Part shown: positions 1 through 64,000 of the stretch, in pieces
How positions within the stretch are numbered: the first letter of the stretch is position 1
Layout of the letters: each line of letters begins with the position of its first letter
Assembly (NCBI GenBank): GCA_019186965.1
Contig: JABARV010000003.1
Coordinates: 186,001-250,000 of the forward strand
Length of the DNA: 64,000 nt
From: Turneriella sp.
GTDB taxonomy: Bacteria > Spirochaetota > Leptospiria > Turneriellales > Turneriellaceae
Direction: 5' to 3'
Notes under the pieces: model-generated
Seen by the model: only the letters and a program-made list of their open reading frames with translations
Told to the model about the DNA's origin: nothing
Database searches by the model: none
Made by a program: the position numbers and the translations under genes

Positions 1-555
1 AAAACTCTCGAAATAATTTTATCTAACGCAGATGTTCCCGTAATTCTTGACGCGGATGCGTTAACGCTTCTTGCAACTGGCGCAGAAATACTTAAAAAAT
101 CGCATCCAAAAAAGATCCTTACTCCGCATAGCAAAGAACTCGCACGCCTTTTAGGAAAAACCGTTTTGGAAATTGAGGCCGACCGTTTTGCCTCTGTTAA
201 AGAAGCCGCGCAAAAAACAAACGCAGTTGTTGTGTTAAAGGGTGCACACACTCTCATCCAAGAACCTAACGGCGCTTGCTTTGTCTCGCCGTTTGCCAAT
301 CCAGTACTAGCAACTGCAGGTTCGGGAGACACCCTTACCGGAATTATCGCTGCGCTTGCTTCGCACCTATCCCCTTTAGAAGCTGCGTGCGCGGGAGTTT
401 TTCTCCATGCGTATACTGCCCATGAATGGACGCGTATTCACAAAAGCGATCGTGGCCTTGTTGCCTCTGACATTGCAAAACTTTTGCCGCAAACAATTGG
501 GAAATTTTTAACGCGTGAGGCGATACTCCGCGAGCGTACGGGTATAATATTCTAA
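1..555 (+). CDS. nnrD: ADP-dependent NAD(P)H-hydrate dehydratase, C-terminal part (5' end outside window)
   Basis: The reading frame is open from base 1, so the start lies left of the window. The visible 184 residues match the ribokinase-like C-terminal domain of the YjeF/NnrD family, which dehydrates hydrated NAD(P)H back to the normal cofactor using ADP or ATP. Family signatures are VILDADAL, ILTPHSKELARLLG, VVLKGAHTLI and the nucleotide-site motif TAGSGDTLTGIIAAL. Whether the N-terminal epimerase domain (NnrE) is fused to it cannot be told from here. The last 48 bases overlap the 3' end of the convergent AAA ATPase gene. Confidence 0.9.
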   Translation, partial: KTLEIILSNADVPVILDADALTLLATGAEILKKSHPKKILTPHSKELARLLGKTVLEIEADRFASVKEAAQKTNAVVVLKGAHTLIQEPNGACFVSPFANPVLATAGSGDTLTGIIAALASHLSPLEAACAGVFLHAYTAHEWTRIHKSDRGLVASDIAKLLPQTIGKFLTREAILRERTGIIF

Positions 556-1746
556 CGTCGGTGCTTGCGGCACACCTGCTTTTTTTTCAATTTGTTCTCG
601 CGCAAGTTCTCTTTCTGCACGAAGGCAAACATCGCGTATTGCACGTACCGAAAGCGTAATAAACTTTTTTGCAAGGGTACGGTTATCTTCTTCGGGTAGC
701 TGTTTAGCAAAAAAACGGAGCAACTCTCGGATATCTTCTTCAGTTGGTTCGTTAAATTCCAAAATGCTATCAAAACGCGAAAGGAGGGCGCTATCTAAAT
801 CTTGTGGGCGGTTTGTTGCCCCCACTGTAATAATATTCGACTGGGTTTCAAGCCCATCAATTTTTCGTAAAAGCACCGAAAGTAAACGCCGTGATGCTTC
901 AAAAAGTTTTTCGTTACGCGAAGGCGCCAAAGCGTCTATTTCGTCCAAAAACAAAATGAGGGGTTTATGGTACGCCATCGCAGCGTCGAAAATTCCTGCA
1001 AGGCGTTTTGTTGATTCGCCGTAGTACGCCGAAAGTAAATTTTCGAGGGGAACGTGCACAACAATAAGCGCTGCTTCTTTACCAACGTGGCGTGCCATCG
1101 TTGTTTTACCCATCCCTGGTGGGCCTGTAAAAAGGACTGCACGTGGACGGTTTACCGCAAATTCGGCGCGGGTTTGCTGCGCAATGCGGTCGTAAACTTC
1201 TGGATTTTTTAACGGCAATATTAGTGTTTCTCGTAATTTTTCTTTAAGCCGAGAAAATGCCGCAATCTCTGGCATTTTATCTTCGGGACGGTACACGTAG
1301 CATCCCATTTGTACAAGTTCTTCGATTGCATCGGTGGCTTTGGGGCGCCCCAAAGCCCTCTTGAGTAATGCGCCAATGAGGGATAGCTCCGCCTGCGTTA
1401 ACGCTCCCTTTTTTGTAATCTCAAGAGCTTTTTCGCCATAAAGTCCAGAGACACGAATTTTTATGCGCTCTAAAATCCCTTCGCTTGAAAATAAATTTTC
1501 GTTGAGCGCCTGTACCGAAAGAAACGATTTTTCAAACGTATGTAAGCGCCAATTTTCAATATGCCTTTTGGCGATTGCAAGCACGTCTATAAGGAGGGAA
1601 TCTGTAACTTCGGGAACTTCGGTACGTAAGTTAAACTCACTGCGCTCAAAGCTAATAGTAATTTTTTGCTTATCGACGTTGACTTCTTCTGCTACACGTT
1701 CGACTTCCGCACGTATTTCGCTCAGTTGTACATTAGGGCTTGCCAT
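508..1746 (-). CDS. AAA-family ATPase (AAA+), FtsH/Cdc48-like ATPase module
   Basis: The 412-residue protein has a roughly 200-residue N-terminal region of unknown fold and then a complete AAA module. Walker A is GPPGMGKT (about 208-215), Walker B is LILFLDEIDAL (about 264-272), and the second region of homology is GATNRPQDLDSALLSRFD with its arginine finger. No protease domain or membrane segment follows, so it looks like a free AAA chaperone or remodeller whose partner is unknown. ATG at 1746 was preferred over an in-frame TTG at 1755. It lies 26 bases after the stop of the frameshifted secreted-protein gene and probably shares its transcript. Its 3' end overlaps nnrD on the other strand. 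Confidence 0.8.
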   Translation of the reverse strand: MASPNVQLSEIRAEVERVAEEVNVDKQKITISFERSEFNLRTEVPEVTDSLLIDVLAIAKRHIENWRLHTFEKSFLSVQALNENLFSSEGILERIKIRVSGLYGEKALEITKKGALTQAELSLIGALLKRALGRPKATDAIEELVQMGCYVYRPEDKMPEIAAFSRLKEKLRETLILPLKNPEVYDRIAQQTRAEFAVNRPRAVLFTGPPGMGKTTMARHVGKEAALIVVHVPLENLLSAYYGESTKRLAGIFDAAMAYHKPLILFLDEIDALAPSRNEKLFEASRRLLSVLLRKIDGLETQSNIITVGATNRPQDLDSALLSRFDSILEFNEPTEEDIRELLRFFAKQLPEEDNRTLAKKFITLSVRAIRDVCLRAERELAREQIEKKAGVPQAPTLEYYTRTLAEYRLTR

Positions 1747-1772
1747 CGTGGGCAATTATGGAGCTTTCAACC

Positions 1773-2020
1773 CTACGCCAAGCTATTCCACAGTGCCCAG
1801 ACAAAGAGCCTGTGGCGAGAATACCTTGCACCGAATAAGTAAGTCAACGCGGGTAATACGTGACTTTCGATTTGCGCCTGATACGCTTCTTCGGTGACAA
1901 AATTTTCCTCTTGGTTCAGTTCGTTGTCTACAAGAGATTTTGGTAGTGTGGTGCTCGCCCTTAAAGGCAGCGCGAAGAGAAGAAAGCCGGCTAAAAAAAA
2001 AGGCTAATCGGGCGGCGCAT
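1773..2020 (-). pseudogene. Small secreted protein with a one-base frameshift in a T9 tract
   Basis: From ATG at 2020 the frame reads MRRPISLFF and then stops at TAG. The stop falls directly after a run of nine T on the coding strand (A9 at 1993-2001). With ten T the frame would continue LAGFLLFALPLRASTTLP and run for about 75 more residues to the TAG at 1773-1775, giving an 84-residue protein with a textbook signal peptide and a mature part rich in E, Q and N. No ATG, GTG or TTG opens the second frame near the tract. The observation is direct; whether it is phase variation, decay or a sequencing error cannot be decided. It sits 26 bases upstream of the AAA ATPase gene. The mature part matches nothing I recognise. 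Confidence 0.6.
1993..2001. repeat. Homopolymer tract A9 (T9 on the coding strand)
   Basis: A run of nine A on the plus strand lies within the signal-peptide codons of the minus-strand small-protein gene. It is exactly one base short of keeping that gene open, so its length would switch the gene between off (nine) and on (ten). Confidence 0.85.
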
Positions 2021-2031
2021 ATGCCCGCCTA

Positions 2032-2079
2032 CCCGCGCCGCAGTGCGCTGTCAGCTACTTTTGCTGTCGTTGGCGCGGG
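2032..2079. repeat. Inverted repeat downstream of the toxin gene
   Basis: CCCGCGCC at 2032-2039 is repeated inverted as GGCGCGGG at 2072-2079, with 32 bases between. It lies between the toxin stop and the start of the small secreted-protein gene. It may be a processing or attenuation hairpin; no U tract follows, so it is not a clear terminator. Confidence 0.4.
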
Positions 2080-2094
2080 CTGGCCTATTCGAAT

Positions 2095-2388
2095 TTATTT
2101 TCTGCCGCGCCAGTAACCTGGTTCGCGGCTGTGGTGGGCAATTGCGTCTATCTTGAGCGCCTCGTCCGTTTCTTTATAAATGATGATGTAATGGAAGTTG
2201 TGCGTAATATATTTCCGGTATGGCTCTTCGAGTAGCACACCTATTTTGGGTTGCTGGAGAATCTGCGAAAAGCTATCCGTAATTTCCTGATAGAATCTTA
2301 CGGCAAGATTCGCATCCATTTCCGCATAGTAGAGAAATATTTCCGATAGCTCGGCTTCCGCTTCATCGTGTAGCTTTAAGCTTTTCAA
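2095..2388 (-). CDS. RelE/ParE-family toxin of a type II toxin-antitoxin system
   Basis: The 97-residue protein has the ParE/RelE fold pattern: an N-terminal helix region (HDEAEAELSEIFLYYAEMD), a central PKIGVLLEEPYRKYITHNFHY segment with the P-x-G...R-x-Y signature, then the beta strands YHIIIYKETDEALKI and IDAIAHHSREP. ParE members poison gyrase and RelE members cleave mRNA on the ribosome. The sequence alone does not settle which; the missing catalytic RelE-type residues and the general shape lean to ParE. It overlaps the upstream antitoxin gene by 26 bases, the usual coupled arrangement. Confidence 0.8.
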   Translation of the reverse strand: MKSLKLHDEAEAELSEIFLYYAEMDANLAVRFYQEITDSFSQILQQPKIGVLLEEPYRKYITHNFHYIIIYKETDEALKIDAIAHHSREPGYWRGRK

Positions 2389-2608
2389 TGTGATTCTCGT
2401 ACTTGGATTTTACTTCGTCCCAACTAACGTAACCGCTTTTTCCCGCTTCTGCGTCGTGTGTGCGCCTTTTGGCTTCCTCGAACCACGCTTTTTCTATTCC
2501 AAGATCTACAGGGATAGTTACCCAGAGGCGTTCCACCAGAGAGATTTTTTCATCAGGCGTTAAAGTCTCCACTTCCTGTAGTATTTTTTCCAATGTTACC
2601 GCACTCAT
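2363..2608 (-). CDS. Antitoxin, addiction-module component family
   Basis: The 81-residue acidic protein resembles the addiction-module antitoxins often paired with ParE-like toxins: LEKILQEVETLTPDEKISLVERLW followed by a C-terminal segment with SWDEVKSKYE. The N-terminal part probably dimerises and the C-terminal helix would wrap the toxin. It is the first gene of the pair and its 3' end overlaps the toxin start, so translation is coupled. An AT-rich stretch upstream could hold the autoregulated promoter, but I see no clean -35/-10 pair. Confidence 0.75.
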   Translation of the reverse strand: MSAVTLEKILQEVETLTPDEKISLVERLWVTIPVDLGIEKAWFEEAKRRTHDAEAGKSGYVSWDEVKSKYENHIEKLKATR

Positions 2609-2747
2609 GCCCTCAACCTATATGGACTTACACGCAGAGGCAAGTAATTTTCACATTTCGCCATCGGCGCACAATTTTATGCGCTCGCTCGGAAGGCGGA
2701 AAGGCATTCCTCTCAATACTTGTCGACACGGTGCGCTACCCCACCGC

Positions 2748-2816
2748 AGGTCTCGATAAAATTTGCCGGTCGCCGAGTAGCGCAGCGTATCGAGGCATCC
2801 GGCAAATCACTCGACC
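2748..2816. repeat. REP-like interleaved palindromes
   Basis: Two inverted repeats interleave. CTCGATA (2752-2758) pairs with TATCGAG (2788-2794), and ATTTGCCGG (2761-2769) pairs with CCGGCAAAT (2799-2807). The order A-B-A'-B' allows alternative hairpins or a pseudoknot. GGTC and GACC flank the unit. It resembles the palindromic intergenic REP elements of many bacteria. No gene is visible in 2609-2915 on either strand. Confidence 0.5.
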
Positions 2817-2818
2817 AG

Positions 2819-2854
2819 CCCCGTAACCCCGGTCTTTAGCCCGGGGTTACGGGG
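2819..2854. repeat. Perfect 14-bp inverted repeat (strong hairpin)
   Basis: CCCCGTAACCCCGG (2819-2832) is followed after an 8-base loop by its exact complement at 2841-2854. Neither side carries a U tract, so it is not a standard intrinsic terminator. It lies between the Rhs/immunity pair and the toxin-antitoxin pair. It could be a REP unit, a transcription barrier or a recombination scar. Confidence 0.7.
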
Positions 2855-2915
2855 GAATGTTCTGGCATCTGTCCTCTGGTCGTGGCGCGCGAGCCGGTGG
2901 CAAAGGCATCGAAGG

Positions 2916-3248
2916 TTAATTTGTGCAAATCGAGGTGAATCTTAGAATTATTTTCGCCAGCCGATTATCTAAAAAAAAAAGGGGTGCTGTTAAGTAGGCT
3001 CCATACAATAGCAATGGTACAAGAAAGGACAACAGAAACGCCCTTGGTAAGAAGGGAGCTTTTAAATAAATGCGCATTCGCCAGCAAAAACTTATTATCC
3101 CCGCTAATGCGATGACTATTTGCGCATTAGCGAAATACAACAACTTCGTAACGATATCTTGCCGCGTGCAACTGATAATAAAGACGGCGCCTAGGCTGGC
3201 TAAGGTAGCTAATCCTAGGCTAAGAATATTTGCACCGAAGTTTTTCAA
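2916..3248 (-). CDS. Small membrane protein, candidate immunity protein of the Rhs tip
   Basis: The 110-residue protein has about three hydrophobic segments (roughly 5-25, 38-56 and 66-92) and basic residues between them. I recognise no family. It starts 1 base after the stop of the Rhs tip gene on the same strand, which is where the cognate immunity gene of a polymorphic toxin is normally found. A membrane location would suit protection against an effector acting in the periplasm or on the membrane. The immunity role is inferred from position only. Confidence 0.55.
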   Translation of the reverse strand: MKNFGANILSLGLATLASLGAVFIISCTRQDIVTKLLYFANAQIVIALAGIISFCWRMRIYLKAPFLPRAFLLSFLVPLLLYGAYLTAPLFFLDNRLAKIILRFTSICTN

Positions 3249-3249
3249 A

Positions 3250-4476
3250 TTAATTCTGATCAGTATTTTGATTTTGTAGATTCTGGCGCTGCCGTGTCAC
3301 TTCTGCATTCCTATTATTCAATGTTGTCTGTAATTGATTTTGTAGTTTGGCGTTGCGCGGTTGATTTGACTGCTGAACAACCTCGTTCTGCCAATTGTTA
3401 GGTTTCATCCTATTTGCTAAAGGTATACCTGATACACCCAGTGAATTTCGAACCATGTCCTTGCAGTTGACATCTGGATCATTGAACTCTTCGCCGAAGA
3501 GATTGCCGAACAAAGACCATCTATTCTGGCTAATTTCTACACGCCCAGCATTGATAACGGACGTATCGACTTGGGCTGAAGTCGATAGAACAACGACGTC
3601 ATCATAGTTAAATCCATTACCCTGTTGGGGATTGTCGCCGTATGTTGAAGCGTTTAGATATTGTGTAAACGCTGCGGTATTTTTGAACGTCTGTACCATC
3701 GGCTTACCAGATGAAGCCGGTCCGTACGACATATATGTTACCTGGCCTTTGCCGCCGTTTTCAAAGACTGCCATGCCTATGTGGCCTTGCCCGCCAGCTG
3801 CTTCACGATCTCTAAATATTGCAACATCGCGACCGTCAGGATCGATGAATAATAGAGGGTTGTTCGCAGCATAACTAAATAATCCCAGTGACCTAGATTG
3901 ATAGACGCTGGTATTTTTGTTTGCCTTGTTATCGCCAGAAGGCAAATACTCCATCAACGCCGGATCGACACTCACCCACGTCCCAACCCTCGGATCCAAA
4001 TACCTTGCGCCGAAATAGTACAGCCCCGTCTCTTCATCCAACTCCTTCGCGGAGAATTGATAATCAATCGGCATCGAAGGGTGTTCCTCTACCCACGTTT
4101 CTCCGTACGGGAAGTACGCCAGATATTCTTCCAAATCGCCGCGGCTGTTCGTAAGGTAGCTCGTGCTCTGCAGGTGGTCTGTGTGGTAAAACCACTGCAA
4201 AGGCTCGCGGTGGTTATCTGCCTCTGCGCGTTTGGTGAGGAGCCGTTGCGTGCCGACAAAAACGTGCTTGAAGCTCGAACCTGCGCGTTGTGTAAAATTT
4301 TGGTTGATGCTAAACTGCACCGCGTTGCCATCTTTGATAACCGATACCCGCATATGCCCGCCTGCCGCGCCGTACGTATAATTTAAATTTTGGAATTCGT
4401 ACTCGCTCGGCTGCGGCAGCTGCGAGCCGTTTAAAGTATACGCCTCTGTTTCCCAAGAATTGTCGTAGCGCGGCAC
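3250..4476 (-). CDS. Orphan Rhs C-terminal tip with a putative permuted papain-like (NlpC/P60) toxin domain
   Basis: The 408 residues are only the end of an Rhs/YD-repeat protein. Residues 93-165 carry the Rhs core end (YHTDHLQSTSYLTNSRG, DEETGLYYFGARYLDPRVG) and 200-217 the boundary SYAANNPLLFIDPDGRD. After this motif a variable tip follows. It has GQGHIGM (His232) and later NCKDMV (Cys338), the His-then-Cys order of circularly permuted NlpC/P60 or LRAT-like enzymes. The last 45 residues are rich in Q and N. The GTG start is preceded two codons upstream by an in-frame TGA and no Rhs repeats continue further up, so the gene is 5'-truncated, like the silent orphan tips known from rhs loci. The next gene is a small membrane protein. 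Confidence 0.7.
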   Translation of the reverse strand: MPRYDNSWETEAYTLNGSQLPQPSEYEFQNLNYTYGAAGGHMRVSVIKDGNAVQFSINQNFTQRAGSSFKHVFVGTQRLLTKRAEADNHREPLQWFYHTDHLQSTSYLTNSRGDLEEYLAYFPYGETWVEEHPSMPIDYQFSAKELDEETGLYYFGARYLDPRVGTWVSVDPALMEYLPSGDNKANKNTSVYQSRSLGLFSYAANNPLLFIDPDGRDVAIFRDREAAGGQGHIGMAVFENGGKGQVTYMSYGPASSGKPMVQTFKNTAAFTQYLNASTYGDNPQQGNGFNYDDVVVLSTSAQVDTSVINAGRVEISQNRWSLFGNLFGEEFNDPDVNCKDMVRNSLGVSGIPLANRMKPNNWQNEVVQQSNQPRNAKLQNQLQTTLNNRNAEVTRQRQNLQNQNTDQN

Positions 4477-4652
4477 GCATCAGCCAGTTTGAAACCACCC
4501 TATACGGTATGTAAATAAAAAATCGAATTTCGTGCTGCAAGGGGATCTATTTGGGTACAAAAATCGATAGTTGGCGCATGAGGCTCAAAGATGGGTAGAC
4601 CGTTCCATATAGATTTTTCTTGAGGCAGCGTCTCCAAAACACAAATAACCCC

Positions 4653-5387
4653 ATGCGCCTCTGGCTCAACCTGCCAAACTTTTTAACCATTATGCGGATA
4701 GGGATGATTCCCCTCTTTATCTATTATCTTGTTTCCTCTTTGCCACGGGATAGGTTTATCGCCTTAGCGCTTTTTTGCCTTGCGTCTGTTACCGATTTTT
4801 TCGATGGCTATTTGGCGCGTAAATGGAAGCAAGAATCTCCGCTGGGGCGTTTTTTAGATCCCTTGGCGGATAAAGCTCTCGTAATTGCAACTCTCATCAT
4901 CTTTATTTTGTTGGACCAAGCAATTCCTTTGTGGATGGTTATCGTAATTATACTGCGCGACATGCTGGTGACTCTTATGCGCTACCTTGCCATCCGCAAA
5001 GGAGCAGAGATACGTACGACAAAATTGGGAAAAGCAAAAACAATGTTCCAAATGTTTGCAATGGTGCTTATTATTTTTATTCTTGTCTTGCGGGTACTTC
5101 CTTTTGATATTTCGCAGACGTACGCCGAAGGCCGAGCCCACGGGCAAAAAAATATCGAAGTGGCTGGCGCAATGCTCACGAAGGCAATCCACGCCCTAAA
5201 ATCCGATGAAATTCCAAAAGCAGAACGCAATAAATACTTTGCCGAATCAACTCCATACTTTTTACTCCTTTTGACGACGATACTCACTGCAATTTCAGGG
5301 CTACGCTACCTTTACACAAACTGGCGCGTTCTTTTACCCCCTTATACGGGAGTACTGCGTAAACGCGAAGAAAAGCGCGTTAAGTAA
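4653..5387 (+). CDS. pgsA: CDP-diacylglycerol-glycerol-3-phosphate 3-phosphatidyltransferase
   Basis: The enzyme makes phosphatidylglycerol phosphate from CDP-diacylglycerol and glycerol 3-phosphate at the inner membrane. The CDP-alcohol phosphotransferase signature D-x2-DG-x2-AR-x8-G-x3-D-x3-D is complete: DFFDGYLAR, then GRFLDPLADK. Multiple membrane helices are visible. The chosen start gives MRLWLNLPNFLTIMR, matching the usual PgsA N-terminus; an in-frame TTG at 4620 would add 11 residues. At 244 residues it is longer than typical enzymes (about 180-200) because of an insert around residues 155-190 between the last helices. icmF follows after 7 bases. The 140 bases before it hold no recognisable gene. 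Confidence 0.9.
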   Translation: MRLWLNLPNFLTIMRIGMIPLFIYYLVSSLPRDRFIALALFCLASVTDFFDGYLARKWKQESPLGRFLDPLADKALVIATLIIFILLDQAIPLWMVIVIILRDMLVTLMRYLAIRKGAEIRTTKLGKAKTMFQMFAMVLIIFILVLRVLPFDISQTYAEGRAHGQKNIEVAGAMLTKAIHALKSDEIPKAERNKYFAESTPYFLLLLTTILTAISGLRYLYTNWRVLLPPYTGVLRKREEKRVK

Positions 5388-5394
5388 AAACACT

Positions 5395-8300
5395 ATGGAA
5401 GAAAAGCCAACTCCTTTACGCTTTATAAGCGCAACTTCACTTTTCGACGGCCACGACGCTTCGATAAATATTATCCGCCGCTCGTTGCAACGCTCCGGTG
5501 CAGAAGTAATCCACCTTGGCCACAACCGCTCTGTCCAAGAAGTCGTTACCGCTGCGCTCCAAGAAGACGCCGCTGCTATCGCCGTGAGTTCTTACCAAGG
5601 CGGTCACAACGAATACTTTAAATACATGATTGATCTTTTGAAAGAAAATGCTGCGGCGCATATACGCGTTTTTGGTGGCGGCGGCGGCGTTATCATTGAA
5701 GAAGAAATTAAAAGCCTGATGGATTATGGTGTTGAACGTATTTATTCGCCAGACGATGGCCGCACATTGGGTTTAGATGGAATGGCCGAAGATATGATAA
5801 CGCGTACGCGTGTTGCACCAGAGGCATCCAACCAATACAAGCAAAGCCTGGCTTACAAAATTTCTTTACTAGAAATGGGGAATTTGGCGACTACACCCAA
5901 ACGCTCAACCCCCGTCGTAGGTTTTACAGGTACGGGGGGGGCGGGAAAATCTTCCCTTATTGATGAATTTTTGCGGCGTTTTAAAATCGAATATCCCGAA
6001 CTAAAAATTGCGTTCCTTGCAGTCGACCCCACACAAAGGAAATCGGGCGGCGCTCTTTTGGGAGATAGATTACGGCTAAATTCCGTCAACGATGGAAAGA
6101 TTTTTATGCGATCTTTAGCAACGCGTACCGAACACGCTGCACTTTCGCCACAGATTAAAAACATCGTTAATTTTTTACGTAACGAAGCATTCGATTTAAT
6201 TTTAATCGAATCCGCGGGAATTGGGCAGTCGGATACATCGATTACCGATTTTTGTGATTTTTCTGCCTACGTAATGACCCCCGAATACGGCGCAGCGACC
6301 CAACTCGAAAAAATTGCCATGCTCGATTACGCCGACATGGTTATTATCAACAAATTCGAGCGTGTCCGCGCCGAAGACGCCCTCGATCAAGTGCGTAAGC
6401 AATACAGGCGAAACCATTCGGCAGCACGCGACACATTAAATTTACCTACACCGCTTAAAGAAGAAATATACCCAATTTTTCCTACGATTGCAAACCGTTT
6501 CGGAGACAAGCTAGTCGACAAAGCATTTTTGGGGCTTATTTCTCTTCTACAAAAAAAAGGGCTTCTTCCAAAAAATTTACACGAACCGCGTTCGCTAATT
6601 TCTGTCGAGCACACCGATGCATTTATTCCAGCAAAGCGTGCGCGGTACCTTTCGGCAATTGCCGAAAGTGTACGCGCATACCACAAAGAAAGCGATAACC
6701 AAGCAACGCTTGCACAAGAGGCACAGGCGCTCTATACATCGCTTAACCTTTTAGGATATACAGAAACAAAGCTTGGCGAAACTAGTAACCTTAAAGAAAG
6801 TGAACCACTCAAGAGCCTAACCCAAAAATATAATGAAACCGTTGCAAAAATATATCCGCTTTTACTAAAAGAACTTTTGCGCTTCGAAGAAATACGTAGC
6901 ATGTACGCAAAAGAAAATTTCTCGTATAAAGTACGCGATAAAGAAGTCACCGTAAGCGCGGCAACGCGCTCGCTTTCGGGAACACTTACGCCTAAAGTTG
7001 TACCTGCACAAACGAAAGACTGGGGCGCTTTAACCACATTTTTTCGAGAAGAAAACATTCCGGGAGAATTTCCTTTTACATCTGGAGTTTTCCCTTTTAA
7101 ACGCGAAGGCGAAGATCCCACACGCATGTTTGCGGGAGAAGGTTCCCCCGAAAGAACAAACAGGCGATTCCATTTAATCGCAGGAAAAGATTCGGCACAC
7201 AGCGCCGCACGCCTTTCGACTGCATTCGATTCAATTACGCTTTACGGAGAAAATCCTGATAAACGCCCCGACATCTTTGGAAAAATTGGGAACGCAGGCG
7301 TCTCCATTGCAACTCTCGACGGTATGAAAAAGCTCTATTCGGGATTCGACCTTGTAAACCCAAGTACGAGCGTTTCCATGACCATAAACGGCCCTTCTCC
7401 CACAATCCTTGCCTTCTTTATGAACGCAGCAGTCGATCAGCAAATAGAAAAATACTTAGCGCAAGAAGGAAAATTAAGAGAGGCCGAAGAAAAAATACGT
7501 AGCCTTTATGCGCAAAAAAATTTACGCGCACCAGAGTACGCAGAAGGAAAAAGCCAAACCCACAATGGCTTAGGGCTTTCTCTTTTGGGACTTACCGGGG
7601 ATAAATTTGTTTCCGAAGAGGTATACCAAAACATCCGTAACGAGACATTCTCAAAAGTACGTGGTACCGTTCAAGCAGACATCCTTAAAGAAGACCAAGC
7701 GCAAAACACGTGTATTTTTTCGACAGAGTTTTCTCTTAAAGTAATGGGAGACATCCAAGAATTTTTTATCGATAAAGATGTCATAAATTTTTATTCGGTG
7801 AGTGTCTCTGGATACCATATTGCCGAGGCAGGGGCAAACCCCATTACCCAAGTGGCTTTTACCCTAGCAAACGGATTTACTCTAGTTGAATATTATTTAA
7901 GCAGAGGAATGAAAATTGACGACTTTGCGCGTAACTTCAGCTTCTTCTTTTCAAACGGCATGGATGTCGAGTACGCAGTTATAGGCCGTGTTGCGCGGCG
8001 TATTTGGGCGCTTGCAATGAGAGACATTTACAAAGCCGATATACGTTCGCAAAAACTTAAGTACCACATACAAACATCGGGAAGAAGTCTTCACGCACAA
8101 GAAATTTCTTTTAACGACATCCGTACAACCTTGCAAGCCCTTTACGCAATAATGGATAACTGCAACAGCTTGCATACAAACGCATACGATGAAGCAGTCA
8201 CAACCCCTACTCCAGAATCTGTACGCCGTGCAATTGCCATCCAACTTATCATTAACCGCGAACTGGGGCTTACCAAAAACGAAAACCCACTCCAAGGAAG

Positions 8301-8754
8301 TTATTTTTTAACAGAGCTTACAAACCTTGTCGAAGAAGCAATCCTTAAAGAATTCGACCGTATCTCGGAACGTGGAGGAGTTTTAGGCGCAATGGAAACG
8401 ATGTACCAGCGCCATAAAATCCAAGAAGAAAGCCTTTATTACGAAAGGCAAAAGATGTCGGGAGATTTACCCATTATAGGCGTCAACACTTACCTTAGCG
8501 ACGAAACCGAATACTACCACGGAGAACTAATGCGCTCAAGCGACGAAGAAAAAGAAAGGCAAATTGCCGCACTCAATACTTTCCATACATTCCATGCTGC
8601 TCAAAAAGACATGGCGATAGATAAACTCAAACGAGTTGCGCTTGCGTCTAAAAATGTTTTTGCAGAACTTTTAGAAACGGTAAAGGTGTGTTCTTTGGGA
8701 GAGATTACCTCTGCGCTGTATTTAGTCGGTGGAAGATACCGAAGAAATATGTAG
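5395..8754 (+). CDS. icmF: Fused isobutyryl-CoA mutase IcmF (B12-binding, G-protein chaperone and mutase domains)
   Basis: The 1119-residue protein has three parts. The N-terminal cobalamin-binding domain carries DGHDAS (His20, the lower cobalt ligand) and GGGGG near 94. The MeaI-type G-protein chaperone has Walker A GFTGTGGAGKSS at 176-187. The mutase TIM barrel runs from about 540 to the end, with FPFKREGEDPTRMFAGEG, SGYHIAEAGANP and QTSGRSLHAQE. IcmF interconverts isobutyryl-CoA and n-butyryl-CoA, and some members also act on isovaleryl-CoA. The F in VFPF, where methylmalonyl-CoA mutase has Y, favours ICM over MCM. There are only 7 bases after pgsA, so no B12 riboswitch fits directly upstream. 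Confidence 0.95.
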   Translation: MEEKPTPLRFISATSLFDGHDASINIIRRSLQRSGAEVIHLGHNRSVQEVVTAALQEDAAAIAVSSYQGGHNEYFKYMIDLLKENAAAHIRVFGGGGGVIIEEEIKSLMDYGVERIYSPDDGRTLGLDGMAEDMITRTRVAPEASNQYKQSLAYKISLLEMGNLATTPKRSTPVVGFTGTGGAGKSSLIDEFLRRFKIEYPELKIAFLAVDPTQRKSGGALLGDRLRLNSVNDGKIFMRSLATRTEHAALSPQIKNIVNFLRNEAFDLILIESAGIGQSDTSITDFCDFSAYVMTPEYGAATQLEKIAMLDYADMVIINKFERVRAEDALDQVRKQYRRNHSAARDTLNLPTPLKEEIYPIFPTIANRFGDKLVDKAFLGLISLLQKKGLLPKNLHEPRSLISVEHTDAFIPAKRARYLSAIAESVRAYHKESDNQATLAQEAQALYTSLNLLGYTETKLGETSNLKESEPLKSLTQKYNETVAKIYPLLLKELLRFEEIRSMYAKENFSYKVRDKEVTVSAATRSLSGTLTPKVVPAQTKDWGALTTFFREENIPGEFPFTSGVFPFKREGEDPTRMFAGEGSPERTNRRFHLIAGKDSAHSAARLSTAFDSITLYGENPDKRPDIFGKIGNAGVSIATLDGMKKLYSGFDLVNPSTSVSMTINGPSPTILAFFMNAAVDQQIEKYLAQEGKLREAEEKIRSLYAQKNLRAPEYAEGKSQTHNGLGLSLLGLTGDKFVSEEVYQNIRNETFSKVRGTVQADILKEDQAQNTCIFSTEFSLKVMGDIQEFFIDKDVINFYSVSVSGYHIAEAGANPITQVAFTLANGFTLVEYYLSRGMKIDDFARNFSFFFSNGMDVEYAVIGRVARRIWALAMRDIYKADIRSQKLKYHIQTSGRSLHAQEISFNDIRTTLQALYAIMDNCNSLHTNAYDEAVTTPTPESVRRAIAIQLIINRELGLTKNENPLQGSYFLTELTNLVEEAILKEFDRISERGGVLGAMETMYQRHKIQEESLYYERQKMSGDLPIIGVNTYLSDETEYYHGELMRSSDEEKERQIAALNTFHTFHAAQKDMAIDKLKRVALASKNVFAELLETVKVCSLGEITSALYLVGGRYRRNM

Positions 8755-8777
8755 CTACTAAGACCTTTTACAAAAAG

Positions 8778-9416
8778 CTATGCTAAAACTTTATAGAATT
8801 TATCCCTCACCGAGCGATAAATTAAATACTGCGCTAAATAGTAAGTAACCATAACCGAAATTTTAAAATGCCCTAAATCACTAATGAATTTTCCCCATGC
8901 AAGGAGTGAATCGGACAAAATAAAGACTGCAGCCGCCAAACATGCAGTTAGGCTGCCGGTGAGCGCAGCAGCGATACCCATGAGGGTAATTACGCTAATA
9001 TAAATAGCCACAGGAGTTGCCAAAGCACCTGCGGGTTCAATGAAAATAATAAAAGCAACAACGCCGTATACCGCGAAAAATAACGCACGCACGGCGTTTT
9101 TACGGTTGTAGTTTCGTAGTCGTAGAAAAAAGGCAGTGTAGCATAAATGTGCAGTCAGGAATGCTGCTAATCCAAATATGAATCCATTTTCTATCTCTAA
9201 TTCGAGTAAAACATCGCCCGTTGCTGAAAAAATGAACCCTGCCGTAATTAATAAACATTGTTTTTGCAAGTATAACAGAGACATGAGCGCGATGAAGACT
9301 ATAGGTAAAGCTTTCACAGCGGTTGCCATTGGGTATGGTTTAAAAGGGGTACCGAGGAGTGATCCTACGGCAAAAACAATAAAAATAATTTGCAAAATTT
9401 TATCGGTACGCACCAT
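8778..9416 (-). CDS. YhhN-family membrane protein (lysoplasmalogenase/TMEM86 family)
   Basis: The 212-residue protein has about eight hydrophobic helices. Family marks are KALPIVFIAL in helix 2 and the conserved GFIFSATGDVLLEL with the acidic D-x3-E in helix 4. Characterised members hydrolyse the vinyl-ether bond of lysoplasmalogen; bacterial members are less well known, so the substrate is uncertain. It converges on icmF with only 23 bases between. A perfect 7-bp palindrome lies 10 bases upstream of its start. Confidence 0.8.
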   Translation of the reverse strand: MVRTDKILQIIFIVFAVGSLLGTPFKPYPMATAVKALPIVFIALMSLLYLQKQCLLITAGFIFSATGDVLLELEIENGFIFGLAAFLTAHLCYTAFFLRLRNYNRKNAVRALFFAVYGVVAFIIFIEPAGALATPVAIYISVITLMGIAAALTGSLTACLAAAVFILSDSLLAWGKFISDLGHFKISVMVTYYLAQYLIYRSVRDKFYKVLA

Positions 9417-9426
9417 AGCCGGCAGA

Positions 9427-9445
9427 CTTTAACTACCCGTTAAAG
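9427..9445. promoter_or_regulatory. Palindrome upstream of the YhhN-family gene
   Basis: CTTTAAC (9427-9433), 5-base spacer, GTTAAAG (9439-9445). It lies just upstream of the start of the minus-strand YhhN gene and downstream of the GHKL ATPase gene. It could be an operator or a weak terminator of the latter; no U run follows it. Confidence 0.3.
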
Positions 9446-9472
9446 CATCAACTTAAAGTTAAGAATGCAATT

Positions 9473-10201
9473 CTATACGCTCAAAACGGATTCGGCAGAA
9501 GCCCCAACGATAAATTTTTCTCGCTGTGGCCTGTAGTCGGGAGAGATAGGGAATTCAACCCGCGCTAAGGTTTTTTCGCGGTAATCCGAACGGATTGTAA
9601 AAAGGTGCGGATCAATACCTTGCGCTTTAAGCATCATCGTTACAAGGACAATCCCCATTCCCGCGCCTTCGGAGGAATCGCCACCTTCCAGATAAAATTG
9701 CGCAATATCGTCGTACCGGCGTGCGGCCAAAAATTTTTCGCGAATACGTTTATCTTCTTTTTGCGAAATTGGGCGGTTATTAACCACTTCGACAAGAAGG
9801 CGATCGGTATCAAAATCGAAATAAATATCGACGTGCATTTTACGCTCACGCGCTTTTTTTCCGCTTTCTAAAACCCAACCTTCGTTAAGCCTTTCTTTAA
9901 AGAGCTTAACTCCGCGTTCGTACTCTATGTCGTCGTCACTTTGTATATTTTCGTCTTCAAAAAGAATACGCTTGAAATTAGCTTTTGCGCCATTTAAAGA
10001 CAATTCTTTAACCGAGGTGTAGACAGGAGCAAGCATGTCTTCACGGTTAAATTTTTTGAGTATCGATTCAACGATGTAGTTAAGCCCCGTTTCGGTTGCA
10101 GTAATAACAGCGTATGCCCGGATGCGTATAACGTGCCCACTTTGGATAGCTTTATCAACCGCAACCTTGAAACTTTCGCTCATCTGTAATGTTTCGCGCA
10201 T
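9473..10201 (-). CDS. GHKL-type ATPase domain protein (histidine-kinase-like, no kinase core)
   Basis: The 242-residue soluble protein carries a HATPase-like module: an N-box-like region around KELSLNGAKAN, a strand pair VDIYFDFDTDRLLVEVVNN, and a G-rich lid GGDSSEGAGMGIVLV. There is no dimerisation-histidine region, receiver or membrane helix, so it is closer to anti-sigma-type or stand-alone ATPases. It is presumably regulatory, partner unknown. The start is uncertain. ATG at 10201 is used here, but it overlaps a perfect TATAAT at 10200-10205; if that box is a -10, the real start is ATG at 10183 (MSESFK). No Shine-Dalgarno decides it. Confidence 0.65.
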   Translation of the reverse strand: MRETLQMSESFKVAVDKAIQSGHVIRIRAYAVITATETGLNYIVESILKKFNREDMLAPVYTSVKELSLNGAKANFKRILFEDENIQSDDDIEYERGVKLFKERLNEGWVLESGKKARERKMHVDIYFDFDTDRLLVEVVNNRPISQKEDKRIREKFLAARRYDDIAQFYLEGGDSSEGAGMGIVLVTMMLKAQGIDPHLFTIRSDYREKTLARVEFPISPDYRPQREKFIVGASAESVLSV

Positions 10202-10205
10202 TATA
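10200..10205 (-). promoter_or_regulatory. Candidate -10 box (TATAAT) at the GHKL ATPase start
   Basis: The minus strand reads TATAATG, a perfect -10 hexamer whose last bases form the first possible ATG. The -35 region is T-rich without a good hexamer. A second element, TTGACA at 10255-10260, is too far away (49 bases) to pair with it. The 77-base spacer between the two divergent genes is strongly AT-rich and must serve both. Confidence 0.35.
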
Positions 10206-10278
10206 TAAATCAGAAAAAAAATATTTACAGTATAAATTAAACTTTTTGACCCCTTGTCAATCCTTTGCGGACTAGCGC

Positions 10279-10761
10279 ATGGCCGATGCTAAAACACCGG
10301 ATAGTACAAACAAAGCTAAATACACCGAAAATGATATTTTAGCGCGTATCGAAAGCGTTTTACGTTTCACAAGCACAGAGCTTGCTAACAGCGAAACAGA
10401 AGCGCAGGCATTCGAGAGACTCGCCGAATTTGAAGCGCAGCTTCTCGAACAGCAACGCAGCGTAAGCAACGCACTCGAAAAGGTACAAAAATACCGCGAC
10501 GAAATAGAAAAAGACTGGAACAAAGAAAAAGCAATCCACGAAAGTGCGCTCGACCTTATGGCCAACCGCATGAAAGATCTCTACGAGACATTGCGCGCAC
10601 AAGAGCACCTACTCGAATACGCGGCAAGCGAACAAAAATTTTTACGGATGCTGCTTATCGAAATGCGGAAGAAAAAACGTTTAAACGAAACCGACATTGA
10701 ACGTATCTTCGCACGGCACGATGCACTTTTAAACGAGCATACGCAAAAAATAAAAAAATAA
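10279..10761 (+). CDS. Coiled-coil protein of unknown function
   Basis: The 160-residue, highly charged protein is almost entirely helical. A long heptad-rich coiled coil runs from about 20 to 110 (ETEAQAFERLAEFEAQLLEQ and onward), followed by a basic segment MRKKKRLN and a C-terminal helix. It has no membrane segment or signal peptide and I recognise no family. It is the first gene of a tight four-gene operon: 6 bases to the c-di-AMP phosphodiesterase gene, then the M50-like protein and EttA. This suggests a role tied to signalling or the envelope, but nothing more specific can be said. Confidence 0.7.
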   Translation: MADAKTPDSTNKAKYTENDILARIESVLRFTSTELANSETEAQAFERLAEFEAQLLEQQRSVSNALEKVQKYRDEIEKDWNKEKAIHESALDLMANRMKDLYETLRAQEHLLEYAASEQKFLRMLLIEMRKKKRLNETDIERIFARHDALLNEHTQKIKK

Positions 10762-10767
10762 ACATTA

Positions 10768-13155
10768 ATGCTTGGCCCCAATTTTAAGCTTAGGCTGCGG
10801 GCATCGTTCTTACGCCTTAACCTCTACCTTTCAAAATCACGCTCCCAAAAAGAAATTAAACGTATCGCTCTTTTTTCTTATGGCCTAACCTTAATCGTTA
10901 CAACAATTCTTTTAGCGATGCCCGTAATAAGAAAAATTCCACGTTTTTCTTTAGCGCAAGTCGCAGAAAAAGATTTAAAAGCTTCGATGGATCTAAAAAT
11001 CGTCGATACTGCGGAAACCGAGCGGCTTAAAAAAAATGCATACGAGAGGGAAAGGCCGGCTTTTGACCGCGACGCGCAAGTTCTCGACAATGTCCAAGAG
11101 CAACTCAAGTCTGAGTTCTCCCTTATCGCAAAAACAATCTCCGAAAGTAAAGATTTACCCACCGACGCACGCGTGAAGCTTTTAACCGAACGCTTCGCAT
11201 TTTTAAATACGCCGAGATACAACACCAAGGATATTCAAGCAATTCTGTTTGATAAAAAATTTTCTTTAGCAGTAGAAAAATCTCTCTATCTTGCAAAAAT
11301 TATCTTTAATAGCAAAGGCTACTTAAAAGAAAAAATCGATACACGTGTGCTTAATGAACTCCACGAGAAAGGCGCACAAATTCGCACAGTGGGTTCTACG
11401 CAAGAGGCGCCTGACGCTATTTGGAGCGAAGACCAAATTTTACACAAAAGTGGCGCTGATTTACGTAATGAAAAAAACCAAAAATTTACAGACCATAATT
11501 TAAAAAATGCAACGATGCATATTATTTTAACTCGCATCGATGAACTTTTTCGCGAAACACCGTACCTTGCATATAATCCACAATATACACAATTACGCAG
11601 AAGGCAAGCAGCGGATACAGTAACCCCTGTTGTGCAACACATAAAGTATGGAACGATTCTTTTACACGCCGGTGACACCATCGACGCAGAAAAACTCAAG
11701 TTTTTAGAACAAGTACGCGATAACCATAGGCGTTATAACGGAGCGCAAGTGCTTGGTGTTTTTCTTGTTATGAGCGTACTTGCAGTGTCCTTGTGTTATT
11801 TTACGTTTCGTTTTGCATACGAACAAGTCCGTAATTATGCCTCCCACGTAATTCTCCACGGGCTTTATTGGTGCATGTTTGTGGCAGCGCTTCTTATCAT
11901 GTACGCAAACCCACTTAAAGATTACGAAGTGCATTTTATCCTTTTCGTGCCTTTTGGTTTTTTTGGCATCCTCACAGGACAACTTTTTGGCGCACGTATC
12001 GCGCTTTCCTCTGGAGTTTACCTTGCGATTTTTGCATACATCCTTGCGGGGTTTGACAACCAAAGTTTACTTATTGCGCTTACTTCTGCCATTGCTGGGC
12101 TTTACGCATCGACACGTATGGAAACCCGATCACAACTTTTTAAAGGCGGACTTATAATTGCGTTTACTAACTTTTTGATTATTTCGGGATTTGAGTTGAT
12201 AAATTCTACTAACCGTAACTTTGACCTTAAAATTGCGGCAATTATTGCAAGTAGCGTTATAAGTATTTTACTTACCTTTGGCGCCCTACCCCTTCTTGAA
12301 TACTTATTCAATATGGCGACTTCCTTTCGCTTAAGGGAGCTAAATGATTTCAACCATCCTCTTCTAACGCGAATGGCGGCAATCGCGCCATCAACGCACT
12401 CGCATAGCGTCATGCTCGCAAACCTTTCCGAAGCTGCTGTACGTGCATTAGGCGGAGACACTCTTTTAACGCGGGTGGGATGCCTTTTCCACGACATTGG
12501 GAAAATGGTCCACCCCGACTTTTATGCAGAAAACAGGCACCTCTATCCTACCTCCGAAAGCTTTAAGAAACTGGGGCCACTTAAATCCGCACAAATGATA
12601 ATTAGCCATGTTACCGATGGAATCCAAATGGCTCGAGAAAATCGCCTACCTGAGAAAATCATCCAATTTATTCCAGAACACCACGGAACAACAACAATCC
12701 AATACTTTTACCACAAAGCGCTCGAAGAGGCAAAAGGAAAAATGCGCGAACAAATTTCGCGAAAACACTTCCAATACCCCGGGCCAAAACCCCAAAGCCG
12801 CGAAACAGCAGTCGTGATGATTGCCGACAGCGTCGAAGCAGCGTCTCGTACTGTACAAAATGCGACGCCAAAAGAATTTGAAGTAATTATCGACCGTATT
12901 ATAGAAAATAAAATTTCTGAAGAGCAGTTCCACGAATCCCCGCTTACATTAGGTGATTTGTCTCGGGCACGCAAAGCGTTCCTCGAAGTTTTGGTGAGTA
13001 CGTACCACGAAAGGCCAGAGTATCCTTCGATGCGGCAGACAAACGCATTAGAAGTTTCTGTACAGGCAGAGAAGAAAAAAAGGACAGGAAGGATGTCACA
13101 AAGACCCATGAAGAAAAAAACCACAAAACAAAAAACTCCCGAACTTATAAACTAG
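10768..13155 (+). CDS. pgpH: PgpH-type 7TM-HD phosphodiesterase (probable c-di-AMP hydrolase)
   Basis: The 795-residue protein has the PgpH layout. There is one N-terminal membrane helix (about 32-52), an extracytoplasmic 7TMR-HDED domain (about 60-320) and about seven membrane helices (325-515). A cytoplasmic HD domain follows, with HSHSVMLANLSE (His544/His546), the catalytic GCLFHDIGKM (HD at 575-576), IISHVTDG and IPEHHGTT. PgpH of Listeria cleaves c-di-AMP to pApA, so this enzyme probably sets c-di-AMP levels and thereby osmotic and potassium balance. The C-terminal 40 residues are very basic. It is the second gene of the operon and ends 1 base before the M50-like gene. Confidence 0.88.
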   Translation: MLGPNFKLRLRASFLRLNLYLSKSRSQKEIKRIALFSYGLTLIVTTILLAMPVIRKIPRFSLAQVAEKDLKASMDLKIVDTAETERLKKNAYERERPAFDRDAQVLDNVQEQLKSEFSLIAKTISESKDLPTDARVKLLTERFAFLNTPRYNTKDIQAILFDKKFSLAVEKSLYLAKIIFNSKGYLKEKIDTRVLNELHEKGAQIRTVGSTQEAPDAIWSEDQILHKSGADLRNEKNQKFTDHNLKNATMHIILTRIDELFRETPYLAYNPQYTQLRRRQAADTVTPVVQHIKYGTILLHAGDTIDAEKLKFLEQVRDNHRRYNGAQVLGVFLVMSVLAVSLCYFTFRFAYEQVRNYASHVILHGLYWCMFVAALLIMYANPLKDYEVHFILFVPFGFFGILTGQLFGARIALSSGVYLAIFAYILAGFDNQSLLIALTSAIAGLYASTRMETRSQLFKGGLIIAFTNFLIISGFELINSTNRNFDLKIAAIIASSVISILLTFGALPLLEYLFNMATSFRLRELNDFNHPLLTRMAAIAPSTHSHSVMLANLSEAAVRALGGDTLLTRVGCLFHDIGKMVHPDFYAENRHLYPTSESFKKLGPLKSAQMIISHVTDGIQMARENRLPEKIIQFIPEHHGTTTIQYFYHKALEEAKGKMREQISRKHFQYPGPKPQSRETAVVMIADSVEAASRTVQNATPKEFEVIIDRIIENKISEEQFHESPLTLGDLSRARKAFLEVLVSTYHERPEYPSMRQTNALEVSVQAEKKKRTGRMSQRPMKKKTTKQKTPELIN

Positions 13156-13156
13156 T

Positions 13157-14179
13157 ATGGTATCAATCCTTAAACGCAATTGGAAAATCCTCACCAGTGC
13201 ATTCCAGCACACAGATGCGCCAACGCGGCGCCGGTTTGTGGTTTTGTTTTTTTTAACAGCTTTTACCATGTTTTTGTCTGGTGCTACTTTTTCACGGCAA
13301 ATAACTTCCTCGGGACGTTACGCCGACGCAGGAGTTTTTACCCTTGCGCTCATGACCATCCTTTCGTCACATGCGTTCACGCGGTTTATCCAAGCACGCT
13401 CTTACGGAGTTTTTGCAGCACTTCCTTTTTTTATTCCCATGCCGCTATTTTCTCCTTTTGGAACGTTGGGTGTTGTCACCAAAACCGCAAATGTCGGCTT
13501 AAGCGTTAAAGCGCTTTTTGACATCGCATTTTGGGGGCCCGTAATGAGTTTTCTTTTATCGGTAACTTTTCTTTTTATTGGGGTTTGGGTAAGTGACGTT
13601 GCTCCTGGGCGTGGCGCATTTGATAACCCGCTTATACTTACAGGAATTATCCACCTACTTAAAGATATTCCTTCAGGGTACGATATAGCGATGCATCCTC
13701 TCATTGCCGCAGGTTGGGCTGGACTCCTTTTTACCGCTATAAATCTTTTTCCGTTGGGTTCTCTCTCTGGTGGACAAATTGCGTACGCCCTCTTTGGACC
13801 AAGGCAGCGCACTGTCGGTTATCTTTTTATGACCGCTCTTTTTGTAATGGCGCTTTACTATCCGCTTTGGTTCGCCTTCGTACTCATTTTTATTTATTTA
13901 GGCGTCGAGCATCCCAGCATACGCCAAAACCTAAACCCTCTTTTTGCAGACATCAATCCAAATTTTGGTATGGGAGCGCTTGACCGCCGTAGGCAATTAC
14001 TTTCGCTTGTAAGCGCAACAATTTTCGCGCTTTCTTTCACAGTAACGCCGTTTGCTCCAGAAATATTGGCCCCGGGACAAATCCCAACGCATCCGTATAA
14101 CTCTCCGCCCGATTTTGCGCCGTACCAAGCTCCACAAACTCCTGAACCTCCCCCTCCTATGGGCGAAAATTCAATTTAA
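13157..14179 (+). CDS. M50-family (site-2 protease) homologue with degenerate active site
   Basis: The 340-residue multi-pass protein aligns by eye with EGY/S2P-type M50 peptidases: ILSSHAFTRFIQARSYGVFAALPFFIP, then GTLG...KALFDIAFWGPVM, then AINLFPLGSLSGGQIAYALFG. The metal and catalytic residues are mostly lost. HExxH reads H72-A-x-x-R76, and the third-ligand motif LDGGH reads LSGGQ (Ser204, Gln207). It is therefore expected to be an inactive pseudoprotease, as known for plant EGY3 and rhomboid-like iRhoms. It has a Pro-rich C-terminal tail. It lies 1 base after pgpH and 25 before ettA, so it is co-transcribed with both. Confidence 0.8.
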   Translation: MVSILKRNWKILTSAFQHTDAPTRRRFVVLFFLTAFTMFLSGATFSRQITSSGRYADAGVFTLALMTILSSHAFTRFIQARSYGVFAALPFFIPMPLFSPFGTLGVVTKTANVGLSVKALFDIAFWGPVMSFLLSVTFLFIGVWVSDVAPGRGAFDNPLILTGIIHLLKDIPSGYDIAMHPLIAAGWAGLLFTAINLFPLGSLSGGQIAYALFGPRQRTVGYLFMTALFVMALYYPLWFAFVLIFIYLGVEHPSIRQNLNPLFADINPNFGMGALDRRRQLLSLVSATIFALSFTVTPFAPEILAPGQIPTHPYNSPPDFAPYQAPQTPEPPPPMGENSI

Positions 14180-14204
14180 TCTTTTAAAAAATAAAGAGGT
14201 AAGT

Positions 14205-15923
14205 ATGTCGGATGATAAAAAAATAATTTTTTCGATGGTAAACGTCAGTAAAGTCTATCCGCCGCATAAACAGGTTCTTAAAGATATCCATCTTTCTTTT
14301 TATTATGGCGCAAAAATTGGGATTATTGGTCTCAACGGTTCTGGAAAATCGTCGCTGTTAAAAATCATTGCAGGCGTTTTAAAACCCGACAAAGGCGAAG
14401 TTATTTTTTCTCCGGGGTATTCGGTTGGTTACTTGGAACAGGAACCACAGCTCGACGCCGAAAAAACTGTACGGCAAATTGTCGAAGAAGGCGCGGGAGA
14501 AATTGTAAAACTTCTGCGCGAATACGAGCAGGTAAGCGAATCTTTGGGAACTGATTTATCCGACGATGAAATGGAAAAAGCGATTGAACGCCAAGGAGAG
14601 TTGGGTGAGCTTATTGAAAAAGCAAATGGCTGGGAACTCGACTCTATATTAAGCCGTGCAATGGATGCGTTAAATTGCCCCGAAGAAACTGCGCTCATCA
14701 AAAATTTATCGGGAGGAGAAAAACGCCGTGTAGCGCTCTGTAGACTACTCCTCCAAAAACCTGACATTCTTCTTTTAGACGAACCCACGAACCACTTAGA
14801 CGCCGAGTCGGTTGAGTGGTTAGAGCACCACTTAAAAGAATACGAAGGTACGGTAATTGCCATTACGCACGACCGTTATTTTTTAGATAATATCGCGGGT
14901 TGGATTTTGGAACTCGACCGAGGCGAAGGAATTCCTTGGAAAGGCAACTATACATCGTGGTTGGAGCAAAAATCTAACCGCCTTGCAAATGAAGAGAAAG
15001 CAGAATCGAAGCGGCGCAAGACTTTGGAGCGCGAGCTCGAATGGGTACGCATGGGCGCAAAAGGACGGCAAGCAAAATCAAAAGCGCGTTTGGGCGCATA
15101 CGAAAAACTCTTGAACGAAGACGCTAAAGAAAAAGAAAGTCGTCTCGAAATTTATATTCCCGATGGCCCTCGTTTAGGGGACAAAGTAATTATCGCCGAA
15201 AACGTGAGCAAAAGTTATGGGGATAAACTTCTCTACGAAAACCTAAACTTTGAGCTTCCTCCCAACGGTATTGTTGGAATTATCGGACCCAATGGAGCGG
15301 GCAAAACAACGCTCTTCCGTATGATTATCGCCGCAGCGGCTAAAAACAATCCAAAAACAGCGCCACAACAAGCAGGAATGGAGATACCCGATAGTGGAAA
15401 ATTTAGTATTGGCGAAACAGTAAAAATTTCGTATGTTGACCAGCAGCATTCAGCAATCGATCCTAATAAATCTGTTTTCGACGTTATTTCGGGTGGCGCT
15501 CAAGAAGTAAAAGTAGGAAAACTTTCTGTAAATGCGCGTGCATACATGGCGCGTTTTAATTTTACAGGAGCCGACCAAGAAAAAAAATGCGGAGTGCTTT
15601 CTGGCGGTGAGCGCAACAGGCTCCACATGGCGCTTGCGCTCAAGGATGGCGGTAACGTACTTCTTCTCGACGAACCGACAAACGATATCGACGTAAACAC
15701 AGTACGAGCACTCGAAGAAGGTTTAGAAAATTTTGCGGGTTGTGCTGTGGTTATCTCACACGACCGTTGGTTTCTTGACCGTATAGCGACGCATATTTTA
15801 GCATTCGAGGGAGACGCCCAAGTAAAATTTTTTGCAGGTGGATTTTCCGAATACGAAGCGGATAGAAAAAAACGTATGGGCGACCAACCCAAGCGCTTCA
15901 AGTACAAAAAATTAACAAAGTAG
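14205..15923 (+). CDS. ettA: ABC-F protein EttA (energy-dependent translational throttle)
   Basis: The 572-residue soluble protein has two ATP-binding cassettes and no membrane domain. Cassette 1 has GLNGSGKSSLL, signature LSGGEKRRVAL and LLLDEPTNHLD; cassette 2 has GPNGAGKTTLF, LSGGERNRLHM and LLLDEPTNDID. The linker carries the EttA mark RKTLERELEWVRMG...KSKARL. EttA binds the ribosomal E site and gates the first elongation step according to energy state. The start is fixed by the Shine-Dalgarno AGAGGT six bases before ATG at 14205; a longer in-frame opening at 14052 lies inside the previous gene. Confidence 0.93.
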   Translation: MSDDKKIIFSMVNVSKVYPPHKQVLKDIHLSFYYGAKIGIIGLNGSGKSSLLKIIAGVLKPDKGEVIFSPGYSVGYLEQEPQLDAEKTVRQIVEEGAGEIVKLLREYEQVSESLGTDLSDDEMEKAIERQGELGELIEKANGWELDSILSRAMDALNCPEETALIKNLSGGEKRRVALCRLLLQKPDILLLDEPTNHLDAESVEWLEHHLKEYEGTVIAITHDRYFLDNIAGWILELDRGEGIPWKGNYTSWLEQKSNRLANEEKAESKRRKTLERELEWVRMGAKGRQAKSKARLGAYEKLLNEDAKEKESRLEIYIPDGPRLGDKVIIAENVSKSYGDKLLYENLNFELPPNGIVGIIGPNGAGKTTLFRMIIAAAAKNNPKTAPQQAGMEIPDSGKFSIGETVKISYVDQQHSAIDPNKSVFDVISGGAQEVKVGKLSVNARAYMARFNFTGADQEKKCGVLSGGERNRLHMALALKDGGNVLLLDEPTNDIDVNTVRALEEGLENFAGCAVVISHDRWFLDRIATHILAFEGDAQVKFFAGGFSEYEADRKKRMGDQPKRFKYKKLTK

Positions 15924-15977
15924 TGGTTACTACTTTAGTGGGTAGGCCGGAACTCACGCAGGCTCTTTAAACAATAG

Positions 15978-16178
15978 CTAACGTTTTTGTAAGAATTCAA
16001 ACGCGTCGTCTTCTGTAATAAAAAGGCGCTCTTCGTAATCGGAAAGCACAGTCAAAAGCGGCCCGTAACTACGCCCCCCTACAATAATTGGCAACTTGGG
16101 CTTAATTGCATTTGCGATAAGCTTATACATCCGCAGTTGTGGTTCACCCATATTGGGTATTGCCGCAAAATTGAGCAT
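15978..16178 (-). CDS. STAS-like C-terminal half domain, in frame with the upstream response regulator
   Basis: The 66-residue ORF reads like the second half of a STAS domain: a strand MLNFAAIPNM, a helix EPQLRMYKLIANAIK, a strand LPIIVGG, a helix SYGPLLTVLS, then LFITEDDAFEFL. The first half is absent. It is in the same frame as the response regulator gene; only the TAA at 16203-16205 and eight codons separate them, and those codons (ending KNDEI) look coding as well. It may be a split or decayed response-regulator/STAS fusion, a readthrough product or a small stand-alone protein. No clear ribosome-binding site precedes the ATG. Confidence 0.45.
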   Translation of the reverse strand: MLNFAAIPNMGEPQLRMYKLIANAIKPKLPIIVGGRSYGPLLTVLSDYEERLFITEDDAFEFLQKR

Positions 16179-16202
16179 AATTTCGTCGTTTTTGGTTTGG
16201 TT

Positions 16203-16709
16203 TTAGAATTGAAGAGTATAATACTCTAAAAAACGCCGAACGCTCTCGTCGTTGAGCACTCCCCCAAATGTAAATTTTGCGACTTCTGACATTCGATCTA
16301 AAATAACTTTTGCTACATCCCCTTTACCTGAAGTATTTTTGAGCGCAAGCTCCCGTTTTAAATTTGCAATTTTCTTGGCAAACACGTCTGTTTGGAATGG
16401 TTTCCCAATATAGTCGTTAATACCGTATTTCATACAGAGCATAAGCGAATCGCGTGTTTTAGTGGCGGTAAACACAATAACAGCAATATCTTTTGTGAGA
16501 ACATTTTCACGGATTGATTTTAAAACTTGCAAGCCACTTTTGCCCGGAAGCCCCAAGTCGAGAAGCACAACATCAAAAAAATGCGTTTTGAGACGTTCAA
16601 GCCCTGCTTCGCCGGTTTTACAATAGAATGCATCAACACCAATCTTAGCAAAAATGGCTTTGAGCAATTCATGCTGAATTTCATCGTCTTCGATAACGAG
16701 AATTTTCAT
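16203..16709 (-). CDS. Response regulator, single receiver domain with short C-terminal tail
   Basis: The 168-residue protein is a CheY-like receiver. Acid pair E8-D9-D10, phospho-acceptor Asp51 in VVLLDLGLPG, switch Thr81 in VFTATK and Lys103 in IGKPFQ are all present. The remaining 50 residues form a helical tail without a DNA-binding or enzymatic domain. The start at MKILVIEDDE was chosen because the 19 codons upstream (from 16766) do not belong to the fold. No histidine kinase gene is adjacent. Confidence 0.88.
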   Translation of the reverse strand: MKILVIEDDEIQHELLKAIFAKIGVDAFYCKTGEAGLERLKTHFFDVVLLDLGLPGKSGLQVLKSIRENVLTKDIAVIVFTATKTRDSLMLCMKYGINDYIGKPFQTDVFAKKIANLKRELALKNTSGKGDVAKVILDRMSEVAKFTFGGVLNDESVRRFLEYYTLQF

Positions 16710-16793
16710 TAAATGCAACCGTTGACCCTTGAACAGAATGTAAAGTCTCTTTGTTGGTTGAAACATAGTTTTTCTATCTATTTTCCAGAATTT

Positions 16794-16822
16794 TTGTGCT
16801 TCTGAAAAAAATTAACTATATT
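16794..16822 (+). promoter_or_regulatory. Candidate sigma70-type promoter of the glutathione S-transferase gene
   Basis: TTGTGC (16794-16799), a 17-base spacer, then TATATT (16817-16822), about 34 bases upstream of the GTG start. Three of six match in the -35 and five of six in the -10 relative to TTGACA and TATAAT. Confidence 0.45.
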
Positions 16823-16855
16823 CAATAAAAACTAAATTAAAGAAGGTCAACACAA

Positions 16856-17464
16856 GTGAAACTTTATTACACTCCAGGCGCATGTTCAATGGCAACACAC
16901 ATATTACTCGAATGGATTGGAAAACCATACGAATTACAAAAAGTTAGTCTACACCCAAAATCTTCCGAACTTACCCAAGTTAACCCCGCAGGTGCAGTTC
17001 CTGTGTTAGACGATGCTGGTGTTGTTCTTACACAAAACAACGCAATCCTCCATTATCTGGCAGATAAATTTCCCGAAGCAAAGCTTTTAGCAGACAACAC
17101 GCCAAAAACACGAGCCAAAATAAACGAATACTTGGGCATTATAAACGCTGATATACATCCTCTTTTTAAACCACATTTTGGCGCAACTGCTTATTTAGAA
17201 GACGCTGCGACTGTGGCGAAGACAAAGGAAAACGCTTCTTCGCAGGTACGCACAAAACTTGAACTTGTTGAACAAAAAATGGAAGCCCCATACCTTGCCG
17301 GTACAAAATCGATTGTCGATCCTTATCTTTTTGTAATGCTCAACTGGTGTAATATGTTGCAAATTAAATTTGATGACCTGCCTAAACTTTCTGCATTTTT
17401 TGATACAATGAAAAAAGATGTAGCTGTGCAAAAAGTACTCAAAGACGAGGGGCTTGTAAAATAG
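16856..17464 (+). CDS. Glutathione S-transferase family protein
   Basis: The 202-residue protein has the thioredoxin-like N-terminal domain of bacterial beta-class GSTs (MKLYYTPGACSMATHILLEW), with Cys10 and Ser11 as candidate catalytic residues, and the glutathione-binding VNPAGAVPVL and LTQNNAILHYLAD motifs. An all-helical C-terminal domain follows from about 88. It would conjugate glutathione or a related thiol to electrophiles in the cytoplasm; the substrate is unknown. The start codon is GTG at 16856, placed by the upstream AAGG. Downstream it converges with the GH18 gene, 15 bases apart, with no visible terminator between. Confidence 0.9.
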   Translation: MKLYYTPGACSMATHILLEWIGKPYELQKVSLHPKSSELTQVNPAGAVPVLDDAGVVLTQNNAILHYLADKFPEAKLLADNTPKTRAKINEYLGIINADIHPLFKPHFGATAYLEDAATVAKTKENASSQVRTKLELVEQKMEAPYLAGTKSIVDPYLFVMLNWCNMLQIKFDDLPKLSAFFDTMKKDVAVQKVLKDEGLVK

Positions 17465-17479
17465 CCCACGAGTTTACGC

Positions 17480-20107
17480 CTACCAACTATCGCCAAGGGC
17501 GTTCCACGTATCGGTGACGCCTTTGTCGTAGTTGAGCGCCCAGATACCGATGCCCCCCATTTGCCGCGACTTGATGTAGTCGTACTTGGTGTTGAGGCTT
17601 GCGCGGGTGTCGTACCACACCTGGTGGTATGCGCCGTCTTTTTTGTAAAAGTAATATGGGTTCTTGATGGTATTCTCATAACCTAAAATTATGTTCACAC
17701 CGTCGGGAACGGCTGCGTTGATGGTGGGGACGATGGATGAATACGTTTTGGTTTTAACCGTCGATGCGCCTAAATTTTTTCCGGGGATAGAGAAATTTTG
17801 GGTGGTAAAATCTTGCAAATAGTAGCCCACACCGCCTAAAAGTTTGTGCGCGTTTTGGTAGCCCATTTTACCCAACCAGTGGTCGAAAAAATACTGGTAC
17901 GAAAAATTTTGCGCCCACGGCGGCACCGGAGAAAAAAGTTTATTGGTGGGACCTGCCTGCGTCGACGATGCGCTATGCCCTTCGTAGCTCATCACCATCG
18001 CATAGTCTAAATCGTCGATAAAGTTTGCGATGTCGTACGCGTTCGCCCAATCGACGGGCATGAGCGCCATGTGGATGCGGTACGGTTTTCCGTCAGGCGC
18101 GTTGCCTTCTGCGGTAAACGCAGCGCGCAGTTCGTGTACAAACGTGGTGAGATTTGTACGTGCTGATGCGCCCGGGATTTCAAAGTCGAGGTCTGCGCCG
18201 TGTGCACCGCGCGCTTTCACTTGTGCTACGATGTTGTTCACCATACGCGTGCGGTTGGCAGGTGTATTGACCATGGTGGCGATGTTGCTGGCGCCAAAAA
18301 GGCACACCGACAAAAGGACAATTTTTCCATTCGCTTTTGCTGTGGTAACCGCCGCCGTTGTATTCCAGCCGTTAAGTGCCTTTACGCTGCCGTCTGCGTT
18401 AGGTTCTAAACAGAAATAAATGAGGTGGGTGAGTTTATCCCACTGGATTGACGTTGTCGATGTCGACCAGTACGTCAAATAGCCCGCAACGACAGGATCG
18501 GTGACGGGGAGTGCTGTCATGTCGGTAAATTTTGCGGTGAGCGTGTACGCTCCTTTTTTTTCGACACCCGACGCATTCACGTACGTATCGGCGGCAAGGT
18601 AGTACGTACCTGCGTCGAGTATTTGGGTGAGTGCTGTGTCGTTGCGTCCCAACACAGTGAGCGGCGAAAGCGACGAGAGCAAGTGGATATCGATGTCGAC
18701 TCCAACGGGCATACCTGAAAGCGATGCTTCGACTTTATATTTTTTGCCTGCGGGGACAGTGAACGTGTAAATATATTCCGGTCCCGATTCGTTTTGCGAA
18801 TACCCCGGGTAGTAGTTGATGCTGCGCGTGCCGCCGGTCGCGGTGCTATGCGTGTTGTCGGTGTAGGTATAGGGCAGAGCGCCGATGTTGATGGTGATGT
18901 CGGCGGTGTTGATTTCGGTCATTTGCACGTTCAAAGTAAAAGGCCCGTTCTTGATTGTACCTGAGGCATTCTTAAAACCGTCGACAACGACATAGTATGT
19001 GCCCGCCGGTAGCGTGATTGTGCCGCTTGTGGGTAAATTTACATCGGCGCGCGACGCAGAAGAATTGTTATAGAGTGTCGCTGTCCTAAAAGTGTTAAAA
19101 TCCGCGCCCGGCTTATTCGTGACCGTCGTTAAATCGGTCAAAAGGTGCACGTCGTTGTCGACAGTGGCGGTTGCCACACCGCCTACGGTGAGCGCCGCTT
19201 TGAACGTAACCGATTTTGTAATCGTGAAGGTGTAATACACTTCGTTGCCGTCTTCTTTTTGGGTGGCTGGATAATAGCGGTCGATAAGATTCTGTGTGCT
19301 CGTTGCGGTATCCGCACTGTGCGTATAGTTAACAGGCGTGGTGGCAATCGTGCTGGTGTTGATAATGTACGGCAACGCCTGTGTTCCGTTAGGCGTGGGC
19401 GGCGGCGCGGGGCTTTGGATATTCACGGTGTAAAGCGCACCGGCGTTGTCGCTCACCGTTTCATCGCCCTGTTCGTCGATGGAGCTTAACTTATAATAAA
19501 AGGTTGTGTCGTAAGAAGGGATCTCAACGGTAATCGAATGCGACGTGGTCGCGCTCCCTTCGCCTTCGTCGGCAATAAGGTCGCCCAATAGAGTTGTGCT
19601 GCCCAATGCTAAAAAACCTTTTGCGTTAATGTCGGTCGTCCACGTGACCGTCATTTTGCGCGTCGCTTGGTCTGTTGTCGCGTTGATAGACGATACCTGA
19701 GGGAAAATACGTACATCGAACCACATATTGCCGATGTTATCTACCTGCGCGACACGGCCGTCGGGTGCGTTGGATGTAACGCGGTAACGGTAACGGCCTT
19801 CGTTAAGCGTCCCCAGAGAGACGGTGTGGGTATTCGTGTTTTCGTTTTGTGTAATTTTGTTGTCAGTTACATCTTGAAGTCCCCATTCAACAACGGCGTC
19901 AGAAGCAACAGCGCTCTCCCACGAAACTTGGACGGTGGTACCGGTCACCGTGGCGCGTACATTGGTAATCGAAAAATCGTAGCGCACATTGTCGCCAGTT
20001 GCCCAACCGTCGTCCAATGCACGCGTGGCGTCGGATAGAGATTTATTAGAATAAAAACAATTAACAGTAAAAAGAAGGAATAAAATCGAGATAGCCACTT
20101 TGCGCAT
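17480..20107 (-). CDS. Secreted multidomain lipoprotein with glycoside hydrolase family 18 domain (chitinase-like)
   Basis: The 875-residue protein begins with a lipoprotein signal peptide (LFLLFTVNC, Cys17). Two fibronectin-III-like domains follow (about 45-130 and 135-235), a Pro-rich linker, two pre-peptidase C-terminal-type beta domains (about 250-400 and 405-535), and a GH18 barrel from about 545. The GH18 catalytic motif is GADLDFEIPG, with general acid Glu643 and the supporting Asp639/Asp641; MSYEGH and GIGIWALNYD match later strands. It probably hydrolyses chitin- or peptidoglycan-like beta-1,4-GlcNAc polymers at the cell surface. A strong ribosome-binding site (AAGGGAGGG) precedes ATG at 20107. 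No neighbour is obviously part of a chitin pathway. Confidence 0.88.
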   Translation of the reverse strand: MRKVAISILFLLFTVNCFYSNKSLSDATRALDDGWATGDNVRYDFSITNVRATVTGTTVQVSWESAVASDAVVEWGLQDVTDNKITQNENTNTHTVSLGTLNEGRYRYRVTSNAPDGRVAQVDNIGNMWFDVRIFPQVSSINATTDQATRKMTVTWTTDINAKGFLALGSTTLLGDLIADEGEGSATTSHSITVEIPSYDTTFYYKLSSIDEQGDETVSDNAGALYTVNIQSPAPPPTPNGTQALPYIINTSTIATTPVNYTHSADTATSTQNLIDRYYPATQKEDGNEVYYTFTITKSVTFKAALTVGGVATATVDNDVHLLTDLTTVTNKPGADFNTFRTATLYNNSSASRADVNLPTSGTITLPAGTYYVVVDGFKNASGTIKNGPFTLNVQMTEINTADITINIGALPYTYTDNTHSTATGGTRSINYYPGYSQNESGPEYIYTFTVPAGKKYKVEASLSGMPVGVDIDIHLLSSLSPLTVLGRNDTALTQILDAGTYYLAADTYVNASGVEKKGAYTLTAKFTDMTALPVTDPVVAGYLTYWSTSTTSIQWDKLTHLIYFCLEPNADGSVKALNGWNTTAAVTTAKANGKIVLLSVCLFGASNIATMVNTPANRTRMVNNIVAQVKARGAHGADLDFEIPGASARTNLTTFVHELRAAFTAEGNAPDGKPYRIHMALMPVDWANAYDIANFIDDLDYAMVMSYEGHSASSTQAGPTNKLFSPVPPWAQNFSYQYFFDHWLGKMGYQNAHKLLGGVGYYLQDFTTQNFSIPGKNLGASTVKTKTYSSIVPTINAAVPDGVNIILGYENTIKNPYYFYKKDGAYHQVWYDTRASLNTKYDYIKSRQMGGIGIWALNYDKGVTDTWNALGDSW

Positions 20108-20187
20108 AGAATCCCTCCCTTGTATATCGTAGAGTTAGTAGCAACTGTGCCAGTTTTGTAGCGCATAGCGCTGTTTTTCCATAGCTA

Positions 20188-21261
20188 CTACTTATCCAAC
20201 AGGCTTTTAGGCGCAATTTCAGGCGACAAATTGAGCAATTCTAACGCCTTTTGCAGTGCCGCAATGTATTCGTCGCGCTCGAGTCGGCTGGTGAGCCCTG
20301 CACGGAATTGGATATGCTCCAAATCGAATCCATTTTTGTTTTCTTTGATGAGAACCGTCGCCGCTTCCTCTTTATTTTTCCTACCCATGACTTGATAGAC
20401 TTCGATGGGGCGTTGGATGCCTTTGACTTGGATTTGACCGCGCAGTTCGGCGTCGACAATGTCTTCAACGAGCAGATACGTTGAACCGCTGATGAGGATG
20501 CCGCCGTTCTCGCTCAAGTGCTCGAGCCGCGCAGCGGCGTTCACTTGACCGCCGATGATGGTGTAGTCCATCCGCTCGCTGCTGCCGAAATTGCCGATGG
20601 TGCAATAGCCGGTGTTGATACCGACACGGATGCGCAGGTGGTGGTTGATACCTTGGTTTTTCCACGAGTCGCGTATACGTTTCATCATCGATTGCATCTC
20701 CAACGCCATGAGAACGCAGTTCTGCGCTTCTTTTCTGTCGTCGGCGTCTTCAGAGTTACCAAAGAAAATCATAATCGCGTCGCCGATAAACTTGTCGATG
20801 GTGCCGCCGAATTTGAGCGCAATTTTACTCATTTCATCTAAGTATTCGTTGAGGAGTGTGGCTAAAAGTTCGGGCTCGACCGAATCGGTTAAGTCGGTGA
20901 AGCCCACGATGTCTGAAAAAAATATAGAAAGTTTTTTGCGTTGGTTTTGCTGCGTGTCGTTGGATATATTCCCGTGTACGATTAAGTCATAGAGCTGCGA
21001 CGAAAGGTATTTTTTCATTTGCTCCATAAGAGTGGTGATTTGATCGTTCTTTACGCTGAGTTCATTTTCAATTTCGGTAGAATGTTCAAGCGTCGTTTCA
21101 TACATTAACCGTTGATCGTTAAGATCTGACATAAGTTCACTGTATTTCGCAGAACTTTTTTTTATAAGCTCCATAAATACTGTAAAATCCTGGACTGAAA
21201 TTTTACTTTCGAGCAGTTTTAGCCTTTCTTCCAATACTGCAAACTCTGATTGATTTTCCAT
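20188..21261 (-). CDS. Class III adenylate/guanylate cyclase with N-terminal coiled coil
   Basis: The 357-residue soluble cyclase has a coiled coil at about 1-90, the signalling linker and a class III catalytic domain (about 108-285), then 70 residues of unknown fold. Metal ligands Asp117 (FFSDIVGF) and Asp161 (FIGDAIMIFF), the base-selecting Lys157 and Thr234 (DYTIIGG), Asn241 and Arg245 (VNAAARLE) are present. The set points to an active homodimeric adenylate cyclase. The gene is divergent, 103 bases apart, from an operon that encodes a cyclic-nucleotide-binding acyltransferase, so its product may feed that protein. Confidence 0.92.
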   Translation of the reverse strand: MENQSEFAVLEERLKLLESKISVQDFTVFMELIKKSSAKYSELMSDLNDQRLMYETTLEHSTEIENELSVKNDQITTLMEQMKKYLSSQLYDLIVHGNISNDTQQNQRKKLSIFFSDIVGFTDLTDSVEPELLATLLNEYLDEMSKIALKFGGTIDKFIGDAIMIFFGNSEDADDRKEAQNCVLMALEMQSMMKRIRDSWKNQGINHHLRIRVGINTGYCTIGNFGSSERMDYTIIGGQVNAAARLEHLSENGGILISGSTYLLVEDIVDAELRGQIQVKGIQRPIEVYQVMGRKNKEEAATVLIKENKNGFDLEHIQFRAGLTSRLERDEYIAALQKALELLNLSPEIAPKSLLDK

Positions 21262-21322
21262 ACGGCTTTTTTTGGATACGTGAGTACCTAAGCAATGCTT
21301 TTTTCCTTGTTAGAATATCCAT

Positions 21323-21337
21323 CCATACCAAGTATGG
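21323..21337. promoter_or_regulatory. Operator-like palindrome between the cyclase and the signalling operon
   Basis: CCATAC (21323-21328), three bases, GTATGG (21332-21337), in the 103-base divergent intergenic region and 27 bases before the methyltransferase start. It is the only clear palindrome there and could bind a regulator of both directions. I see no convincing -35/-10 pair. Confidence 0.3.
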
Positions 21338-21364
21338 TTTTCACTCCCGCACAAAGGAATAAAT

Positions 21365-22180
21365 ATGGCAAATAATACACCTAACGCACTCGACAGTGAA
21401 AATTTGTACGCTTCACCGTTAGATCTCTCCGAAGAACTGCCTAGGCTCGCAGCACAAGCAAGACTACTTTTTACCGCACAGTGTTATTTTATCAAAAACA
21501 TCAAGCTGCCCACCTCTTCCGAAAATCCTAAATTTATCGACTTGGGCGCAGGCCCAGGCATACACCTTTCTCTCGTTACAACGCTTTTCCCTAAGTTTAC
21601 GTTTACGGGAGTTGAACTCTCCGACAACTTGTTTGAGTACGCACGCATGAATTTCCCCAATATCGATTGGCGTAAGGGAAGTATTTATAAAATACCTGCC
21701 ATGGACGCACAGTTCGATATCGCTCAAGCAAGTTTTATCTTTATCCACCTACGCGAACCTGCAATTGCTTTGGCAGAAATCTACCGTGTATTGAAACCGG
21801 GCGGAGTTTTATTCATCTTAGATGTCGACGATTCCACTTTTAAGGGAACAGCAGAAATGGAAGCCCTTGTGAAGGGACACCTTAAAATTTATGAAGCTGA
21901 TCGTACAATTATGTCGCGCATGGATTCTCTATCGAAAGCAGCGGGATTTACTCCCCTTAAGCAAGAATCTGTCCGCGTCGACAACACAGGTAAAGAAGAC
22001 GCACCACAAATTGACTATCCCAATGTCCACCTAGGGAAAATGACGTTTTGGAGCATGTTTACCTTTATGGGCCAGCGCACAGAAATTACCGAACTCTACG
22101 AAAAAGCAAGATCGCATTATATGGCATCCACCAATAGTACATGCGAAATTTCTATTGCTTTCCACGCGTACAAAAAATAA
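21365..22180 (+). CDS. SAM-dependent class I methyltransferase
   Basis: The 271-residue protein is a Rossmann-fold methyltransferase. SAM-binding motif I is FIDLGAGPGIHLS (about 58-68), the acidic strand-2 end is GVELSD, followed by DIAQASFIFIHL and the post-motif RVLKPGGVLFILDVDD. The substrate cannot be deduced. It has a good ribosome-binding site (AAAGGA). It is the first gene of the plus-strand signalling run and lies 60 bases before the PP2C phosphatase gene. Its link to the partner-switch genes rests on direction and spacing. Confidence 0.85.
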   Translation: MANNTPNALDSENLYASPLDLSEELPRLAAQARLLFTAQCYFIKNIKLPTSSENPKFIDLGAGPGIHLSLVTTLFPKFTFTGVELSDNLFEYARMNFPNIDWRKGSIYKIPAMDAQFDIAQASFIFIHLREPAIALAEIYRVLKPGGVLFILDVDDSTFKGTAEMEALVKGHLKIYEADRTIMSRMDSLSKAAGFTPLKQESVRVDNTGKEDAPQIDYPNVHLGKMTFWSMFTFMGQRTEITELYEKARSHYMASTNSTCEISIAFHAYKK

Positions 22181-22240
22181 TTTATAGGAACATTTGATGC
22201 CAAACACACCCGTGCCTAAACCAACAAAAAGGAAAACTGT

Positions 22241-23716
22241 ATGAAAGAACAATCGACAATGCGCGGCGCAAACCTTCTTTCCGACGCCGAGGCAATGCTT
22301 GTTGCGCCCGCCAAGAACGTTAAAATTCGTCTTTTGATTATCTTTAACTTCATTATCAGTTTGCCAGTATTGGTGTTCAACGCTTTGACTCTCGTGAAGT
22401 TTGGTAATTTTGCCAACCCTGCGCGGGACTGGTATTTATATCCTGCGTTGCATTTAATTATGCTTTCGTCGGGTATCTATAACTTACGCCAACAAATAAA
22501 AGGCACAAGTGGAAACCCCACGATTGTGCGGCTATCGACATGGGCGACGGTTCTTATTTTGCAACTTGTTTCGATTGTTACCGTGCAGGCCAATAGCAAC
22601 TTGCCGCTCAGCTTTTTGTGGGATGTCTCTATTTCACTCGTGCTCATTTATTTGACGGCGGTGATGCTCAACCGCTGGGCGGCGTTGGTGTACGCTACGG
22701 TGGCGTTCTTGAACATGCTTTTTTTGGCTAGCCGCCTCGGTTTTGGTTTTGAATACGTGCTCCAAGCGCCGGCAGGGTTTCCTTTCCAATTACCGACAAA
22801 GGGCGTGTTGCAGTTTGTTATCCTCTGGGGACTTCTCATGTCGATTTCTGTCTTGGTAGCATTTTCTGAAGGCGGCGTTATCGGAAAAATTTTGAAAGCG
22901 ATACCACAAGTGGTAAATAAAATCCGTGACGCAGGTGATGCGCAGCGCAAACTCGAAATGGAAAACATGCGCATGGGTGCAGAGCTGCAAGTAGCGCAAA
23001 AATTGCAAATGATGGTTTTGCCCCGTGCGAAAGAATTGAAAGCGTGCACAGGACTCGACATTGGCGCACTCATGCAACCGGCAAGCGAAGTCGGCGGCGA
23101 CTACTACGACGTGCTCACCAAAGATGCCCGCACCTACATCGGCATCGGCGACGTAACAGACCATGGCCTCGCGTCGGGTGTGGTGATGCTTATGGTACAA
23201 TCGGCTTTCCGTATTTTGCTCGAAGACCCCGAGCCCTCTTTAGGCACTGCTCTCGAAAGACTCAACAGCCTTCTTTACAAAAACATCCAAGGCCGCCTTC
23301 AAGACACACGCAACATGACGCTCTCTTTATTGCGCCATGAAAATGGGCGTATCGATATTTGCGGCCAGCACGAAAAAGTGGTTCTTGTGCGCCAAGACGG
23401 CACTCTCGAAGTGCACGACACCGCTAACTTGGGGATTTATGTCGGCCTCATGGAAGATATTTCATACACTATCAATTCGCTCAGTTTAACGCTCAACAGA
23501 GGTGATCAAATTTTACTTTTTACCGACGGGGCCACCGAGGCGGAGAACGCAAGTAAAGAACAATTTTCAGAAAAGCGTTTGGCCACTGCGTTCAAAAAGT
23601 ACGCACACCAATCGCCGCAAGAAATTGTAGAGTCGTTGAAAGCGGAAATTTTAGCATGGCAGGGGGATGTCCCTCTTTTAGATGACATTACACTGGTGGT
23701 CGTGCGCCGCACATAA
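22241..23716 (+). CDS. Membrane-bound PP2C-type serine phosphatase (SpoIIE/RsbU family)
   Basis: The 491-residue protein has about six N-terminal membrane helices (28-215), a short coiled-coil linker (225-260) and a SpoIIE/RsbU phosphatase domain. Metal-binding motifs are ASEVGGDYYD (Asp287), GDVTDHG (Asp304), LLFTDGATEAE and LDDITLVVV, all intact. Such enzymes dephosphorylate a STAS antagonist in a partner switch; the STAS protein encoded two genes downstream is the obvious candidate. The membrane part may sense an envelope signal. It has ribosome-binding site AAGGAAA and lies 34 bases before the kinase-like gene. Confidence 0.9.
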   Translation: MKEQSTMRGANLLSDAEAMLVAPAKNVKIRLLIIFNFIISLPVLVFNALTLVKFGNFANPARDWYLYPALHLIMLSSGIYNLRQQIKGTSGNPTIVRLSTWATVLILQLVSIVTVQANSNLPLSFLWDVSISLVLIYLTAVMLNRWAALVYATVAFLNMLFLASRLGFGFEYVLQAPAGFPFQLPTKGVLQFVILWGLLMSISVLVAFSEGGVIGKILKAIPQVVNKIRDAGDAQRKLEMENMRMGAELQVAQKLQMMVLPRAKELKACTGLDIGALMQPASEVGGDYYDVLTKDARTYIGIGDVTDHGLASGVVMLMVQSAFRILLEDPEPSLGTALERLNSLLYKNIQGRLQDTRNMTLSLLRHENGRIDICGQHEKVVLVRQDGTLEVHDTANLGIYVGLMEDISYTINSLSLTLNRGDQILLFTDGATEAENASKEQFSEKRLATAFKKYAHQSPQEIVESLKAEILAWQGDVPLLDDITLVVVRRT

Positions 23717-23750
23717 CTAATTTAATTTCTTTAATTAAGGAGGAGAGAAT

Positions 23751-24317
23751 ATGGCTAAAGAAGTAGTTTTAGGCGAATTTGATAAAATCGCCGGCGCGAT
23801 CCCCGCTGAGAGTCAAGCGAAGTTTGAGTTCCATCCCATCGATTTAATGACGCATTGGAAACGGTGTGGATTGCTCGCCGACTTCATCGGTGCGTTCTAT
23901 TCGTTTGGTAATCCCCCGCGCACCGACAAAGATGAGAATGTGTTGATGAACCTTTCAACGGTGGTGAACGAGCTTATTGAAAATGCCGCCAAATTTAGTC
24001 GGCAGCGCGCGCCGGTATCGATTCAACTGAAACACTATTCCAGCATTTTGCAAATCGAAGTGACAAATCAAACCGTTAACACGGTGGCGCAGAATTTTCA
24101 GAAAATAGCGAACACGCTCCTTTCTGAAAATATCGAAGAGTTATACTTTAAGAGTCTCGAAGAACGGGACGAAAATAATAATAAGACATCAGGTATTGGG
24201 CTCATGATGATTCTGAAAGATTATCCGGTACAAATGGCATTCCGTTTCAAAGAACTTGAAGACGGCAAGCACACCGAGATTACAACAAAGGCCTATATTT
24301 CGGTACAAGGGGTATAA
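23751..24317 (+). CDS. GHKL ATPase, anti-sigma-factor-kinase-like (slr1658-type)
   Basis: The 188-residue protein has an N-box MNLSTVVNELIENAAKFS (Asn73/Glu74/Asn78) and a G-rich lid KTSGIGLMMIL, as in SpoIIAB/RsbW-like kinases. The segment DLMTHWKRCGLLADFIGAFYSF recalls the slr1658-type family that sits next to STAS and SpoIIE genes in cyanobacteria; this family link is from memory, not a search. It probably phosphorylates the STAS protein encoded 1 base downstream and binds a regulatory target when the STAS protein is phosphorylated. It has a strong ribosome-binding site, AAGGAGGAG. Confidence 0.85.
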   Translation: MAKEVVLGEFDKIAGAIPAESQAKFEFHPIDLMTHWKRCGLLADFIGAFYSFGNPPRTDKDENVLMNLSTVVNELIENAAKFSRQRAPVSIQLKHYSSILQIEVTNQTVNTVAQNFQKIANTLLSENIEELYFKSLEERDENNNKTSGIGLMMILKDYPVQMAFRFKELEDGKHTEITTKAYISVQGV

Positions 24318-24318
24318 A

Positions 24319-24672
24319 ATGGATATTCGCGAAAATGATTATAGCGTCGTGTATGAAGAAGGCGCAAAGACAATAAAGTTTCAAGGCAACATTCGCCTAC
24401 AAGGCGTTAGCGAATACGAGCCGATAAAAAATTTGCTTGCTGCCTGCGCCGAACCGCTTACCGCAAGCGACACGTTGACGTTAGACTTTCAAGGGCTTAA
24501 ATTCTTGAACAGTGCGGGGATCACCACGCTCAGTATGTTTGTGATTGCGATGCGTAAAAAAAACACGACGAAGCTGGCGGTTGTGGGTAGCAAAGCGGTG
24601 GCGTGGCAGGAAAAATCACTCAATAACTTGAATAAAATCTGGAGCGATATTCAGGTTTCATTCCATGAGTGA
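24319..24672 (+). CDS. STAS-domain antagonist (slr1659-type anti-anti-sigma factor)
   Basis: The 117-residue protein has a STAS fold pattern: IKFQGNIRLQG, then LTLDFQGLKFLNSAGITTLSMFVIAM with the probable phospho-acceptor Ser65, then KLAVVGS. It would be phosphorylated by the preceding kinase and reset by the PP2C phosphatase. The start at 24319 gives MDIREND; an upstream in-frame opening lies inside the kinase gene. Its last 8 bases overlap the start of the acyltransferase gene, so the two are translationally coupled. This suggests that the switch output acts on, or is matched in amount to, that enzyme. Confidence 0.85.
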   Translation: MDIRENDYSVVYEEGAKTIKFQGNIRLQGVSEYEPIKNLLAACAEPLTASDTLTLDFQGLKFLNSAGITTLSMFVIAMRKKNTTKLAVVGSKAVAWQEKSLNNLNKIWSDIQVSFHE

Positions 24673-25792
24673 AACCGAGTTAAAAGCTTTAGGTAAAGTC
24701 GAGCTTGCACAAAATGCAGACGAACTCGGCGCAGTATTTCGATTTCGGTACGAAGTTTACACTGAAGAGATGGGGTTTCATTTCCCGTGGTCGGACGATA
24801 CGGCGCGCCGGTTAAAAGATCGTGTCGACGACGAAAGCCTCAACTTTTTTATCCGCAATAGCGATAATGAAATCGTTGGCGTTATACGCCTACACACTTT
24901 CACCGACGAAAATGTTAGCGAAGAGATTTTAGCCAAATACGAGACACACCACTTTACCGAAACGTACAAAGGGTCGGCGCGGATGCTCATTTCGCGCTTT
25001 TTAATCCGCAAGGATTACCGCGCGCGCAGCAAAGCGGCGTGGAAACTCATTCTAGAAGCGTACCGCCAATGCGAACTCAACAACGCCCCCATAGTGTTTA
25101 TCGATTGCTCGCCGCACTTGGTGAAATTTTACGAAGCATTGGGTTTTCGGCGTTACGCGGCGAATTTCACCGACGAGGTGTTGGGGTATAAAATACCGAT
25201 GGTGATTTTACTCAACGACACGCCTTATCTTGAAAAAGTATCATCGCCTCTTTTTGTTTTGGCACGCCACCGCTCGGATACACGCAGCATGGAAGGATGG
25301 TACAATACAAAGTTCCCCAAGTTTGGCAATGCCGTTTTTGTGCAGCAGTTCGACTCTCAAGAGTTGTTAGCGAATATGGTTTCACACGCGGGCACACTCC
25401 CCGAAAATTTCCATAAAATATCGCAGAAGCTCAAATCAAGCTGTCTTATCCATGCCAAAAAAGGCGATACGGTACTCAAACAAGGCGAAATGAGCAACGA
25501 GATGTACTTAGTTTTGAAAGGCACACTCGACGTGTTATTTTCTAACGACGGCCAAACCAAGCAGAGCATTGCTATTTTAGGGCCGGGTGAAGTTTTTGGC
25601 GAATTGGGTTTTTTAATGCGTAGCCCACGGACATCCACCGTGGTGGCGTTAGAAGACGCCGAGCTGCTCATGATTGCCGCCGACAAGGCAGAGCAATTGA
25701 TTGAAATACACCCCAAAGAATCGGCAGTTTTATTTTTAGATTTAATCCGTCTTTTAGCACAACGCTATGTCGAACGGTATAGAACACTATAG
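24665..25792 (+). CDS. N-acyltransferase (FeeM/LuxI-like GNAT fold) fused to a cyclic-nucleotide-binding domain
   Basis: The 375-residue protein has two domains. Residues 1-185 form a GNAT-type acyltransferase with FRFRYEVYTEEMGFHFP, VGVIRLHTF, ARMLISRFLIRKDYRARS and FYEALGFRRY. The R-x-R-Y-x-V-Y-x-E-E-x-G-F stretch resembles N-acyl amino acid synthases (FeeM) and, more distantly, LuxI-type signal synthases. Residues 255-370 form a cyclic-nucleotide-binding domain. Its phosphate-binding cassette FGELGFLMRSPRTSTVVA keeps the key Glu313 and Arg322, so cAMP or cGMP binding is likely. A linker of about 70 residues joins them. In mycobacterial cAMP-gated acetyltransferases the order is reversed. 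The gene overlaps the STAS gene and lies near a cyclase gene. Confidence 0.82.
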   Translation: MSETELKALGKVELAQNADELGAVFRFRYEVYTEEMGFHFPWSDDTARRLKDRVDDESLNFFIRNSDNEIVGVIRLHTFTDENVSEEILAKYETHHFTETYKGSARMLISRFLIRKDYRARSKAAWKLILEAYRQCELNNAPIVFIDCSPHLVKFYEALGFRRYAANFTDEVLGYKIPMVILLNDTPYLEKVSSPLFVLARHRSDTRSMEGWYNTKFPKFGNAVFVQQFDSQELLANMVSHAGTLPENFHKISQKLKSSCLIHAKKGDTVLKQGEMSNEMYLVLKGTLDVLFSNDGQTKQSIAILGPGEVFGELGFLMRSPRTSTVVALEDAELLMIAADKAEQLIEIHPKESAVLFLDLIRLLAQRYVERYRTL

Positions 25793-25800
25793 AGGTAGAT

Positions 25801-26523
25801 ATGAAAAAATGGCAATACATCACGCTTTGTTTTTTTGTGGGTGCGGGACATCTCTTTGCCGAAAGCATCCAGAGCGCAGCCGACGGTAATATGGTGTACG
25901 CGGGTGCGGGCGTCGACGGAGCAGTCGTTGTTGAGGGGGGGTATGTAACGCCCAAATTATTCTCACTCGTACCGCTCGATATTTCATTTGCAATACCCAC
26001 CGGCAAAATTTTCAACACCCCCGGCTCGTACCGTTTGGGATTGCACACCCACTGGACGCACCGCTTTTACAACAACTGGGGTTTTAACTTAACCCCAGGC
26101 ACCCGTATTTACACGTTGCGCACGCCGGCGTGGTCGGGGTTTGCGTGGCATCTTGATTTCCAAGGACAGGTGGGTTACATCGCCGAAAAATGGGCGGCGA
26201 CTTTAGACTTGGGGCTTTCACCCAAGCTCACCACCTACGTGGGGATGAACGACATGGTCACCCAAAATTTTCCTGAAGCGAAGTCGGGCTTTTACGCAAA
26301 AGGTTTTGAGGCGATGCTGCACTACGGCGTTTCGGGGTATTGGCGTTTCACCGACCACTTCGCCGCCGGTTTGCGCCTGTGGCTCACATTGCCCATCGAA
26401 GAGAGCAAGAGCCCTTTGGCGCGTGCCGTCACCGACGGGGTGATTTCGTTTAACGTGACGTATTATTTTGATGCCATTCAAAAAAAATCGGAAGAGGAGA
26501 ATAATAAAGGAGGAGTACAATAA
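25801..26523 (+). CDS. Predicted outer-membrane beta-barrel protein
   Basis: The 240-residue protein has a cleavable signal peptide (CFFVGAGHLFA, cut near residue 20). A series of amphipathic beta strands rich in aromatic and glycine residues follows (YRLGLHTHWTHRF, GFNLTPGTRIYTL, AWHLDFQGQVGYI), as in small outer-membrane barrels. A short polar, acidic tail ends the protein. I recognise no specific family. It has ribosome-binding site AGAGGT, lies 8 bases after the acyltransferase gene and is coupled to the next gene by a TAATG overlap, so it belongs to the same operon. It may pass or receive the product of the enzyme genes; this is inference. Confidence 0.72.
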   Translation: MKKWQYITLCFFVGAGHLFAESIQSAADGNMVYAGAGVDGAVVVEGGYVTPKLFSLVPLDISFAIPTGKIFNTPGSYRLGLHTHWTHRFYNNWGFNLTPGTRIYTLRTPAWSGFAWHLDFQGQVGYIAEKWAATLDLGLSPKLTTYVGMNDMVTQNFPEAKSGFYAKGFEAMLHYGVSGYWRFTDHFAAGLRLWLTLPIEESKSPLARAVTDGVISFNVTYYFDAIQKKSEEENNKGGVQ

Positions 26524-27563
26524 TGGAACGTTTTATTTTACCTAAAAAGTTTGTGCGTCATGCGTTTGCCCCCAAGGCGTTGCCGTTGGTGTTCGCCACA
26601 CTCTTTTTCGCAGCGTGCGGCAACGACCCATCGCAAGACGGCTTTCTGGTACCCAAGACGGTCAAAGACGACGCATCGCTACCAGCGGCAACTATACGCG
26701 GTACGAAATTGCACTTAGTCGTTGAAAGCCAAGGTACTGGTACCGATTACATTGTTTTCCTACATGGTGGCCCTGGGTATGACTACCGCTCGCTTATACC
26801 CTTAAAGGATAAAGTTAAGGCTGACCCGGCAATGAATAATGCCAAAATTGTCATGTACGACCAGCGTGGCGGCGGTCTTTCTGAACGGTTAGACCCGTCG
26901 GATGCTTCGCTTTCGGTGGCAGGCCATGTCGAAGATTTAGAAGCCATCCGTGTAGCATATTTCGGTGCTCCCATGAAAGTCGTCGCTCATTCGTTCGGTG
27001 GCGCGCTACTCCAGGCGTACATCGCCAAATACCCCGCCAACGTCACGCATGCGGTTTTTATTTCGTCGATGCCGCCCAAGAACAACAAAGACGACGACTT
27101 GCTCGAATCGATTTTTAACACCGCTGCGGGTGACTACACGTGGCAGCGCAACCTGTTGGGCGAAAGCCACGCCGAGCTCGATTTCCGTTTCATCAATTTT
27201 CTTTCGGCGCAGCCCTATTACTATTGCAGCGAGAACGATTACAAAAAAGTGCCGTTCTGGCGTTTTGGCTATGTCGCCACCATCAAGACAATGGAAAACG
27301 GTCTTTTAGCAAACCCGGTTGCTGGCCCGTCGGTGACGTACGGCTATGATTTTGTATCGACCAACGCTTCGTACACTGGCAAGTCGGCGTTCATCGTGGG
27401 TGCGTGCGATACCAAGTTGGGTAAGCCGGTGGCCAATGCACTGAGTGCGACACTGGGCGGCACCAAACGTTCTGTTTTAGAAGTTTCAGGTGCGGGGCAC
27501 TTTGTGTTTACCGATAAGTTAGACACGGTGGCGACCGAAGTCATCCAAGGCTTGCAGCCGTAG
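26523..27563 (+). CDS. Lipoprotein alpha/beta hydrolase (peptidase S33, proline-iminopeptidase-like)
   Basis: The 346-residue protein has a lipoprotein signal (ATLFFAAC, Cys32) and an alpha/beta hydrolase fold. It shows the oxyanion motif HGGPG (81-85), DQRGGGLS (113-120), the nucleophile Ser157 in AHSFGG, and probable Asp296 and His326 (GAGHF). S33 enzymes release N-terminal prolines or hydrolyse amides and esters. Export to the envelope is unusual for cytoplasmic proline iminopeptidases, so an amidase or esterase acting on an exported molecule is possible. It is the last gene of the operon; its stop codon lies in a terminator hairpin. Confidence 0.88.
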   Translation: MERFILPKKFVRHAFAPKALPLVFATLFFAACGNDPSQDGFLVPKTVKDDASLPAATIRGTKLHLVVESQGTGTDYIVFLHGGPGYDYRSLIPLKDKVKADPAMNNAKIVMYDQRGGGLSERLDPSDASLSVAGHVEDLEAIRVAYFGAPMKVVAHSFGGALLQAYIAKYPANVTHAVFISSMPPKNNKDDDLLESIFNTAAGDYTWQRNLLGESHAELDFRFINFLSAQPYYYCSENDYKKVPFWRFGYVATIKTMENGLLANPVAGPSVTYGYDFVSTNASYTGKSAFIVGACDTKLGKPVANALSATLGGTKRSVLEVSGAGHFVFTDKLDTVATEVIQGLQP

Positions 27564-27595
27564 CGGTAAGCCTTGCCTTTGATTTTTGTTTTGAA
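27546..27595 (+). terminator. Intrinsic terminator of the signalling operon
   Basis: CAAGGCTT (27546-27553) pairs with AAGCCTTG (27568-27575), with an inner CCG/CGG step around the stop codon, and is followed by the T-rich stretch CCTTTGATTTTTGTTTTG. It ends the run that includes the PP2C, STAS, acyltransferase and hydrolase genes. Confidence 0.6.
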
Positions 27596-27642
27596 CCATA
27601 TTCTTGACGGCGTGAAGTAAGACACCTCTGTGCATAGACGCC

Positions 27643-30636
27643 ATGCTATACACCCAGGCGATAAATTTTTACGGCTTCTCGCCTGTGCTTTTACGGCTTG
27701 CACTCTGCCTTTGCGCTATACTTTTTTTCCCCTTATCGGCTGTCCAAAAGGTTAACTGGGAAGAAATCGAATGGCAGCTTTTAAAAAGCGAACACTTCGA
27801 TATCTACTTTCCCAGGGGGTATAACCACCTCGCCGAAAAAACACGTGGGTATGCGGAGGCGGCAAACATTTATTTGAGCCAAAAACTTGCGCACCGCCTT
27901 TCGATGGTAACTCCCATCTTTATATACCCCTCGCATGGGCATTTCCAATCGACGAACATTATTCCCTTCGCCATCGACGAAGGTACGGGTGGTTTTACCG
28001 AGCGCATCAAAAGGCGCGTTGTCGTCCCCTATTTAGGAAGCCTCGACGAATACCGCCACGTTGTTGTCCACGAACTTGTACACGCTTTCCAATACGACAT
28101 CCTTCTTGCGGGAAGTATCGGCAATTCGTTTTCGCTTATACAAACGGGAGAGCCTCCGCTGTGGTTTATAGAAGGTATGGCGGAGTTCTTTTCTCTCGGC
28201 TGGGATGCAAGTGTCGACATGCAAATGCGCGACGCCGCCCTCACCGACACTTTGCCCACCCTCAAAATGATGACGGAATACCGCGTACCAAACCCGTTTG
28301 TTTTTTACAAGGGAGGCCAGTCGGTGATGCGATACATTGCCGACACATACGGAGAGTATAAGCTTGGGGAAATTTTACGCGACTTGCGCGATTTGCGTGG
28401 TATTGAAGAAGCGATCAAAACAAATTTGGGAATTCCTTTCGAGGAATTCGACCGCGATTGGCGGCGCTTTATTAAGCGGCTTTATTTTCCGCTTGCACAA
28501 AAAAAATACGACAACGAAGACGGCCCCCTCATAACCCGCCACAACGACGATGAGTCGATGATTAACCTGCACGCGGCAATATCTCCCGACGGGACAAAAA
28601 TTGCGTACATTACCGCACGTGGGTTTTATCCCGTACTTCTTTTACGCGACCTCAAAGAGTTTAAAACTGCAAAAGACTACTCTTTGAAAAGGCCAGAAGA
28701 TTTATCGGATTTCGACACGGTACTCCTTACCAGTTCAAACAATCCTACTTTTTTCCAATTACACCTTTTAACAAACCGTTTGTCTTTTACGGCAGATGGA
28801 AAAAAAATATTTTTTTCTGCGCGTAGCCAAGGAAAAGACAGGCTGATTGTTTTCGACATCGAAAAACGCACTATAGTAAAACGTATTGCTCCCGCAGTCG
28901 ACATGGTTATGATGCCGCGCATTTCCTTAGACGGGAAATATGCTGTTTTCGTTGGAGCAACTTTAGGAGTCACCGACGTATACCGCATCCACTTAGAAAC
29001 AGGAAAAACAGATAAAATAACCGACGATAATTTTTCTGAAAAAGACCCCACCCTTTCGGCAGACGCAAAGTATATCGTGTACTCGTCGAACAAAAACAAT
29101 GAAGGTAATTTAGAAAGCGCTACGTACCATCTTTTTGAGAAAAATTTAGAAACCCACGAAACAAGGCAACTAACGCACGAAACGGGTAAACAGACATCTG
29201 CGCAATTTTACGAAAACAAATCAAACGATAAAATTCTTTTTGTCTCGAACCACACAGGAATACAAAACATTTATATCCTCGACAGAAACACATTAGAAAA
29301 GAAAAAACTCACCGACGCCGCCGGAGGAACTCTCGAAGCGCAAGTTGCAAGCGACGCCCTTGCGGGAACTACTACAACGCGCCGCGTTGTCTATACACAA
29401 TTTCGCGAGCAAGGATTCGACATTGCACTACGCGATATCGAAAAAGAAAAAGAGTACTTTTACGAAACAGACTCCGTTGTGCATACGTATAAACCTTTTT
29501 TGCTGCCTGCGTACGATATCCCAAAAAAAACAGCAACGCTTTCGCCTTACACGACGAGAATAAGCCCCGATTTTTTATTTTTTCTTTTGGGGTATGGCGC
29601 ATATAACGGCGGTAGCTATTTTGCGGGTATGGTTGCTGCCACAGGCTCCGACTTAACCGGAAACCATAGCTTTAGCGCAGTTGCCAATTTTTTGACTAAC
29701 GGCCTTGGAATTTTTGAACTCAACTATGCGTACTTAAAAAAGCGCGTCAAAATGAATTGGGGTTTATACCGCACAACTTTCGCAATTTCGCCGGTAAACC
29801 TTATAGACTTGCAATCGTTAAACGGACTTTTTTGGTATCCCAATTACGTAGGGTCTGTCCTAAAATTCGGCGCGTATTTCGGGATGAACTATCCCTTAAC
29901 GCCGTTTGATTCCCTTCTTTTGCGCTTTAATACAGCACGCGTCGAAGAGGCTTTCATTTTCGATCGCTCTGTTCCCGACGCAAGACTACAACCCAACCGC
30001 TTCACAAACCTTTACTCGGTTGAGTACGGTTTTATACACAACAACGTACTTTACTCGATAATTGGTCCTTTAAAAGGTTGGCACTTTGCGTATATAGGCG
30101 AACAGACTTTTAATGTATCGGGGCGCGACTACGTGCTCAACCGCAATACCGTCGAGGCGCGTTACTATTGGAATATTTACGAACGCTATATTTTTGCAAG
30201 CCGTGTGTACGCCGCTACCTCCAATGGTCCCGACGCCCGCTACTTCCCATGGATTATAGGCGGTCCTTTTAATTTACGTTCGTACGAGTTTTGGTCGTTG
30301 CGCGGTGAAAGCGCTTTTTTCTTTAATTTAGAATTCCGTTTTCCCCTACTCGACGCCTTGCTTTTTGGATTTCCTGCACCATGGGTTTTACGCGGATTTT
30401 CAATGGTTATGTTTTTAGACGGTGGTGGAGTATTTGATAATCCCAAGCTTTTTAAAGGATATAATACTGAAACCAATAAACTCCAAGATTTTTTACTTGC
30501 TTACGGCCTTGGCGTAAGGTATATCCTCTTTCCCGGGCTCATGATAAAAATTGACTGGGGTACCCCTTGGAACTTAAAGACTTCAAAACCCATTGGCGAC
30601 TGGCAGGGCGCTTTTTCGATTGGGTATGAATATTAG
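27643..30636 (+). CDS. Surface protein: HExxH metalloprotease, beta-propeller and outer-membrane barrel
   Basis: The 997-residue protein begins with a hydrophobic signal segment (about 14-34). A gluzincin-like peptidase domain follows, with HELVHAF (His143, Glu144, His147) and the third-ligand region FIEGMAEFF (Glu177 or Glu181). A TolB-like beta-propeller then runs from about 300 to 620, with repeats such as ISPDGTKIAYIT, FTADGKKIFFSA, ISLDGKYAVFVG and LSADAKYIVYSS. From about 640 a C-terminal barrel resembles the bacterial surface antigen/BamA type, ending GAFSIGYEY with a terminal aromatic. It is probably an outer-membrane-anchored protease; its target is unknown. It stands alone, after a terminator and before ubiB. 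Confidence 0.82.
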   Translation: MLYTQAINFYGFSPVLLRLALCLCAILFFPLSAVQKVNWEEIEWQLLKSEHFDIYFPRGYNHLAEKTRGYAEAANIYLSQKLAHRLSMVTPIFIYPSHGHFQSTNIIPFAIDEGTGGFTERIKRRVVVPYLGSLDEYRHVVVHELVHAFQYDILLAGSIGNSFSLIQTGEPPLWFIEGMAEFFSLGWDASVDMQMRDAALTDTLPTLKMMTEYRVPNPFVFYKGGQSVMRYIADTYGEYKLGEILRDLRDLRGIEEAIKTNLGIPFEEFDRDWRRFIKRLYFPLAQKKYDNEDGPLITRHNDDESMINLHAAISPDGTKIAYITARGFYPVLLLRDLKEFKTAKDYSLKRPEDLSDFDTVLLTSSNNPTFFQLHLLTNRLSFTADGKKIFFSARSQGKDRLIVFDIEKRTIVKRIAPAVDMVMMPRISLDGKYAVFVGATLGVTDVYRIHLETGKTDKITDDNFSEKDPTLSADAKYIVYSSNKNNEGNLESATYHLFEKNLETHETRQLTHETGKQTSAQFYENKSNDKILFVSNHTGIQNIYILDRNTLEKKKLTDAAGGTLEAQVASDALAGTTTTRRVVYTQFREQGFDIALRDIEKEKEYFYETDSVVHTYKPFLLPAYDIPKKTATLSPYTTRISPDFLFFLLGYGAYNGGSYFAGMVAATGSDLTGNHSFSAVANFLTNGLGIFELNYAYLKKRVKMNWGLYRTTFAISPVNLIDLQSLNGLFWYPNYVGSVLKFGAYFGMNYPLTPFDSLLLRFNTARVEEAFIFDRSVPDARLQPNRFTNLYSVEYGFIHNNVLYSIIGPLKGWHFAYIGEQTFNVSGRDYVLNRNTVEARYYWNIYERYIFASRVYAATSNGPDARYFPWIIGGPFNLRSYEFWSLRGESAFFFNLEFRFPLLDALLFGFPAPWVLRGFSMVMFLDGGGVFDNPKLFKGYNTETNKLQDFLLAYGLGVRYILFPGLMIKIDWGTPWNLKTSKPIGDWQGAFSIGYEY

Positions 30637-30701
30637 ACACATTTTAATTTATAAAACATTTATATCTTGACACGTGAAGCAAATACTTTGTCTCAAACAT
30701 A

Positions 30702-32384
30702 ATGCGCCGCGCCTATTATGAAATCCGCCGAATGCTCGCGGTAAACTCGATTTTCATCGATTTACTCATCGATGTATTTATTAGTTATTTGTACCGCCCA
30801 AGGGGATTGCGCCCACGCTCTTTTGGACGCCGTTTTATCGCGGGAGTCGTACGCCGCCTTTTCCGTAGGCCTAAAAATTACGCACGTTTTCCAGTACAGT
30901 TCCGCCAAACTTTGGAACGCTTGGGACCAACGTATGTTAAGCTTGGCCAAATTTTATCGCTACGCGACGATATGCTTCCCGAACGTATTACGTTTGAACT
31001 ACGCAAACTACAAAGCCAAGTACCACCTATAACTTACGCTGAAGCAAAGGGCGTCATCGAGGCAGAGTTCAACATGCCCATTCGGCATATATTTGCCGAA
31101 TTTACAGAAAAACCCGTCGCTTCGGCTTCTCTTGCTCAAGCGCATATCGCACGTCTTCGCACGGGTGAAAAGGTTGTTGTTAAAGTGCAACGCCCTGGAA
31201 TCATGCGCCTTATTAGCGACGATATTAACGTCATGCGCCGTTTGGCGTTTGTCATGGAGCGCATCCCAAAACTGCGCGACTACCGCCCTGCGCATTTTGT
31301 CGAAGAATTTGCAAAGTATACCATGCGCGAACTAGACTTTGCGCAAGAAGGTAAACACGCAGATATATTCCGTGAAAATTTTAAGGACTGGGACGATATC
31401 CTCTTTCCTAAAATATATTGGGATTATACATCGCGTCGTGTACTTACAATGGAATTTATCGACGGAATAAAACCAGACGATAGAGCCAAAATTAAAAGAT
31501 TCGGAATCAACGGCCCAAAGCTTGCTGCACGTGGAGCCCAGGCTGTTCTTAAAATGCTCTATATCGACGGCTTCTTCCACGGCGATCCGCATCCGGGGAA
31601 TATGTTTATTGTAGACCGTACGAAATTCTGCTTCATCGACTTAGGGATGATAGGCTCGTACACTCCCGAAACGCGGAACAATATGTTTCTCTACTACTAT
31701 TTTACGGTAATCCGCGAGTTTGAACACGCAACAAGCTACCTCGTGAAACTCACTGAACCCGGACGCCGTGCCGATATCCAAGGCTTCCGCGCCGAACTTG
31801 CAGAACAAATTAAAAGGTGGTCGAGTGCAGCGGCGTTTAAAGAGTATTCGTTAGGCCGCCTTATTTTCGATACAATGAATATTGGCGCAAAGCACCGCCT
31901 TTACTTCCACGGCGATTTAGTTCTTTCTTCAAAGTGCATCATCACCATTGAAGCTGTAGGCGCAATTTTAGACCCCAAAATGGATTTGGCGAAAGTTTCA
32001 CGCCCCATGATGGAGAAAATTTTTGCAGAGCAAATGTCGCTCGCACGCTATGGAAAATCCATTTTACGTGCGCTTCCCGACTACCTTGAGTACGCAGAAA
32101 AAATTCCAGAGCAAATTTTAAAAACAATTGGAATGATATCAACCGGCAAGTTCCAAATTGAAGTAACGCGCCCACCCGAAAAAGAAACACGCGAACGCAG
32201 CAACCAGTTTAATACTATGGGGCTAATTTCGCTCTGCTTTGCAGTCCTTTTTCTGGTACGCGAAGATTTATCTCCTAGCCAGTGGACTCTTCCTTTTATC
32301 GGAAGCGTATCTGCGTTGGGAATTGTTGGTGCTTTAAGCGCAGCATTTTTCTTTTTACTTGCACGCCGCGCACAGCCAGAATAA
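30702..32384 (+). CDS. ubiB: UbiB/ABC1/ADCK-family atypical kinase
   Basis: The 560-residue protein has the marks of this family: the KxGQ motif in TYVKLGQ with LRDDMLP, the Ala-rich loop ASASLAQAHIA, the VAIK-type lysine in VVVKVQRPG, HGDPHPGNMFI and FIDLGMIG. Two membrane helices end the protein (about 508-555). Members support ubiquinone or other prenyl-quinone synthesis as ATPases or kinases. No ubi or men gene is adjacent, so the substrate pathway is not shown here. The annotation as UbiB rests on domain layout and the C-terminal helices. Confidence 0.9.
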   Translation: MRRAYYEIRRMLAVNSIFIDLLIDVFISYLYRPRGLRPRSFGRRFIAGVVRRLFRRPKNYARFPVQFRQTLERLGPTYVKLGQILSLRDDMLPERITFELRKLQSQVPPITYAEAKGVIEAEFNMPIRHIFAEFTEKPVASASLAQAHIARLRTGEKVVVKVQRPGIMRLISDDINVMRRLAFVMERIPKLRDYRPAHFVEEFAKYTMRELDFAQEGKHADIFRENFKDWDDILFPKIYWDYTSRRVLTMEFIDGIKPDDRAKIKRFGINGPKLAARGAQAVLKMLYIDGFFHGDPHPGNMFIVDRTKFCFIDLGMIGSYTPETRNNMFLYYYFTVIREFEHATSYLVKLTEPGRRADIQGFRAELAEQIKRWSSAAAFKEYSLGRLIFDTMNIGAKHRLYFHGDLVLSSKCIITIEAVGAILDPKMDLAKVSRPMMEKIFAEQMSLARYGKSILRALPDYLEYAEKIPEQILKTIGMISTGKFQIEVTRPPEKETRERSNQFNTMGLISLCFAVLFLVREDLSPSQWTLPFIGSVSALGIVGALSAAFFFLLARRAQPE

Positions 32385-32400
32385 AAACTTAGGGCGTATC

Positions 32401-32919
32401 TTAGTAAATTCTACGCGACCAAGAAAGATAACTTGTCTCGTCTTTACTTTGTGCGTTGATTGCGTCGTAGTCGTTTAACGCAACTCCAACGCTTAAAAAA
32501 GCTGCCGTAATCGCGGATAATGCGTAGAATGTGCCGTCGGGAGCAAATTTCGTATGCCCTTCTAAAGTAGTGAGGGTATAGCTAAAAAGCGAGTATGTAG
32601 CAAGACTTGCCAAAAAAGTAAACGGGTACGAAATAAAAAAAATAATCTCGCCGCGGCGCAACTTCGATTCTTCGCTTTTAGTAGCGTCGACACCATATTG
32701 AAAAAACGGCCGCTCTGCGGGAAAATTAGATTTTGAAAAATTTAAATTTGTAAAAAAACTACTGTGAATGCTAACTGGAACAATTTCACCTAACACAGGT
32801 TTATAGCGCTGGAGAGAGAAATAATTTTTCTCTAACGAAAAAACTACGCGTGGAGACACTGCCCAGAAAACAACTACGAAAAAAGAATATTTAAGTGGAA
32901 ACATCAGATTTTTTTTCAT
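32401..32919 (-). CDS. Small exported or membrane protein of unknown function
   Basis: The 172-residue protein has an N-terminal hydrophobic segment (about 8-27) that could be a signal peptide or anchor. A polar middle follows, and two further hydrophobic stretches (about 92-115 and 131-149). I recognise no family. The ATG overlaps the region just after the ruvB stop (TAATATGA), so it is the last gene of the alaS-acpS-ruvB run. An in-frame start at 32937 inside ruvB is less likely. It converges with ubiB, 16 bases apart. Confidence 0.65.
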   Translation of the reverse strand: MKKNLMFPLKYSFFVVVFWAVSPRVVFSLEKNYFSLQRYKPVLGEIVPVSIHSSFFTNLNFSKSNFPAERPFFQYGVDATKSEESKLRRGEIIFFISYPFTFLASLATYSLFSYTLTTLEGHTKFAPDGTFYALSAITAAFLSVGVALNDYDAINAQSKDETSYLSWSRRIY

Positions 32920-32920
32920 A

Positions 32921-33943
32921 TTACCGTAAAATATCAAACAACGAAACGTCGCCAGTTGGCTTTAACCCTAAATGCTGAAAAGCATCTTTTGTAAGCACGC
33001 GCCCACGCGGAGTTCTGCGGATAAATGCACGGCGCACTAGGTATGGCTCAACAAAATCTTCAAGCGTCGCTAAATCTTCCGCGAGAATCGACGAAAGGGG
33101 TTTTAACCCAACAGGGCCGCCTTGGTAGTGGTTTGCAATAGTCAAAAGAAGTTGGCGGTCAAGTTTTGTCATCCCTTCGGCGTCAATATGCATTCTTTCG
33201 AACGCAGCTTTTGCCGCTTCTTCCGTTACCGCTTTTGTAAGCGATTCACTTTCTGCCAAAGCGTAATCCCACACACGGCGTAAAAGGTGTAGCGCAATAC
33301 GCGGAGTACTTCGTGCGCGGCGTGCAATTGCCCTCGTAGCATTTTTTTCTGCAGGGATTTTCCAAAGCTTCGAGGCGCGTTCGATAATTTTTATAAGATC
33401 GTCTTCTTCGTAAAATTCCAAATGGAATTTAATGCCGAACCTATCGCGTAAAGGCGCCGTTAAGTCTCCCGGACGGGTCGTCGCGCCTACCAAAGTAAAA
33501 GGCGGCAAAGTAATTTGTACAGAATTTGCAAGTACCGCGTCACCCACGGCGATGTCGATGGTGCGGTCTTCCATCGCTCCGTACAGAAGCTCTTCCGCTG
33601 CGACAGGTAGACGGTGTATTTCATCGATGAAAAGAACATCGTGCGTAGATAAACCGCTTAAAATTTTTGCCAAATCCCCTGGGCGCTTAATATTGGGCGC
33701 AGTCACTTGTGAAAAACGTGCTCCAGTTTCCTGTGCAACAATACGCGCAAGCGTCGTTTTTCCAAGTCCTGGCGGCCCTGAAAGCAAAATATGGTCTAAA
33801 GGTTCTTTGCGTATTGATGCTGCTTTTAAAAATGAACGTAAATTTTCGACTAGATCTTTTTGCCCAATAAAATCGGCAAGCGAGACGGGGCGTACCTGGT
33901 TTTCCTGTTCATTTTTTTCGAGTTGTAAATGTGGCTCAATCAT
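32921..33943 (-). CDS. ruvB: Holliday junction branch-migration ATPase RuvB
   Basis: The 340-residue AAA+ motor of the RuvABC complex has Walker A GPPGLGKTTLAR, Walker B FIDEIHRL, sensor 1 and arginine-finger segments GATTRPGDLTAPLRDRFG, and a C-terminal winged helix with the RTPRGR DNA-binding loop. The length is normal. ruvA and ruvC are not in the window. It follows acpS by 2 bases. Confidence 0.97.
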   Translation of the reverse strand: MIEPHLQLEKNEQENQVRPVSLADFIGQKDLVENLRSFLKAASIRKEPLDHILLSGPPGLGKTTLARIVAQETGARFSQVTAPNIKRPGDLAKILSGLSTHDVLFIDEIHRLPVAAEELLYGAMEDRTIDIAVGDAVLANSVQITLPPFTLVGATTRPGDLTAPLRDRFGIKFHLEFYEEDDLIKIIERASKLWKIPAEKNATRAIARRARSTPRIALHLLRRVWDYALAESESLTKAVTEEAAKAAFERMHIDAEGMTKLDRQLLLTIANHYQGGPVGLKPLSSILAEDLATLEDFVEPYLVRRAFIRRTPRGRVLTKDAFQHLGLKPTGDVSLFDILR

Positions 33944-33945
33944 GC

Positions 33946-34329
33946 TTAAGTTGCGTCACGTTCTAAAATAACGCATGCATTTGAATAATCGCGGGCGTGT
34001 GAAATACTAAAATGGATGCGCGTTACTGACTTTGTCGCAAGCATCTTTGCAAGAAGCCCTGTGACGTGAATATCTTTTTTTCCTTCGCTGCCTTTTAGGC
34101 TTACGTCGCGGTACGAAATACGCAAATCACGCGGCATTCCCAATGCCTTAATAAACGCCTCTTTTACCGCAAAACGTGCCGCCAAATGTGGTGCAGGTTC
34201 TTTTTTATCCAAGCAATATGTAATTTCATCCCGCGTAAAAACACGATTTAAAAATCGCGAGTTATACTTGTCGAGCATTTCGGCAATGCGATCGTTTTCG
34301 CAAATATCTACGCCGACACCGACAATCAT
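33946..34329 (-). CDS. acpS: Holo-[acyl-carrier-protein] synthase
   Basis: The 127-residue AcpS transfers the 4'-phosphopantetheine arm from CoA to acyl carrier protein. It has the metal-binding Asp8 in VGVDICE and Glu57 with Lys61 in ARFAVKEAFIKALG, and C-terminal HFSISHARDY. Its start overlaps the alaS stop by one base (TAATG), so the two are translationally coupled, and ruvB follows 2 bases later. Confidence 0.95.
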   Translation of the reverse strand: MIVGVGVDICENDRIAEMLDKYNSRFLNRVFTRDEITYCLDKKEPAPHLAARFAVKEAFIKALGMPRDLRISYRDVSLKGSEGKKDIHVTGLLAKMLATKSVTRIHFSISHARDYSNACVILERDAT

Positions 34330-36992
34330 TAAAGCTCCGCCGTTAATTTCTCTTCAAAGTCATTTACGCTACACGAGAATTTGCCTTGCACAAATTCTGC
34401 TTTACCACCGCCGGTTACGCCCAGATCTTTTGGCATGCCCTTAAGTAGTTGTCCTAAGTGGATTTTATTTTGTGCGGCACATTGCGCACTTGTGCCACAA
34501 ACAAAAACAGTAACCGTTTCACTTTGCGAATAGACAAGATAGACTGCTTGGCTATTTTTTTCACGCGCTTTATCTACAAGCGCTTTAAGTTCATCCAAAG
34601 TTTTTCCTGTAAATTCTTTTACATAAAATGCAATCCCTGAACTTGTTTTTTTTGTGCCCGAAAAAAGATCCTCGAGTAGCGCTTCAGCGCCGCTTAAAGA
34701 CGCGCCCATTTTTTTTCTTTCCTTGCGCACAGCTTCCAAAGCATGGTTTAACGCCATCTCTACAGAAAGAACTTCGCGCCAAAGAGGCTGATTTACTTCG
34801 GCCTGCATTTTCTTTTCGAGTGCGTGGACTTTTTGCAAAAGCGTAGCATCTGTTATCTCTTGCGATAAGGTTATTAGCTGCTTTACACGCTGGCTAAGTA
34901 CTTTCCGCGCAGCGCTACTTGCCACCGCTTCGATACGCCTATTTCCCGCACCGGGACTAGCTTCTTTCAAAATAAAAAACGTGTCGATATCTCCCGTTTG
35001 TGCAACGTGCGTGCCTCCACAAAACTCTTTAGAAAAAGTCCCCATTTCAACCACACGCACCACGTCGCCATATTTTTCACCAAACGCCATCACAGCGCCA
35101 CGCTTTTCTGCTTCACTTTTTTTAAGTACTGCTGTTTCAACTTTTATATTGGCGGCAATTGCGCCGTTTACAGCTTGCTCAAGCGCGACGACTTCATCGA
35201 CCGAAAGCGCTTTCGGGTGCGAAAAATCGAACCGTAAATAATCAGGATGTACCAAGGAACCTGTTTGCTTGACATGGTTGCCAAGTTTGTTGCGGAGCGC
35301 AGCGTTGAGTAAATGTGTCACGCTGTGGTGCTTTTTCAATGCATCGCGCCTTTCTTTATCAACAAAAAATTCAACCTTGTCGCCAACGCGAAAAGTTCCC
35401 TCAATTTGTGTAACAAGGTGCACGTACGCATCACCTTGCTTGCGGCAATCTGTAATGCGTGCGCTTGCCGTTTGTGTTTTCACAAACCCGTTATCCCCAA
35501 GCTGACCGCCACCTTCGGCGTAAAAGGGAGTTTTGTCTGCAACAAGAAAAGAAAGCGTGTTTAAATCTTTTTCCGAAAGAGTACCAACGCTTTGGTTATC
35601 TTGCACTAAACTTACAATTGTGCCAGTCCCTTCAAGCGTTTCGTAACCTATAAACTCAGTACTAATTTCTTGAGCGATAGGGAGAGTAACGACTCCCTTC
35701 CAAGCAGCACGCCCGCGTTCGCGCTGTTTCTCCATCTGTATTTTAAATCCATCTACATCAACAGTAAGCCCCTCTTGCTCGGCAAGCTCAACCGTCATTT
35801 CGAGTGGAAAACCGAATGTGTCGTAAAGCTGAAAGACATCTTTACCTAAAAGAGTTTTTTTCTGTGTTTCTTTTGCGGCGATAACCATTTCCTCTAAACG
35901 GTGCGCTCCCGATTCTAAAGTACGGAGGAAACGGCCTTCCTCTTCGCGGATATAGTCGCTAATAAAGGGAATATTTTCCGAAAGCTCTACATAAAATTCT
36001 CCATAAATATCTTTAACTGTATCGCACAGTTTGTAAAGTAGGGGTTCTTTTTGTCCAAGCTTGCGGCCAAAAAGCATTGCACGGCGTAAAACGCGGCGAA
36101 GAACATACCCACGCGATTCATTTGAAGGGAAAATACCATCGGACATTGCAAAAGTAAGAGTGCGTATGTGGTCTGTAATTACACGCAGCGGAGTAACTGC
36201 ACTATCTGTGTAATTAGCCTTAAAAATTTGCGCAGCACTTTGCCGCAAAAGTTTTAGCTCATCGGTGTCAAAGACAGAATCCACACCTTGGGTTAGCGTC
36301 GCCAAACGCTCTAAACCTGCTCCAGTATCGATTCCTGTTTTTTTAAGCGGAAGGTATTCTCCGTTTTGGAAATCAAATTGGTTAAAAACCAAATTCCAAA
36401 ATTCCATAAACCTATCGCCCGAACCGCCGGGCGCTTGGTTTTCTTTATCGGTTCCAAATTCTTCGCCACGGTCGAGGTAAAGTTCACTACACGGGCCACA
36501 CGCACCCGCGTCCCCCGCAGGACCCCAAAAATTATCAGCGCGGCCCAAACGTACAATACGCTCTTTAGGAACCCCAATGTGTTTATGCCAAATTTCTACT
36601 GCTTCGTCGTCATTTTCAAAGACGCTAATCCAAATTTTTTCTTTAGGAAAAGGAAGAAACTGGGTTGAATACTCCCAGGCAAACTCGATTGCCTCCTTTT
36701 TGAAGTAATCACCAAAGCTAAAATTCCCCAGCATCTCGAAAAAAGAAAGATGCCGCTTAGTTTTTCCGACAGATTCTAAATCTGTTGTCCGTAGACATTT
36801 TTGTACAGAGACCAACCGTGGCGAAGGAGGATTTTTTGCTCCCGAAAAATAATCTTTAAAAGGAACCATTCCCGCTGTTGTAAAAAGTAGCGTTGGGTCA
36901 AAAGACGGCAAAAGCGACGCACTCGGTACGCGCAAATGATTTTTACTCTCGAAAAAAGAGAGAAAGGAATTACGAATCGTATTTATTTTCAT
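34329..36992 (-). CDS. alaS: Alanyl-tRNA synthetase
   Basis: The 887-residue class II synthetase is of full bacterial length. The catalytic core occupies the first 460 residues (LLFTTAGMVPFKDYF, FFEMLGNFSFGDYFK, GAGLERLA). The editing domain has HHSVTHLLNAALRNKLG (H-x3-H) and CGGTHVAQTGDI. The C-terminal C-Ala domain ends the protein with GGGKAEFVQGK. It is the first gene of the alaS-acpS-ruvB operon, about 120 bases downstream of rplQ. Confidence 0.97.
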   Translation of the reverse strand: MKINTIRNSFLSFFESKNHLRVPSASLLPSFDPTLLFTTAGMVPFKDYFSGAKNPPSPRLVSVQKCLRTTDLESVGKTKRHLSFFEMLGNFSFGDYFKKEAIEFAWEYSTQFLPFPKEKIWISVFENDDEAVEIWHKHIGVPKERIVRLGRADNFWGPAGDAGACGPCSELYLDRGEEFGTDKENQAPGGSGDRFMEFWNLVFNQFDFQNGEYLPLKKTGIDTGAGLERLATLTQGVDSVFDTDELKLLRQSAAQIFKANYTDSAVTPLRVITDHIRTLTFAMSDGIFPSNESRGYVLRRVLRRAMLFGRKLGQKEPLLYKLCDTVKDIYGEFYVELSENIPFISDYIREEEGRFLRTLESGAHRLEEMVIAAKETQKKTLLGKDVFQLYDTFGFPLEMTVELAEQEGLTVDVDGFKIQMEKQRERGRAAWKGVVTLPIAQEISTEFIGYETLEGTGTIVSLVQDNQSVGTLSEKDLNTLSFLVADKTPFYAEGGGQLGDNGFVKTQTASARITDCRKQGDAYVHLVTQIEGTFRVGDKVEFFVDKERRDALKKHHSVTHLLNAALRNKLGNHVKQTGSLVHPDYLRFDFSHPKALSVDEVVALEQAVNGAIAANIKVETAVLKKSEAEKRGAVMAFGEKYGDVVRVVEMGTFSKEFCGGTHVAQTGDIDTFFILKEASPGAGNRRIEAVASSAARKVLSQRVKQLITLSQEITDATLLQKVHALEKKMQAEVNQPLWREVLSVEMALNHALEAVRKERKKMGASLSGAEALLEDLFSGTKKTSSGIAFYVKEFTGKTLDELKALVDKAREKNSQAVYLVYSQSETVTVFVCGTSAQCAAQNKIHLGQLLKGMPKDLGVTGGGKAEFVQGKFSCSVNDFEEKLTAEL

Positions 36993-37011
36993 GGGATAAA
37001 TTTCTTATAAA

Positions 37012-37041
37012 AAGATAGTTCCAGACAGCGAAACACGGCAA
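37012..37041 (-). promoter_or_regulatory. Candidate promoter of the alaS operon
   Basis: On the minus strand TTGCCG (37041-37036), an 18-base spacer, then TATCTT (37017-37012), about 20 bases before the alaS ATG. The match is moderate. Confidence 0.3.
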
Positions 37042-37077
37042 CAAGTAGGAACCTGTGAATCTACATTCTAACCCACA

Positions 37078-37101
37078 AGCGCCTCTAAACAATGAGGCGC
37101 T
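37078..37101 (-). terminator. Hairpin after rplQ, likely end of the ribosomal operon
   Basis: AGCGCCTC (37078-37085), 8-base loop, GAGGCGCT (37094-37101). It lies 12 bases downstream of the rplQ stop. On the minus strand it is followed by TTGTGGGTT, a weak U tract, so termination may be partial. Confidence 0.45.
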
Positions 37102-37112
37102 AATAGAGTAAA

Positions 37113-37619
37113 TTATTTTTTTGCTTTTGTGGCTTTCTTTTCTTTGGCTGGCTTTTCGGCCTTTACGGTTTTCTTCTTTGTTTTAGCGCGCGCCGCGCGT
37201 ACCGCTTTACGGTCATCTTTAAGTTGCGCTAGTTCTTTTTTCTCGACAAGCTGTACCATCGCCATTTCGGAAGCATCGGAAATACGCTGGCCAACGCGTA
37301 AAATACGCGTATACCCGCCAGGCCTTGTGACAAAGCGCGGCGCAATGTCATTAAAAAGTTTATGTAAAATTTCTTTATCTTTTACAATTTTTGCCGCTTC
37401 GCGTAGGTTATGTACTTTTTGCGCGGCGCTTAGAGAATCCTTCTGATTTTCGCGTGCACGCGTAATAAGCTTTTCTGCAATTTGCCGTGTAACCTTTGCT
37501 TTTGCAACTGTTGTTGTAATATTTTCGTGGTAGAAAAGCGACTGCACAAGGTTACCGAGCATCGCTTGCCGGTGGCCAACCTTTTTATTAAGATGTTTTA
37601 CTTTATTACCTTTGTTCAT
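37113..37619 (-). CDS. rplQ: 50S ribosomal protein L17
   Basis: The 168-residue protein has the L17 core (MNKGNKVKHLNKKVGHRQAM, FYHENITTTVAKAK, DIAPRFVTRPGGYTRIL). After about 130 residues comes a Lys/Ala-rich tail (KTKKKTVKAEKPAKEKKATK) that E. coli L17 lacks. It is the last gene of the ribosomal cluster, 53 bases after rpoA, and a hairpin follows it. Confidence 0.96.
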   Translation of the reverse strand: MNKGNKVKHLNKKVGHRQAMLGNLVQSLFYHENITTTVAKAKVTRQIAEKLITRARENQKDSLSAAQKVHNLREAAKIVKDKEILHKLFNDIAPRFVTRPGGYTRILRVGQRISDASEMAMVQLVEKKELAQLKDDRKAVRAARAKTKKKTVKAEKPAKEKKATKAKK

Positions 37620-37672
37620 TCTGTCCTCGTATATCTCTTACCGTTCTATTGTGCTCGCTTTAGACTGTACCC

Positions 37673-38653
37673 TTACCGACCGTCGCGCATGCCAAACGCA
37701 AGATTCATATTGGCAAGTTTACTTTTAAGCTGTAGGAGTACTTTGTCTGAGTAGTGCTTGCTTTTGCGTAAATCGTCTTCGTAGCGTGTAATGATATCTT
37801 TGACGTTGCGCATATCCAAGCTGCGCAACACTGCAATTGTACGTACCGACATTTCCATATCTTCAAGCGCAATTTGCATCGCTTTTTTCAAGCGCTCATC
37901 GGTTTCATCAAACTCTTCTTCTTCTTCGTACATTTCTTCTGCGAAATTAATGAAGATTGTTAAGTGTTCCTTGAGGATTTTCGCCGCATACGCCATTGCA
38001 TCTTCGGGCGAAATTGTCATGTCTGTCCATATCTCGAATGTCAGTTTGTCGTAATCTGTACGTTGGTCGACACGAGTTTCTGTTATATCAAAATTAACTT
38101 TTGTAATTGGTGAAAAAAGCGCATCGATAGGAATAACTCCTACTTCATCGATCATTTTTTTAGTAACTTCTGCGGGTAAATAACCACGGCCTTTATCGAT
38201 TTGCAGCGTCATTTTGAGATTTGCGTCTTCGTTCATGTGCGCAAGAACTAAATCGGGATTCATTATCTCAACGCTATTGGAAACCGCGAAATCAGCGGCC
38301 ATAAGTACTCCCGCTCCTTTTTTCTCAACTTCGAGAGTTAACGGACCTTGCCCTTCCATTTTAAGGCGCACACGCTTAAGGTTCAAAATGAGGCGTGTAA
38401 CGTCTTCTTTGATGCCAGGCATCGTTGAAAATTCATGGCTAACACCTTCAATTTTAACCGCGACAATAGCGGCGCCTTCGATATACGACATGAGAACGCG
38501 GCGGAGGCTATTTGCCACAGTAACGCCAAAACCCTTTTCAAAAGGCTCGGCAACAAACTTACCGTAGTCGGGACGGGTTTCAACATGTTGGAACTCCGCC
38601 GTTTTAGGGCGTTTAAGACCTTTGAGTAAATTTTTTGGTGCTGTTTTTGCCAT
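37673..38653 (-). CDS. rpoA: RNA polymerase alpha subunit
   Basis: The 326-residue subunit has the dimerising N-terminal domain (FEKGFGVTVANSLRRVLMSYIEGAA) and the C-terminal DNA- and activator-binding domain (ALEDMEMSVRTIAVLRSLDMRNVKDII). The linker is strongly acidic (EEMYEEEEEFDETDE). It has a strong ribosome-binding site (AAGGAG). It lies between rpsD and rplQ, as usual. Confidence 0.97.
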   Translation of the reverse strand: MAKTAPKNLLKGLKRPKTAEFQHVETRPDYGKFVAEPFEKGFGVTVANSLRRVLMSYIEGAAIVAVKIEGVSHEFSTMPGIKEDVTRLILNLKRVRLKMEGQGPLTLEVEKKGAGVLMAADFAVSNSVEIMNPDLVLAHMNEDANLKMTLQIDKGRGYLPAEVTKKMIDEVGVIPIDALFSPITKVNFDITETRVDQRTDYDKLTFEIWTDMTISPEDAMAYAAKILKEHLTIFINFAEEMYEEEEEFDETDERLKKAMQIALEDMEMSVRTIAVLRSLDMRNVKDIITRYEDDLRKSKHYSDKVLLQLKSKLANMNLAFGMRDGR

Positions 38654-38713
38654 TTTTTCTCCTTGTAAGTTGGGTATATTAAATAATCTCTCGAACCTTC
38701 AAACCTACCAGTA

Positions 38714-39343
38714 TTATTTCGAGTACAACTCGACGATAACGTTTTCTTTAATTGGAATATCGACGTTTTCGCGTACTGGCATTTTCACGACTTTCGCTGA
38801 TTTTCCATCTTCGCCTAATTCCATCCAATCGGCGATAAGTCCTGCATTTTTAGAAACTTCAATATTTTCTGCAATTACTTTATTTGACTTAAGTTTTTCG
38901 CCCAGAGTAATTGTATCTCCAATTGACACTTTAAAGCTTGGGATATCGACACGGTGGTCATTCACCTTGATATGCCCGTGCGAAATAAAGTTTCGTGCCT
39001 GTGCACGTGAGGAGGCAACCCCCATGCGGTAGAGCGAATTATCCAAACGCCTTTCAAGCATAATAAGTAAATTTTCGCCTGTAATTCCGTTTTGGCGCGT
39101 CGCGTATTCAAAATAATTACGGAACGGTTTTTCAAGAACTCCGTACACACGTTTTACTTTTTGCTTTTCGCGTAGCTGGAGGGCATAACCCGACGCTTTA
39201 GGTTTGCGCTTGGGTGGTGGGCCCGGAGGCGCCTTGCGTTTATTGAAAACGCATTTATCCGTCATACATTTTTGGCCTTTCAAAAATAATTTTAAGCCTT
39301 CGCGTCTGCACAATTTGCAGGCAGGTCCAATTCCTCTTGCCAT
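38714..39343 (-). CDS. rpsD: 30S ribosomal protein S4 (Cys-containing form)
   Basis: The 209-residue protein binds 16S rRNA early in assembly. It keeps four N-terminal cysteines (CKLCRREG, KCMTDKC) that form a zinc site in the C+ form, and an S4 RNA-binding domain (MLERRLDNSLYRMGVASSRAQAR). It is in the alpha operon after rpsK. Confidence 0.97.
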   Translation of the reverse strand: MARGIGPACKLCRREGLKLFLKGQKCMTDKCVFNKRKAPPGPPPKRKPKASGYALQLREKQKVKRVYGVLEKPFRNYFEYATRQNGITGENLLIMLERRLDNSLYRMGVASSRAQARNFISHGHIKVNDHRVDIPSFKVSIGDTITLGEKLKSNKVIAENIEVSKNAGLIADWMELGEDGKSAKVVKMPVRENVDIPIKENVIVELYSK

Positions 39344-39346
39344 ATT

Positions 39347-39766
39347 TTATACCCTTCTCTTTTTGCGCGGCCTGCACCCGTTGTGCGGAACCGGCGTGAT
39401 GTCCTTAATAAGGTTAACGCGTAACCCCGATGTTGCTAAAGTTCTTATTGCTTGGTCGCGGCCTACGCCTGGACCTTTAACGTAGATTTCAACTTCGTGC
39501 AGTCCACGTTCGCGGGCTTTATCCAAAGCCGAACGCGCTGCAAGCTGCGCTGCATAAGGAGTTGCTTTGCGCGAACCTTTAAATTCGAGCGAACCACCAG
39601 ATGCCCACGCAATAGAATTTCCATTCATATCCGTGATGGTTATAATGGTGTTGTTAAATGTCGCGTTGATGTACACACGCCCACGCGGCACACGGCCTTT
39701 ATCTTTTAATTTTTTATTTACCTTTGGCTCTTCTGTGGCCGCTTGCTCTTTAACTTCTTCGCTCAT
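39347..39766 (-). CDS. rpsK: 30S ribosomal protein S11
   Basis: The 139-residue protein has the S11 signatures [37 protein letters not shown], and the basic end [12 protein letters not shown]. The first 20 residues are an acidic/polar extension ([19 protein letters not shown]), longer than in E. coli. It lies 3 bases before rpsD. Confidence 0.97.
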
Positions 39767-39775
39767 ACTACTCCA

Positions 39776-40159
39776 TTAACCTTTGCTGGGCGCTTGCTTT
39801 TTGCCCGCAACTGCAATACGACGCCCTTTACGCGTACGCGCATTTGTTTTTGTTCTTTGTCCACGTGCAGGCAACCCTTTGCGGTGGCGGCTTCCACGGT
39901 AACTTCCCGTGTCGACGAGGCGCTTCATATCGAGCTGCACTTTGCTACGCAACGCGCCTTCGACTAAATAGCTACCGTCGATTGCCTTTTTTATTTTTGC
40001 AATTTCATCTTCGGTGAGCTCATGCACACGACGCGTTAACGGGATTCCCGTCTTTGCCATAATATCGTTTGCGACCTTTGTGCCAATACCGTAAATATAC
40101 GTTAGCCCAATAACTACCCGTTTTTGGTTGGGTAAATCGATACCTTCAATACGCGCCAT
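39776..40159 (-). CDS. rpsM: 30S ribosomal protein S13
   Basis: The 127-residue protein, at the top of the 30S head, has [24 protein letters not shown] near the start and [28 protein letters not shown], the diagnostic C-terminal motif. It lies 3 bases after rpmJ. Confidence 0.97.
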
Positions 40160-40162
40160 AAA

Positions 40163-40279
40163 TTACCTCTGCCTCTGTTTGTGGCGTGGATTTGCTTTGC
40201 AAATCACGCGGATTATTCCTGCCCTACGGATTATTTTACACTGCGGACAAATTTTTTTAACCGATGCTCTAACCTTCAT
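40163..40279 (-). CDS. rpmJ: 50S ribosomal protein L36
   Basis: The 38-residue protein [20 protein letters not shown]... ends [14 protein letters not shown]. It has the zinc ligands Cys11, Cys14, Cys27 and His33, the C+ form. It is normally preceded by infA; here map precedes it directly, 24 bases away. Confidence 0.95.
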
Positions 40280-40303
40280 TTTATCTCTCCCGCTTTACGC
40301 GTA

Positions 40304-41143
40304 TCACAAACTATGCGACAACTCCTTATTATTTGAATGCGCATAATTATTTTCAATACCCATCATCTCAAATACATTGACGCTTGCACCTTTGGGCAAT
40401 GTGCAAATTACCGGACCAGCACTTGTCAAAGCCACGGTGTGTTCAAAGTGTGCACTCAACTTTCCGTCTTTTGTACGCACCGTCCATTTATCCGAATCTG
40501 TATAAACATCGTAAGTACCCGCGTTGATCATCGGCTCAATAGCGATAACCATTCCTGCACGCATTTTTATACCGTCTTTGCGCCGTCCAAAGTTGGGGAC
40601 TTGCGGTTCTTCATGGATGTTTTTACCAATCCCGTGGCCTACTAACTGGCGCACAACACCATAGCCGCTTCCCTCAGCATGTTTTTGCACAGCTTCGCCA
40701 ATTGCCCCAATGCGATTTTCTGGTTTCGCCTCTGCGATACCTTTGAAAAGGCATTGTTGCGTTACCGTAATTAGCTTAGCGGCGTCTTTATTTACCTTGC
40801 CTACTGGCCACGTCCACGCGGTGTCGGAGTTATAGCCTTTATAGGTAACGCCCAAGTCGACGCTTAAAATATCGCCTTCTTCTAAAATTTGTTTTTTGTC
40901 GGGAATGCCATGCACCACCCGATCGTTTACGCAAGTACAGATACTCGCGGGAAAACCGTAAAGCCCCAAAAAAGCAGGTTTAGCCTTCTTGGAATAGATA
41001 AATTCACGCGCTACTTCGTCTAATTCTGCCGTAGACACGCCAGGTTTAATGTGTTCGCGGATTCGCATATGCGTTTCGTACGCAATAGCTCCCGATTCCA
41101 TAATTTGCGTTACTTCTTTACTTGTGTAAATATTAACGCCCAA
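40304..41143 (-). CDS. map: Methionine aminopeptidase, type I
   Basis: The 279-residue enzyme removes N-terminal methionine. The five metal ligands are in SVDLGVTYKGYNSDTAW (two Asp), GHGIGKNIHEEP (His), IAIEPMIN (Glu) and FEHTVAL (Glu). I place the start at TTG 41143 (MGVNIYTSKEV), because GGAG lies 6 bases upstream and adk ends at 41145. An in-frame TTG at 41155 would overlap adk and lacks such a site. Confidence 0.92.
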   Translation of the reverse strand: MGVNIYTSKEVTQIMESGAIAYETHMRIREHIKPGVSTAELDEVAREFIYSKKAKPAFLGLYGFPASICTCVNDRVVHGIPDKKQILEEGDILSVDLGVTYKGYNSDTAWTWPVGKVNKDAAKLITVTQQCLFKGIAEAKPENRIGAIGEAVQKHAEGSGYGVVRQLVGHGIGKNIHEEPQVPNFGRRKDGIKMRAGMVIAIEPMINAGTYDVYTDSDKWTVRTKDGKLSAHFEHTVALTSAGPVICTLPKGASVNVFEMMGIENNYAHSNNKELSHSL

Positions 41144-41144
41144 T

Positions 41145-41708
41145 TCACACTCCAACCACGGCTTTTACCCGTTCGGCTATTTCGTCCGTAGTACCTACGC
41201 CGTCAACATGCCGCAAAATTTTCTTTTCTTCGTAATAGTTAATAAGGGGTTGTGTCTTATCTTTAAAAATTTGCAAGCGATTTTTTATCGACTCTGGGTT
41301 ATCGTCGGAGCGCCCTTCCTGTGAAGCCCTACCTAAAAGCCGTTTGATTAATTCTTCGTCTGGGACGTTAAAATTTATAACGTGCTCCATTTTTATATTA
41401 CGCTTTGCGAGAATTTCATCCAACGCTTTAGCTTGCTCCAACGTGCGGGGAAATCCGTCGAGTATAAAACCTTTTTTGCAGTCTTCTTCTTGTATACGCT
41501 GCTCAATGATACCAATAACCACATCGTCTGGCACAAGAGCGCCTTGATCCATAAAAGACTTGGCTTTAAGTCCCAACGGCGTTCCTTTAGAGACAGATGC
41601 TCTTAAAATATCCCCCGTAGAGATTTGCACAATACCGGCGCGTTCTAAGAATATTTTTGCTTGCGTTCCCTTACCTGCACCGGGTGGACCTAAGAAAATT
41701 AATTGCAC
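41145..41708 (-). CDS. adk: Adenylate kinase (short-LID form)
   Basis: The 187-residue enzyme interconverts ATP + AMP and 2 ADP. It has the P-loop GPPGAGKGTQ, ISTGDILRA, FILDGFPRTLEQA and GRASQEGRSDDN. The LID is short and lacks the zinc cysteines. It lies between secY and map. Confidence 0.97.
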   Translation of the reverse strand: MQLIFLGPPGAGKGTQAKIFLERAGIVQISTGDILRASVSKGTPLGLKAKSFMDQGALVPDDVVIGIIEQRIQEEDCKKGFILDGFPRTLEQAKALDEILAKRNIKMEHVINFNVPDEELIKRLLGRASQEGRSDDNPESIKNRLQIFKDKTQPLINYYEEKKILRHVDGVGTTDEIAERVKAVVGV

Positions 41709-41731
41709 GTTACACCTCCATCCATGATAGG

Positions 41732-43108
41732 CTAACGAACCATGCGCGGTCGACCAGAACTTTTTTTATTTTTGTCCATGAAACCATCGTAGTGCCGCAT
41801 AATAAGCTGGCTCTCGACTTGCTTCAACGTATCTAACGCAACGCCCACGGTAATTAGGAGCGATGTTCCACCAAAAAGGTGGATGAGCGAAGCATATTTT
41901 TCCAAGTTCCAAATAATCATAAAGATATCCGGCGCTATCGCGATAAAGGCAAGAAAAATTGCACCCGACAAGGTAATGCGGTTTAAAATACGCTCAAGGG
42001 TTTCTTCGGTATGTGCGCCTGGCCTTACCCCGGGTATGTATCCGCCATTTTTCTTGAGAGCCTCTGCAATTTCTTTAGGATTATACTGGATTGAGGTATA
42101 AAAATAAGCAAAGAAGATAATAAGGATGATGTAAATAATGAAATAAGTAATTGTACCTGGAGCCAAGTATTTTTGGATCGCTTCGCCAAAGCCTTGGTAA
42201 CGCCCGCCAAAATAACTTGCGATTTGTGACGGAAAAATCATAAGCGACGCGGCAAAAATAATCGGCATCACGTTCGCTGCGTTTACCTTAATAGGCAAAG
42301 TTTGGCTCGCGCCTTGGACCATCCGACGCCCAACGATTCTTTTACCATACTGTAGGGGGATTTTTCTTTGCCCTTCGTTAAGAAGAACAGAAAGAGCAAT
42401 CATTCCTACAAAAAGAGCGAGTAAAATAACCGCAAGAATCGCCTCAGTTTGGTTAGATTTAATATCACCCAAGAATTGTCCCACCGCAGCAGGAGCACCT
42501 GCGATAATCCCCGCAAAAATAAGAAGCGATGTTCCGTTACCTACTCCGCGTTCAGTCATCAGCTCGCCCATCCACATAAGTAGAATTGTGCCTGCTGTAA
42601 TGGTGAGCATTGTAAGCGCAGTAAACCCTGCACCTGGGCCATTCGAGATAAGCATTCCTTTACCGCCCTGCAAAGCTTCGTGGTGGAGCGAGGTTATATA
42701 GACAGTAATACCGTACGCCTGTAACGCGCACAAAAGTACCGTCCCATAACGCGTATACTGGTTGATCTTTTTACGGCCGTAATCGCCTTCTTTTGCAAGG
42801 CGCTGTAACGAGGGGACTGCGACCATCATAATCTGCATAATAATTGACGCAGAAATGTAAGGCATAATTCCTAACGCAAAAACAGAGAGGCGTTTAAACG
42901 CTCCTCCCGCAAAAAGGTCAATGTAGTCGGTAAGGCTACCACCGGCTCCCGAAGAAGCTTTTGCGAAATAGTCTTGGAGCACTTTAAAGTCAAGGCCGGG
43001 CACAGTGATGTGCGCACCCAAACGGAAAAGAAAAAGCATTCCCAGCGTAAAAAGAATTTTTTTACGTAATTCTGCGACCGAAAATATGGTAACGATGGAG
43101 CGGATCAT
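41732..43108 (-). CDS. secY: Preprotein translocase subunit SecY
   Basis: The 458-residue channel protein has ten membrane helices. Recognisable segments are AHITVPGLD, GIMPYISASIIMQ, ERGVGNGTSLLIFAGI, PIKVNAANVMPIIFA and YTSIQYNPKEIAEALKKNGG. The start overlaps the rplO stop by four bases (ATGA). Confidence 0.97.
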   Translation of the reverse strand: MIRSIVTIFSVAELRKKILFTLGMLFLFRLGAHITVPGLDFKVLQDYFAKASSGAGGSLTDYIDLFAGGAFKRLSVFALGIMPYISASIIMQIMMVAVPSLQRLAKEGDYGRKKINQYTRYGTVLLCALQAYGITVYITSLHHEALQGGKGMLISNGPGAGFTALTMLTITAGTILLMWMGELMTERGVGNGTSLLIFAGIIAGAPAAVGQFLGDIKSNQTEAILAVILLALFVGMIALSVLLNEGQRKIPLQYGKRIVGRRMVQGASQTLPIKVNAANVMPIIFAASLMIFPSQIASYFGGRYQGFGEAIQKYLAPGTITYFIIYIILIIFFAYFYTSIQYNPKEIAEALKKNGGYIPGVRPGAHTEETLERILNRITLSGAIFLAFIAIAPDIFMIIWNLEKYASLIHLFGGTSLLITVGVALDTLKQVESQLIMRHYDGFMDKNKKSSGRPRMVR

Positions 43109-43611
43109 TTAGTTGTTTTTTTTCCTTTCACCAATACTTTTGTTTTTACTTCAATCATTTCAATTTTTGCGCCAGCTGCTTCGGCAATTTTTTTCGCTGC
43201 TTCGCTTACTTTATCCACGCGTATGCTTTTTCCTGAAAGTGCATTTTCTTTTCCGTTGCTTTTACCTAAAAGCTTCCAACCTTCAGAGCTTTTTGGTAAA
43301 AAACCCACTTTTTTTAGTACATCGATGTTAATTGCGCTTTCTGAAATCGCTCCCGAAGAAACTAAATGCGCCAAAGTTTGGATATTTACTGGCGAGTATT
43401 CTTTACGGAATGGATTTTGGAATCCACGTTTGGGAATACGCCGGTAAAGTGGCCACTGGCCACCTTCAAAACGTGCAGGAATGTTACCGCCGTTACGCGC
43501 AGTTTGCCCCTTACCGCCGCGGCCAGAGGTTTTACCGTGACCAGAAGAAGTTCCGCGGCCAACGCGTTTTATTCTTTTATTAGCGCCTTTATTTGGTTGT
43601 AGTTGGTTCAT
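43105..43611 (-). CDS. rplO: 50S ribosomal protein L15
   Basis: The 168-residue protein has the glycine-rich N-terminus KRVGRGTSSGHGKTSGRGGKG and FEGGQWPLYRRIPKRGF. The C-terminal half carries AAGAKIEMIE and a basic tail. It is slightly longer than the usual 145-150 residues and overlaps both rpmD and secY by four bases. Confidence 0.96.
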   Translation of the reverse strand: MNQLQPNKGANKRIKRVGRGTSSGHGKTSGRGGKGQTARNGGNIPARFEGGQWPLYRRIPKRGFQNPFRKEYSPVNIQTLAHLVSSGAISESAINIDVLKKVGFLPKSSEGWKLLGKSNGKENALSGKSIRVDKVSEAAKKIAEAAGAKIEMIEVKTKVLVKGKKTTK

Positions 43612-43790
43612 GCTATCGTTTCTACCTTTACTAAGAAATTTACTTTCTTAAGCATCCCCTCCAATTGTGGAGTCACTGTATGCTCGCGCGACATTCCAAC
43701 CCTACGTAAACCTAAAGCGACCAGTGTCGCTTTTTGTTTATCGCTTTTACGAGCATTGCTGCGAGTTTGTGTCACACGTACTTTTTTCAT
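43608..43790 (-). CDS. rpmD: 50S ribosomal protein L30
   Basis: The 60-residue protein has the L30 pattern (VRVTQTRSNA, TLVALGLRRVGMSREHTVTPQ and LKKVNFLVKV). It sits between rpsE and rplO, the conserved spc-operon position, and overlaps rplO. Confidence 0.94.
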   Translation of the reverse strand: MKKVRVTQTRSNARKSDKQKATLVALGLRRVGMSREHTVTPQLEGMLKKVNFLVKVETIA

Positions 43791-43800
43791 TTACCTGTCC

Positions 43801-44463
43801 TCATGCCGTTGGAGCGCTTGCCGCTACCTGAACCGCTTGCGCCGCCATCTCTTTGCGTTTTTCATCGCGACGGCTCTTCGCATACGCACCAAACAAAACG
43901 GGAAGCGGAATTCCACGGCGTAGCCTAGTTTCTTCGATGCTTGTTAACTGCTGTAAACCATTGAGGGTCGCCTTCACGATATTTAACGGATTTGTCGAAC
44001 CGACAGCCTTTGTCAAAATATCTTGAATCCCTGCAAGTTCGATAACCGCACGTACCGATGCTCCTGCAATAATTCCCGTACCGGGAGCTGCTGGCTTTAG
44101 CATCACACGCGCAGACTTAAAGCGGCCAATAACTTCGTGCGGTACTGTTCCCGCTTTCTTAGGTACTTTCATCACTGTTTTTTTAGCGTCTTCAATCGAC
44201 TTGCGGATTGCCTCTGGAACTTCTTTAGCTTTACCAAAACCCAAACCGACATAGTTTTGCCCATCGCCTACAACAGTTAATGCGTTGAACGAAAATCTCC
44301 GCCCGCCTTTTACCACTTTCGCAACACGCGCCATACTCACAACGCGCTCGGTGAGCTCAATGGTTTGGCCATCGATATCTAAAAGATTTTTTTTAACACC
44401 TTCTTTTGTGCTATTTTTTTTGCGTCCGGATTTTTTACCGTGTGGTTTAACTTCATCACTCAT
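43801..44463 (-). CDS. rpsE: 30S ribosomal protein S5
   Basis: The 220-residue protein has the S5 core [35 protein letters not shown] and [19 protein letters not shown]. The first 30 residues are a basic extension ([17 protein letters not shown]) and the tail is Ala-rich, so it is longer than the E. coli protein (167). Confidence 0.96.
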
Positions 44464-44467
44464 GGTT

Positions 44468-44854
44468 TTAGATACTTACTCCCTTTTCGCGGAGTTTATC
44501 CGCAAAGCTCTGGACACGTCCGTGGTATAATTTTGCACCACGATCGAAAACATATCCTGCGTCCAATTTTAATTTAGCATCTTGCATTTTGCCTACCAAG
44601 GCTTCTGCCAACTTAGCAGAAAATTCTTTGCTCGTAAATGACTTCACTTTGGCCGATTGTAAACCCTTATCTAAAGTTGAACAGGAAAGAAGCGTACGTC
44701 CCGCCAAATCGTCAAAAATTTGTGCATACAAATGCCTTCCTGACACGTGAAAATTGATGCGTGGTTTACCAGAACGGTTCGCTTTGCGTAAATGCGCACG
44801 CACCCGCGCAACGCGCTTTGCTTTTTGCCGATTAAGTCTTGCTGCCGATGCCAT
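44468..44854 (-). CDS. rplR: 50S ribosomal protein L18
   Basis: The 128-residue 5S rRNA-binding protein has [30 protein letters not shown] and the C-terminal [21 protein letters not shown]. It lies between rplF and rpsE. Confidence 0.96.
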
Positions 44855-44879
44855 TTCTTTTAGCCTCTCTTAATTCCTA

Positions 44880-45422
44880 TTATTTCTTAGAGCCTGTTTT
44901 ACCCGCTTTCCGGCGAACATGTTCTGTCTCGTAACGAATACCTTTACCTTTGTAAGGTTCTGGCTCCCTAAATGCACGCAGTTGCGCGGCGACTTGGCCT
45001 ACACGCTGCTTATCAATCCCTGTAATTTTAAGCTTTGTATTTTCAACAACTTCAATAGTGACATCCGCGGGTTCGTTGTAAACCACATCGTGCGAAAAAC
45101 CCAAGTTAAGGACAATATCCTTACCTTTTTTTTGCGCACGAAAGCCAACACCTTGGAGCAAGAGAACTTTAGTATACCCGACGGAGGTTCCAACAACGTT
45201 GTTGTTTATAAGTGAGCGCACAAGGCCATGCTTTGCTCGCAATTCTTTCGCATCGTTTGCTCGGGTTAATTTAGCTTCATTTCCATTAACTTCAAGCGTA
45301 AGTCCTGGGAAAATCGGCGCAAGCAATGTACCTTTTGGGCCCTTCACTGTAACGCTTTCGGCGCTCGTTGAAATGGTGACCCCTGCGGGAACTTTGATAA
45401 TTTTGTTACCAATACGTGACAT
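44880..45422 (-). CDS. rplF: 50S ribosomal protein L6
   Basis: The 180-residue protein has MSRIGNKIIKVPAGV, VKGPKGTL and the C-terminal FREPEPYKGKGIRYETEHVRRKAGKTG. Its length is normal. Confidence 0.97.
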   Translation of the reverse strand: MSRIGNKIIKVPAGVTISTSAESVTVKGPKGTLLAPIFPGLTLEVNGNEAKLTRANDAKELRAKHGLVRSLINNNVVGTSVGYTKVLLLQGVGFRAQKKGKDIVLNLGFSHDVVYNEPADVTIEVVENTKLKITGIDKQRVGQVAAQLRAFREPEPYKGKGIRYETEHVRRKAGKTGSKK

Positions 45423-45430
45423 TTTATTCC

Positions 45431-45823
45431 TTAATAAATCCGGCAGAGAAACTCTCCACCAACATGTTGAAATTTTGCCTCTTTTTCTGAAAGTACACCT
45501 TTTGGTGTTGAAAAAATACTGAGCCCTAAATTGTTACGCGTAGGCTTAATTTCTTTCCAAGGAAGATAGATGCGCCTTCCTGGTTTAGAGACGCGCTCAA
45601 TTGCAGAAAAGACTGCTTTGTTTTTGAAATAGCGCATCTCCACTTTTGCCATACGCGCTGCACCGCTTTTGTAGACAACAAACCCGTCGATAAAACCTTC
45701 GAGTTTTAAAATATCCAAAATTTTCTCGCAAGTGTTGTTTATGCGTACTTCTACGCTCTCGTGCCCTGCGCCTCCCGCATTACGGATGCGCGTTAACATG
45801 TCTGCTATTAGATCGTTAGTCAT
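45431..45823 (-). CDS. rpsH: 30S ribosomal protein S8
   Basis: The 130-residue protein has [22 protein letters not shown], the [16 protein letters not shown] motif and [17 protein letters not shown]. The last residues GGEFLCRIY are the usual end. Confidence 0.97.
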
Positions 45824-45830
45824 ATATTAC

Positions 45831-46016
45831 TCACCAAGATGATTTACTCACGCCCGGGATTAACCCCCGCGATGCATTTTCGCGAAAACAAATACGGCAC
45901 ATTTCGAACCGGCGCATATACCCGTGTGCACGCCCACAAAGAGGACAGCGGTGATACGCTCGCGACGCAAACTTTGGTTTACGCGCCGCTTTGATTGCCA
46001 TCGATTTTTTTGCCAT
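45831..46016 (-). CDS. rpsN: 30S ribosomal protein S14, zinc-binding type
   Basis: The 61-residue short form has the zinc ligands CPLCGR and CRICFRE. The end is [11 protein letters not shown]. It lies between rplE and rpsH. Confidence 0.97.
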
Positions 46017-46018
46017 AA

Positions 46019-46585
46019 CTATTTACCCTTCCGAATTGGAAAATTAAACTTCTCAAGAAGCTTCAAAGAATGCTCTGCGCTTTTTGACTGAATAACAAGC
46101 GTAATATCCATTCCATGAATATTGTCAACATTATCAAAATTGATTTCTGGAAAAATAATTTGCTCTTTAACTCCCAAAGAATAATTACCTTTTGCATCAA
46201 ACGACTTTGGGCTTAGTCCGTTAAAATCGCGAACGCGTGGCAAAGCAATGTTCACCAAACGGTCTAAAAATTCGTACATACGGTCGCCTCTCAAGGTGAC
46301 CATAACCCCAATTGCCAAACCTTCGCGCAACTTAAAGTTAGATATAGCCTCTTTTGCACGCGTTTTAACAGGCGCTTGTCCTGTAATTGCAGCCAATTCG
46401 TTTACAACTTTATCAATAGATTTAGGATTTGCTACCGCAAAACCTGCGCCAACGTTGAGCACTATTTTTTTGAGAACGGGGACTTCCATTATCGACTTAA
46501 CGCCCAGCTCTTGCTTAAGCTCCGTGCGAATTTTGTCGTTGTAAAGCTTGCGCAAACGCGCAGAGGTTTTCTTTTCAGATACCAT
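46019..46585 (-). CDS. rplE: 50S ribosomal protein L5
   Basis: The 188-residue 5S rRNA-binding protein has [33 protein letters not shown] and the end [30 protein letters not shown]. It lies 2 bases from both neighbours. Confidence 0.97.
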
Positions 46586-46587
46586 AA

Positions 46588-46932
46588 TTAATCCAACACC
46601 CTTTTGCGTCCTGACGCTACCGAATAACGCGCTTTCTTTCCATTTTTATCCGCTGCGTAAGCGATACGCGTCGGCTTTTTTTCTTTAGAATCGTAATACT
46701 GCACATTGGAAAGCGCAATTGGCATTTCAATTTCCACAATGCCGCCTTTAGGATTTTCTTGTGAAGGGCGTGAAAACCGCTTGCGTAAGTTTACCCCTTG
46801 GACAACTACTTGTTGCTTTTCTAAGTTGATATAAAGTATTTCACCACGCGCTTTACGGTTCTTTCCCGCAATAACAATGACTTCGTCTTTAATTTTAAGG
46901 CGTGTTTTAGTTTTCTTCGGAGCTGGTTTCAT
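46588..46932 (-). CDS. rplX: 50S ribosomal protein L24
   Basis: The 114-residue protein has a KOW motif (KDEVIVIAGKNRKARGEIL) and the end GKKARYSVASGRKRVLD. It has GGIVEIEMPIALSNVQ, typical of L24, which nucleates 50S assembly. Confidence 0.96.
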   Translation of the reverse strand: MKPAPKKTKTRLKIKDEVIVIAGKNRKARGEILYINLEKQQVVVQGVNLRKRFSRPSQENPKGGIVEIEMPIALSNVQYYDSKEKKPTRIAYAADKNGKKARYSVASGRKRVLD

Positions 46933-46945
46933 TGGTAATCCTTAT

Positions 46946-47338
46946 TTACAATACCTCGGGCGCCAACGAAATAATTTTCATAAACTGGCGGTCCCTCAAT
47001 TCACGCGCAACTGGTCCAAATATACGCGTTCCTTTTGGATTATTGTCTTTGTCGAGTAACGCGCACGCATTTTCGTCAAAACGGATGTAAGAACCATCTT
47101 GCCGCCGAATTTCTTTTTTTGTACGAACAATTACCGCTTTTTGCACTTGCTTTTTGTGGTCTTTCTTTCCCATCGAATCTTTAATTCCGTACGCAGGAGT
47201 TGCAGATTTAACAGCGACAACAATAATGTCTCCAACCCCAGCGTAACGCCTTTTAGAACCACCCAATACTTTGATAACCTGTACTTGGCGTGCGCCGGTG
47301 TTATCCGCAACTTTAAGCCATGAAAGCATCTGTAACAT
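46946..47338 (-). CDS. rplN: 50S ribosomal protein L14, with a short insert
   Basis: The 130-residue protein has [25 protein letters not shown] and [10 protein letters not shown]. Compared with the normal 122 residues it has about 8 extra residues in the loop [16 protein letters not shown] before [10 protein letters not shown]. The loop faces the region of interface bridges in known ribosomes. Confidence 0.96.
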
Positions 47339-47341
47339 AAA

Positions 47342-47623
47342 TTAACCTACCGCCTCAACTTCTTCTGCCTTGCGGGCGACAATCGTCGCTAACGCAAAAC
47401 GTTTATTTCGCGAATGGGGACGCGATTCTTCGATTATAACTGTATCGCCTTCGCGTGCTTCGCCCTTTTCGTCGTGTGCCATAATCCGTTTTGTAAGGCG
47501 GATTGTTTTCTTAAACCGCGTGTCTTGCTTACGAAACGCAATAGAGACTATAATTGTCTTAGGAGTTTTAGAGGAGACAACAACACCTTGGATCGATTTT
47601 TTTGCTTTTTTTTCTTGGCTCAT
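47342..47623 (-). CDS. rpsQ: 30S ribosomal protein S17
   Basis: The 93-residue protein has GVVVSSKTPKTIIVSI, KKTIRLTKRIMAHDEKGEAREGDTV and the motif ESRPHSRNKRFAL. It overlaps rpmC by four bases (ATGA). Confidence 0.96.
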   Translation of the reverse strand: MSQEKKAKKSIQGVVVSSKTPKTIIVSIAFRKQDTRFKKTIRLTKRIMAHDEKGEAREGDTVIIEESRPHSRNKRFALATIVARKAEEVEAVG

Positions 47624-47868
47624 GCTTTACCAACCAATTTTTGGTTACTATTTTGTCTTTTCCGTTGCCCTTGGATCGTTAAAATACGTGCAATATCCTT
47701 TTTTAATGAGCCAACCCTAGCGTTGTTGGAAAACGCTGCCGTCACCATACTAAAGCGAATCTCTTGGAGCTCGCGACGAAAGTCCGCATGGTGCCGCGTA
47801 AGCTCCTCATCGCTCAGTTCCGCGTAATTAACTTTTTTTACGGCTTTTTTCTTTTCTGCTTTAGCCAT
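47620..47868 (-). CDS. rpmC: 50S ribosomal protein L29
   Basis: The 82-residue protein has the L29 helices (YAELSDEELTRHHADFRRELQEIRF, then KKDIARILTI). The first 15 residues are a Lys-rich extension. I take ATG 47868 (MAKAEKKK); an in-frame start at 47907 would add 13 residues that do not look ribosomal. Confidence 0.93.
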   Translation of the reverse strand: MAKAEKKKAVKKVNYAELSDEELTRHHADFRRELQEIRFSMVTAAFSNNARVGSLKKDIARILTIQGQRKRQNSNQKLVGKA

Positions 47869-47942
47869 GGTAGACGTCCATTCTTTGTTTTTTAGACACC
47901 CCGTCAACGAGAGTCATTACAGCATAAGTTATAAGTTCCATT

Positions 47943-48350
47943 TTATACACGCTTCACAATTTTTGTTTTAATAGGGAGTTTCGCGGCTGCACGTGTTAAC
48001 GCCTCTGCCATCACCTTTTCGTCTGCCCCACCCATTTCAAACATCACCTTACCTGGTTTAACAATTGCAACATAGTGATCGACGCCACCTTTTCCTTTAC
48101 CTTGGCGCGTTTCGGCGGGCTTTTTTGTAACCGGCCTATCGGGAAAAATACGAATCCAGACTTTTGCTCCGCGCCGCACGTGGCGCATCATTGCAACACG
48201 GGCAGCTTCAATTTGTCGAGAGGTAATCCTTTCTCCGGAGACAGCTTTTAATCCCAAATCTCCAAAAGCAACAGTATTACCTCCTTTAGAGAAACCGTGT
48301 AGGTTGAGGGTGTGTGGCTTACGCCATTTTAATCTTTTTGGTGCGAGCAT
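47943..48350 (-). CDS. rplP: 50S ribosomal protein L16
   Basis: The 135-residue protein has [13 protein letters not shown], the motif [23 protein letters not shown] and an end [16 protein letters not shown]. It is close to the 23S A-site region in known ribosomes. Confidence 0.97.
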
Positions 48351-48359
48351 TTTTCGTCC

Positions 48360-49037
48360 TTACGCTTCCCGCCGTTTTATCGTATATTTATCTTCTTCGT
48401 TTTCTTTGGCTTCCAAGTAGTCGCCGGTATAAATCCAAACTTTAACACCAATTTTTCCGAATGTCGTATCCGCCTCTGCAGTACCGTAATCGATAATCGC
48501 CCTAAGCGTATGCAATGGTACACGGCCTTCTAAATACTGTTCCCGACGCGCCATGTCTGCACCGTTAAGGCGTCCTGATACCATAACACGTACGCCTAAC
48601 GCACCGGCACGTATTGCCGAACGAAGCGCCATTTTCATTGCACGGCGAAATGCCATACGGTCTTCTAATTGTAACGCAACCGATTCCGCTAAAGCTTGCG
48701 CAGAACCGTCTGGCTTAGCGACCTCGATAATTTTTACATCTAACGGTTTTGAAACCATTGAACGCAACGTTGTTTTGAGTGCGTCAATTTTCTTTCCTTG
48801 TTGGCCAATAACAAGCCCTGGCTTTGTACTATGTAGTTTGACATGAATTTTTTCTGGAAAACGCTCAATGCCGACTTTTACGACACCACTTTTATTAAAA
48901 CGTTCTTTGATATGCTTGCGGATTCTTAAATCTTCGTGTAAGGTCGCTGCGTACGCCTCTTTTTTATGGTACCACACGCTATCCCAAGTGCGTGTAATTT
49001 TTAAGCGTAAGCCAACTGGATTTGTTTTTTGTCCCAT
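48360..49037 (-). CDS. rpsC: 30S ribosomal protein S3
   Basis: The 225-residue protein has [12 protein letters not shown], the KH domain [19 protein letters not shown] and the C-terminal [30 protein letters not shown]. It contributes to the mRNA entry channel. Confidence 0.97.
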
Positions 49038-49064
49038 GTTAATCCTAATTCATTATCCCTATCA

Positions 49065-49403
49065 TCAATCTTCGTCTGAAAGTACAATCGTCAACTTTGA
49101 TGTCTTTTTTTGGATGCGGTCTGCACGGCCACGGGCACGTGGCATAAAGCGCTTCATAATAGGTCCGCCGTCGACAAAAATTTTTCGTACATAAAGTGCG
49201 TTAGCGTCAACGTTTGGATTAAGCACGCGTGCGTTTGCCGCTGCGCTATTTAATGCTTTGAGAATAATACGTGCCCCTTTAAGCGGCATCGCTTTCAAAA
49301 TGCCCGCAGCGGTTGTATAGTCCTCACCGCGGACTTCGTTTGCAACAAGCCGCATTTTTCTTGCGGACATGCGCACTTGGTCTACCGAAGATTTTGCTTC
49401 CAT
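49065..49403 (-). CDS. rplV: 50S ribosomal protein L22
   Basis: The 112-residue protein has RMSARKMRLVANEVRGE and the tunnel-lining hairpin region GPIMKRFMPRARGRADRIQKKTSKLTIVLSD. The start is preceded by ribosome-binding site AAGGAAAC. Confidence 0.97.
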   Translation of the reverse strand: MEAKSSVDQVRMSARKMRLVANEVRGEDYTTAAGILKAMPLKGARIILKALNSAAANARVLNPNVDANALYVRKIFVDGGPIMKRFMPRARGRADRIQKKTSKLTIVLSDED

Positions 49404-49416
49404 TTTGTTTCCTTGC

Positions 49417-49695
49417 CTATGCCGTCTTCTTTTTGTCTAAACTTGTATGGCCTTTATATGTTCGTGTAGGAGCAAATTCGCCCAGCTTATGGCCAACAAT
49501 ATTTTCATTTACATAAACGGGGATAAATTTATTTCCATTATGTACGAGAAACGTCATCCCTACCATTTCAGGAAAAATTGTTGAACGGCGCGACCATGTT
49601 TTTATAGGTTTTTTGTCGTTTGCCGCTTTCGCTTTTTCTACCTTTTTAAATAGATGCTGATCGATAAACGGTCCTTTCTTTAATGAACGAGACAT
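49417..49695 (-). CDS. rpsS: 30S ribosomal protein S19
   Basis: The 92-residue protein has [37 protein letters not shown] and [17 protein letters not shown]. It overlaps the rplB stop by one base (TAATG). Confidence 0.98.
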
Positions 49696-50537
49696 TAGTC
49701 ACCACCCCGACGGCGCACTTTGCGCGATATAATAAATCTTTCCGATGTTTTTCTTTTATTTCGTGTTTTGTATCCACGCGTTGGTTGTCCCCAAGGCGAT
49801 ACAGGGTGGCGTCCACCCGAGGTTTTACCTTCGCCACCTCCAAGGGGGTGGTCAACAGGGTTCATTGCAACACCGCGTACGCGGGGGCGCAATCCCAACC
49901 AGCGAGAACGCCCCGCTTTTCCCAACGATACTAATTCGTGTTCGTGGTTTCCTACAACGCCAATTGTCGCCATACAGCGGTTGTGTACTTTACGCGTTTC
50001 TCCCGAAGGAAGTTTGATGATGGTATAGTCCCCGTCACGGCCAGAGATGATTGCGAAAGTTCCTGCTGAGCGTGCAAGCTGACCACCCCGCCCTAAAGTA
50101 AGCTCCACATTATGGATGTGTGCGCCAATGGGTAACGCACTCAAAGGAGCTGCATTACCCACTTCAATTTCAACCTTAGGCGCTGAAATAATCTTTTGGC
50201 CAACTTTTAGTCCCTGCGGAGCGATAATGTAGGCACGCGCACCATCTGCGTAGCAAACAAGTGCAATGTTAGCAGAGCGGTTTGGATCGTACTCTATGGT
50301 TTCTACTGTTGCCGGAATATTTACTTTGTTACGGCGAAAATCAATGATACGAAAACGGCGCTTATGGCCACCACCACGGCGACGGCTTGTTATACGCCCT
50401 TGGTTGTTGCGACCCGCCGTTTCTTTTTTGAAGGTAAGCAGCGCTTTGTGTGGCCTCGACTCTGTTACTTCGTCTGAACGCAATACCGATTTATAACGTT
50501 GCGTTGGGGTGTTGGGTTTGAATCTCTTTATTGCCAT
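49695..50537 (-). CDS. rplB: 50S ribosomal protein L2
   Basis: The 280-residue protein has [28 protein letters not shown], and the conserved region [29 protein letters not shown], which contains the histidine near the peptidyl-transferase centre. Confidence 0.98.
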
Positions 50538-50540
50538 TTT

Positions 50541-50825
50541 TTACACCCCTTCAAAAAGACTAATCTTGTCGCTTTTTTTCAAAAAGACGTATGCTTTCTT
50601 GCGGCGCTTAGTATAGCCTATATTGTACCGGTTTGCTTTTGCGTCAGAGCGCACAATAAGCGTACGCACTTTCTCGGGTTTGACGTTAAAAATTTTACGG
50701 ACTGCATCCGCAATCTGCTTTTTATTCGCGCTAAGCGTAACCTCAAAAAGGTAGCAATTTTGGCTACGCAAGCGTTCTGCCTTTTCGGAAACAATCGGTT
50801 TTTTTATTACATCGTAAACATTCAT
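50541..50825 (-). CDS. rplW: 50S ribosomal protein L23
   Basis: The 94-residue protein has VIKKPIVSEKAERL, FEVTLSANKKQIADAVRKIF and a basic end KRRKKAYVFLK. L23 forms the exit-tunnel docking site for trigger factor and SRP. Confidence 0.96.
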   Translation of the reverse strand: MNVYDVIKKPIVSEKAERLRSQNCYLFEVTLSANKKQIADAVRKIFNVKPEKVRTLIVRSDAKANRYNIGYTKRRKKAYVFLKKSDKISLFEGV

Positions 50826-50833
50826 AATCCCTC

Positions 50834-51529
50834 TTACAATAGCGCAGAGAATTTTTTATCCAACTCTGCCAACGCTGCTTTACTCACCACCAAGCCTTCG
50901 TTGTAAAAGAGGCTACTTGCACCCAAGCGCGCCGCATTTACCGGTTTTATCCATGGAATATTTTTAAGCGATTTCACATCTTTAGCTTCAGAAGAACCCA
51001 TAAGGACAGCGATAGTATGCCGCGCTGCATTACTATTGGCGCGTAGTTTTTTCTTGGCACGCCCCTCTTTTTGCAAATTTGCTCCAGCGACAATTTTACT
51101 AATAGCTTCAAATGCCGCCTTTGTTGAAATTTTATCTTGTGGAAGCCCGTCGTACGCAACAACCTTGTTTTCTTGCAATTTTTTAGCAAGAATGTGCGCC
51201 AAGCCCACCTGTTTTTTTTGGCGCGAAATATTCTCGCGGTAGTCGCGGGGTAGCGGACCAAAAACGATACCGCCATGGCGCCACTGTGGAGAGCGAATTG
51301 AACCTTGGCGGGCATTCCCCGTCCCTTTTTGCTTCCAAGGTTTTTTACCGCCACCAGAGACTTCGGCCTTCGTTTTAGTTTTGTGCGTACCTTGGCGCTG
51401 GTTTGCTTGCTCTGCCTTTATAATTTCCCAAATAAGGTGTTTGTTGACCTTTAAAGCTGCCAACTTATCGGTAATTTGCACATCTGCTGCGGCTGCGCCC
51501 GTATTTGTATATGATTTAATTTTTGCCAT
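50834..51529 (-). CDS. rplD: 50S ribosomal protein L4
   Basis: The 231-residue protein has RQGTHKTKTKAEVSGGGKKPWKQKGTGNARQGSIRSPQWRHGG split over the tunnel loop, and the C-terminal NIPWIKPVNAARLGASSLF. In several bacteria L4 also represses its own operon. Confidence 0.97.
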   Translation of the reverse strand: MAKIKSYTNTGAAAADVQITDKLAALKVNKHLIWEIIKAEQANQRQGTHKTKTKAEVSGGGKKPWKQKGTGNARQGSIRSPQWRHGGIVFGPLPRDYRENISRQKKQVGLAHILAKKLQENKVVAYDGLPQDKISTKAAFEAISKIVAGANLQKEGRAKKKLRANSNAARHTIAVLMGSSEAKDVKSLKNIPWIKPVNAARLGASSLFYNEGLVVSKAALAELDKKFSALL

Positions 51530-51536
51530 GGTAATC

Positions 51537-52163
51537 CTAATTTTGGTATATGAATACCGACGCGCCTTTATGCCCAGGAACCGCGCCTTTTAGCAGCACG
51601 ACATTTTCTTCGGGAAGGATACGGAACACCTCGATATTCTTTAAAGTGGTTGTTCTTGCGCCTTTATGCCCGGGCATGCGCTTACCTTTTTGAACCTCTC
51701 CCGGAATCTTCCGGTTTCCAATAGAACCTGGTGCGCGGTGAAAATTTGAACCGTGCGTCATTCGACCACCGCCGAACTTGTAGCGCTTAACAACACCTGC
51801 AAAACCTTTACCTTTACTTGTACCTGTTACAAAGACCTTTTCCCCTGCAGAAAAAAGGTCGCATGTCAAAACATCGCCAACTGTTTTATCAGTTGAAAAA
51901 TCGCGCATTTCGACAGCATGAGCGCTATAGTACCCAACTTTTTCTTTTGCTGCCTTTTGGTGGCCTTTAAGAGCTTTAGTTACCACCTTTTCTTTCTGAG
52001 ATCCAAAACCAATTTGTACGGCGCTATACCCGTCTTTTTCTTGGGTTTTAATTTGTAACACGGGACAAGGACCTGCTTGGATAGCTGTAACCACAACCTG
52101 TGCTCCGTCATCAGTCCAGATGTTTAACATCCCAATTTTTTTTCCAAGAAGTCCTTTTTGCAT
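51537..52163 (-). CDS. rplC: 50S ribosomal protein L3
   Basis: The 208-residue protein has KGLLGKKIGMLNIW, VTGTSKGKGFAGVVKRYKFGG, MTHGSNFHRAPGSIG and MPGHKGARTTTLKN. Length and position are normal. Confidence 0.98.
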   Translation of the reverse strand: MQKGLLGKKIGMLNIWTDDGAQVVVTAIQAGPCPVLQIKTQEKDGYSAVQIGFGSQKEKVVTKALKGHQKAAKEKVGYYSAHAVEMRDFSTDKTVGDVLTCDLFSAGEKVFVTGTSKGKGFAGVVKRYKFGGGRMTHGSNFHRAPGSIGNRKIPGEVQKGKRMPGHKGARTTTLKNIEVFRILPEENVVLLKGAVPGHKGASVFIYQN

Positions 52164-52197
52164 TTTCTACCTTATACCTAAACCCTATTTAACCCAC

Positions 52198-52506
52198 TTA
52201 CGATTTAATATAAACCATTACGCCCGCTGGAAGCTGTAGCTTCATAAGCGCGTCGATGGTATCTTCTGTAGGTTCAAGAATATCAATGAGGCGCGAGTGT
52301 GTACGCATTTCGTACTGATCGCGTGAATCTTTATAGACGAACGTCGACCGGAGGACAGTAAATTTCTCCACTTTTGTGGGGAGCGGTACAGGCCCCGCAA
52401 TTTTTGCACGTGTGCGCTGTACTGTCCCTACGATGTCTCCTGTCGACTGGTCTAACAGCCGCTGGTCGAACGACTTAAGTTTTACGCGTATCTTCTGAGC
52501 GGCCAT
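52198..52506 (-). CDS. rpsJ: 30S ribosomal protein S10
   Basis: The 102-residue protein has [35 protein letters not shown] and [16 protein letters not shown]10 also joins the NusB antitermination complex. It lies 6 bases after tuf. Confidence 0.98.
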
Positions 52507-52512
52507 TTTTTA

Positions 52513-53718
52513 CTACTCGATGATTTTCGCAACAACACCCGCACCGATGGTACGACCACCTTCGCGGATCGCAAAACGCAAGCCTTCTTCCATTGCAATG
52601 GGGCTAATGAGCTCTGCCGTAATAGTTACGTTGTCGCCAGGGTTTACCATTTCTACCCCTTGCGGTAGATGGACAGTTCCTGTAACGTCTGTTGTCCTAA
52701 AGTAGAATTGTGGACGGTACTTGTCGAAAAATGGAGTGTGGCGACCGCCTTCGTCTTTCGTAAGCACAAGCACTTCGCCTGAAAACTTCTTGTGGGGTGT
52801 AACAGAACCAGGCTTTACAATCACCTGCCCACGCTCTACTTCTTCTTTTTTGGTACCGCGGAGGAGCAACCCTACGTTATCGCCCGCTTGGCCAAAGTCG
52901 AGAAGCTTACGGAACATTTCGATACCTGTAACAATTGTCTTTTGCGTCTCGCGCAAACCAACAATTTCGATTTCTTCGTTCACAGAAACCTTACCGCGCT
53001 CCACACGGCCTGTACAAACAGTACCACGGCCAGTAATAGAGAACACGTCTTCAATTGGCATAAGGAACGGTTTATCGGTAATACGTACTGGATCTTTTAC
53101 ATAGCTGTCTAATGTTTCAGCAAGCTTAAGGATGGCACCTTCACCAATATCGCTTGTATCGCCTTCAACAGCTTTAAGACCAGAACCTGCAACGAAAGGA
53201 ATTTCATCGCCAGGAAAGCCATACTTCGTTAAAAGCTCGCGTACTTCCATTTCAACAAGCTCTTGCATTTCTTTACGGTCTGCTTCGGGGAGCATATCAA
53301 TTTTATTCAAGAATACAACAATCTGTGGTACACCCACTTGCTTTGCAAGAAGAATGTGTTCGCGCGTTTGTGGCATTGGACCATCTACCGCAGAAACAAC
53401 CAGAATAGCCGCGTCCATTTGCGCTGCGCCGGTGATCATGTTTTTTACATAGTCGGCGTGGCCTGGGCAGTCAACGTGTGCGTAGTGGCGTTTTTCTGTT
53501 TCGTATTCCTGGTGCGAAGTCGCAATAGTGATACCGCGTGCACGCTCTTCGGGTGCATTGTCAATTTCTGCGTATGCAACCGCTTTATTTTTTCCGCCAA
53601 ACTTACGCGCAAGCACGGTTGTGATTGCCGCTGTGAGGGTAGTTTTGCCGTGGTCGACGTGGCCAATTGTACCTACGTTTACGTGTGGTTTACTTCTGTC
53701 AAATTTTTCTTTTGCCAT
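52513..53718 (-). CDS. tuf: Elongation factor Tu
   Basis: The 401-residue GTPase has [14 protein letters not shown] (G1), [12 protein letters not shown] (G2), [12 protein letters not shown] (G3), NKIDML (G4) and the C-terminal [20 protein letters not shown]. Ribosome-binding site AAGGAG lies seven bases before the ATG. It opens the S10-type cluster here; fusA, rpsL and rpsG are not upstream, so it is separated from a str operon. Confidence 0.98.
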
Positions 53719-53950
53719 TTACGTTCTCCTTAAATAATGCCCGTGGCATTTTGTTTGGCATCTGGCATTGAGGTCATCCATACCGTCCGCTCAAAACATT
53801 TGGCTCTGCCCTATACAGCACCTTCAAGGGGCATCTATAAAAACGCCCGCAAAGGCCGTTTACACGGCAAAGCCTATTTTATTAAAACTCGCACTGGTTT
53901 TGTAATCCAGATTCTACGTGAAGGTCTCTTCGCGCCCGAACCACCAAGTA

Positions 53951-53979
53951 CAGATAGGCATTTTTAGAAAACGTGTCAG
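53951..53979 (-). promoter_or_regulatory. Candidate distal promoter of tuf and the ribosomal cluster
   Basis: On the minus strand CTGACA (53979-53974), 17 bases, TATCTG (53956-53951), about 230 bases before tuf. The -35 is five of six; the -10 is weak. It shares bases with a short hairpin at 53974-53986, so the two readings compete. The 283-base gap between tuf and the next gene contains no other feature I can support. Confidence 0.25.
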
Positions 53980-53986
53980 GCTGACA
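53974..53986 (-). terminator. Short hairpin after the LtaS-family gene
   Basis: TGTCA-GCC-TGACA on the minus strand, followed by CGTTTTCT, 15 bases past the stop of the upstream gene. It is a weak intrinsic terminator candidate. Confidence 0.3.
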
Positions 53987-54001
53987 ATCAAATTCAAAAT
54001 T

Positions 54002-55891
54002 TTAATGCTTAGTAAGGCGCTTTTTAGCAATTTTATTATCGCGGATAGCATACCCCATAACACCGATATAGTCCTGCATTTGGCGGATGTCCTCTTGTGA
54101 AAATTCTTTGCTTGCAAGGTTTTTTTTCCACTCAGGGTCTTTTTTCATATCAAAAGCGCCCAAGTATTTATCAAAACCAAAGTGGTGCGCAATAACTCTT
54201 TTATCCTTTTCATGCAGCAAAACACCTGCGTGCTCTGCATCGAGAAACACAAAGCGCTCTCCACCTCTTAAAATAGACTTTCCCATTGCTGCGTGTGTTG
54301 TGCCAAAGCCCACAAGGTCAATCAACGTTGGTAAAACATCTAACTCTGAAACAAGCCTCGCATCTTTACGTGGTTTTATTAAAGAAGGAGAGTAAATAAG
54401 TAACGGGATGTGGAATGCATCGCGTCCCTTGGTCTCTTCGTATGCATGGTCTGCCATAAGCACAAAAATAGTATCTTTAAACCACTCTTTTTTTTTGGCT
54501 TCTGCAAAAAAAACCTTGAGCGTTGTGTCGGAGTACTTAAGCGCGTTGTAAAAAGCAGAACGGGGTACATCTGGCTTAAAAAAATTATTTCCCTCCGGCA
54601 GGGTAAAAGGAGGGTGTGGGTTTAAAGTATAAAGAACACTCAAGAAAGGTTTTCGTGAACCCTCCATTTGTTTAAGCGCATGCGCAAACATTACATGGTC
54701 GTACACTCCCCAAACGCCATCGTGTGGAGCCTCTTCAGGGAAATCTTCACGCGTAGTAATTACTTCAAAACCCGCTAAACGCGCAAACGTATTAAATCCC
54801 ATTGAACCTGCTTTTGCTGCATACGTAAAAAAAGTTGAATACCCTTGTTCTCGAAAAATTGTACCTAAACCACGTTGTGCATTTTGTTCAAAAGGAGAAG
54901 TAATGTAAAGCGAGCCATAAAGCGTCGGAATGCTACTTATCGCTGCCGGTAAAGATGCAATGGACCGGCGTCCCGTTGCGTACGCATTGGTAAAAAACCA
55001 ACCTTCTTCTGCAAGGCTATCAAAAAACGGCGTTGCACGCATTGGATCGCCCAAAACCCCCACGCGCTTTGCAGACCACGACTCTAAAATAATGAAAACG
55101 ATATTTTTTCTTGAAACTTTTTTTGCCGTATTTGTCTTGCGTAAAAACGGATAGTCATCGTATAAAAAAATATCGTCCGGTGTAGAAAAAAGTGCACGCG
55201 CTTTTTGGATACTCTCTTTGCTGTTTTGGACAGGAAATGCGCTCCGGTGGAAAAGCGCATAAAAAGTAGTATAAACTCCGTTCAACGCAAAATCCCCTTC
55301 GCTCTGCGGCAATTTTTGGAATGCATCCGCAGGACGAAGCGGCCTACCTTGAAAACCGCCGCGAAACGCCACAACGTGGGTAAAAATAAAAAAAACAAGG
55401 AGACCAACACCAACCCATTTTTTAGAAGGAAAGCTGTCGCCATATAGCTGTTCTTTGCCGATGCTTCTTTTCCATAGGATAAAAAAAATAACAACCGAAA
55501 CTGCGTATAAAATAAATGCCAAAGGATACTCACGCAGCCCCATAATGTTTACGTCGATATAGTTACGAAAATAAATTTGCAGCTCGATTGTGGCGTGTTT
55601 TCCTACAAGGCCATAGTACAAAAGATCTACCGCAAGCACGACGAAAACATAATGCGATAAAAATGCAAAAATCCAAAGTACGTATTTTCGTACCGCTAAG
55701 ACACGGTACGAAAATACGTAGAGTAACGAGGGAAATCCCAACACCCACGCAAGCGTCGCTGCATCGTAGCGCAACGCTACAAGATACGCTGTTAGCGACG
55801 CCCTTGAATCGAGATAAATAATGTGGAACGCTAGGTGAGAAAGGAAAAGGAATATAAAAAAGAGTAAATAAATCTTGAGTAATGTTTTCAT
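54002..55891 (-). CDS. LtaS/sulfatase-family membrane phosphoglycerol transferase
   Basis: The 629-residue protein has about five N-terminal membrane helices (5-25, 43-65, 70-95, 122-140, 158-177) and an extracytoplasmic alkaline-phosphatase-fold domain from about 260. This domain has NIVFIILESWSAKR (metal ligand Glu270) and TNAYATGRRS with Thr306 as the likely nucleophile, then LMADHAYEE. The family transfers glycerol phosphate from phosphatidylglycerol to polymers (LtaS) or periplasmic glucans (OpgB). In a diderm a role in modifying periplasmic glucan or LPS is more likely than lipoteichoic acid; the substrate is not shown. It stands alone between the cys operon and tuf. Confidence 0.82.
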   Translation of the reverse strand: MKTLLKIYLLFFIFLFLSHLAFHIIYLDSRASLTAYLVALRYDAATLAWVLGFPSLLYVFSYRVLAVRKYVLWIFAFLSHYVFVVLAVDLLYYGLVGKHATIELQIYFRNYIDVNIMGLREYPLAFILYAVSVVIFFILWKRSIGKEQLYGDSFPSKKWVGVGLLVFFIFTHVVAFRGGFQGRPLRPADAFQKLPQSEGDFALNGVYTTFYALFHRSAFPVQNSKESIQKARALFSTPDDIFLYDDYPFLRKTNTAKKVSRKNIVFIILESWSAKRVGVLGDPMRATPFFDSLAEEGWFFTNAYATGRRSIASLPAAISSIPTLYGSLYITSPFEQNAQRGLGTIFREQGYSTFFTYAAKAGSMGFNTFARLAGFEVITTREDFPEEAPHDGVWGVYDHVMFAHALKQMEGSRKPFLSVLYTLNPHPPFTLPEGNNFFKPDVPRSAFYNALKYSDTTLKVFFAEAKKKEWFKDTIFVLMADHAYEETKGRDAFHIPLLIYSPSLIKPRKDARLVSELDVLPTLIDLVGFGTTHAAMGKSILRGGERFVFLDAEHAGVLLHEKDKRVIAHHFGFDKYLGAFDMKKDPEWKKNLASKEFSQEDIRQMQDYIGVMGYAIRDNKIAKKRLTKH

Positions 55892-56038
55892 GAAAACTGT
55901 CGAATCTTTCGCGTAACGGGTTCCGTATAAAACCAGTCCGTGTGGAAATCACGGCATAGGCTGACTACTTTTTTAACTTATCCTCGGCGGTGAATCCCGA
56001 GTACGGCTTGTTGTAAGATGAGAATTTTGGGACGCTTT

Positions 56039-57049
56039 CTAAATAATATAATCAAGCTCGAAAGTCTGCACGTTGCGCACGCGGTAAAAAACTTGCATCC
56101 CAATGCTGAGCTCTAAGGCTTTACCGGCTTCATACGGTATTTCAGCTTCGACAACTTGTTGTGTTTTATCGTCGATAACTCTCACACGCGTGTTGGCGCC
56201 CAAAGGTTGTATGGCGTCGACGCGCCCCGAAAAATCCGATGAAAATTTGTTGCGCGTATCGATTTCAATTTCGTGCGGGCGCACATACCCCTTACCTTGA
56301 ATACCTTCTATGCGCCCATGAAAAAGATTCACGTTGCCCATGAACTGGTAGACGAATGGCGTTTTAGGATTGCGATAAACTTCGTCGGGCGTACCTATTT
56401 GCTCGATACGCCCGTGGTTCAAAATGACGACGCGGTCGGCGACTTCGAGCGCCTCTTCTTGGTCGTGTGTTACAAAAAGACTCGTGATGTGCATCTCGTC
56501 GTGCAGACGCCTTAACCAACGCCGCAAATCTTTACGCACCTGAGCGTCGAGCGCGCCAAAAGGCTCGTCGAGCAAAAGCACGCGCGGCTCAACCGCAAGC
56601 GCCCGCGCCAATGCTACCCTTTGGCGTTGCCCGCCCGAAAGTTCGTGCGGGTAACGGTCTTGTAGGTTTGAGAGTTGTACCAATTCTAACAGTTTCAACA
56701 CGCGGCGTCGGATTTCATGTTTAGGAGGACGCGTCTTTTTCTTACGTACATTCAAACCGAAGGCGACGTTGTCAAAAATTGTCATGTGCTTAAAAAGTGC
56801 GTAGTGTTGAAAGACGAAGCCGACGTGGCGTTCTTTTGCGGTTAAGCGCTCCACTTCGGTACCATCGAAACGGATAGAACCGGCATCGGCAAATTCAAGA
56901 CCTGCGATGATGCGTAGAAGCGTCGTCTTACCGCACCCCGAAGGCCCGAGGAGGGCTAAAAGTTCGCCGTGCTTGACTTCGAGCGATACATTGCTGAGTG
57001 CGGCGAAGTTTTTGAAAGTTTTGTTTAGAGCGTCTATTTGTATTTGCAT
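56039..57049 (-). CDS. cysA: Sulfate/thiosulfate ABC transporter ATPase
   Basis: The 336-residue ATPase drives sulfate import. It has Walker [14 protein letters not shown], the Q-loop [24 protein letters not shown], Walker [13 protein letters not shown] and the H-loop [11 protein letters not shown]-terminal TOBE-like regulatory domain follows from about 240. GGGAG lies 8 bases before ATG 57049, which is why I prefer it to ATG 57055. The gene overlaps cysW by 16 bases. It is the last gene of the cys operon; the 147 bases after it hold nothing clear. Confidence 0.93.
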
Positions 57050-57873
57050 TTCCATTTCTCCCTTAGTTCTATCAAGGTTTTTACGAAAAGCGTCGCCAGA
57101 GCGAGAAACGCCAGCAACGAAGCTACGGCAAAGGCGGCTGTGAAATTATATTCGTTATAGAGAATTTCTACGTGCAGCGGTATGGTATTTGTCTCGCCGC
57201 GGATGTGACCCGAAACAACCGAGACCGCACCGAATTCGCCCATCGCACGCGCATTACAGAGTATGACGCCGTATATAAGCCCCCATTTGATATTGGGTAG
57301 CGTTACCATAAAAAACATCTTGAGGGGCGAGGCGCCCAACATGAGAGCCGCTTCTTCTTCGCTTTTGCCTTGCTCTTCCATGAGTGGTATAAGTTCGCGT
57401 GCTACAAAAGGAAACGTCACAAACACGGTCGCAAGGACTATACCCGGCACGGCGAAAATAATTTGTATTCCCGCACTTTTCAGAGAATGCCCAAACCAGC
57501 CTTGCAGGCCGAAAATTAAGATATAGATTAGACCGGCGATTACCGGCGAAATCGCAAAAGGTAAATCGATGAGTGCCATCAGAAGACTTTTACCTCGGAA
57601 ATCAAATTTAGCAATCGTGTATGCTGCGACGACGCCGAACACGAGATTCAACGGTACCGCAATCGCGGCGGCAACGAGCGTTAGTTTGATGGCTGCCCAT
57701 GTGACGGAATCTTTGAGCGCTTCTAAGTAAAAACTCCACCCTTTTTGAAAGGCTTGGGTGAAAATTTCATAAAGCGGTAAAAGGAGCAACAACGTGAGAA
57801 ATCCCACGGCGAGAGAGATAAAAATCATCTTGAACCAAAGTGGGTCGTTGCCTACCATTTTCTTTTTGTTCAT
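57034..57873 (-). CDS. cysW: Sulfate ABC transporter permease CysW
   Basis: The 279-residue inner-membrane protein has six helices and the permease coupling loop [61 protein letters not shown] is typical of CysW. It overlaps cysU by four bases and cysA by 16. Confidence 0.92.
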
Positions 57874-58688
57874 ACGCCCCTCTTTTTGCGGCGTGATTGC
57901 AGGTAGTTGAGCAATACAAGCAGAGTAAATGAAATCACGAGCATGATGGCGGCAACTGCGGTTGCGCCTTGCACGTTGTGTTGTTCTAACTTGGTGACGA
58001 TAATGAGCGGAGTGATCTCGCTCTTAAAAGGAATGTTGCCTGCGATAAAGATAACGCTGCCGTACTCGCCGAGTGCGCGTGAAAATGCCATAATCGCTCC
58101 CGAAAATAACGCAGGGTAAAGCGAAGGCAAAATAACTTTTGTGATAGTTTGCCAATGCGTCGCGCCCAAACTTATCGCCGCCTCTTCGATTTCTTTTTCA
58201 AAATCTTCGAGTACCGGTTGCACCGAGCGCACAACGAACGGCAAGCCGACGAAGGTAAGCGCAATCGTGATACCGATGGGGTTGTACGCTGCTTTGATAC
58301 CCAATTTTGCAAGAGGTGCCCCCAGAAAACCGTTCTCGGCATAGATAGTGCAGAGGGCAATACCTGCCACTGCTGTCGGCAGAGCAAAGGGTAAATCGAG
58401 CAGCGTATCTAAAAGACGCTTGCCCCAGAAATTGTAACGCGTGAGCACCCACGCGACTATAAGCCCTATTCCAAAATTGGCTATGGCGGCGATGAATGCC
58501 GTCGTAAAGCTGAGGCGCAGCGATAACAGCGTACGTTCAGAAAACGCGTGCTCTGCAAAGTCGCTTAAACCCAACGAAAAACTTTTGGCGAACATGCCAC
58601 CCAACGGAATGAGAACCACGAGCGTGAGGTAGAGAGCGGTATAGGCGAAGGTTAGGCGAAAGCCGGGTAGTATAGATTTGGCTACCAT
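57870..58688 (-). CDS. cysT: Sulfate ABC transporter permease CysT
   Basis: The 272-residue protein has six helices with the coupling loop EEAAISLGATHWQTITKVILPSLYP and FSRALGEYGSVIFIAGNIPFKSEI, typical of CysT (CysU). It pairs with CysW to form the channel. It starts 12 bases after the binding-protein gene. Confidence 0.92.
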   Translation of the reverse strand: MVAKSILPGFRLTFAYTALYLTLVVLIPLGGMFAKSFSLGLSDFAEHAFSERTLLSLRLSFTTAFIAAIANFGIGLIVAWVLTRYNFWGKRLLDTLLDLPFALPTAVAGIALCTIYAENGFLGAPLAKLGIKAAYNPIGITIALTFVGLPFVVRSVQPVLEDFEKEIEEAAISLGATHWQTITKVILPSLYPALFSGAIMAFSRALGEYGSVIFIAGNIPFKSEITPLIIVTKLEQHNVQGATAVAAIMLVISFTLLVLLNYLQSRRKKRGV

Positions 58689-58700
58689 ATCTTGCCCGCT

Positions 58701-59696
58701 TCAATTTCGGTATATCTGGTCAAACACCCCTCCGTCGGCAAAATGCGTTTGCATTGCTTTTGCCCAACCGCCGAATACAGAATCGACGGTAACCATGCGT
58801 TTGGGCGTGGCGATTGCGTACTTCTTTACGAGAGAGGTTTTGTGGCGCGGCATAAAGAAGTGTTTGGCTGCGATATTTTGGCCTTCATCCGAATAGAGGT
58901 ATTGCAAATAAGCGGCGGCAATTTCAGTGTTGCCGCGTTCGGCGGCGTTGCGTTCGACAAGCGCCACCGACGGTTCGGCGCGAATACTTAAAGAAGGCAC
59001 GACGATTTCTGCCTGTTGATGAAATTCCGCGAGCGTAAAGAGCGCTTCGTTTTGCCACGCCACCAGCACGTCGCCGATGTTACGCCGCAAAAACGTCGTC
59101 GTCGCCGCACGCGCACCGCTATCTAAAACAACGACGTTGGCAAAAAATGCACGCATAAAGTTTTGTGCCCTTTTGTCGTTCTCCTCACCGCTATCGAGTG
59201 CATACGCATACGCGGCCAAATAATTCCATCGTGCGCCGCCCGAAGTTTTTGGGTTGGGCACGACAATCGAGACGTCTGGCCGGATAAGGTCGTTCCAGTC
59301 TTTGATACCTTTGGGATTACCCTTACGCACAAGGAAAACGATCGTCGAAGTATAAGGTGCGCTCTTAAACGGTAGTTTTTTTTGCCAGTCTTTAGAAAGA
59401 AGGTGTGCCTCACTTGCGATGGTGTCGACATCAAAAGCGAGTGCGAGCGTTACAACATCTGCCGGTAAGCCGTCGATAACCGCACGCGCCTGTTTACCGC
59501 TGCCGCCGTGCGACATACCAAACTCGACTTTTTCTGTAGGGTGCGCTGTGCGCCAGAAGCGCACAAAGGCGTCGTTGAATTCACGATAAAATTCGCGCGT
59601 TGGGTCGTAAGAGACGTTGAGAATTTTATGCGTTTTACCTTGTCCGCAATAAAAAGCAAAGAATAGCACGGGTAAAGTTAGTCGGGCACTACGCAT
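58701..59696 (-). CDS. sbp: Sulfate-binding periplasmic protein
   Basis: The 331-residue solute-binding protein has an N-terminal signal (LPVLFFAFYCGQG, possibly a lipobox with Cys17) and sulfate-binding family motifs LNVSYDPTREFYREFN, GMSHGGSGKQARAVIDGLPADVVTLAL, VPNPKTSGGARWNYLAAYA and YLYSDEGQNIAAKHFF. It delivers sulfate to CysTWA. It lies 34 bases after the sulfite reductase gene. Confidence 0.93.
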   Translation of the reverse strand: MRSARLTLPVLFFAFYCGQGKTHKILNVSYDPTREFYREFNDAFVRFWRTAHPTEKVEFGMSHGGSGKQARAVIDGLPADVVTLALAFDVDTIASEAHLLSKDWQKKLPFKSAPYTSTIVFLVRKGNPKGIKDWNDLIRPDVSIVVPNPKTSGGARWNYLAAYAYALDSGEENDKRAQNFMRAFFANVVVLDSGARAATTTFLRRNIGDVLVAWQNEALFTLAEFHQQAEIVVPSLSIRAEPSVALVERNAAERGNTEIAAAYLQYLYSDEGQNIAAKHFFMPRHKTSLVKKYAIATPKRMVTVDSVFGGWAKAMQTHFADGGVFDQIYRN

Positions 59697-59730
59697 AACG
59701 ATGAGTTACCATGACCTCCCGTCGGTGATT

Positions 59731-61485
59731 TCAAAAAAGCGCACGTATCGCATCGAGGCCCACGCGTGCGATAAAGTCTCCCAGGCGTTCTTGCGGATGG
59801 CTTTCTGCGACCCAATAAGCGAAGAGTTTGTCGAGATGCGCCGGCAATTCGTTCATTTGCACTTTTTGTAAGACGGCGGTGCCGACCGTCGTGCCGTCGT
59901 ATTTACCACCAAGAAAAATTGCATACTTACCACCGTTCTGTTGCCCCACGATACCGATTTCAGAAGAGTATGGCCTAGCGCAACCGTTGGGGCACCCCGT
60001 CATGCGTACAAGTGGCGCACGGTCTAATACATTGTGTTTTTCGGCAAGGCGGTTTATATCGCGCATCACATGCGGAAAAGAACGCTCGCTTTCGGTGAGC
60101 GCAAGAGCGCATGTTGGTAGAGAAACGCATGATAAGGCGCGGCGGTAAAGCTCGTTGGGGCGGTCGGTGTTGATGCCGTAAGCCTTAAAGGTCGACACAA
60201 GTTCTTCGCGTTGATTTTCATCGAGATTGAGAAAAAGAATATCTTGATCGGGGGTGAACTGTACCGAAGCACCCGTGCGGGCAACCGCCATTTGAATTGC
60301 GGCCTTCAGGCGGTGTCCGGGCATATCTTTAATGCGCCCGTTCATGATATAAAGACCGAAATTGTATTTGCCGTTCGGCTTTTTTATGAAGCCGTGGTAA
60401 TCTGGCACTTTCCATGCAGGTAGTGCGCGTGCTGTATCAAATTGCATGTTTGCACGTTTCTCTATTTCGGCACGAAACCAGTCGACGCCTCGGTCGGCGA
60501 GTACATACTTGAGACGCGCGTGCCGTCGGTTAGAACGATCGCCTAAATCGCGGTGCGCGGTGACGACGGCGGTTGCAACGCTAAAGAGCGACGCGGCGGG
60601 TATCCACCCCAACAAGTCGGCTGCACGCGGGAACGTTTCAGGTTTGTTGTGCGTCATGCCCCCACCGCCGCCTACAAAAACAAAGAAGCCGTCGATTTGG
60701 TTTTCACCGTTTTGTGCGGGCGCAAACGTCGCGGCAAAGCCCAAATCGTTGGCGTAGAGATCTATACCGTTTTCGCCGGCGAGACAAAGCCCAATTTTAA
60801 ATTTGCGCGGCAGGTAGGTTTTGCCGAAAATACTTTCGCGCTTTTCCGACACACTGTCGCTCATAGAGTATTGTGTATCGTCGAGCCATATTTCAAGGTA
60901 TGCACCCGCTTCGCTTGCAAAATACGTAGAAAATTGGCGTGCGGTGGCGTGCAGTTGGTCGTATAATGGATTGCCGTCGATATTGAGCGCAGCGGTTATG
61001 TTACGTACAACGTCGCCGCAAGCGCCCGTCGTTGTTAATCCTACGCTGTGGATTTCTTGCATAATCGTTTTCAAATCTTCTTTTAAGAGACCGTGTAATT
61101 GTACCGATTGTCTCGTCGTTAAACGCAGAGAGCCACCGCCGAAGCGTTCGGCTATATGATCCCACGCGAGGTATTGTTGGGAGGTCAGTAATCCGCCGGG
61201 AATTCGACCGCGTACCATAAACATATTTTTACCGATGGGTAGCTTGCCGGTTAAGCGTAGCCCGCCATTATCTTCTTTGTCGCGGTTCTTTTGCTGGTAT
61301 ATGCCGTGGAACTTGATGAGTTGCTTGTCGTCGTCGTTAAAACTATCGGTGCCGTCGACAAGGCTCTCAGCGATTGTACCGCGTAGAAAGTTAGACTTGT
61401 CTTTAATTACTTCGACTTCAGACAATTCCACCGCTTCGGCATCGCTATGCGCTTCGGTCGTCAATATCGGGCTATTTCCTTTCAT
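59731..61485 (-). CDS. cysI: Assimilatory sulfite reductase hemoprotein (CysI family)
   Basis: The 584-residue protein reduces sulfite to sulfide with siroheme and a 4Fe-4S cluster. It has two repeats of the ferredoxin-like domain, the siroheme-binding TTRQSVQLHGL and the cluster cysteines in CVSLPTC (C-x5-C) and TGCPNGC (C-x3-C). No flavoprotein CysJ is visible beside it, so ferredoxin may be the donor. The start at 61485 follows AAGGGGAT and lies 1 base after the stop of the preceding gene; an in-frame start at 61527 lies inside that gene. Confidence 0.9.
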   Translation of the reverse strand: MKGNSPILTTEAHSDAEAVELSEVEVIKDKSNFLRGTIAESLVDGTDSFNDDDKQLIKFHGIYQQKNRDKEDNGGLRLTGKLPIGKNMFMVRGRIPGGLLTSQQYLAWDHIAERFGGGSLRLTTRQSVQLHGLLKEDLKTIMQEIHSVGLTTTGACGDVVRNITAALNIDGNPLYDQLHATARQFSTYFASEAGAYLEIWLDDTQYSMSDSVSEKRESIFGKTYLPRKFKIGLCLAGENGIDLYANDLGFAATFAPAQNGENQIDGFFVFVGGGGGMTHNKPETFPRAADLLGWIPAASLFSVATAVVTAHRDLGDRSNRRHARLKYVLADRGVDWFRAEIEKRANMQFDTARALPAWKVPDYHGFIKKPNGKYNFGLYIMNGRIKDMPGHRLKAAIQMAVARTGASVQFTPDQDILFLNLDENQREELVSTFKAYGINTDRPNELYRRALSCVSLPTCALALTESERSFPHVMRDINRLAEKHNVLDRAPLVRMTGCPNGCARPYSSEIGIVGQQNGGKYAIFLGGKYDGTTVGTAVLQKVQMNELPAHLDKLFAYWVAESHPQERLGDFIARVGLDAIRALF

Positions 61486-61486
61486 A

Positions 61487-62071
61487 CTATCCCCTTTTGA
61501 AATATCGAGTTTCGAGTTCTTTAACAATATTCAATATAACAGATTTTTTTTCGTTATCACTGCATAAAGTAACCGACCGTTCGCGTAGAGCAAAAACCTC
61601 TTCCCAAGCGTCGTCGAGTTCTTCGGGAAACAAATTCTCTATATGCCGGCGTAAGAGAGCACTGAGACCAGCAAAACGGCCTTGCGTTGAAACTGAAATC
61701 TGTACACTCCCGCGTTCTATAACTGCAGTGGTGTAAAAGTCGCAAAAGTTTTTATTGTCGGCGCTATTGATAAGAATTTTTTGCGAGCGACAGAGTTGAA
61801 AAATAGCTTCAGAAACACGCACGTCGTCAATGGCGCTAAATACCATATACGCACCGTCGACATCTTCGTCTTGAAAAAAACGCTCGTGGATAATAATTTT
61901 AGCTTGATGCGGATTCTTCAACGCTTCAGCAAACTCTGCGCAAAAGGAAGGAGCTATAACCGTGAGTACGCACCCTGTTTTTGCGAGCTGTGAAAATTTT
62001 TCTAGTGCCACACGACCTCCGCCGACGAGCACAATTTTTTTATCCAAAAGATTGAAACTAAGAGGCAGCAT
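61487..62071 (-). CDS. Precorrin-2 dehydrogenase / sirohydrochlorin ferrochelatase (CysG N-terminal type)
   Basis: The 194-residue protein is the Met8p/CysG-N homologue that oxidises precorrin-2 and may insert iron to give siroheme. It has the NAD-binding KKIVLVGGGRVALEKFSQLAKTG, SAIDDVRVSEAI and GRFAGLSALLRRHIENLFPEE. The start is taken at MLPLSFNL (62071), overlapping cobA by 14 bases; upstream in-frame codons lie in cobA. It supplies siroheme for the sulfite reductase encoded directly after it. Confidence 0.88.
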   Translation of the reverse strand: MLPLSFNLLDKKIVLVGGGRVALEKFSQLAKTGCVLTVIAPSFCAEFAEALKNPHQAKIIIHERFFQDEDVDGAYMVFSAIDDVRVSEAIFQLCRSQKILINSADNKNFCDFYTTAVIERGSVQISVSTQGRFAGLSALLRRHIENLFPEELDDAWEEVFALRERSVTLCSDNEKKSVILNIVKELETRYFKRG

Positions 62072-62834
62072 AGTTCGGTATCTTTGACAAAGTAGCCTCG
62101 TGCAAAATGTCTGTATTCGGTTGGGCGAGCGTATCGCCGACGAGAAAAATTCCGGGGCCATCGCTAGCACGTTTCAAAACACCCTCGGCAAAATCGGCGA
62201 CGGTGCCGCGTTGCGCTTCTGCATTTTCCATACCCGCATTTTCAACGAGCGCAGCGCTTTTAGTAGCGTTGATGCCTGCCATTAATAATGCTTGAGCTAT
62301 TTGCATTGTACGGCTCGCCCCCATGTAAAAAACCAGCGTGCCCGAAAAAGCGGCCATCGCGCGTATTGAATCTTGCAGCGTGCCTGCATAGCCGTCTGTA
62401 ATCCAGATGTGCCGACAGTCTTCCCGCGCAGTCAAAGGCACTTTGAGATGGGCGGCGGCGCTCAAAAGAGCACTGACACCGGGTAGAACGGTGACTTCAA
62501 TACCGAAAGAATGAAGCGCGTTAAGTTCGCTCGTTAGGTGCGCGAATATAGAGGGATCACCCCCTTTGAGACGCAAAACGTTTTTACCGCGCAGAGTGTA
62601 CTCAACCATCGTGCGGGTAATCATCGCCTGCGTGTAAGCGTGGTTGCCGCAGCGTTTGCCTACAAAAACTGCCTCGGCGTCTTGCGGGAATTCGGCTATA
62701 ATCGAATCTCCGATAAGCGCATCGTAAAGAATGACATCCGCCGCGCGGATAGCGCGAAACACCGCAATCGTTAAATGGTCGATAGAGCCTGGGCCAGCGC
62801 CTGCAATCGTCACGCGGCCTAAGTGCGTAGTCAT
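62058..62834 (-). CDS. cobA: Uroporphyrinogen-III C-methyltransferase
   Basis: The 258-residue enzyme makes precorrin-2 from uroporphyrinogen III with two SAM. It has GRVTIAGAGPGSIDHLTI, VLRLKGGDPSIFAH, VLPGVSALLSAAAHLKVPLT and FYMGASRTMQIAQALLMAG. In E. coli this activity and the next are fused in CysG; here they are separate overlapping genes. The start overlaps cysN by four bases (ATGA). Confidence 0.93.
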   Translation of the reverse strand: MTTHLGRVTIAGAGPGSIDHLTIAVFRAIRAADVILYDALIGDSIIAEFPQDAEAVFVGKRCGNHAYTQAMITRTMVEYTLRGKNVLRLKGGDPSIFAHLTSELNALHSFGIEVTVLPGVSALLSAAAHLKVPLTAREDCRHIWITDGYAGTLQDSIRAMAAFSGTLVFYMGASRTMQIAQALLMAGINATKSAALVENAGMENAEAQRGTVADFAEGVLKRASDGPGIFLVGDTLAQPNTDILHEATLSKIPNYAAS

Positions 62835-64000
62835 AATTTCACCTCGTTATTCGTTGAGAACATGAGCGCAGAGCAAGTTAAATTCGTCTGCACGTCGACG
62901 AGCACGCCCGCGCCCGTCGTCCAATTATTTTCGTAGTCGTCGACGAGTATGCTCTCTGCCGTTTTAATCGTCACCTCGGCGATTTCATTCAACGCGACGG
63001 TAGGCGTATCTGTATTGTAAAATTTCAATGATGATAAATCGAGTTTCGCATCGATCGATTTCACCATCGCTTTAACTTTGCGCGTGCCGGTAAGCAAATG
63101 GTAGGCATGGTTGAGTTTGAGTTTTTGGGTGTCGAGGTGCGTTAAGTGTGCTTTGAACACGTTTGTTTTTAGCGGCGATTCGTCGGCTTTGACAAAAATA
63201 TCACCTCGGCTGATGTCTATATCGCTATCGAGTTCTATGACCGCCGAGTCGTTGGCATATATTGCGTCGGCAGGACGATCTGAAAATGAGAGAGCCGTGA
63301 TTACCGCTTGGCTACCTGCGGGCTCGATACGGATTGTATCGCCGATTTTTAAGTTACCTGTGCGCAACACACCGGCAAAACCGCGGAAGTCGTGTAAGCC
63401 GGTCGATTGTGGGCGCAGCACGTATTGTACCGTGAAGCGCGTACCCTCGGCATTCTTACTATAAATTTCACTTTCTTCGAGCACCTTAAGAAGAGGTTTG
63501 TGCGTGTACCATGGCATCGACGACGAGGGATTAACGATGTTGTCGCCCTTTAACGCCGAGATGGGTATAAGCGTCGTTTTCTTGAAAGAAAGGCTTGCGG
63601 CGAGTTTTTTGAAATCGTCTTCGATTTCTTGAAAACGTTCTTGGCTGAAATTTACTAAATCCATCTTGTTGACGCAAACAATTAGGTGCGGCACACGCAA
63701 GAGGTGAGAGATAAAACTATGGCGGCGCGTCTGTTCAAGAATACCCTGCCGCGCATCGATTAAAATAACCGCAGTGTCGGCGAGCGAAGCGCCCGTAACC
63801 ATATTGCGTGTGTATTGTACGTGCCCGGGCGTATCGGCGATGATAAACTTGCGCACGGGGGTTGAGAAATATTTGTACGCGACATCGATGGTTATGCCCT
63901 GTTCGCGTTCGGCCTTGAGGCCGTCGGTTAAGAGCGCGAGGTTGAGTTCGCCGTCGCCCACGCGGTCTTTCGCTTCGATGTGGTCGAGGTGCTCGCGGAA
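62831..64000 (-). CDS. cysN: Sulfate adenylyltransferase subunit 1 (GTPase), N-terminus outside window
   Basis: The frame is open to the right edge, so the P-loop and start lie beyond base 64000. The visible 389 residues show GITIDVAYKYFSTPVRKF, DTPGHVQYTRNMVTGAS (G3), NKMDLVNF (G4) and SALKGDN (G5), then EF-Tu-like beta domains. CysN with CysD makes APS from sulfate and ATP, driven by GTP. It overlaps cobA and opens the visible part of the cys operon. An APS-kinase fusion is absent at the C-terminus. Confidence 0.95.
   Translation of the reverse strand, partial: FREHLDHIEAKDRVGDGELNLALLTDGLKAEREQGITIDVAYKYFSTPVRKFIIADTPGHVQYTRNMVTGASLADTAVILIDARQGILEQTRRHSFISHLLRVPHLIVCVNKMDLVNFSQERFQEIEDDFKKLAASLSFKKTTLIPISALKGDNIVNPSSSMPWYTHKPLLKVLEESEIYSKNAEGTRFTVQYVLRPQSTGLHDFRGFAGVLRTGNLKIGDTIRIEPAGSQAVITALSFSDRPADAIYANDSAVIELDSDIDISRGDIFVKADESPLKTNVFKAHLTHLDTQKLKLNHAYHLLTGTRKVKAMVKSIDAKLDLSSLKFYNTDTPTVALNEIAEVTIKTAESILVDDYENNWTTGAGVLVDVQTNLTCSALMFSTNNEVKL

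Follow-up and report, generated by a model that had tools for sequence, protein, structure and literature searches.

The SiaABCD system of Pseudomonas aeruginosa provides the precedent for control of a cyclase by a partner switch, in which SiaC controls SiaD (PMC7647112, PMC8457831). The N-terminal stalk of SiaD has two repeated motifs to which SiaC binds, unless SiaC has been phosphorylated by SiaB (PMC8457831). Another kinase and STAS pair, the slr1658 and slr1659 superfamilies, is widespread in cyanobacteria and is found also in spirochaetes; cyanobacterial mutants of slr1658, a putative two-component gene, recover poorly from iron limitation (PMC7555055). In the open-access literature, we found neither a client of slr1659 nor a report of a STAS-controlled adenylate cyclase.

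Here we analyze a locus of the spirochaete Turneriella sp., located within a window of 64,000 nucleotides (the whole stretch of DNA that was analysed), in which the slr1658/slr1659 pair is encoded together with a membrane phosphatase, a class III cyclase and a cyclic-nucleotide-binding acyltransferase. The evidence is drawn from sequence and consists of the encoded parts and their order, intact catalytic motifs, the recurrence of the module, and the specificity of a helix motif in the cyclase. On balance, we lean slightly towards a reading in which a SiaABCD-like partner switch would drive an adenylate cyclase and thereby gate a FeeM-like N-acyltransferase, with a methyltransferase, an envelope protein and a hydrolase acting on the product.

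Gene content and organization of the locus

The locus comprises the following features:

20188..21261, minus strand: class III nucleotide cyclase, 357 aa (PF00211, Guanylate_cyc, 107 bits)
21046..21120, minus strand: putative STAS-docking helix, cyclase residues 48-72, YETTLEHSTEIENELSVKN (profile match, E 2.8e-9)
21262..21364: divergent intergenic region of 103 bases between the cyclase and methyltransferase genes (sequence)
21323-21337: perfect inverted repeat CCATACCAAGTATGG in the cyclase/methyltransferase intergenic region
21365..22180, plus strand: SAM-dependent methyltransferase with a DLGAGPG motif (PF08241, Methyltransf_11, 64 bits)
22241..23716, plus strand: membrane-anchored PP2C/SpoIIE-type phosphatase (PF07228, 121 bits)
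23751..24317, plus strand: slr1658-superfamily GHKL kinase, SiaB-related (NF047703, 158.7 bits)
24319..24672, plus strand: slr1659-superfamily STAS switch protein (NF047705, 130.2 bits)
24665..25792, plus strand: FeeM-like GNAT N-acyltransferase with a C-terminal cyclic-nucleotide-binding (CNB) domain (PF21926, 41 bits; PF00027, cNMP_binding, 78 bits)
25801..26523, plus strand: signal-peptide, beta-rich envelope protein ("barrel"; 65% identical homologue in genome G004)
26523..27563, plus strand: lipoprotein alpha/beta hydrolase (PF00561, 57 bits)
27546..27575, plus strand: strong hairpin, possible terminator (RNA fold -22.1 kcal/mol, z -3.64)

The six plus-strand genes from the phosphatase to the hydrolase, the methyltransferase gene that precedes them and the class III cyclase gene lying divergently 103 bases away are all open reading frames in the places, and with the gaps and overlaps, given in the original prediction, and the domain labels proposed there for the cyclase, PP2C, kinase, STAS protein, acyltransferase-CNB and hydrolase are borne out by the profile scores. 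In the window sequence, 60 bases separate the methyltransferase and PP2C genes, a gap with no notable RNA fold. Downstream, the spacing is 34 bases between the PP2C and kinase genes and 1 base between the kinase and STAS genes, followed by an 8-base overlap of the STAS and acyltransferase genes, an 8-base gap before the barrel gene, and a 1-base overlap of the latter with the hydrolase gene. The true start of the STAS gene is the ATG at 24319, as opposed to the longer open reading frame that begins with TTG at 24256. Because the gene order is kept in another genus (see below), this run is not a chance arrangement.

The last stop codon is overlapped by a stable hairpin that extends past the gene end. 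Of the terminator originally placed here, the hairpin itself stands (z -3.6), but the T-rich tract starts only about 10 bases after it; a terminator function is plausible but not certain.

The slr1658/slr1659 partner switch

The kinase (158.7 bits) and the STAS protein (130.2 bits) both exceed the curated cut-off, which is 100 bits for NF047703 (slr1658) as well as for NF047705 (slr1659), and judging by these scores belong to the named but functionally orphan slr1658/slr1659 superfamily pair. In Pfam, the STAS protein gave weak STAS_2 and STAS matches, and it was not among the 15 matches of the general STAS model PF01740, which is why its assignment relies on the specific slr1659 model; its conserved serine is Ser65, in an LNSAG motif. 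Comparison with solved structures yielded no clear relative of the slr1658 and slr1659 proteins. The phosphatase has intact Asp motifs and a hydrophobic N-terminal part, and reaches 49 bits with the SiaA equivalog model (NCBIfam; cut-off 700). The family scores and the co-oriented run support the predicted reversible kinase/STAS switch with a membrane phosphatase as its input. Identity with SiaABCD was considered and ruled out: the kinase scores 26 bits with the SiaB family model, under the 85-bit cut-off, and the STAS protein has no match to DUF1987 (SiaC).

A helix motif links the cyclase to slr1659

The PDB structure nearest to the cyclase catalytic domain is that of P. aeruginosa CyaB (3r5g; E 8.5e-68). 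When the protein is aligned with CyaB and with another adenylate cyclase, the catalytic residues of class III adenylate cyclases are all present, namely, two metal Asp, the Lys/Asp substrate pair and the Asn/Arg pair; the metal Asp, the Lys of DKF and the Asp of RMDYT align with CyaB. The Lys and Asp are typical of ATP-specific enzymes, and the protein is predicted to be an adenylate cyclase.

The N-terminal helix of the window cyclase contains a 25-residue motif that elsewhere stands N-terminal of unrelated domains, including class III cyclase, GGDEF, PAS and histidine kinase, in proteins encoded next to slr1659 in cyanobacteria and other spirochaetes (compare YETTLEHSTEIENELSVKN of the window with LVEIITEHSTDLENQIRHKN of locus L111, LLTTAEHGDTIEAELHETN of the GGDEF protein in L115, and MENVNDHSTALENDLEEKN of L151). 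The second-messenger maker included in the original set is a class III cyclase with intact catalytic residues and a helix motif linked to slr1659.

For the genome test, a helix profile was built from slr1659-adjacent effectors, with the window's family left out. This profile matched the window cyclase among 1632 ORFs (E 6e-9) and, in the whole 3.08 Mb genome, the window cyclase was the sole match (E 2.8e-9), with no second match at E<=10; the genome encodes 14 class III cyclases in total, and the other 13 are devoid of the motif. A second profile, made exclusively from six cyanobacterial sequences, was run against 296 spirochaete genomes; at E<=0.01 it matched six of them, each one of the 13 genomes that contain slr1658 (hypergeometric P 1.9e-9), a comparison that is sequence-independent but not blind, most of the loci having been known beforehand. 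Outside the window's family, all three matches of the cyanobacteria-only profile (3/3) fall in slr1658 genomes (P 3e-5). With a spirochaete-only profile, two weak matches were obtained in 44 other genomes (E 0.0019 and 0.04), both adjoining slr1659. The motif is present in two copies in L154, L156 and L157, which is reminiscent of the repeated motifs of the SiaD stalk.

Given that the motif precedes unrelated catalytic domains, STAS docking is its simplest reading; it could instead mark the descent of the cassette cyclase, against which the same diversity of domains weighs. The divergent cyclase belongs to the system, and the switch probably acts on it as its client, a step that is well supported at the sequence level. 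A broader proposal, to which we give somewhat less than even credence, is that the slr1659-type STAS protein would be a general docking switch for EHST-x-IEN helices, found in adenylate cyclases, diguanylate cyclases and histidine kinases, and that here it would run a full pathway, in which a membrane signal would set the level of a cyclic nucleotide and the latter would gate a synthase whose product is a signal or lipid that is both acylated and methylated.

Conservation of the module

In a member of another genus of the same family (G004), the order methyltransferase-PP2C-slr1658-slr1659-acyltransferase-CNB-envelope protein-hydrolase is identical to that in the window, and the aligned proteins are 61-70% identical. 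The G004 contig stops inside the methyltransferase gene, and the gene for a window-like cyclase (E 6e-165) sits right at one end of another contig and reads inwards, so that the contig breaks off upstream of it; this position fits a divergent pair, although adjacency is not proven. In G012, which belongs to the window's genus, the divergent cyclase, methyltransferase, PP2C and slr1658 genes are followed by the contig end. In the other ten family members, neither slr1658 nor the acyltransferase was found with the thresholds applied, a patchy distribution that suggests horizontal transfer or loss. The expected joint conservation of the six families thus holds for the gene order in G004, but the acyltransferase, barrel and hydrolase recur in that one other sampled genome only: this part is a rare, lineage-specific addition (2/296 genomes) to a recurrent core.

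The core itself is more widely represented. Across the phylum, slr1658 was detected above the cut-off in 13 of 296 genomes, and PP2C adjoins it in ten of these. The motif cyclase is found at the locus in seven of the ten (G000, G012, G203, G255, G027, G098 and G102), with G004 as the eighth if its contigs join. An adjacent methyltransferase is likewise present in seven of the ten and comes from two different families, the window type (G000, G004, G012 and G203) and another type (G027, G098 and G102). In G203, the genes form a co-directional methyltransferase-PP2C-slr1658-slr1659-cyclase operon; a wider search for slr1659 around this genome recovered divergent solitary genes only, with no module adjoining. 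No cyclase was found beside the switch in G190 and G193, and solitary slr1658/slr1659 genes occur in G148, G169 and G115.

The motif cyclases next to PP2C-slr1658-slr1659 in other spirochaete loci are of class III in L151, L153 and L159, and of the GGDEF type in L154, L156 and L157. In cyanobacteria, PP2C-slr1658-slr1659 adjoin a class III cyclase with the motif in L110, L111 and L117, a GGDEF protein with the motif in L115 and a PAS protein in L116, and in L109, slr1659 adjoins a histidine kinase. A 330-residue gene upstream of PP2C in L152 and L153 was considered as a possible relative of the GNAT acyltransferase, to which the profile comparison assigned a probability of 0.6%; one of the two products has a weak match to LBL_2463.

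Acyltransferase, methyltransferase and envelope components

The acyltransferase scores above the Pfam FeeM cut-off (41.3 bits versus 27), and its predicted structure (pLDDT 87) matches FeeM (2g0b) in Foldseek with a TM of 0.76 on the target, as well as CNB domains of the CRP and PKA type. The order of the domains is GNAT then CNB, and the protein reaches 34 bits, under 460, with the model of mycobacterial Pat. The phosphate-binding cassette of the CNB domain is intact, with the Glu and Arg present (FGELGF...PRTSTV), and is degenerate in the aligned Negativicutes relatives; together with the cNMP_binding and FeeM scores, this upholds the original description of a cyclic-nucleotide-binding acyltransferase. 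The cassette Arg is followed by Thr (PRT), a residue that is linked with cGMP in PKG. The ligand is predicted to be cAMP or cGMP, with the PRT threonine set against the ATP-specific-looking cyclase.

A scan of the collection identified relatives of the acyltransferase domain in 63 loci across many phyla. The acyltransferase-CNB occurs together with the slr1658/slr1659 switch in two genomes only, most of its relatives being encoded elsewhere, and nothing on the function of GNAT-CNB acyltransferases was found in the open-access literature.

In G108 and G051, acyltransferase, CNB domain and methyltransferase form a single polypeptide. Each fusion has a divergently encoded membrane protein as its neighbour, a class III cyclase in G108 (L014) and a PP2C in G051 (L015), and the N-terminal membrane parts of these two neighbours are similar. 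The acyltransferase and methyltransferase are encoded next to or near each other in L049, L076, L078, L079, L084 and L085. G051 also contains an slr1658-slr1659 run followed by a window-type methyltransferase (E 2e-42) and then an alpha/beta hydrolase of the same fold as that of the window. Because it is fused or paired with acyltransferase-CNB in relatives and recurs in slr1658/slr1659 operons, the methyltransferase, by these comparisons, belongs to the system. Its pairing with the acyltransferase is real and extends beyond the window locus, and on more than one occasion a cyclase or a PP2C phosphatase has been recruited to the pair.

The envelope protein was originally described as a barrel. 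The open reading frame, signal peptide and beta-rich character stand, but the barrel label is unproven: there is no family match, and the structure model, made from two sequences, is unusable (pLDDT 42). Its homologue was found only in G004, at the same operon position, so that the protein is present in 2/296 genomes, exactly those two with the window-type acyltransferase operon; the hydrolase is conserved in G004 as well. A role of these two proteins in export or envelope modification is a guess.

Proposed relay and alternative explanations

In the relay that we propose, the membrane PP2C would take the input signal and dephosphorylate the slr1659-type STAS protein, and the slr1658-type kinase would phosphorylate it; that these two enzymes set STAS phosphorylation follows from family knowledge. 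Dephosphorylated STAS would dock on the N-terminal helix of the cyclase and thereby control the activity of the enzyme, much like SiaC on the SiaD stalk; the proposed action of STAS on the cyclase is based on the specificity of the motif and on synteny. The cyclic nucleotide (cAMP predicted) would then bind the CNB domain and gate fatty acyl transfer to an amine or amino acid, which we infer from the intact cassette and gene adjacency. Docking, the direction of regulation, the substrates and the product are also inferred. The methyltransferase would modify the acyl product, which, extrapolating from FeeM and the methyltransferase, we guess to be an N-acylated and methylated amino acid or amine. 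Outside, this product would be handled or turned over by the envelope protein and the lipoprotein hydrolase. Given the 14 class III cyclases of the genome, the CNB domain may read a shared cyclic nucleotide pool. Of the switch-controlled, cyclic-nucleotide-gated acyl system originally envisaged, the co-oriented unit stands, with its phosphatase input, kinase/STAS switch, cyclic nucleotide maker, acyltransferase and conserved order, and with a shift of emphasis: the original prediction did not name a target of the switch, and sequence evidence points to the cyclase as its client.

The overlap of the STAS and acyltransferase genes and the presence of a GNAT gene inside the PP2C-slr1658-slr1659 run of G190 would fit direct action of STAS on the acyltransferase, the cyclase being a mere neighbour or sharing the promoter region. 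This arrangement appears distinctly unlikely, considering that in two phyla slr1659 is linked by the helix motif to the cyclase rather than to the acyltransferase, that acyltransferase-CNB relatives mostly lack slr1659, and that the CNB domain already supplies a gate. The locus might also combine two independent modules: a general regulatory PP2C/kinase/STAS/cyclase cassette that signals through different receptors, and next to it an acyl-lipid pathway of no relation, which obeys the whole-cell cyclic nucleotide pool. The number of class III cyclases in the genome is compatible with such independence, as is the occurrence of the core without the acyltransferase (L151 and L153) and of the acyltransferase without the core, but we consider it unlikely in view of the overlapping genes in one run, the order kept across two genera and the methyltransferase common to both kinds of locus.

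A sigma factor switch of the RsbU/RsbW/RsbV type, with the downstream genes as its regulon, shares the general PP2C, GHKL kinase and STAS architecture and yet is highly improbable: the families are slr1658/slr1659, not RsbW/RsbV, the recurrent neighbour is a cyclase with a linked motif, and none of the annotated genes at the locus, including those for the ten proteins from the GH18 to the Omp85 gene, encodes a sigma factor. Relative to these alternatives, we prefer the relay from the partner switch through the adenylate cyclase to the acyltransferase.

The co-occurrence of the helix motif with slr1659 in two phyla provides a concrete binding hypothesis and a testable target for an orphan switch family. 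If the relay is true, the SiaABCD principle would reach beyond c-di-GMP and cover class III cyclases as well. The locus further ties the switch to an acyltransferase architecture found in many phyla, the repeated pairing of which with a methyltransferase predicts a regulated acyl metabolite detectable by mass spectrometry.

Comparison with known systems

To our knowledge, FeeM has neither a partner switch nor a methyltransferase partner. The window acyltransferase shares with FeeM (PDB 2g0b) the GNAT acyltransferase domain and its fold, whereas FeeM lacks the C-terminal CNB domain. As in the mycobacterial cAMP-regulated protein acetyltransferase Pat, which acetylates protein lysines, CNB and GNAT domains are joined in one chain, but in Pat the CNB domain comes before the GNAT domain, and the window protein has the reverse order and a different GNAT family.

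The locus resembles the cyanobacterial slr1658/slr1659 loci in having the same kinase and STAS superfamilies, often accompanied there by PP2C and a cyclase. The experimental record that we found for slr1658/slr1659 names no client, whereas for the window locus we put forward candidates for both the client and the output enzyme. With SiaABCD, the locus shares the joint encoding of a PP2C with a probable membrane anchor, a GHKL kinase, a STAS-like switch and a cyclase. It differs in that the kinase and STAS protein are of the slr1658/slr1659 families, that the cyclase is of class III, compared with the GGDEF diguanylate cyclase SiaD (GGDEF proteins do occur in the related loci L115, L154, L156 and L157), and that it further encodes a methyltransferase and an acyltransferase with a cyclic-nucleotide-binding domain. 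SiaD carries its switch-binding motifs on an N-terminal helix, and the window cyclase has an slr1659-linked helix motif for which docking is putative. As the original prediction held for the set as a whole, no described counterpart of the biosynthetic output was found in the open-access literature. The original interpretation is thus supported in part and sharpened: the locus is a variation on the theme of a partner switch acting on a cyclase, here joined to a biosynthetic output.

Genomic surroundings of the locus

Three features of the window, in and around the locus, are:
17480-20107, same strand as the class III cyclase: gene for a large secreted GH18 (chitinase-like) protein
21323-21337: perfect inverted repeat, CCATACCAAGTATGG
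37673-53718: ribosomal protein, secY, rpoA and EF-Tu region

Given this last region, the locus is close to core chromosomal genes and outside any obvious mobile element. The GH18 gene lies downstream of the cyclase, 80 bases off; no GH18 gene is present at the corresponding place in G004, a genome from another genus of the family. The cyclase and methyltransferase genes diverge from a 103-base promoter region, and the inverted repeat within it is a possible operator.

Related genes in other genomes

Two spirochaetes that are only distantly related have, upstream of PP2C-slr1658-slr1659, a gene for an unclassified, roughly 330-residue protein with only a weak family match (LBL_2463):
L152:12534-13541
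L153:4146-5138

Solitary slr1658 or slr1659 genes, with no adjoining PP2C or cyclase, occur in loci L158, L155 and L193-L195; in genomes G148 and G169, such genes are close to chorismate-mutase/aroA-like genes.

Acyltransferase-CNB homologues are encoded in Negativicutes and related Firmicutes (L048, L052-L057, L065, L067, L069, L071, L081-L083, L108), with two in some genomes. In the aligned homologues from these bacteria, the CNB phosphate cassette is degenerate (e.g., GQHFGANGL), which suggests that this domain has a structural role or has lost its ligand.

At L014:6684-10337 and L015:5902-9572, in two genomes, acyltransferase-CNB-methyltransferase fusions are encoded next to a divergent gene, for a membrane class III cyclase in the first and a membrane PP2C in the second. 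This cyclase and PP2C have similar N-terminal membrane parts, as though the output domain had been exchanged on one sensor.
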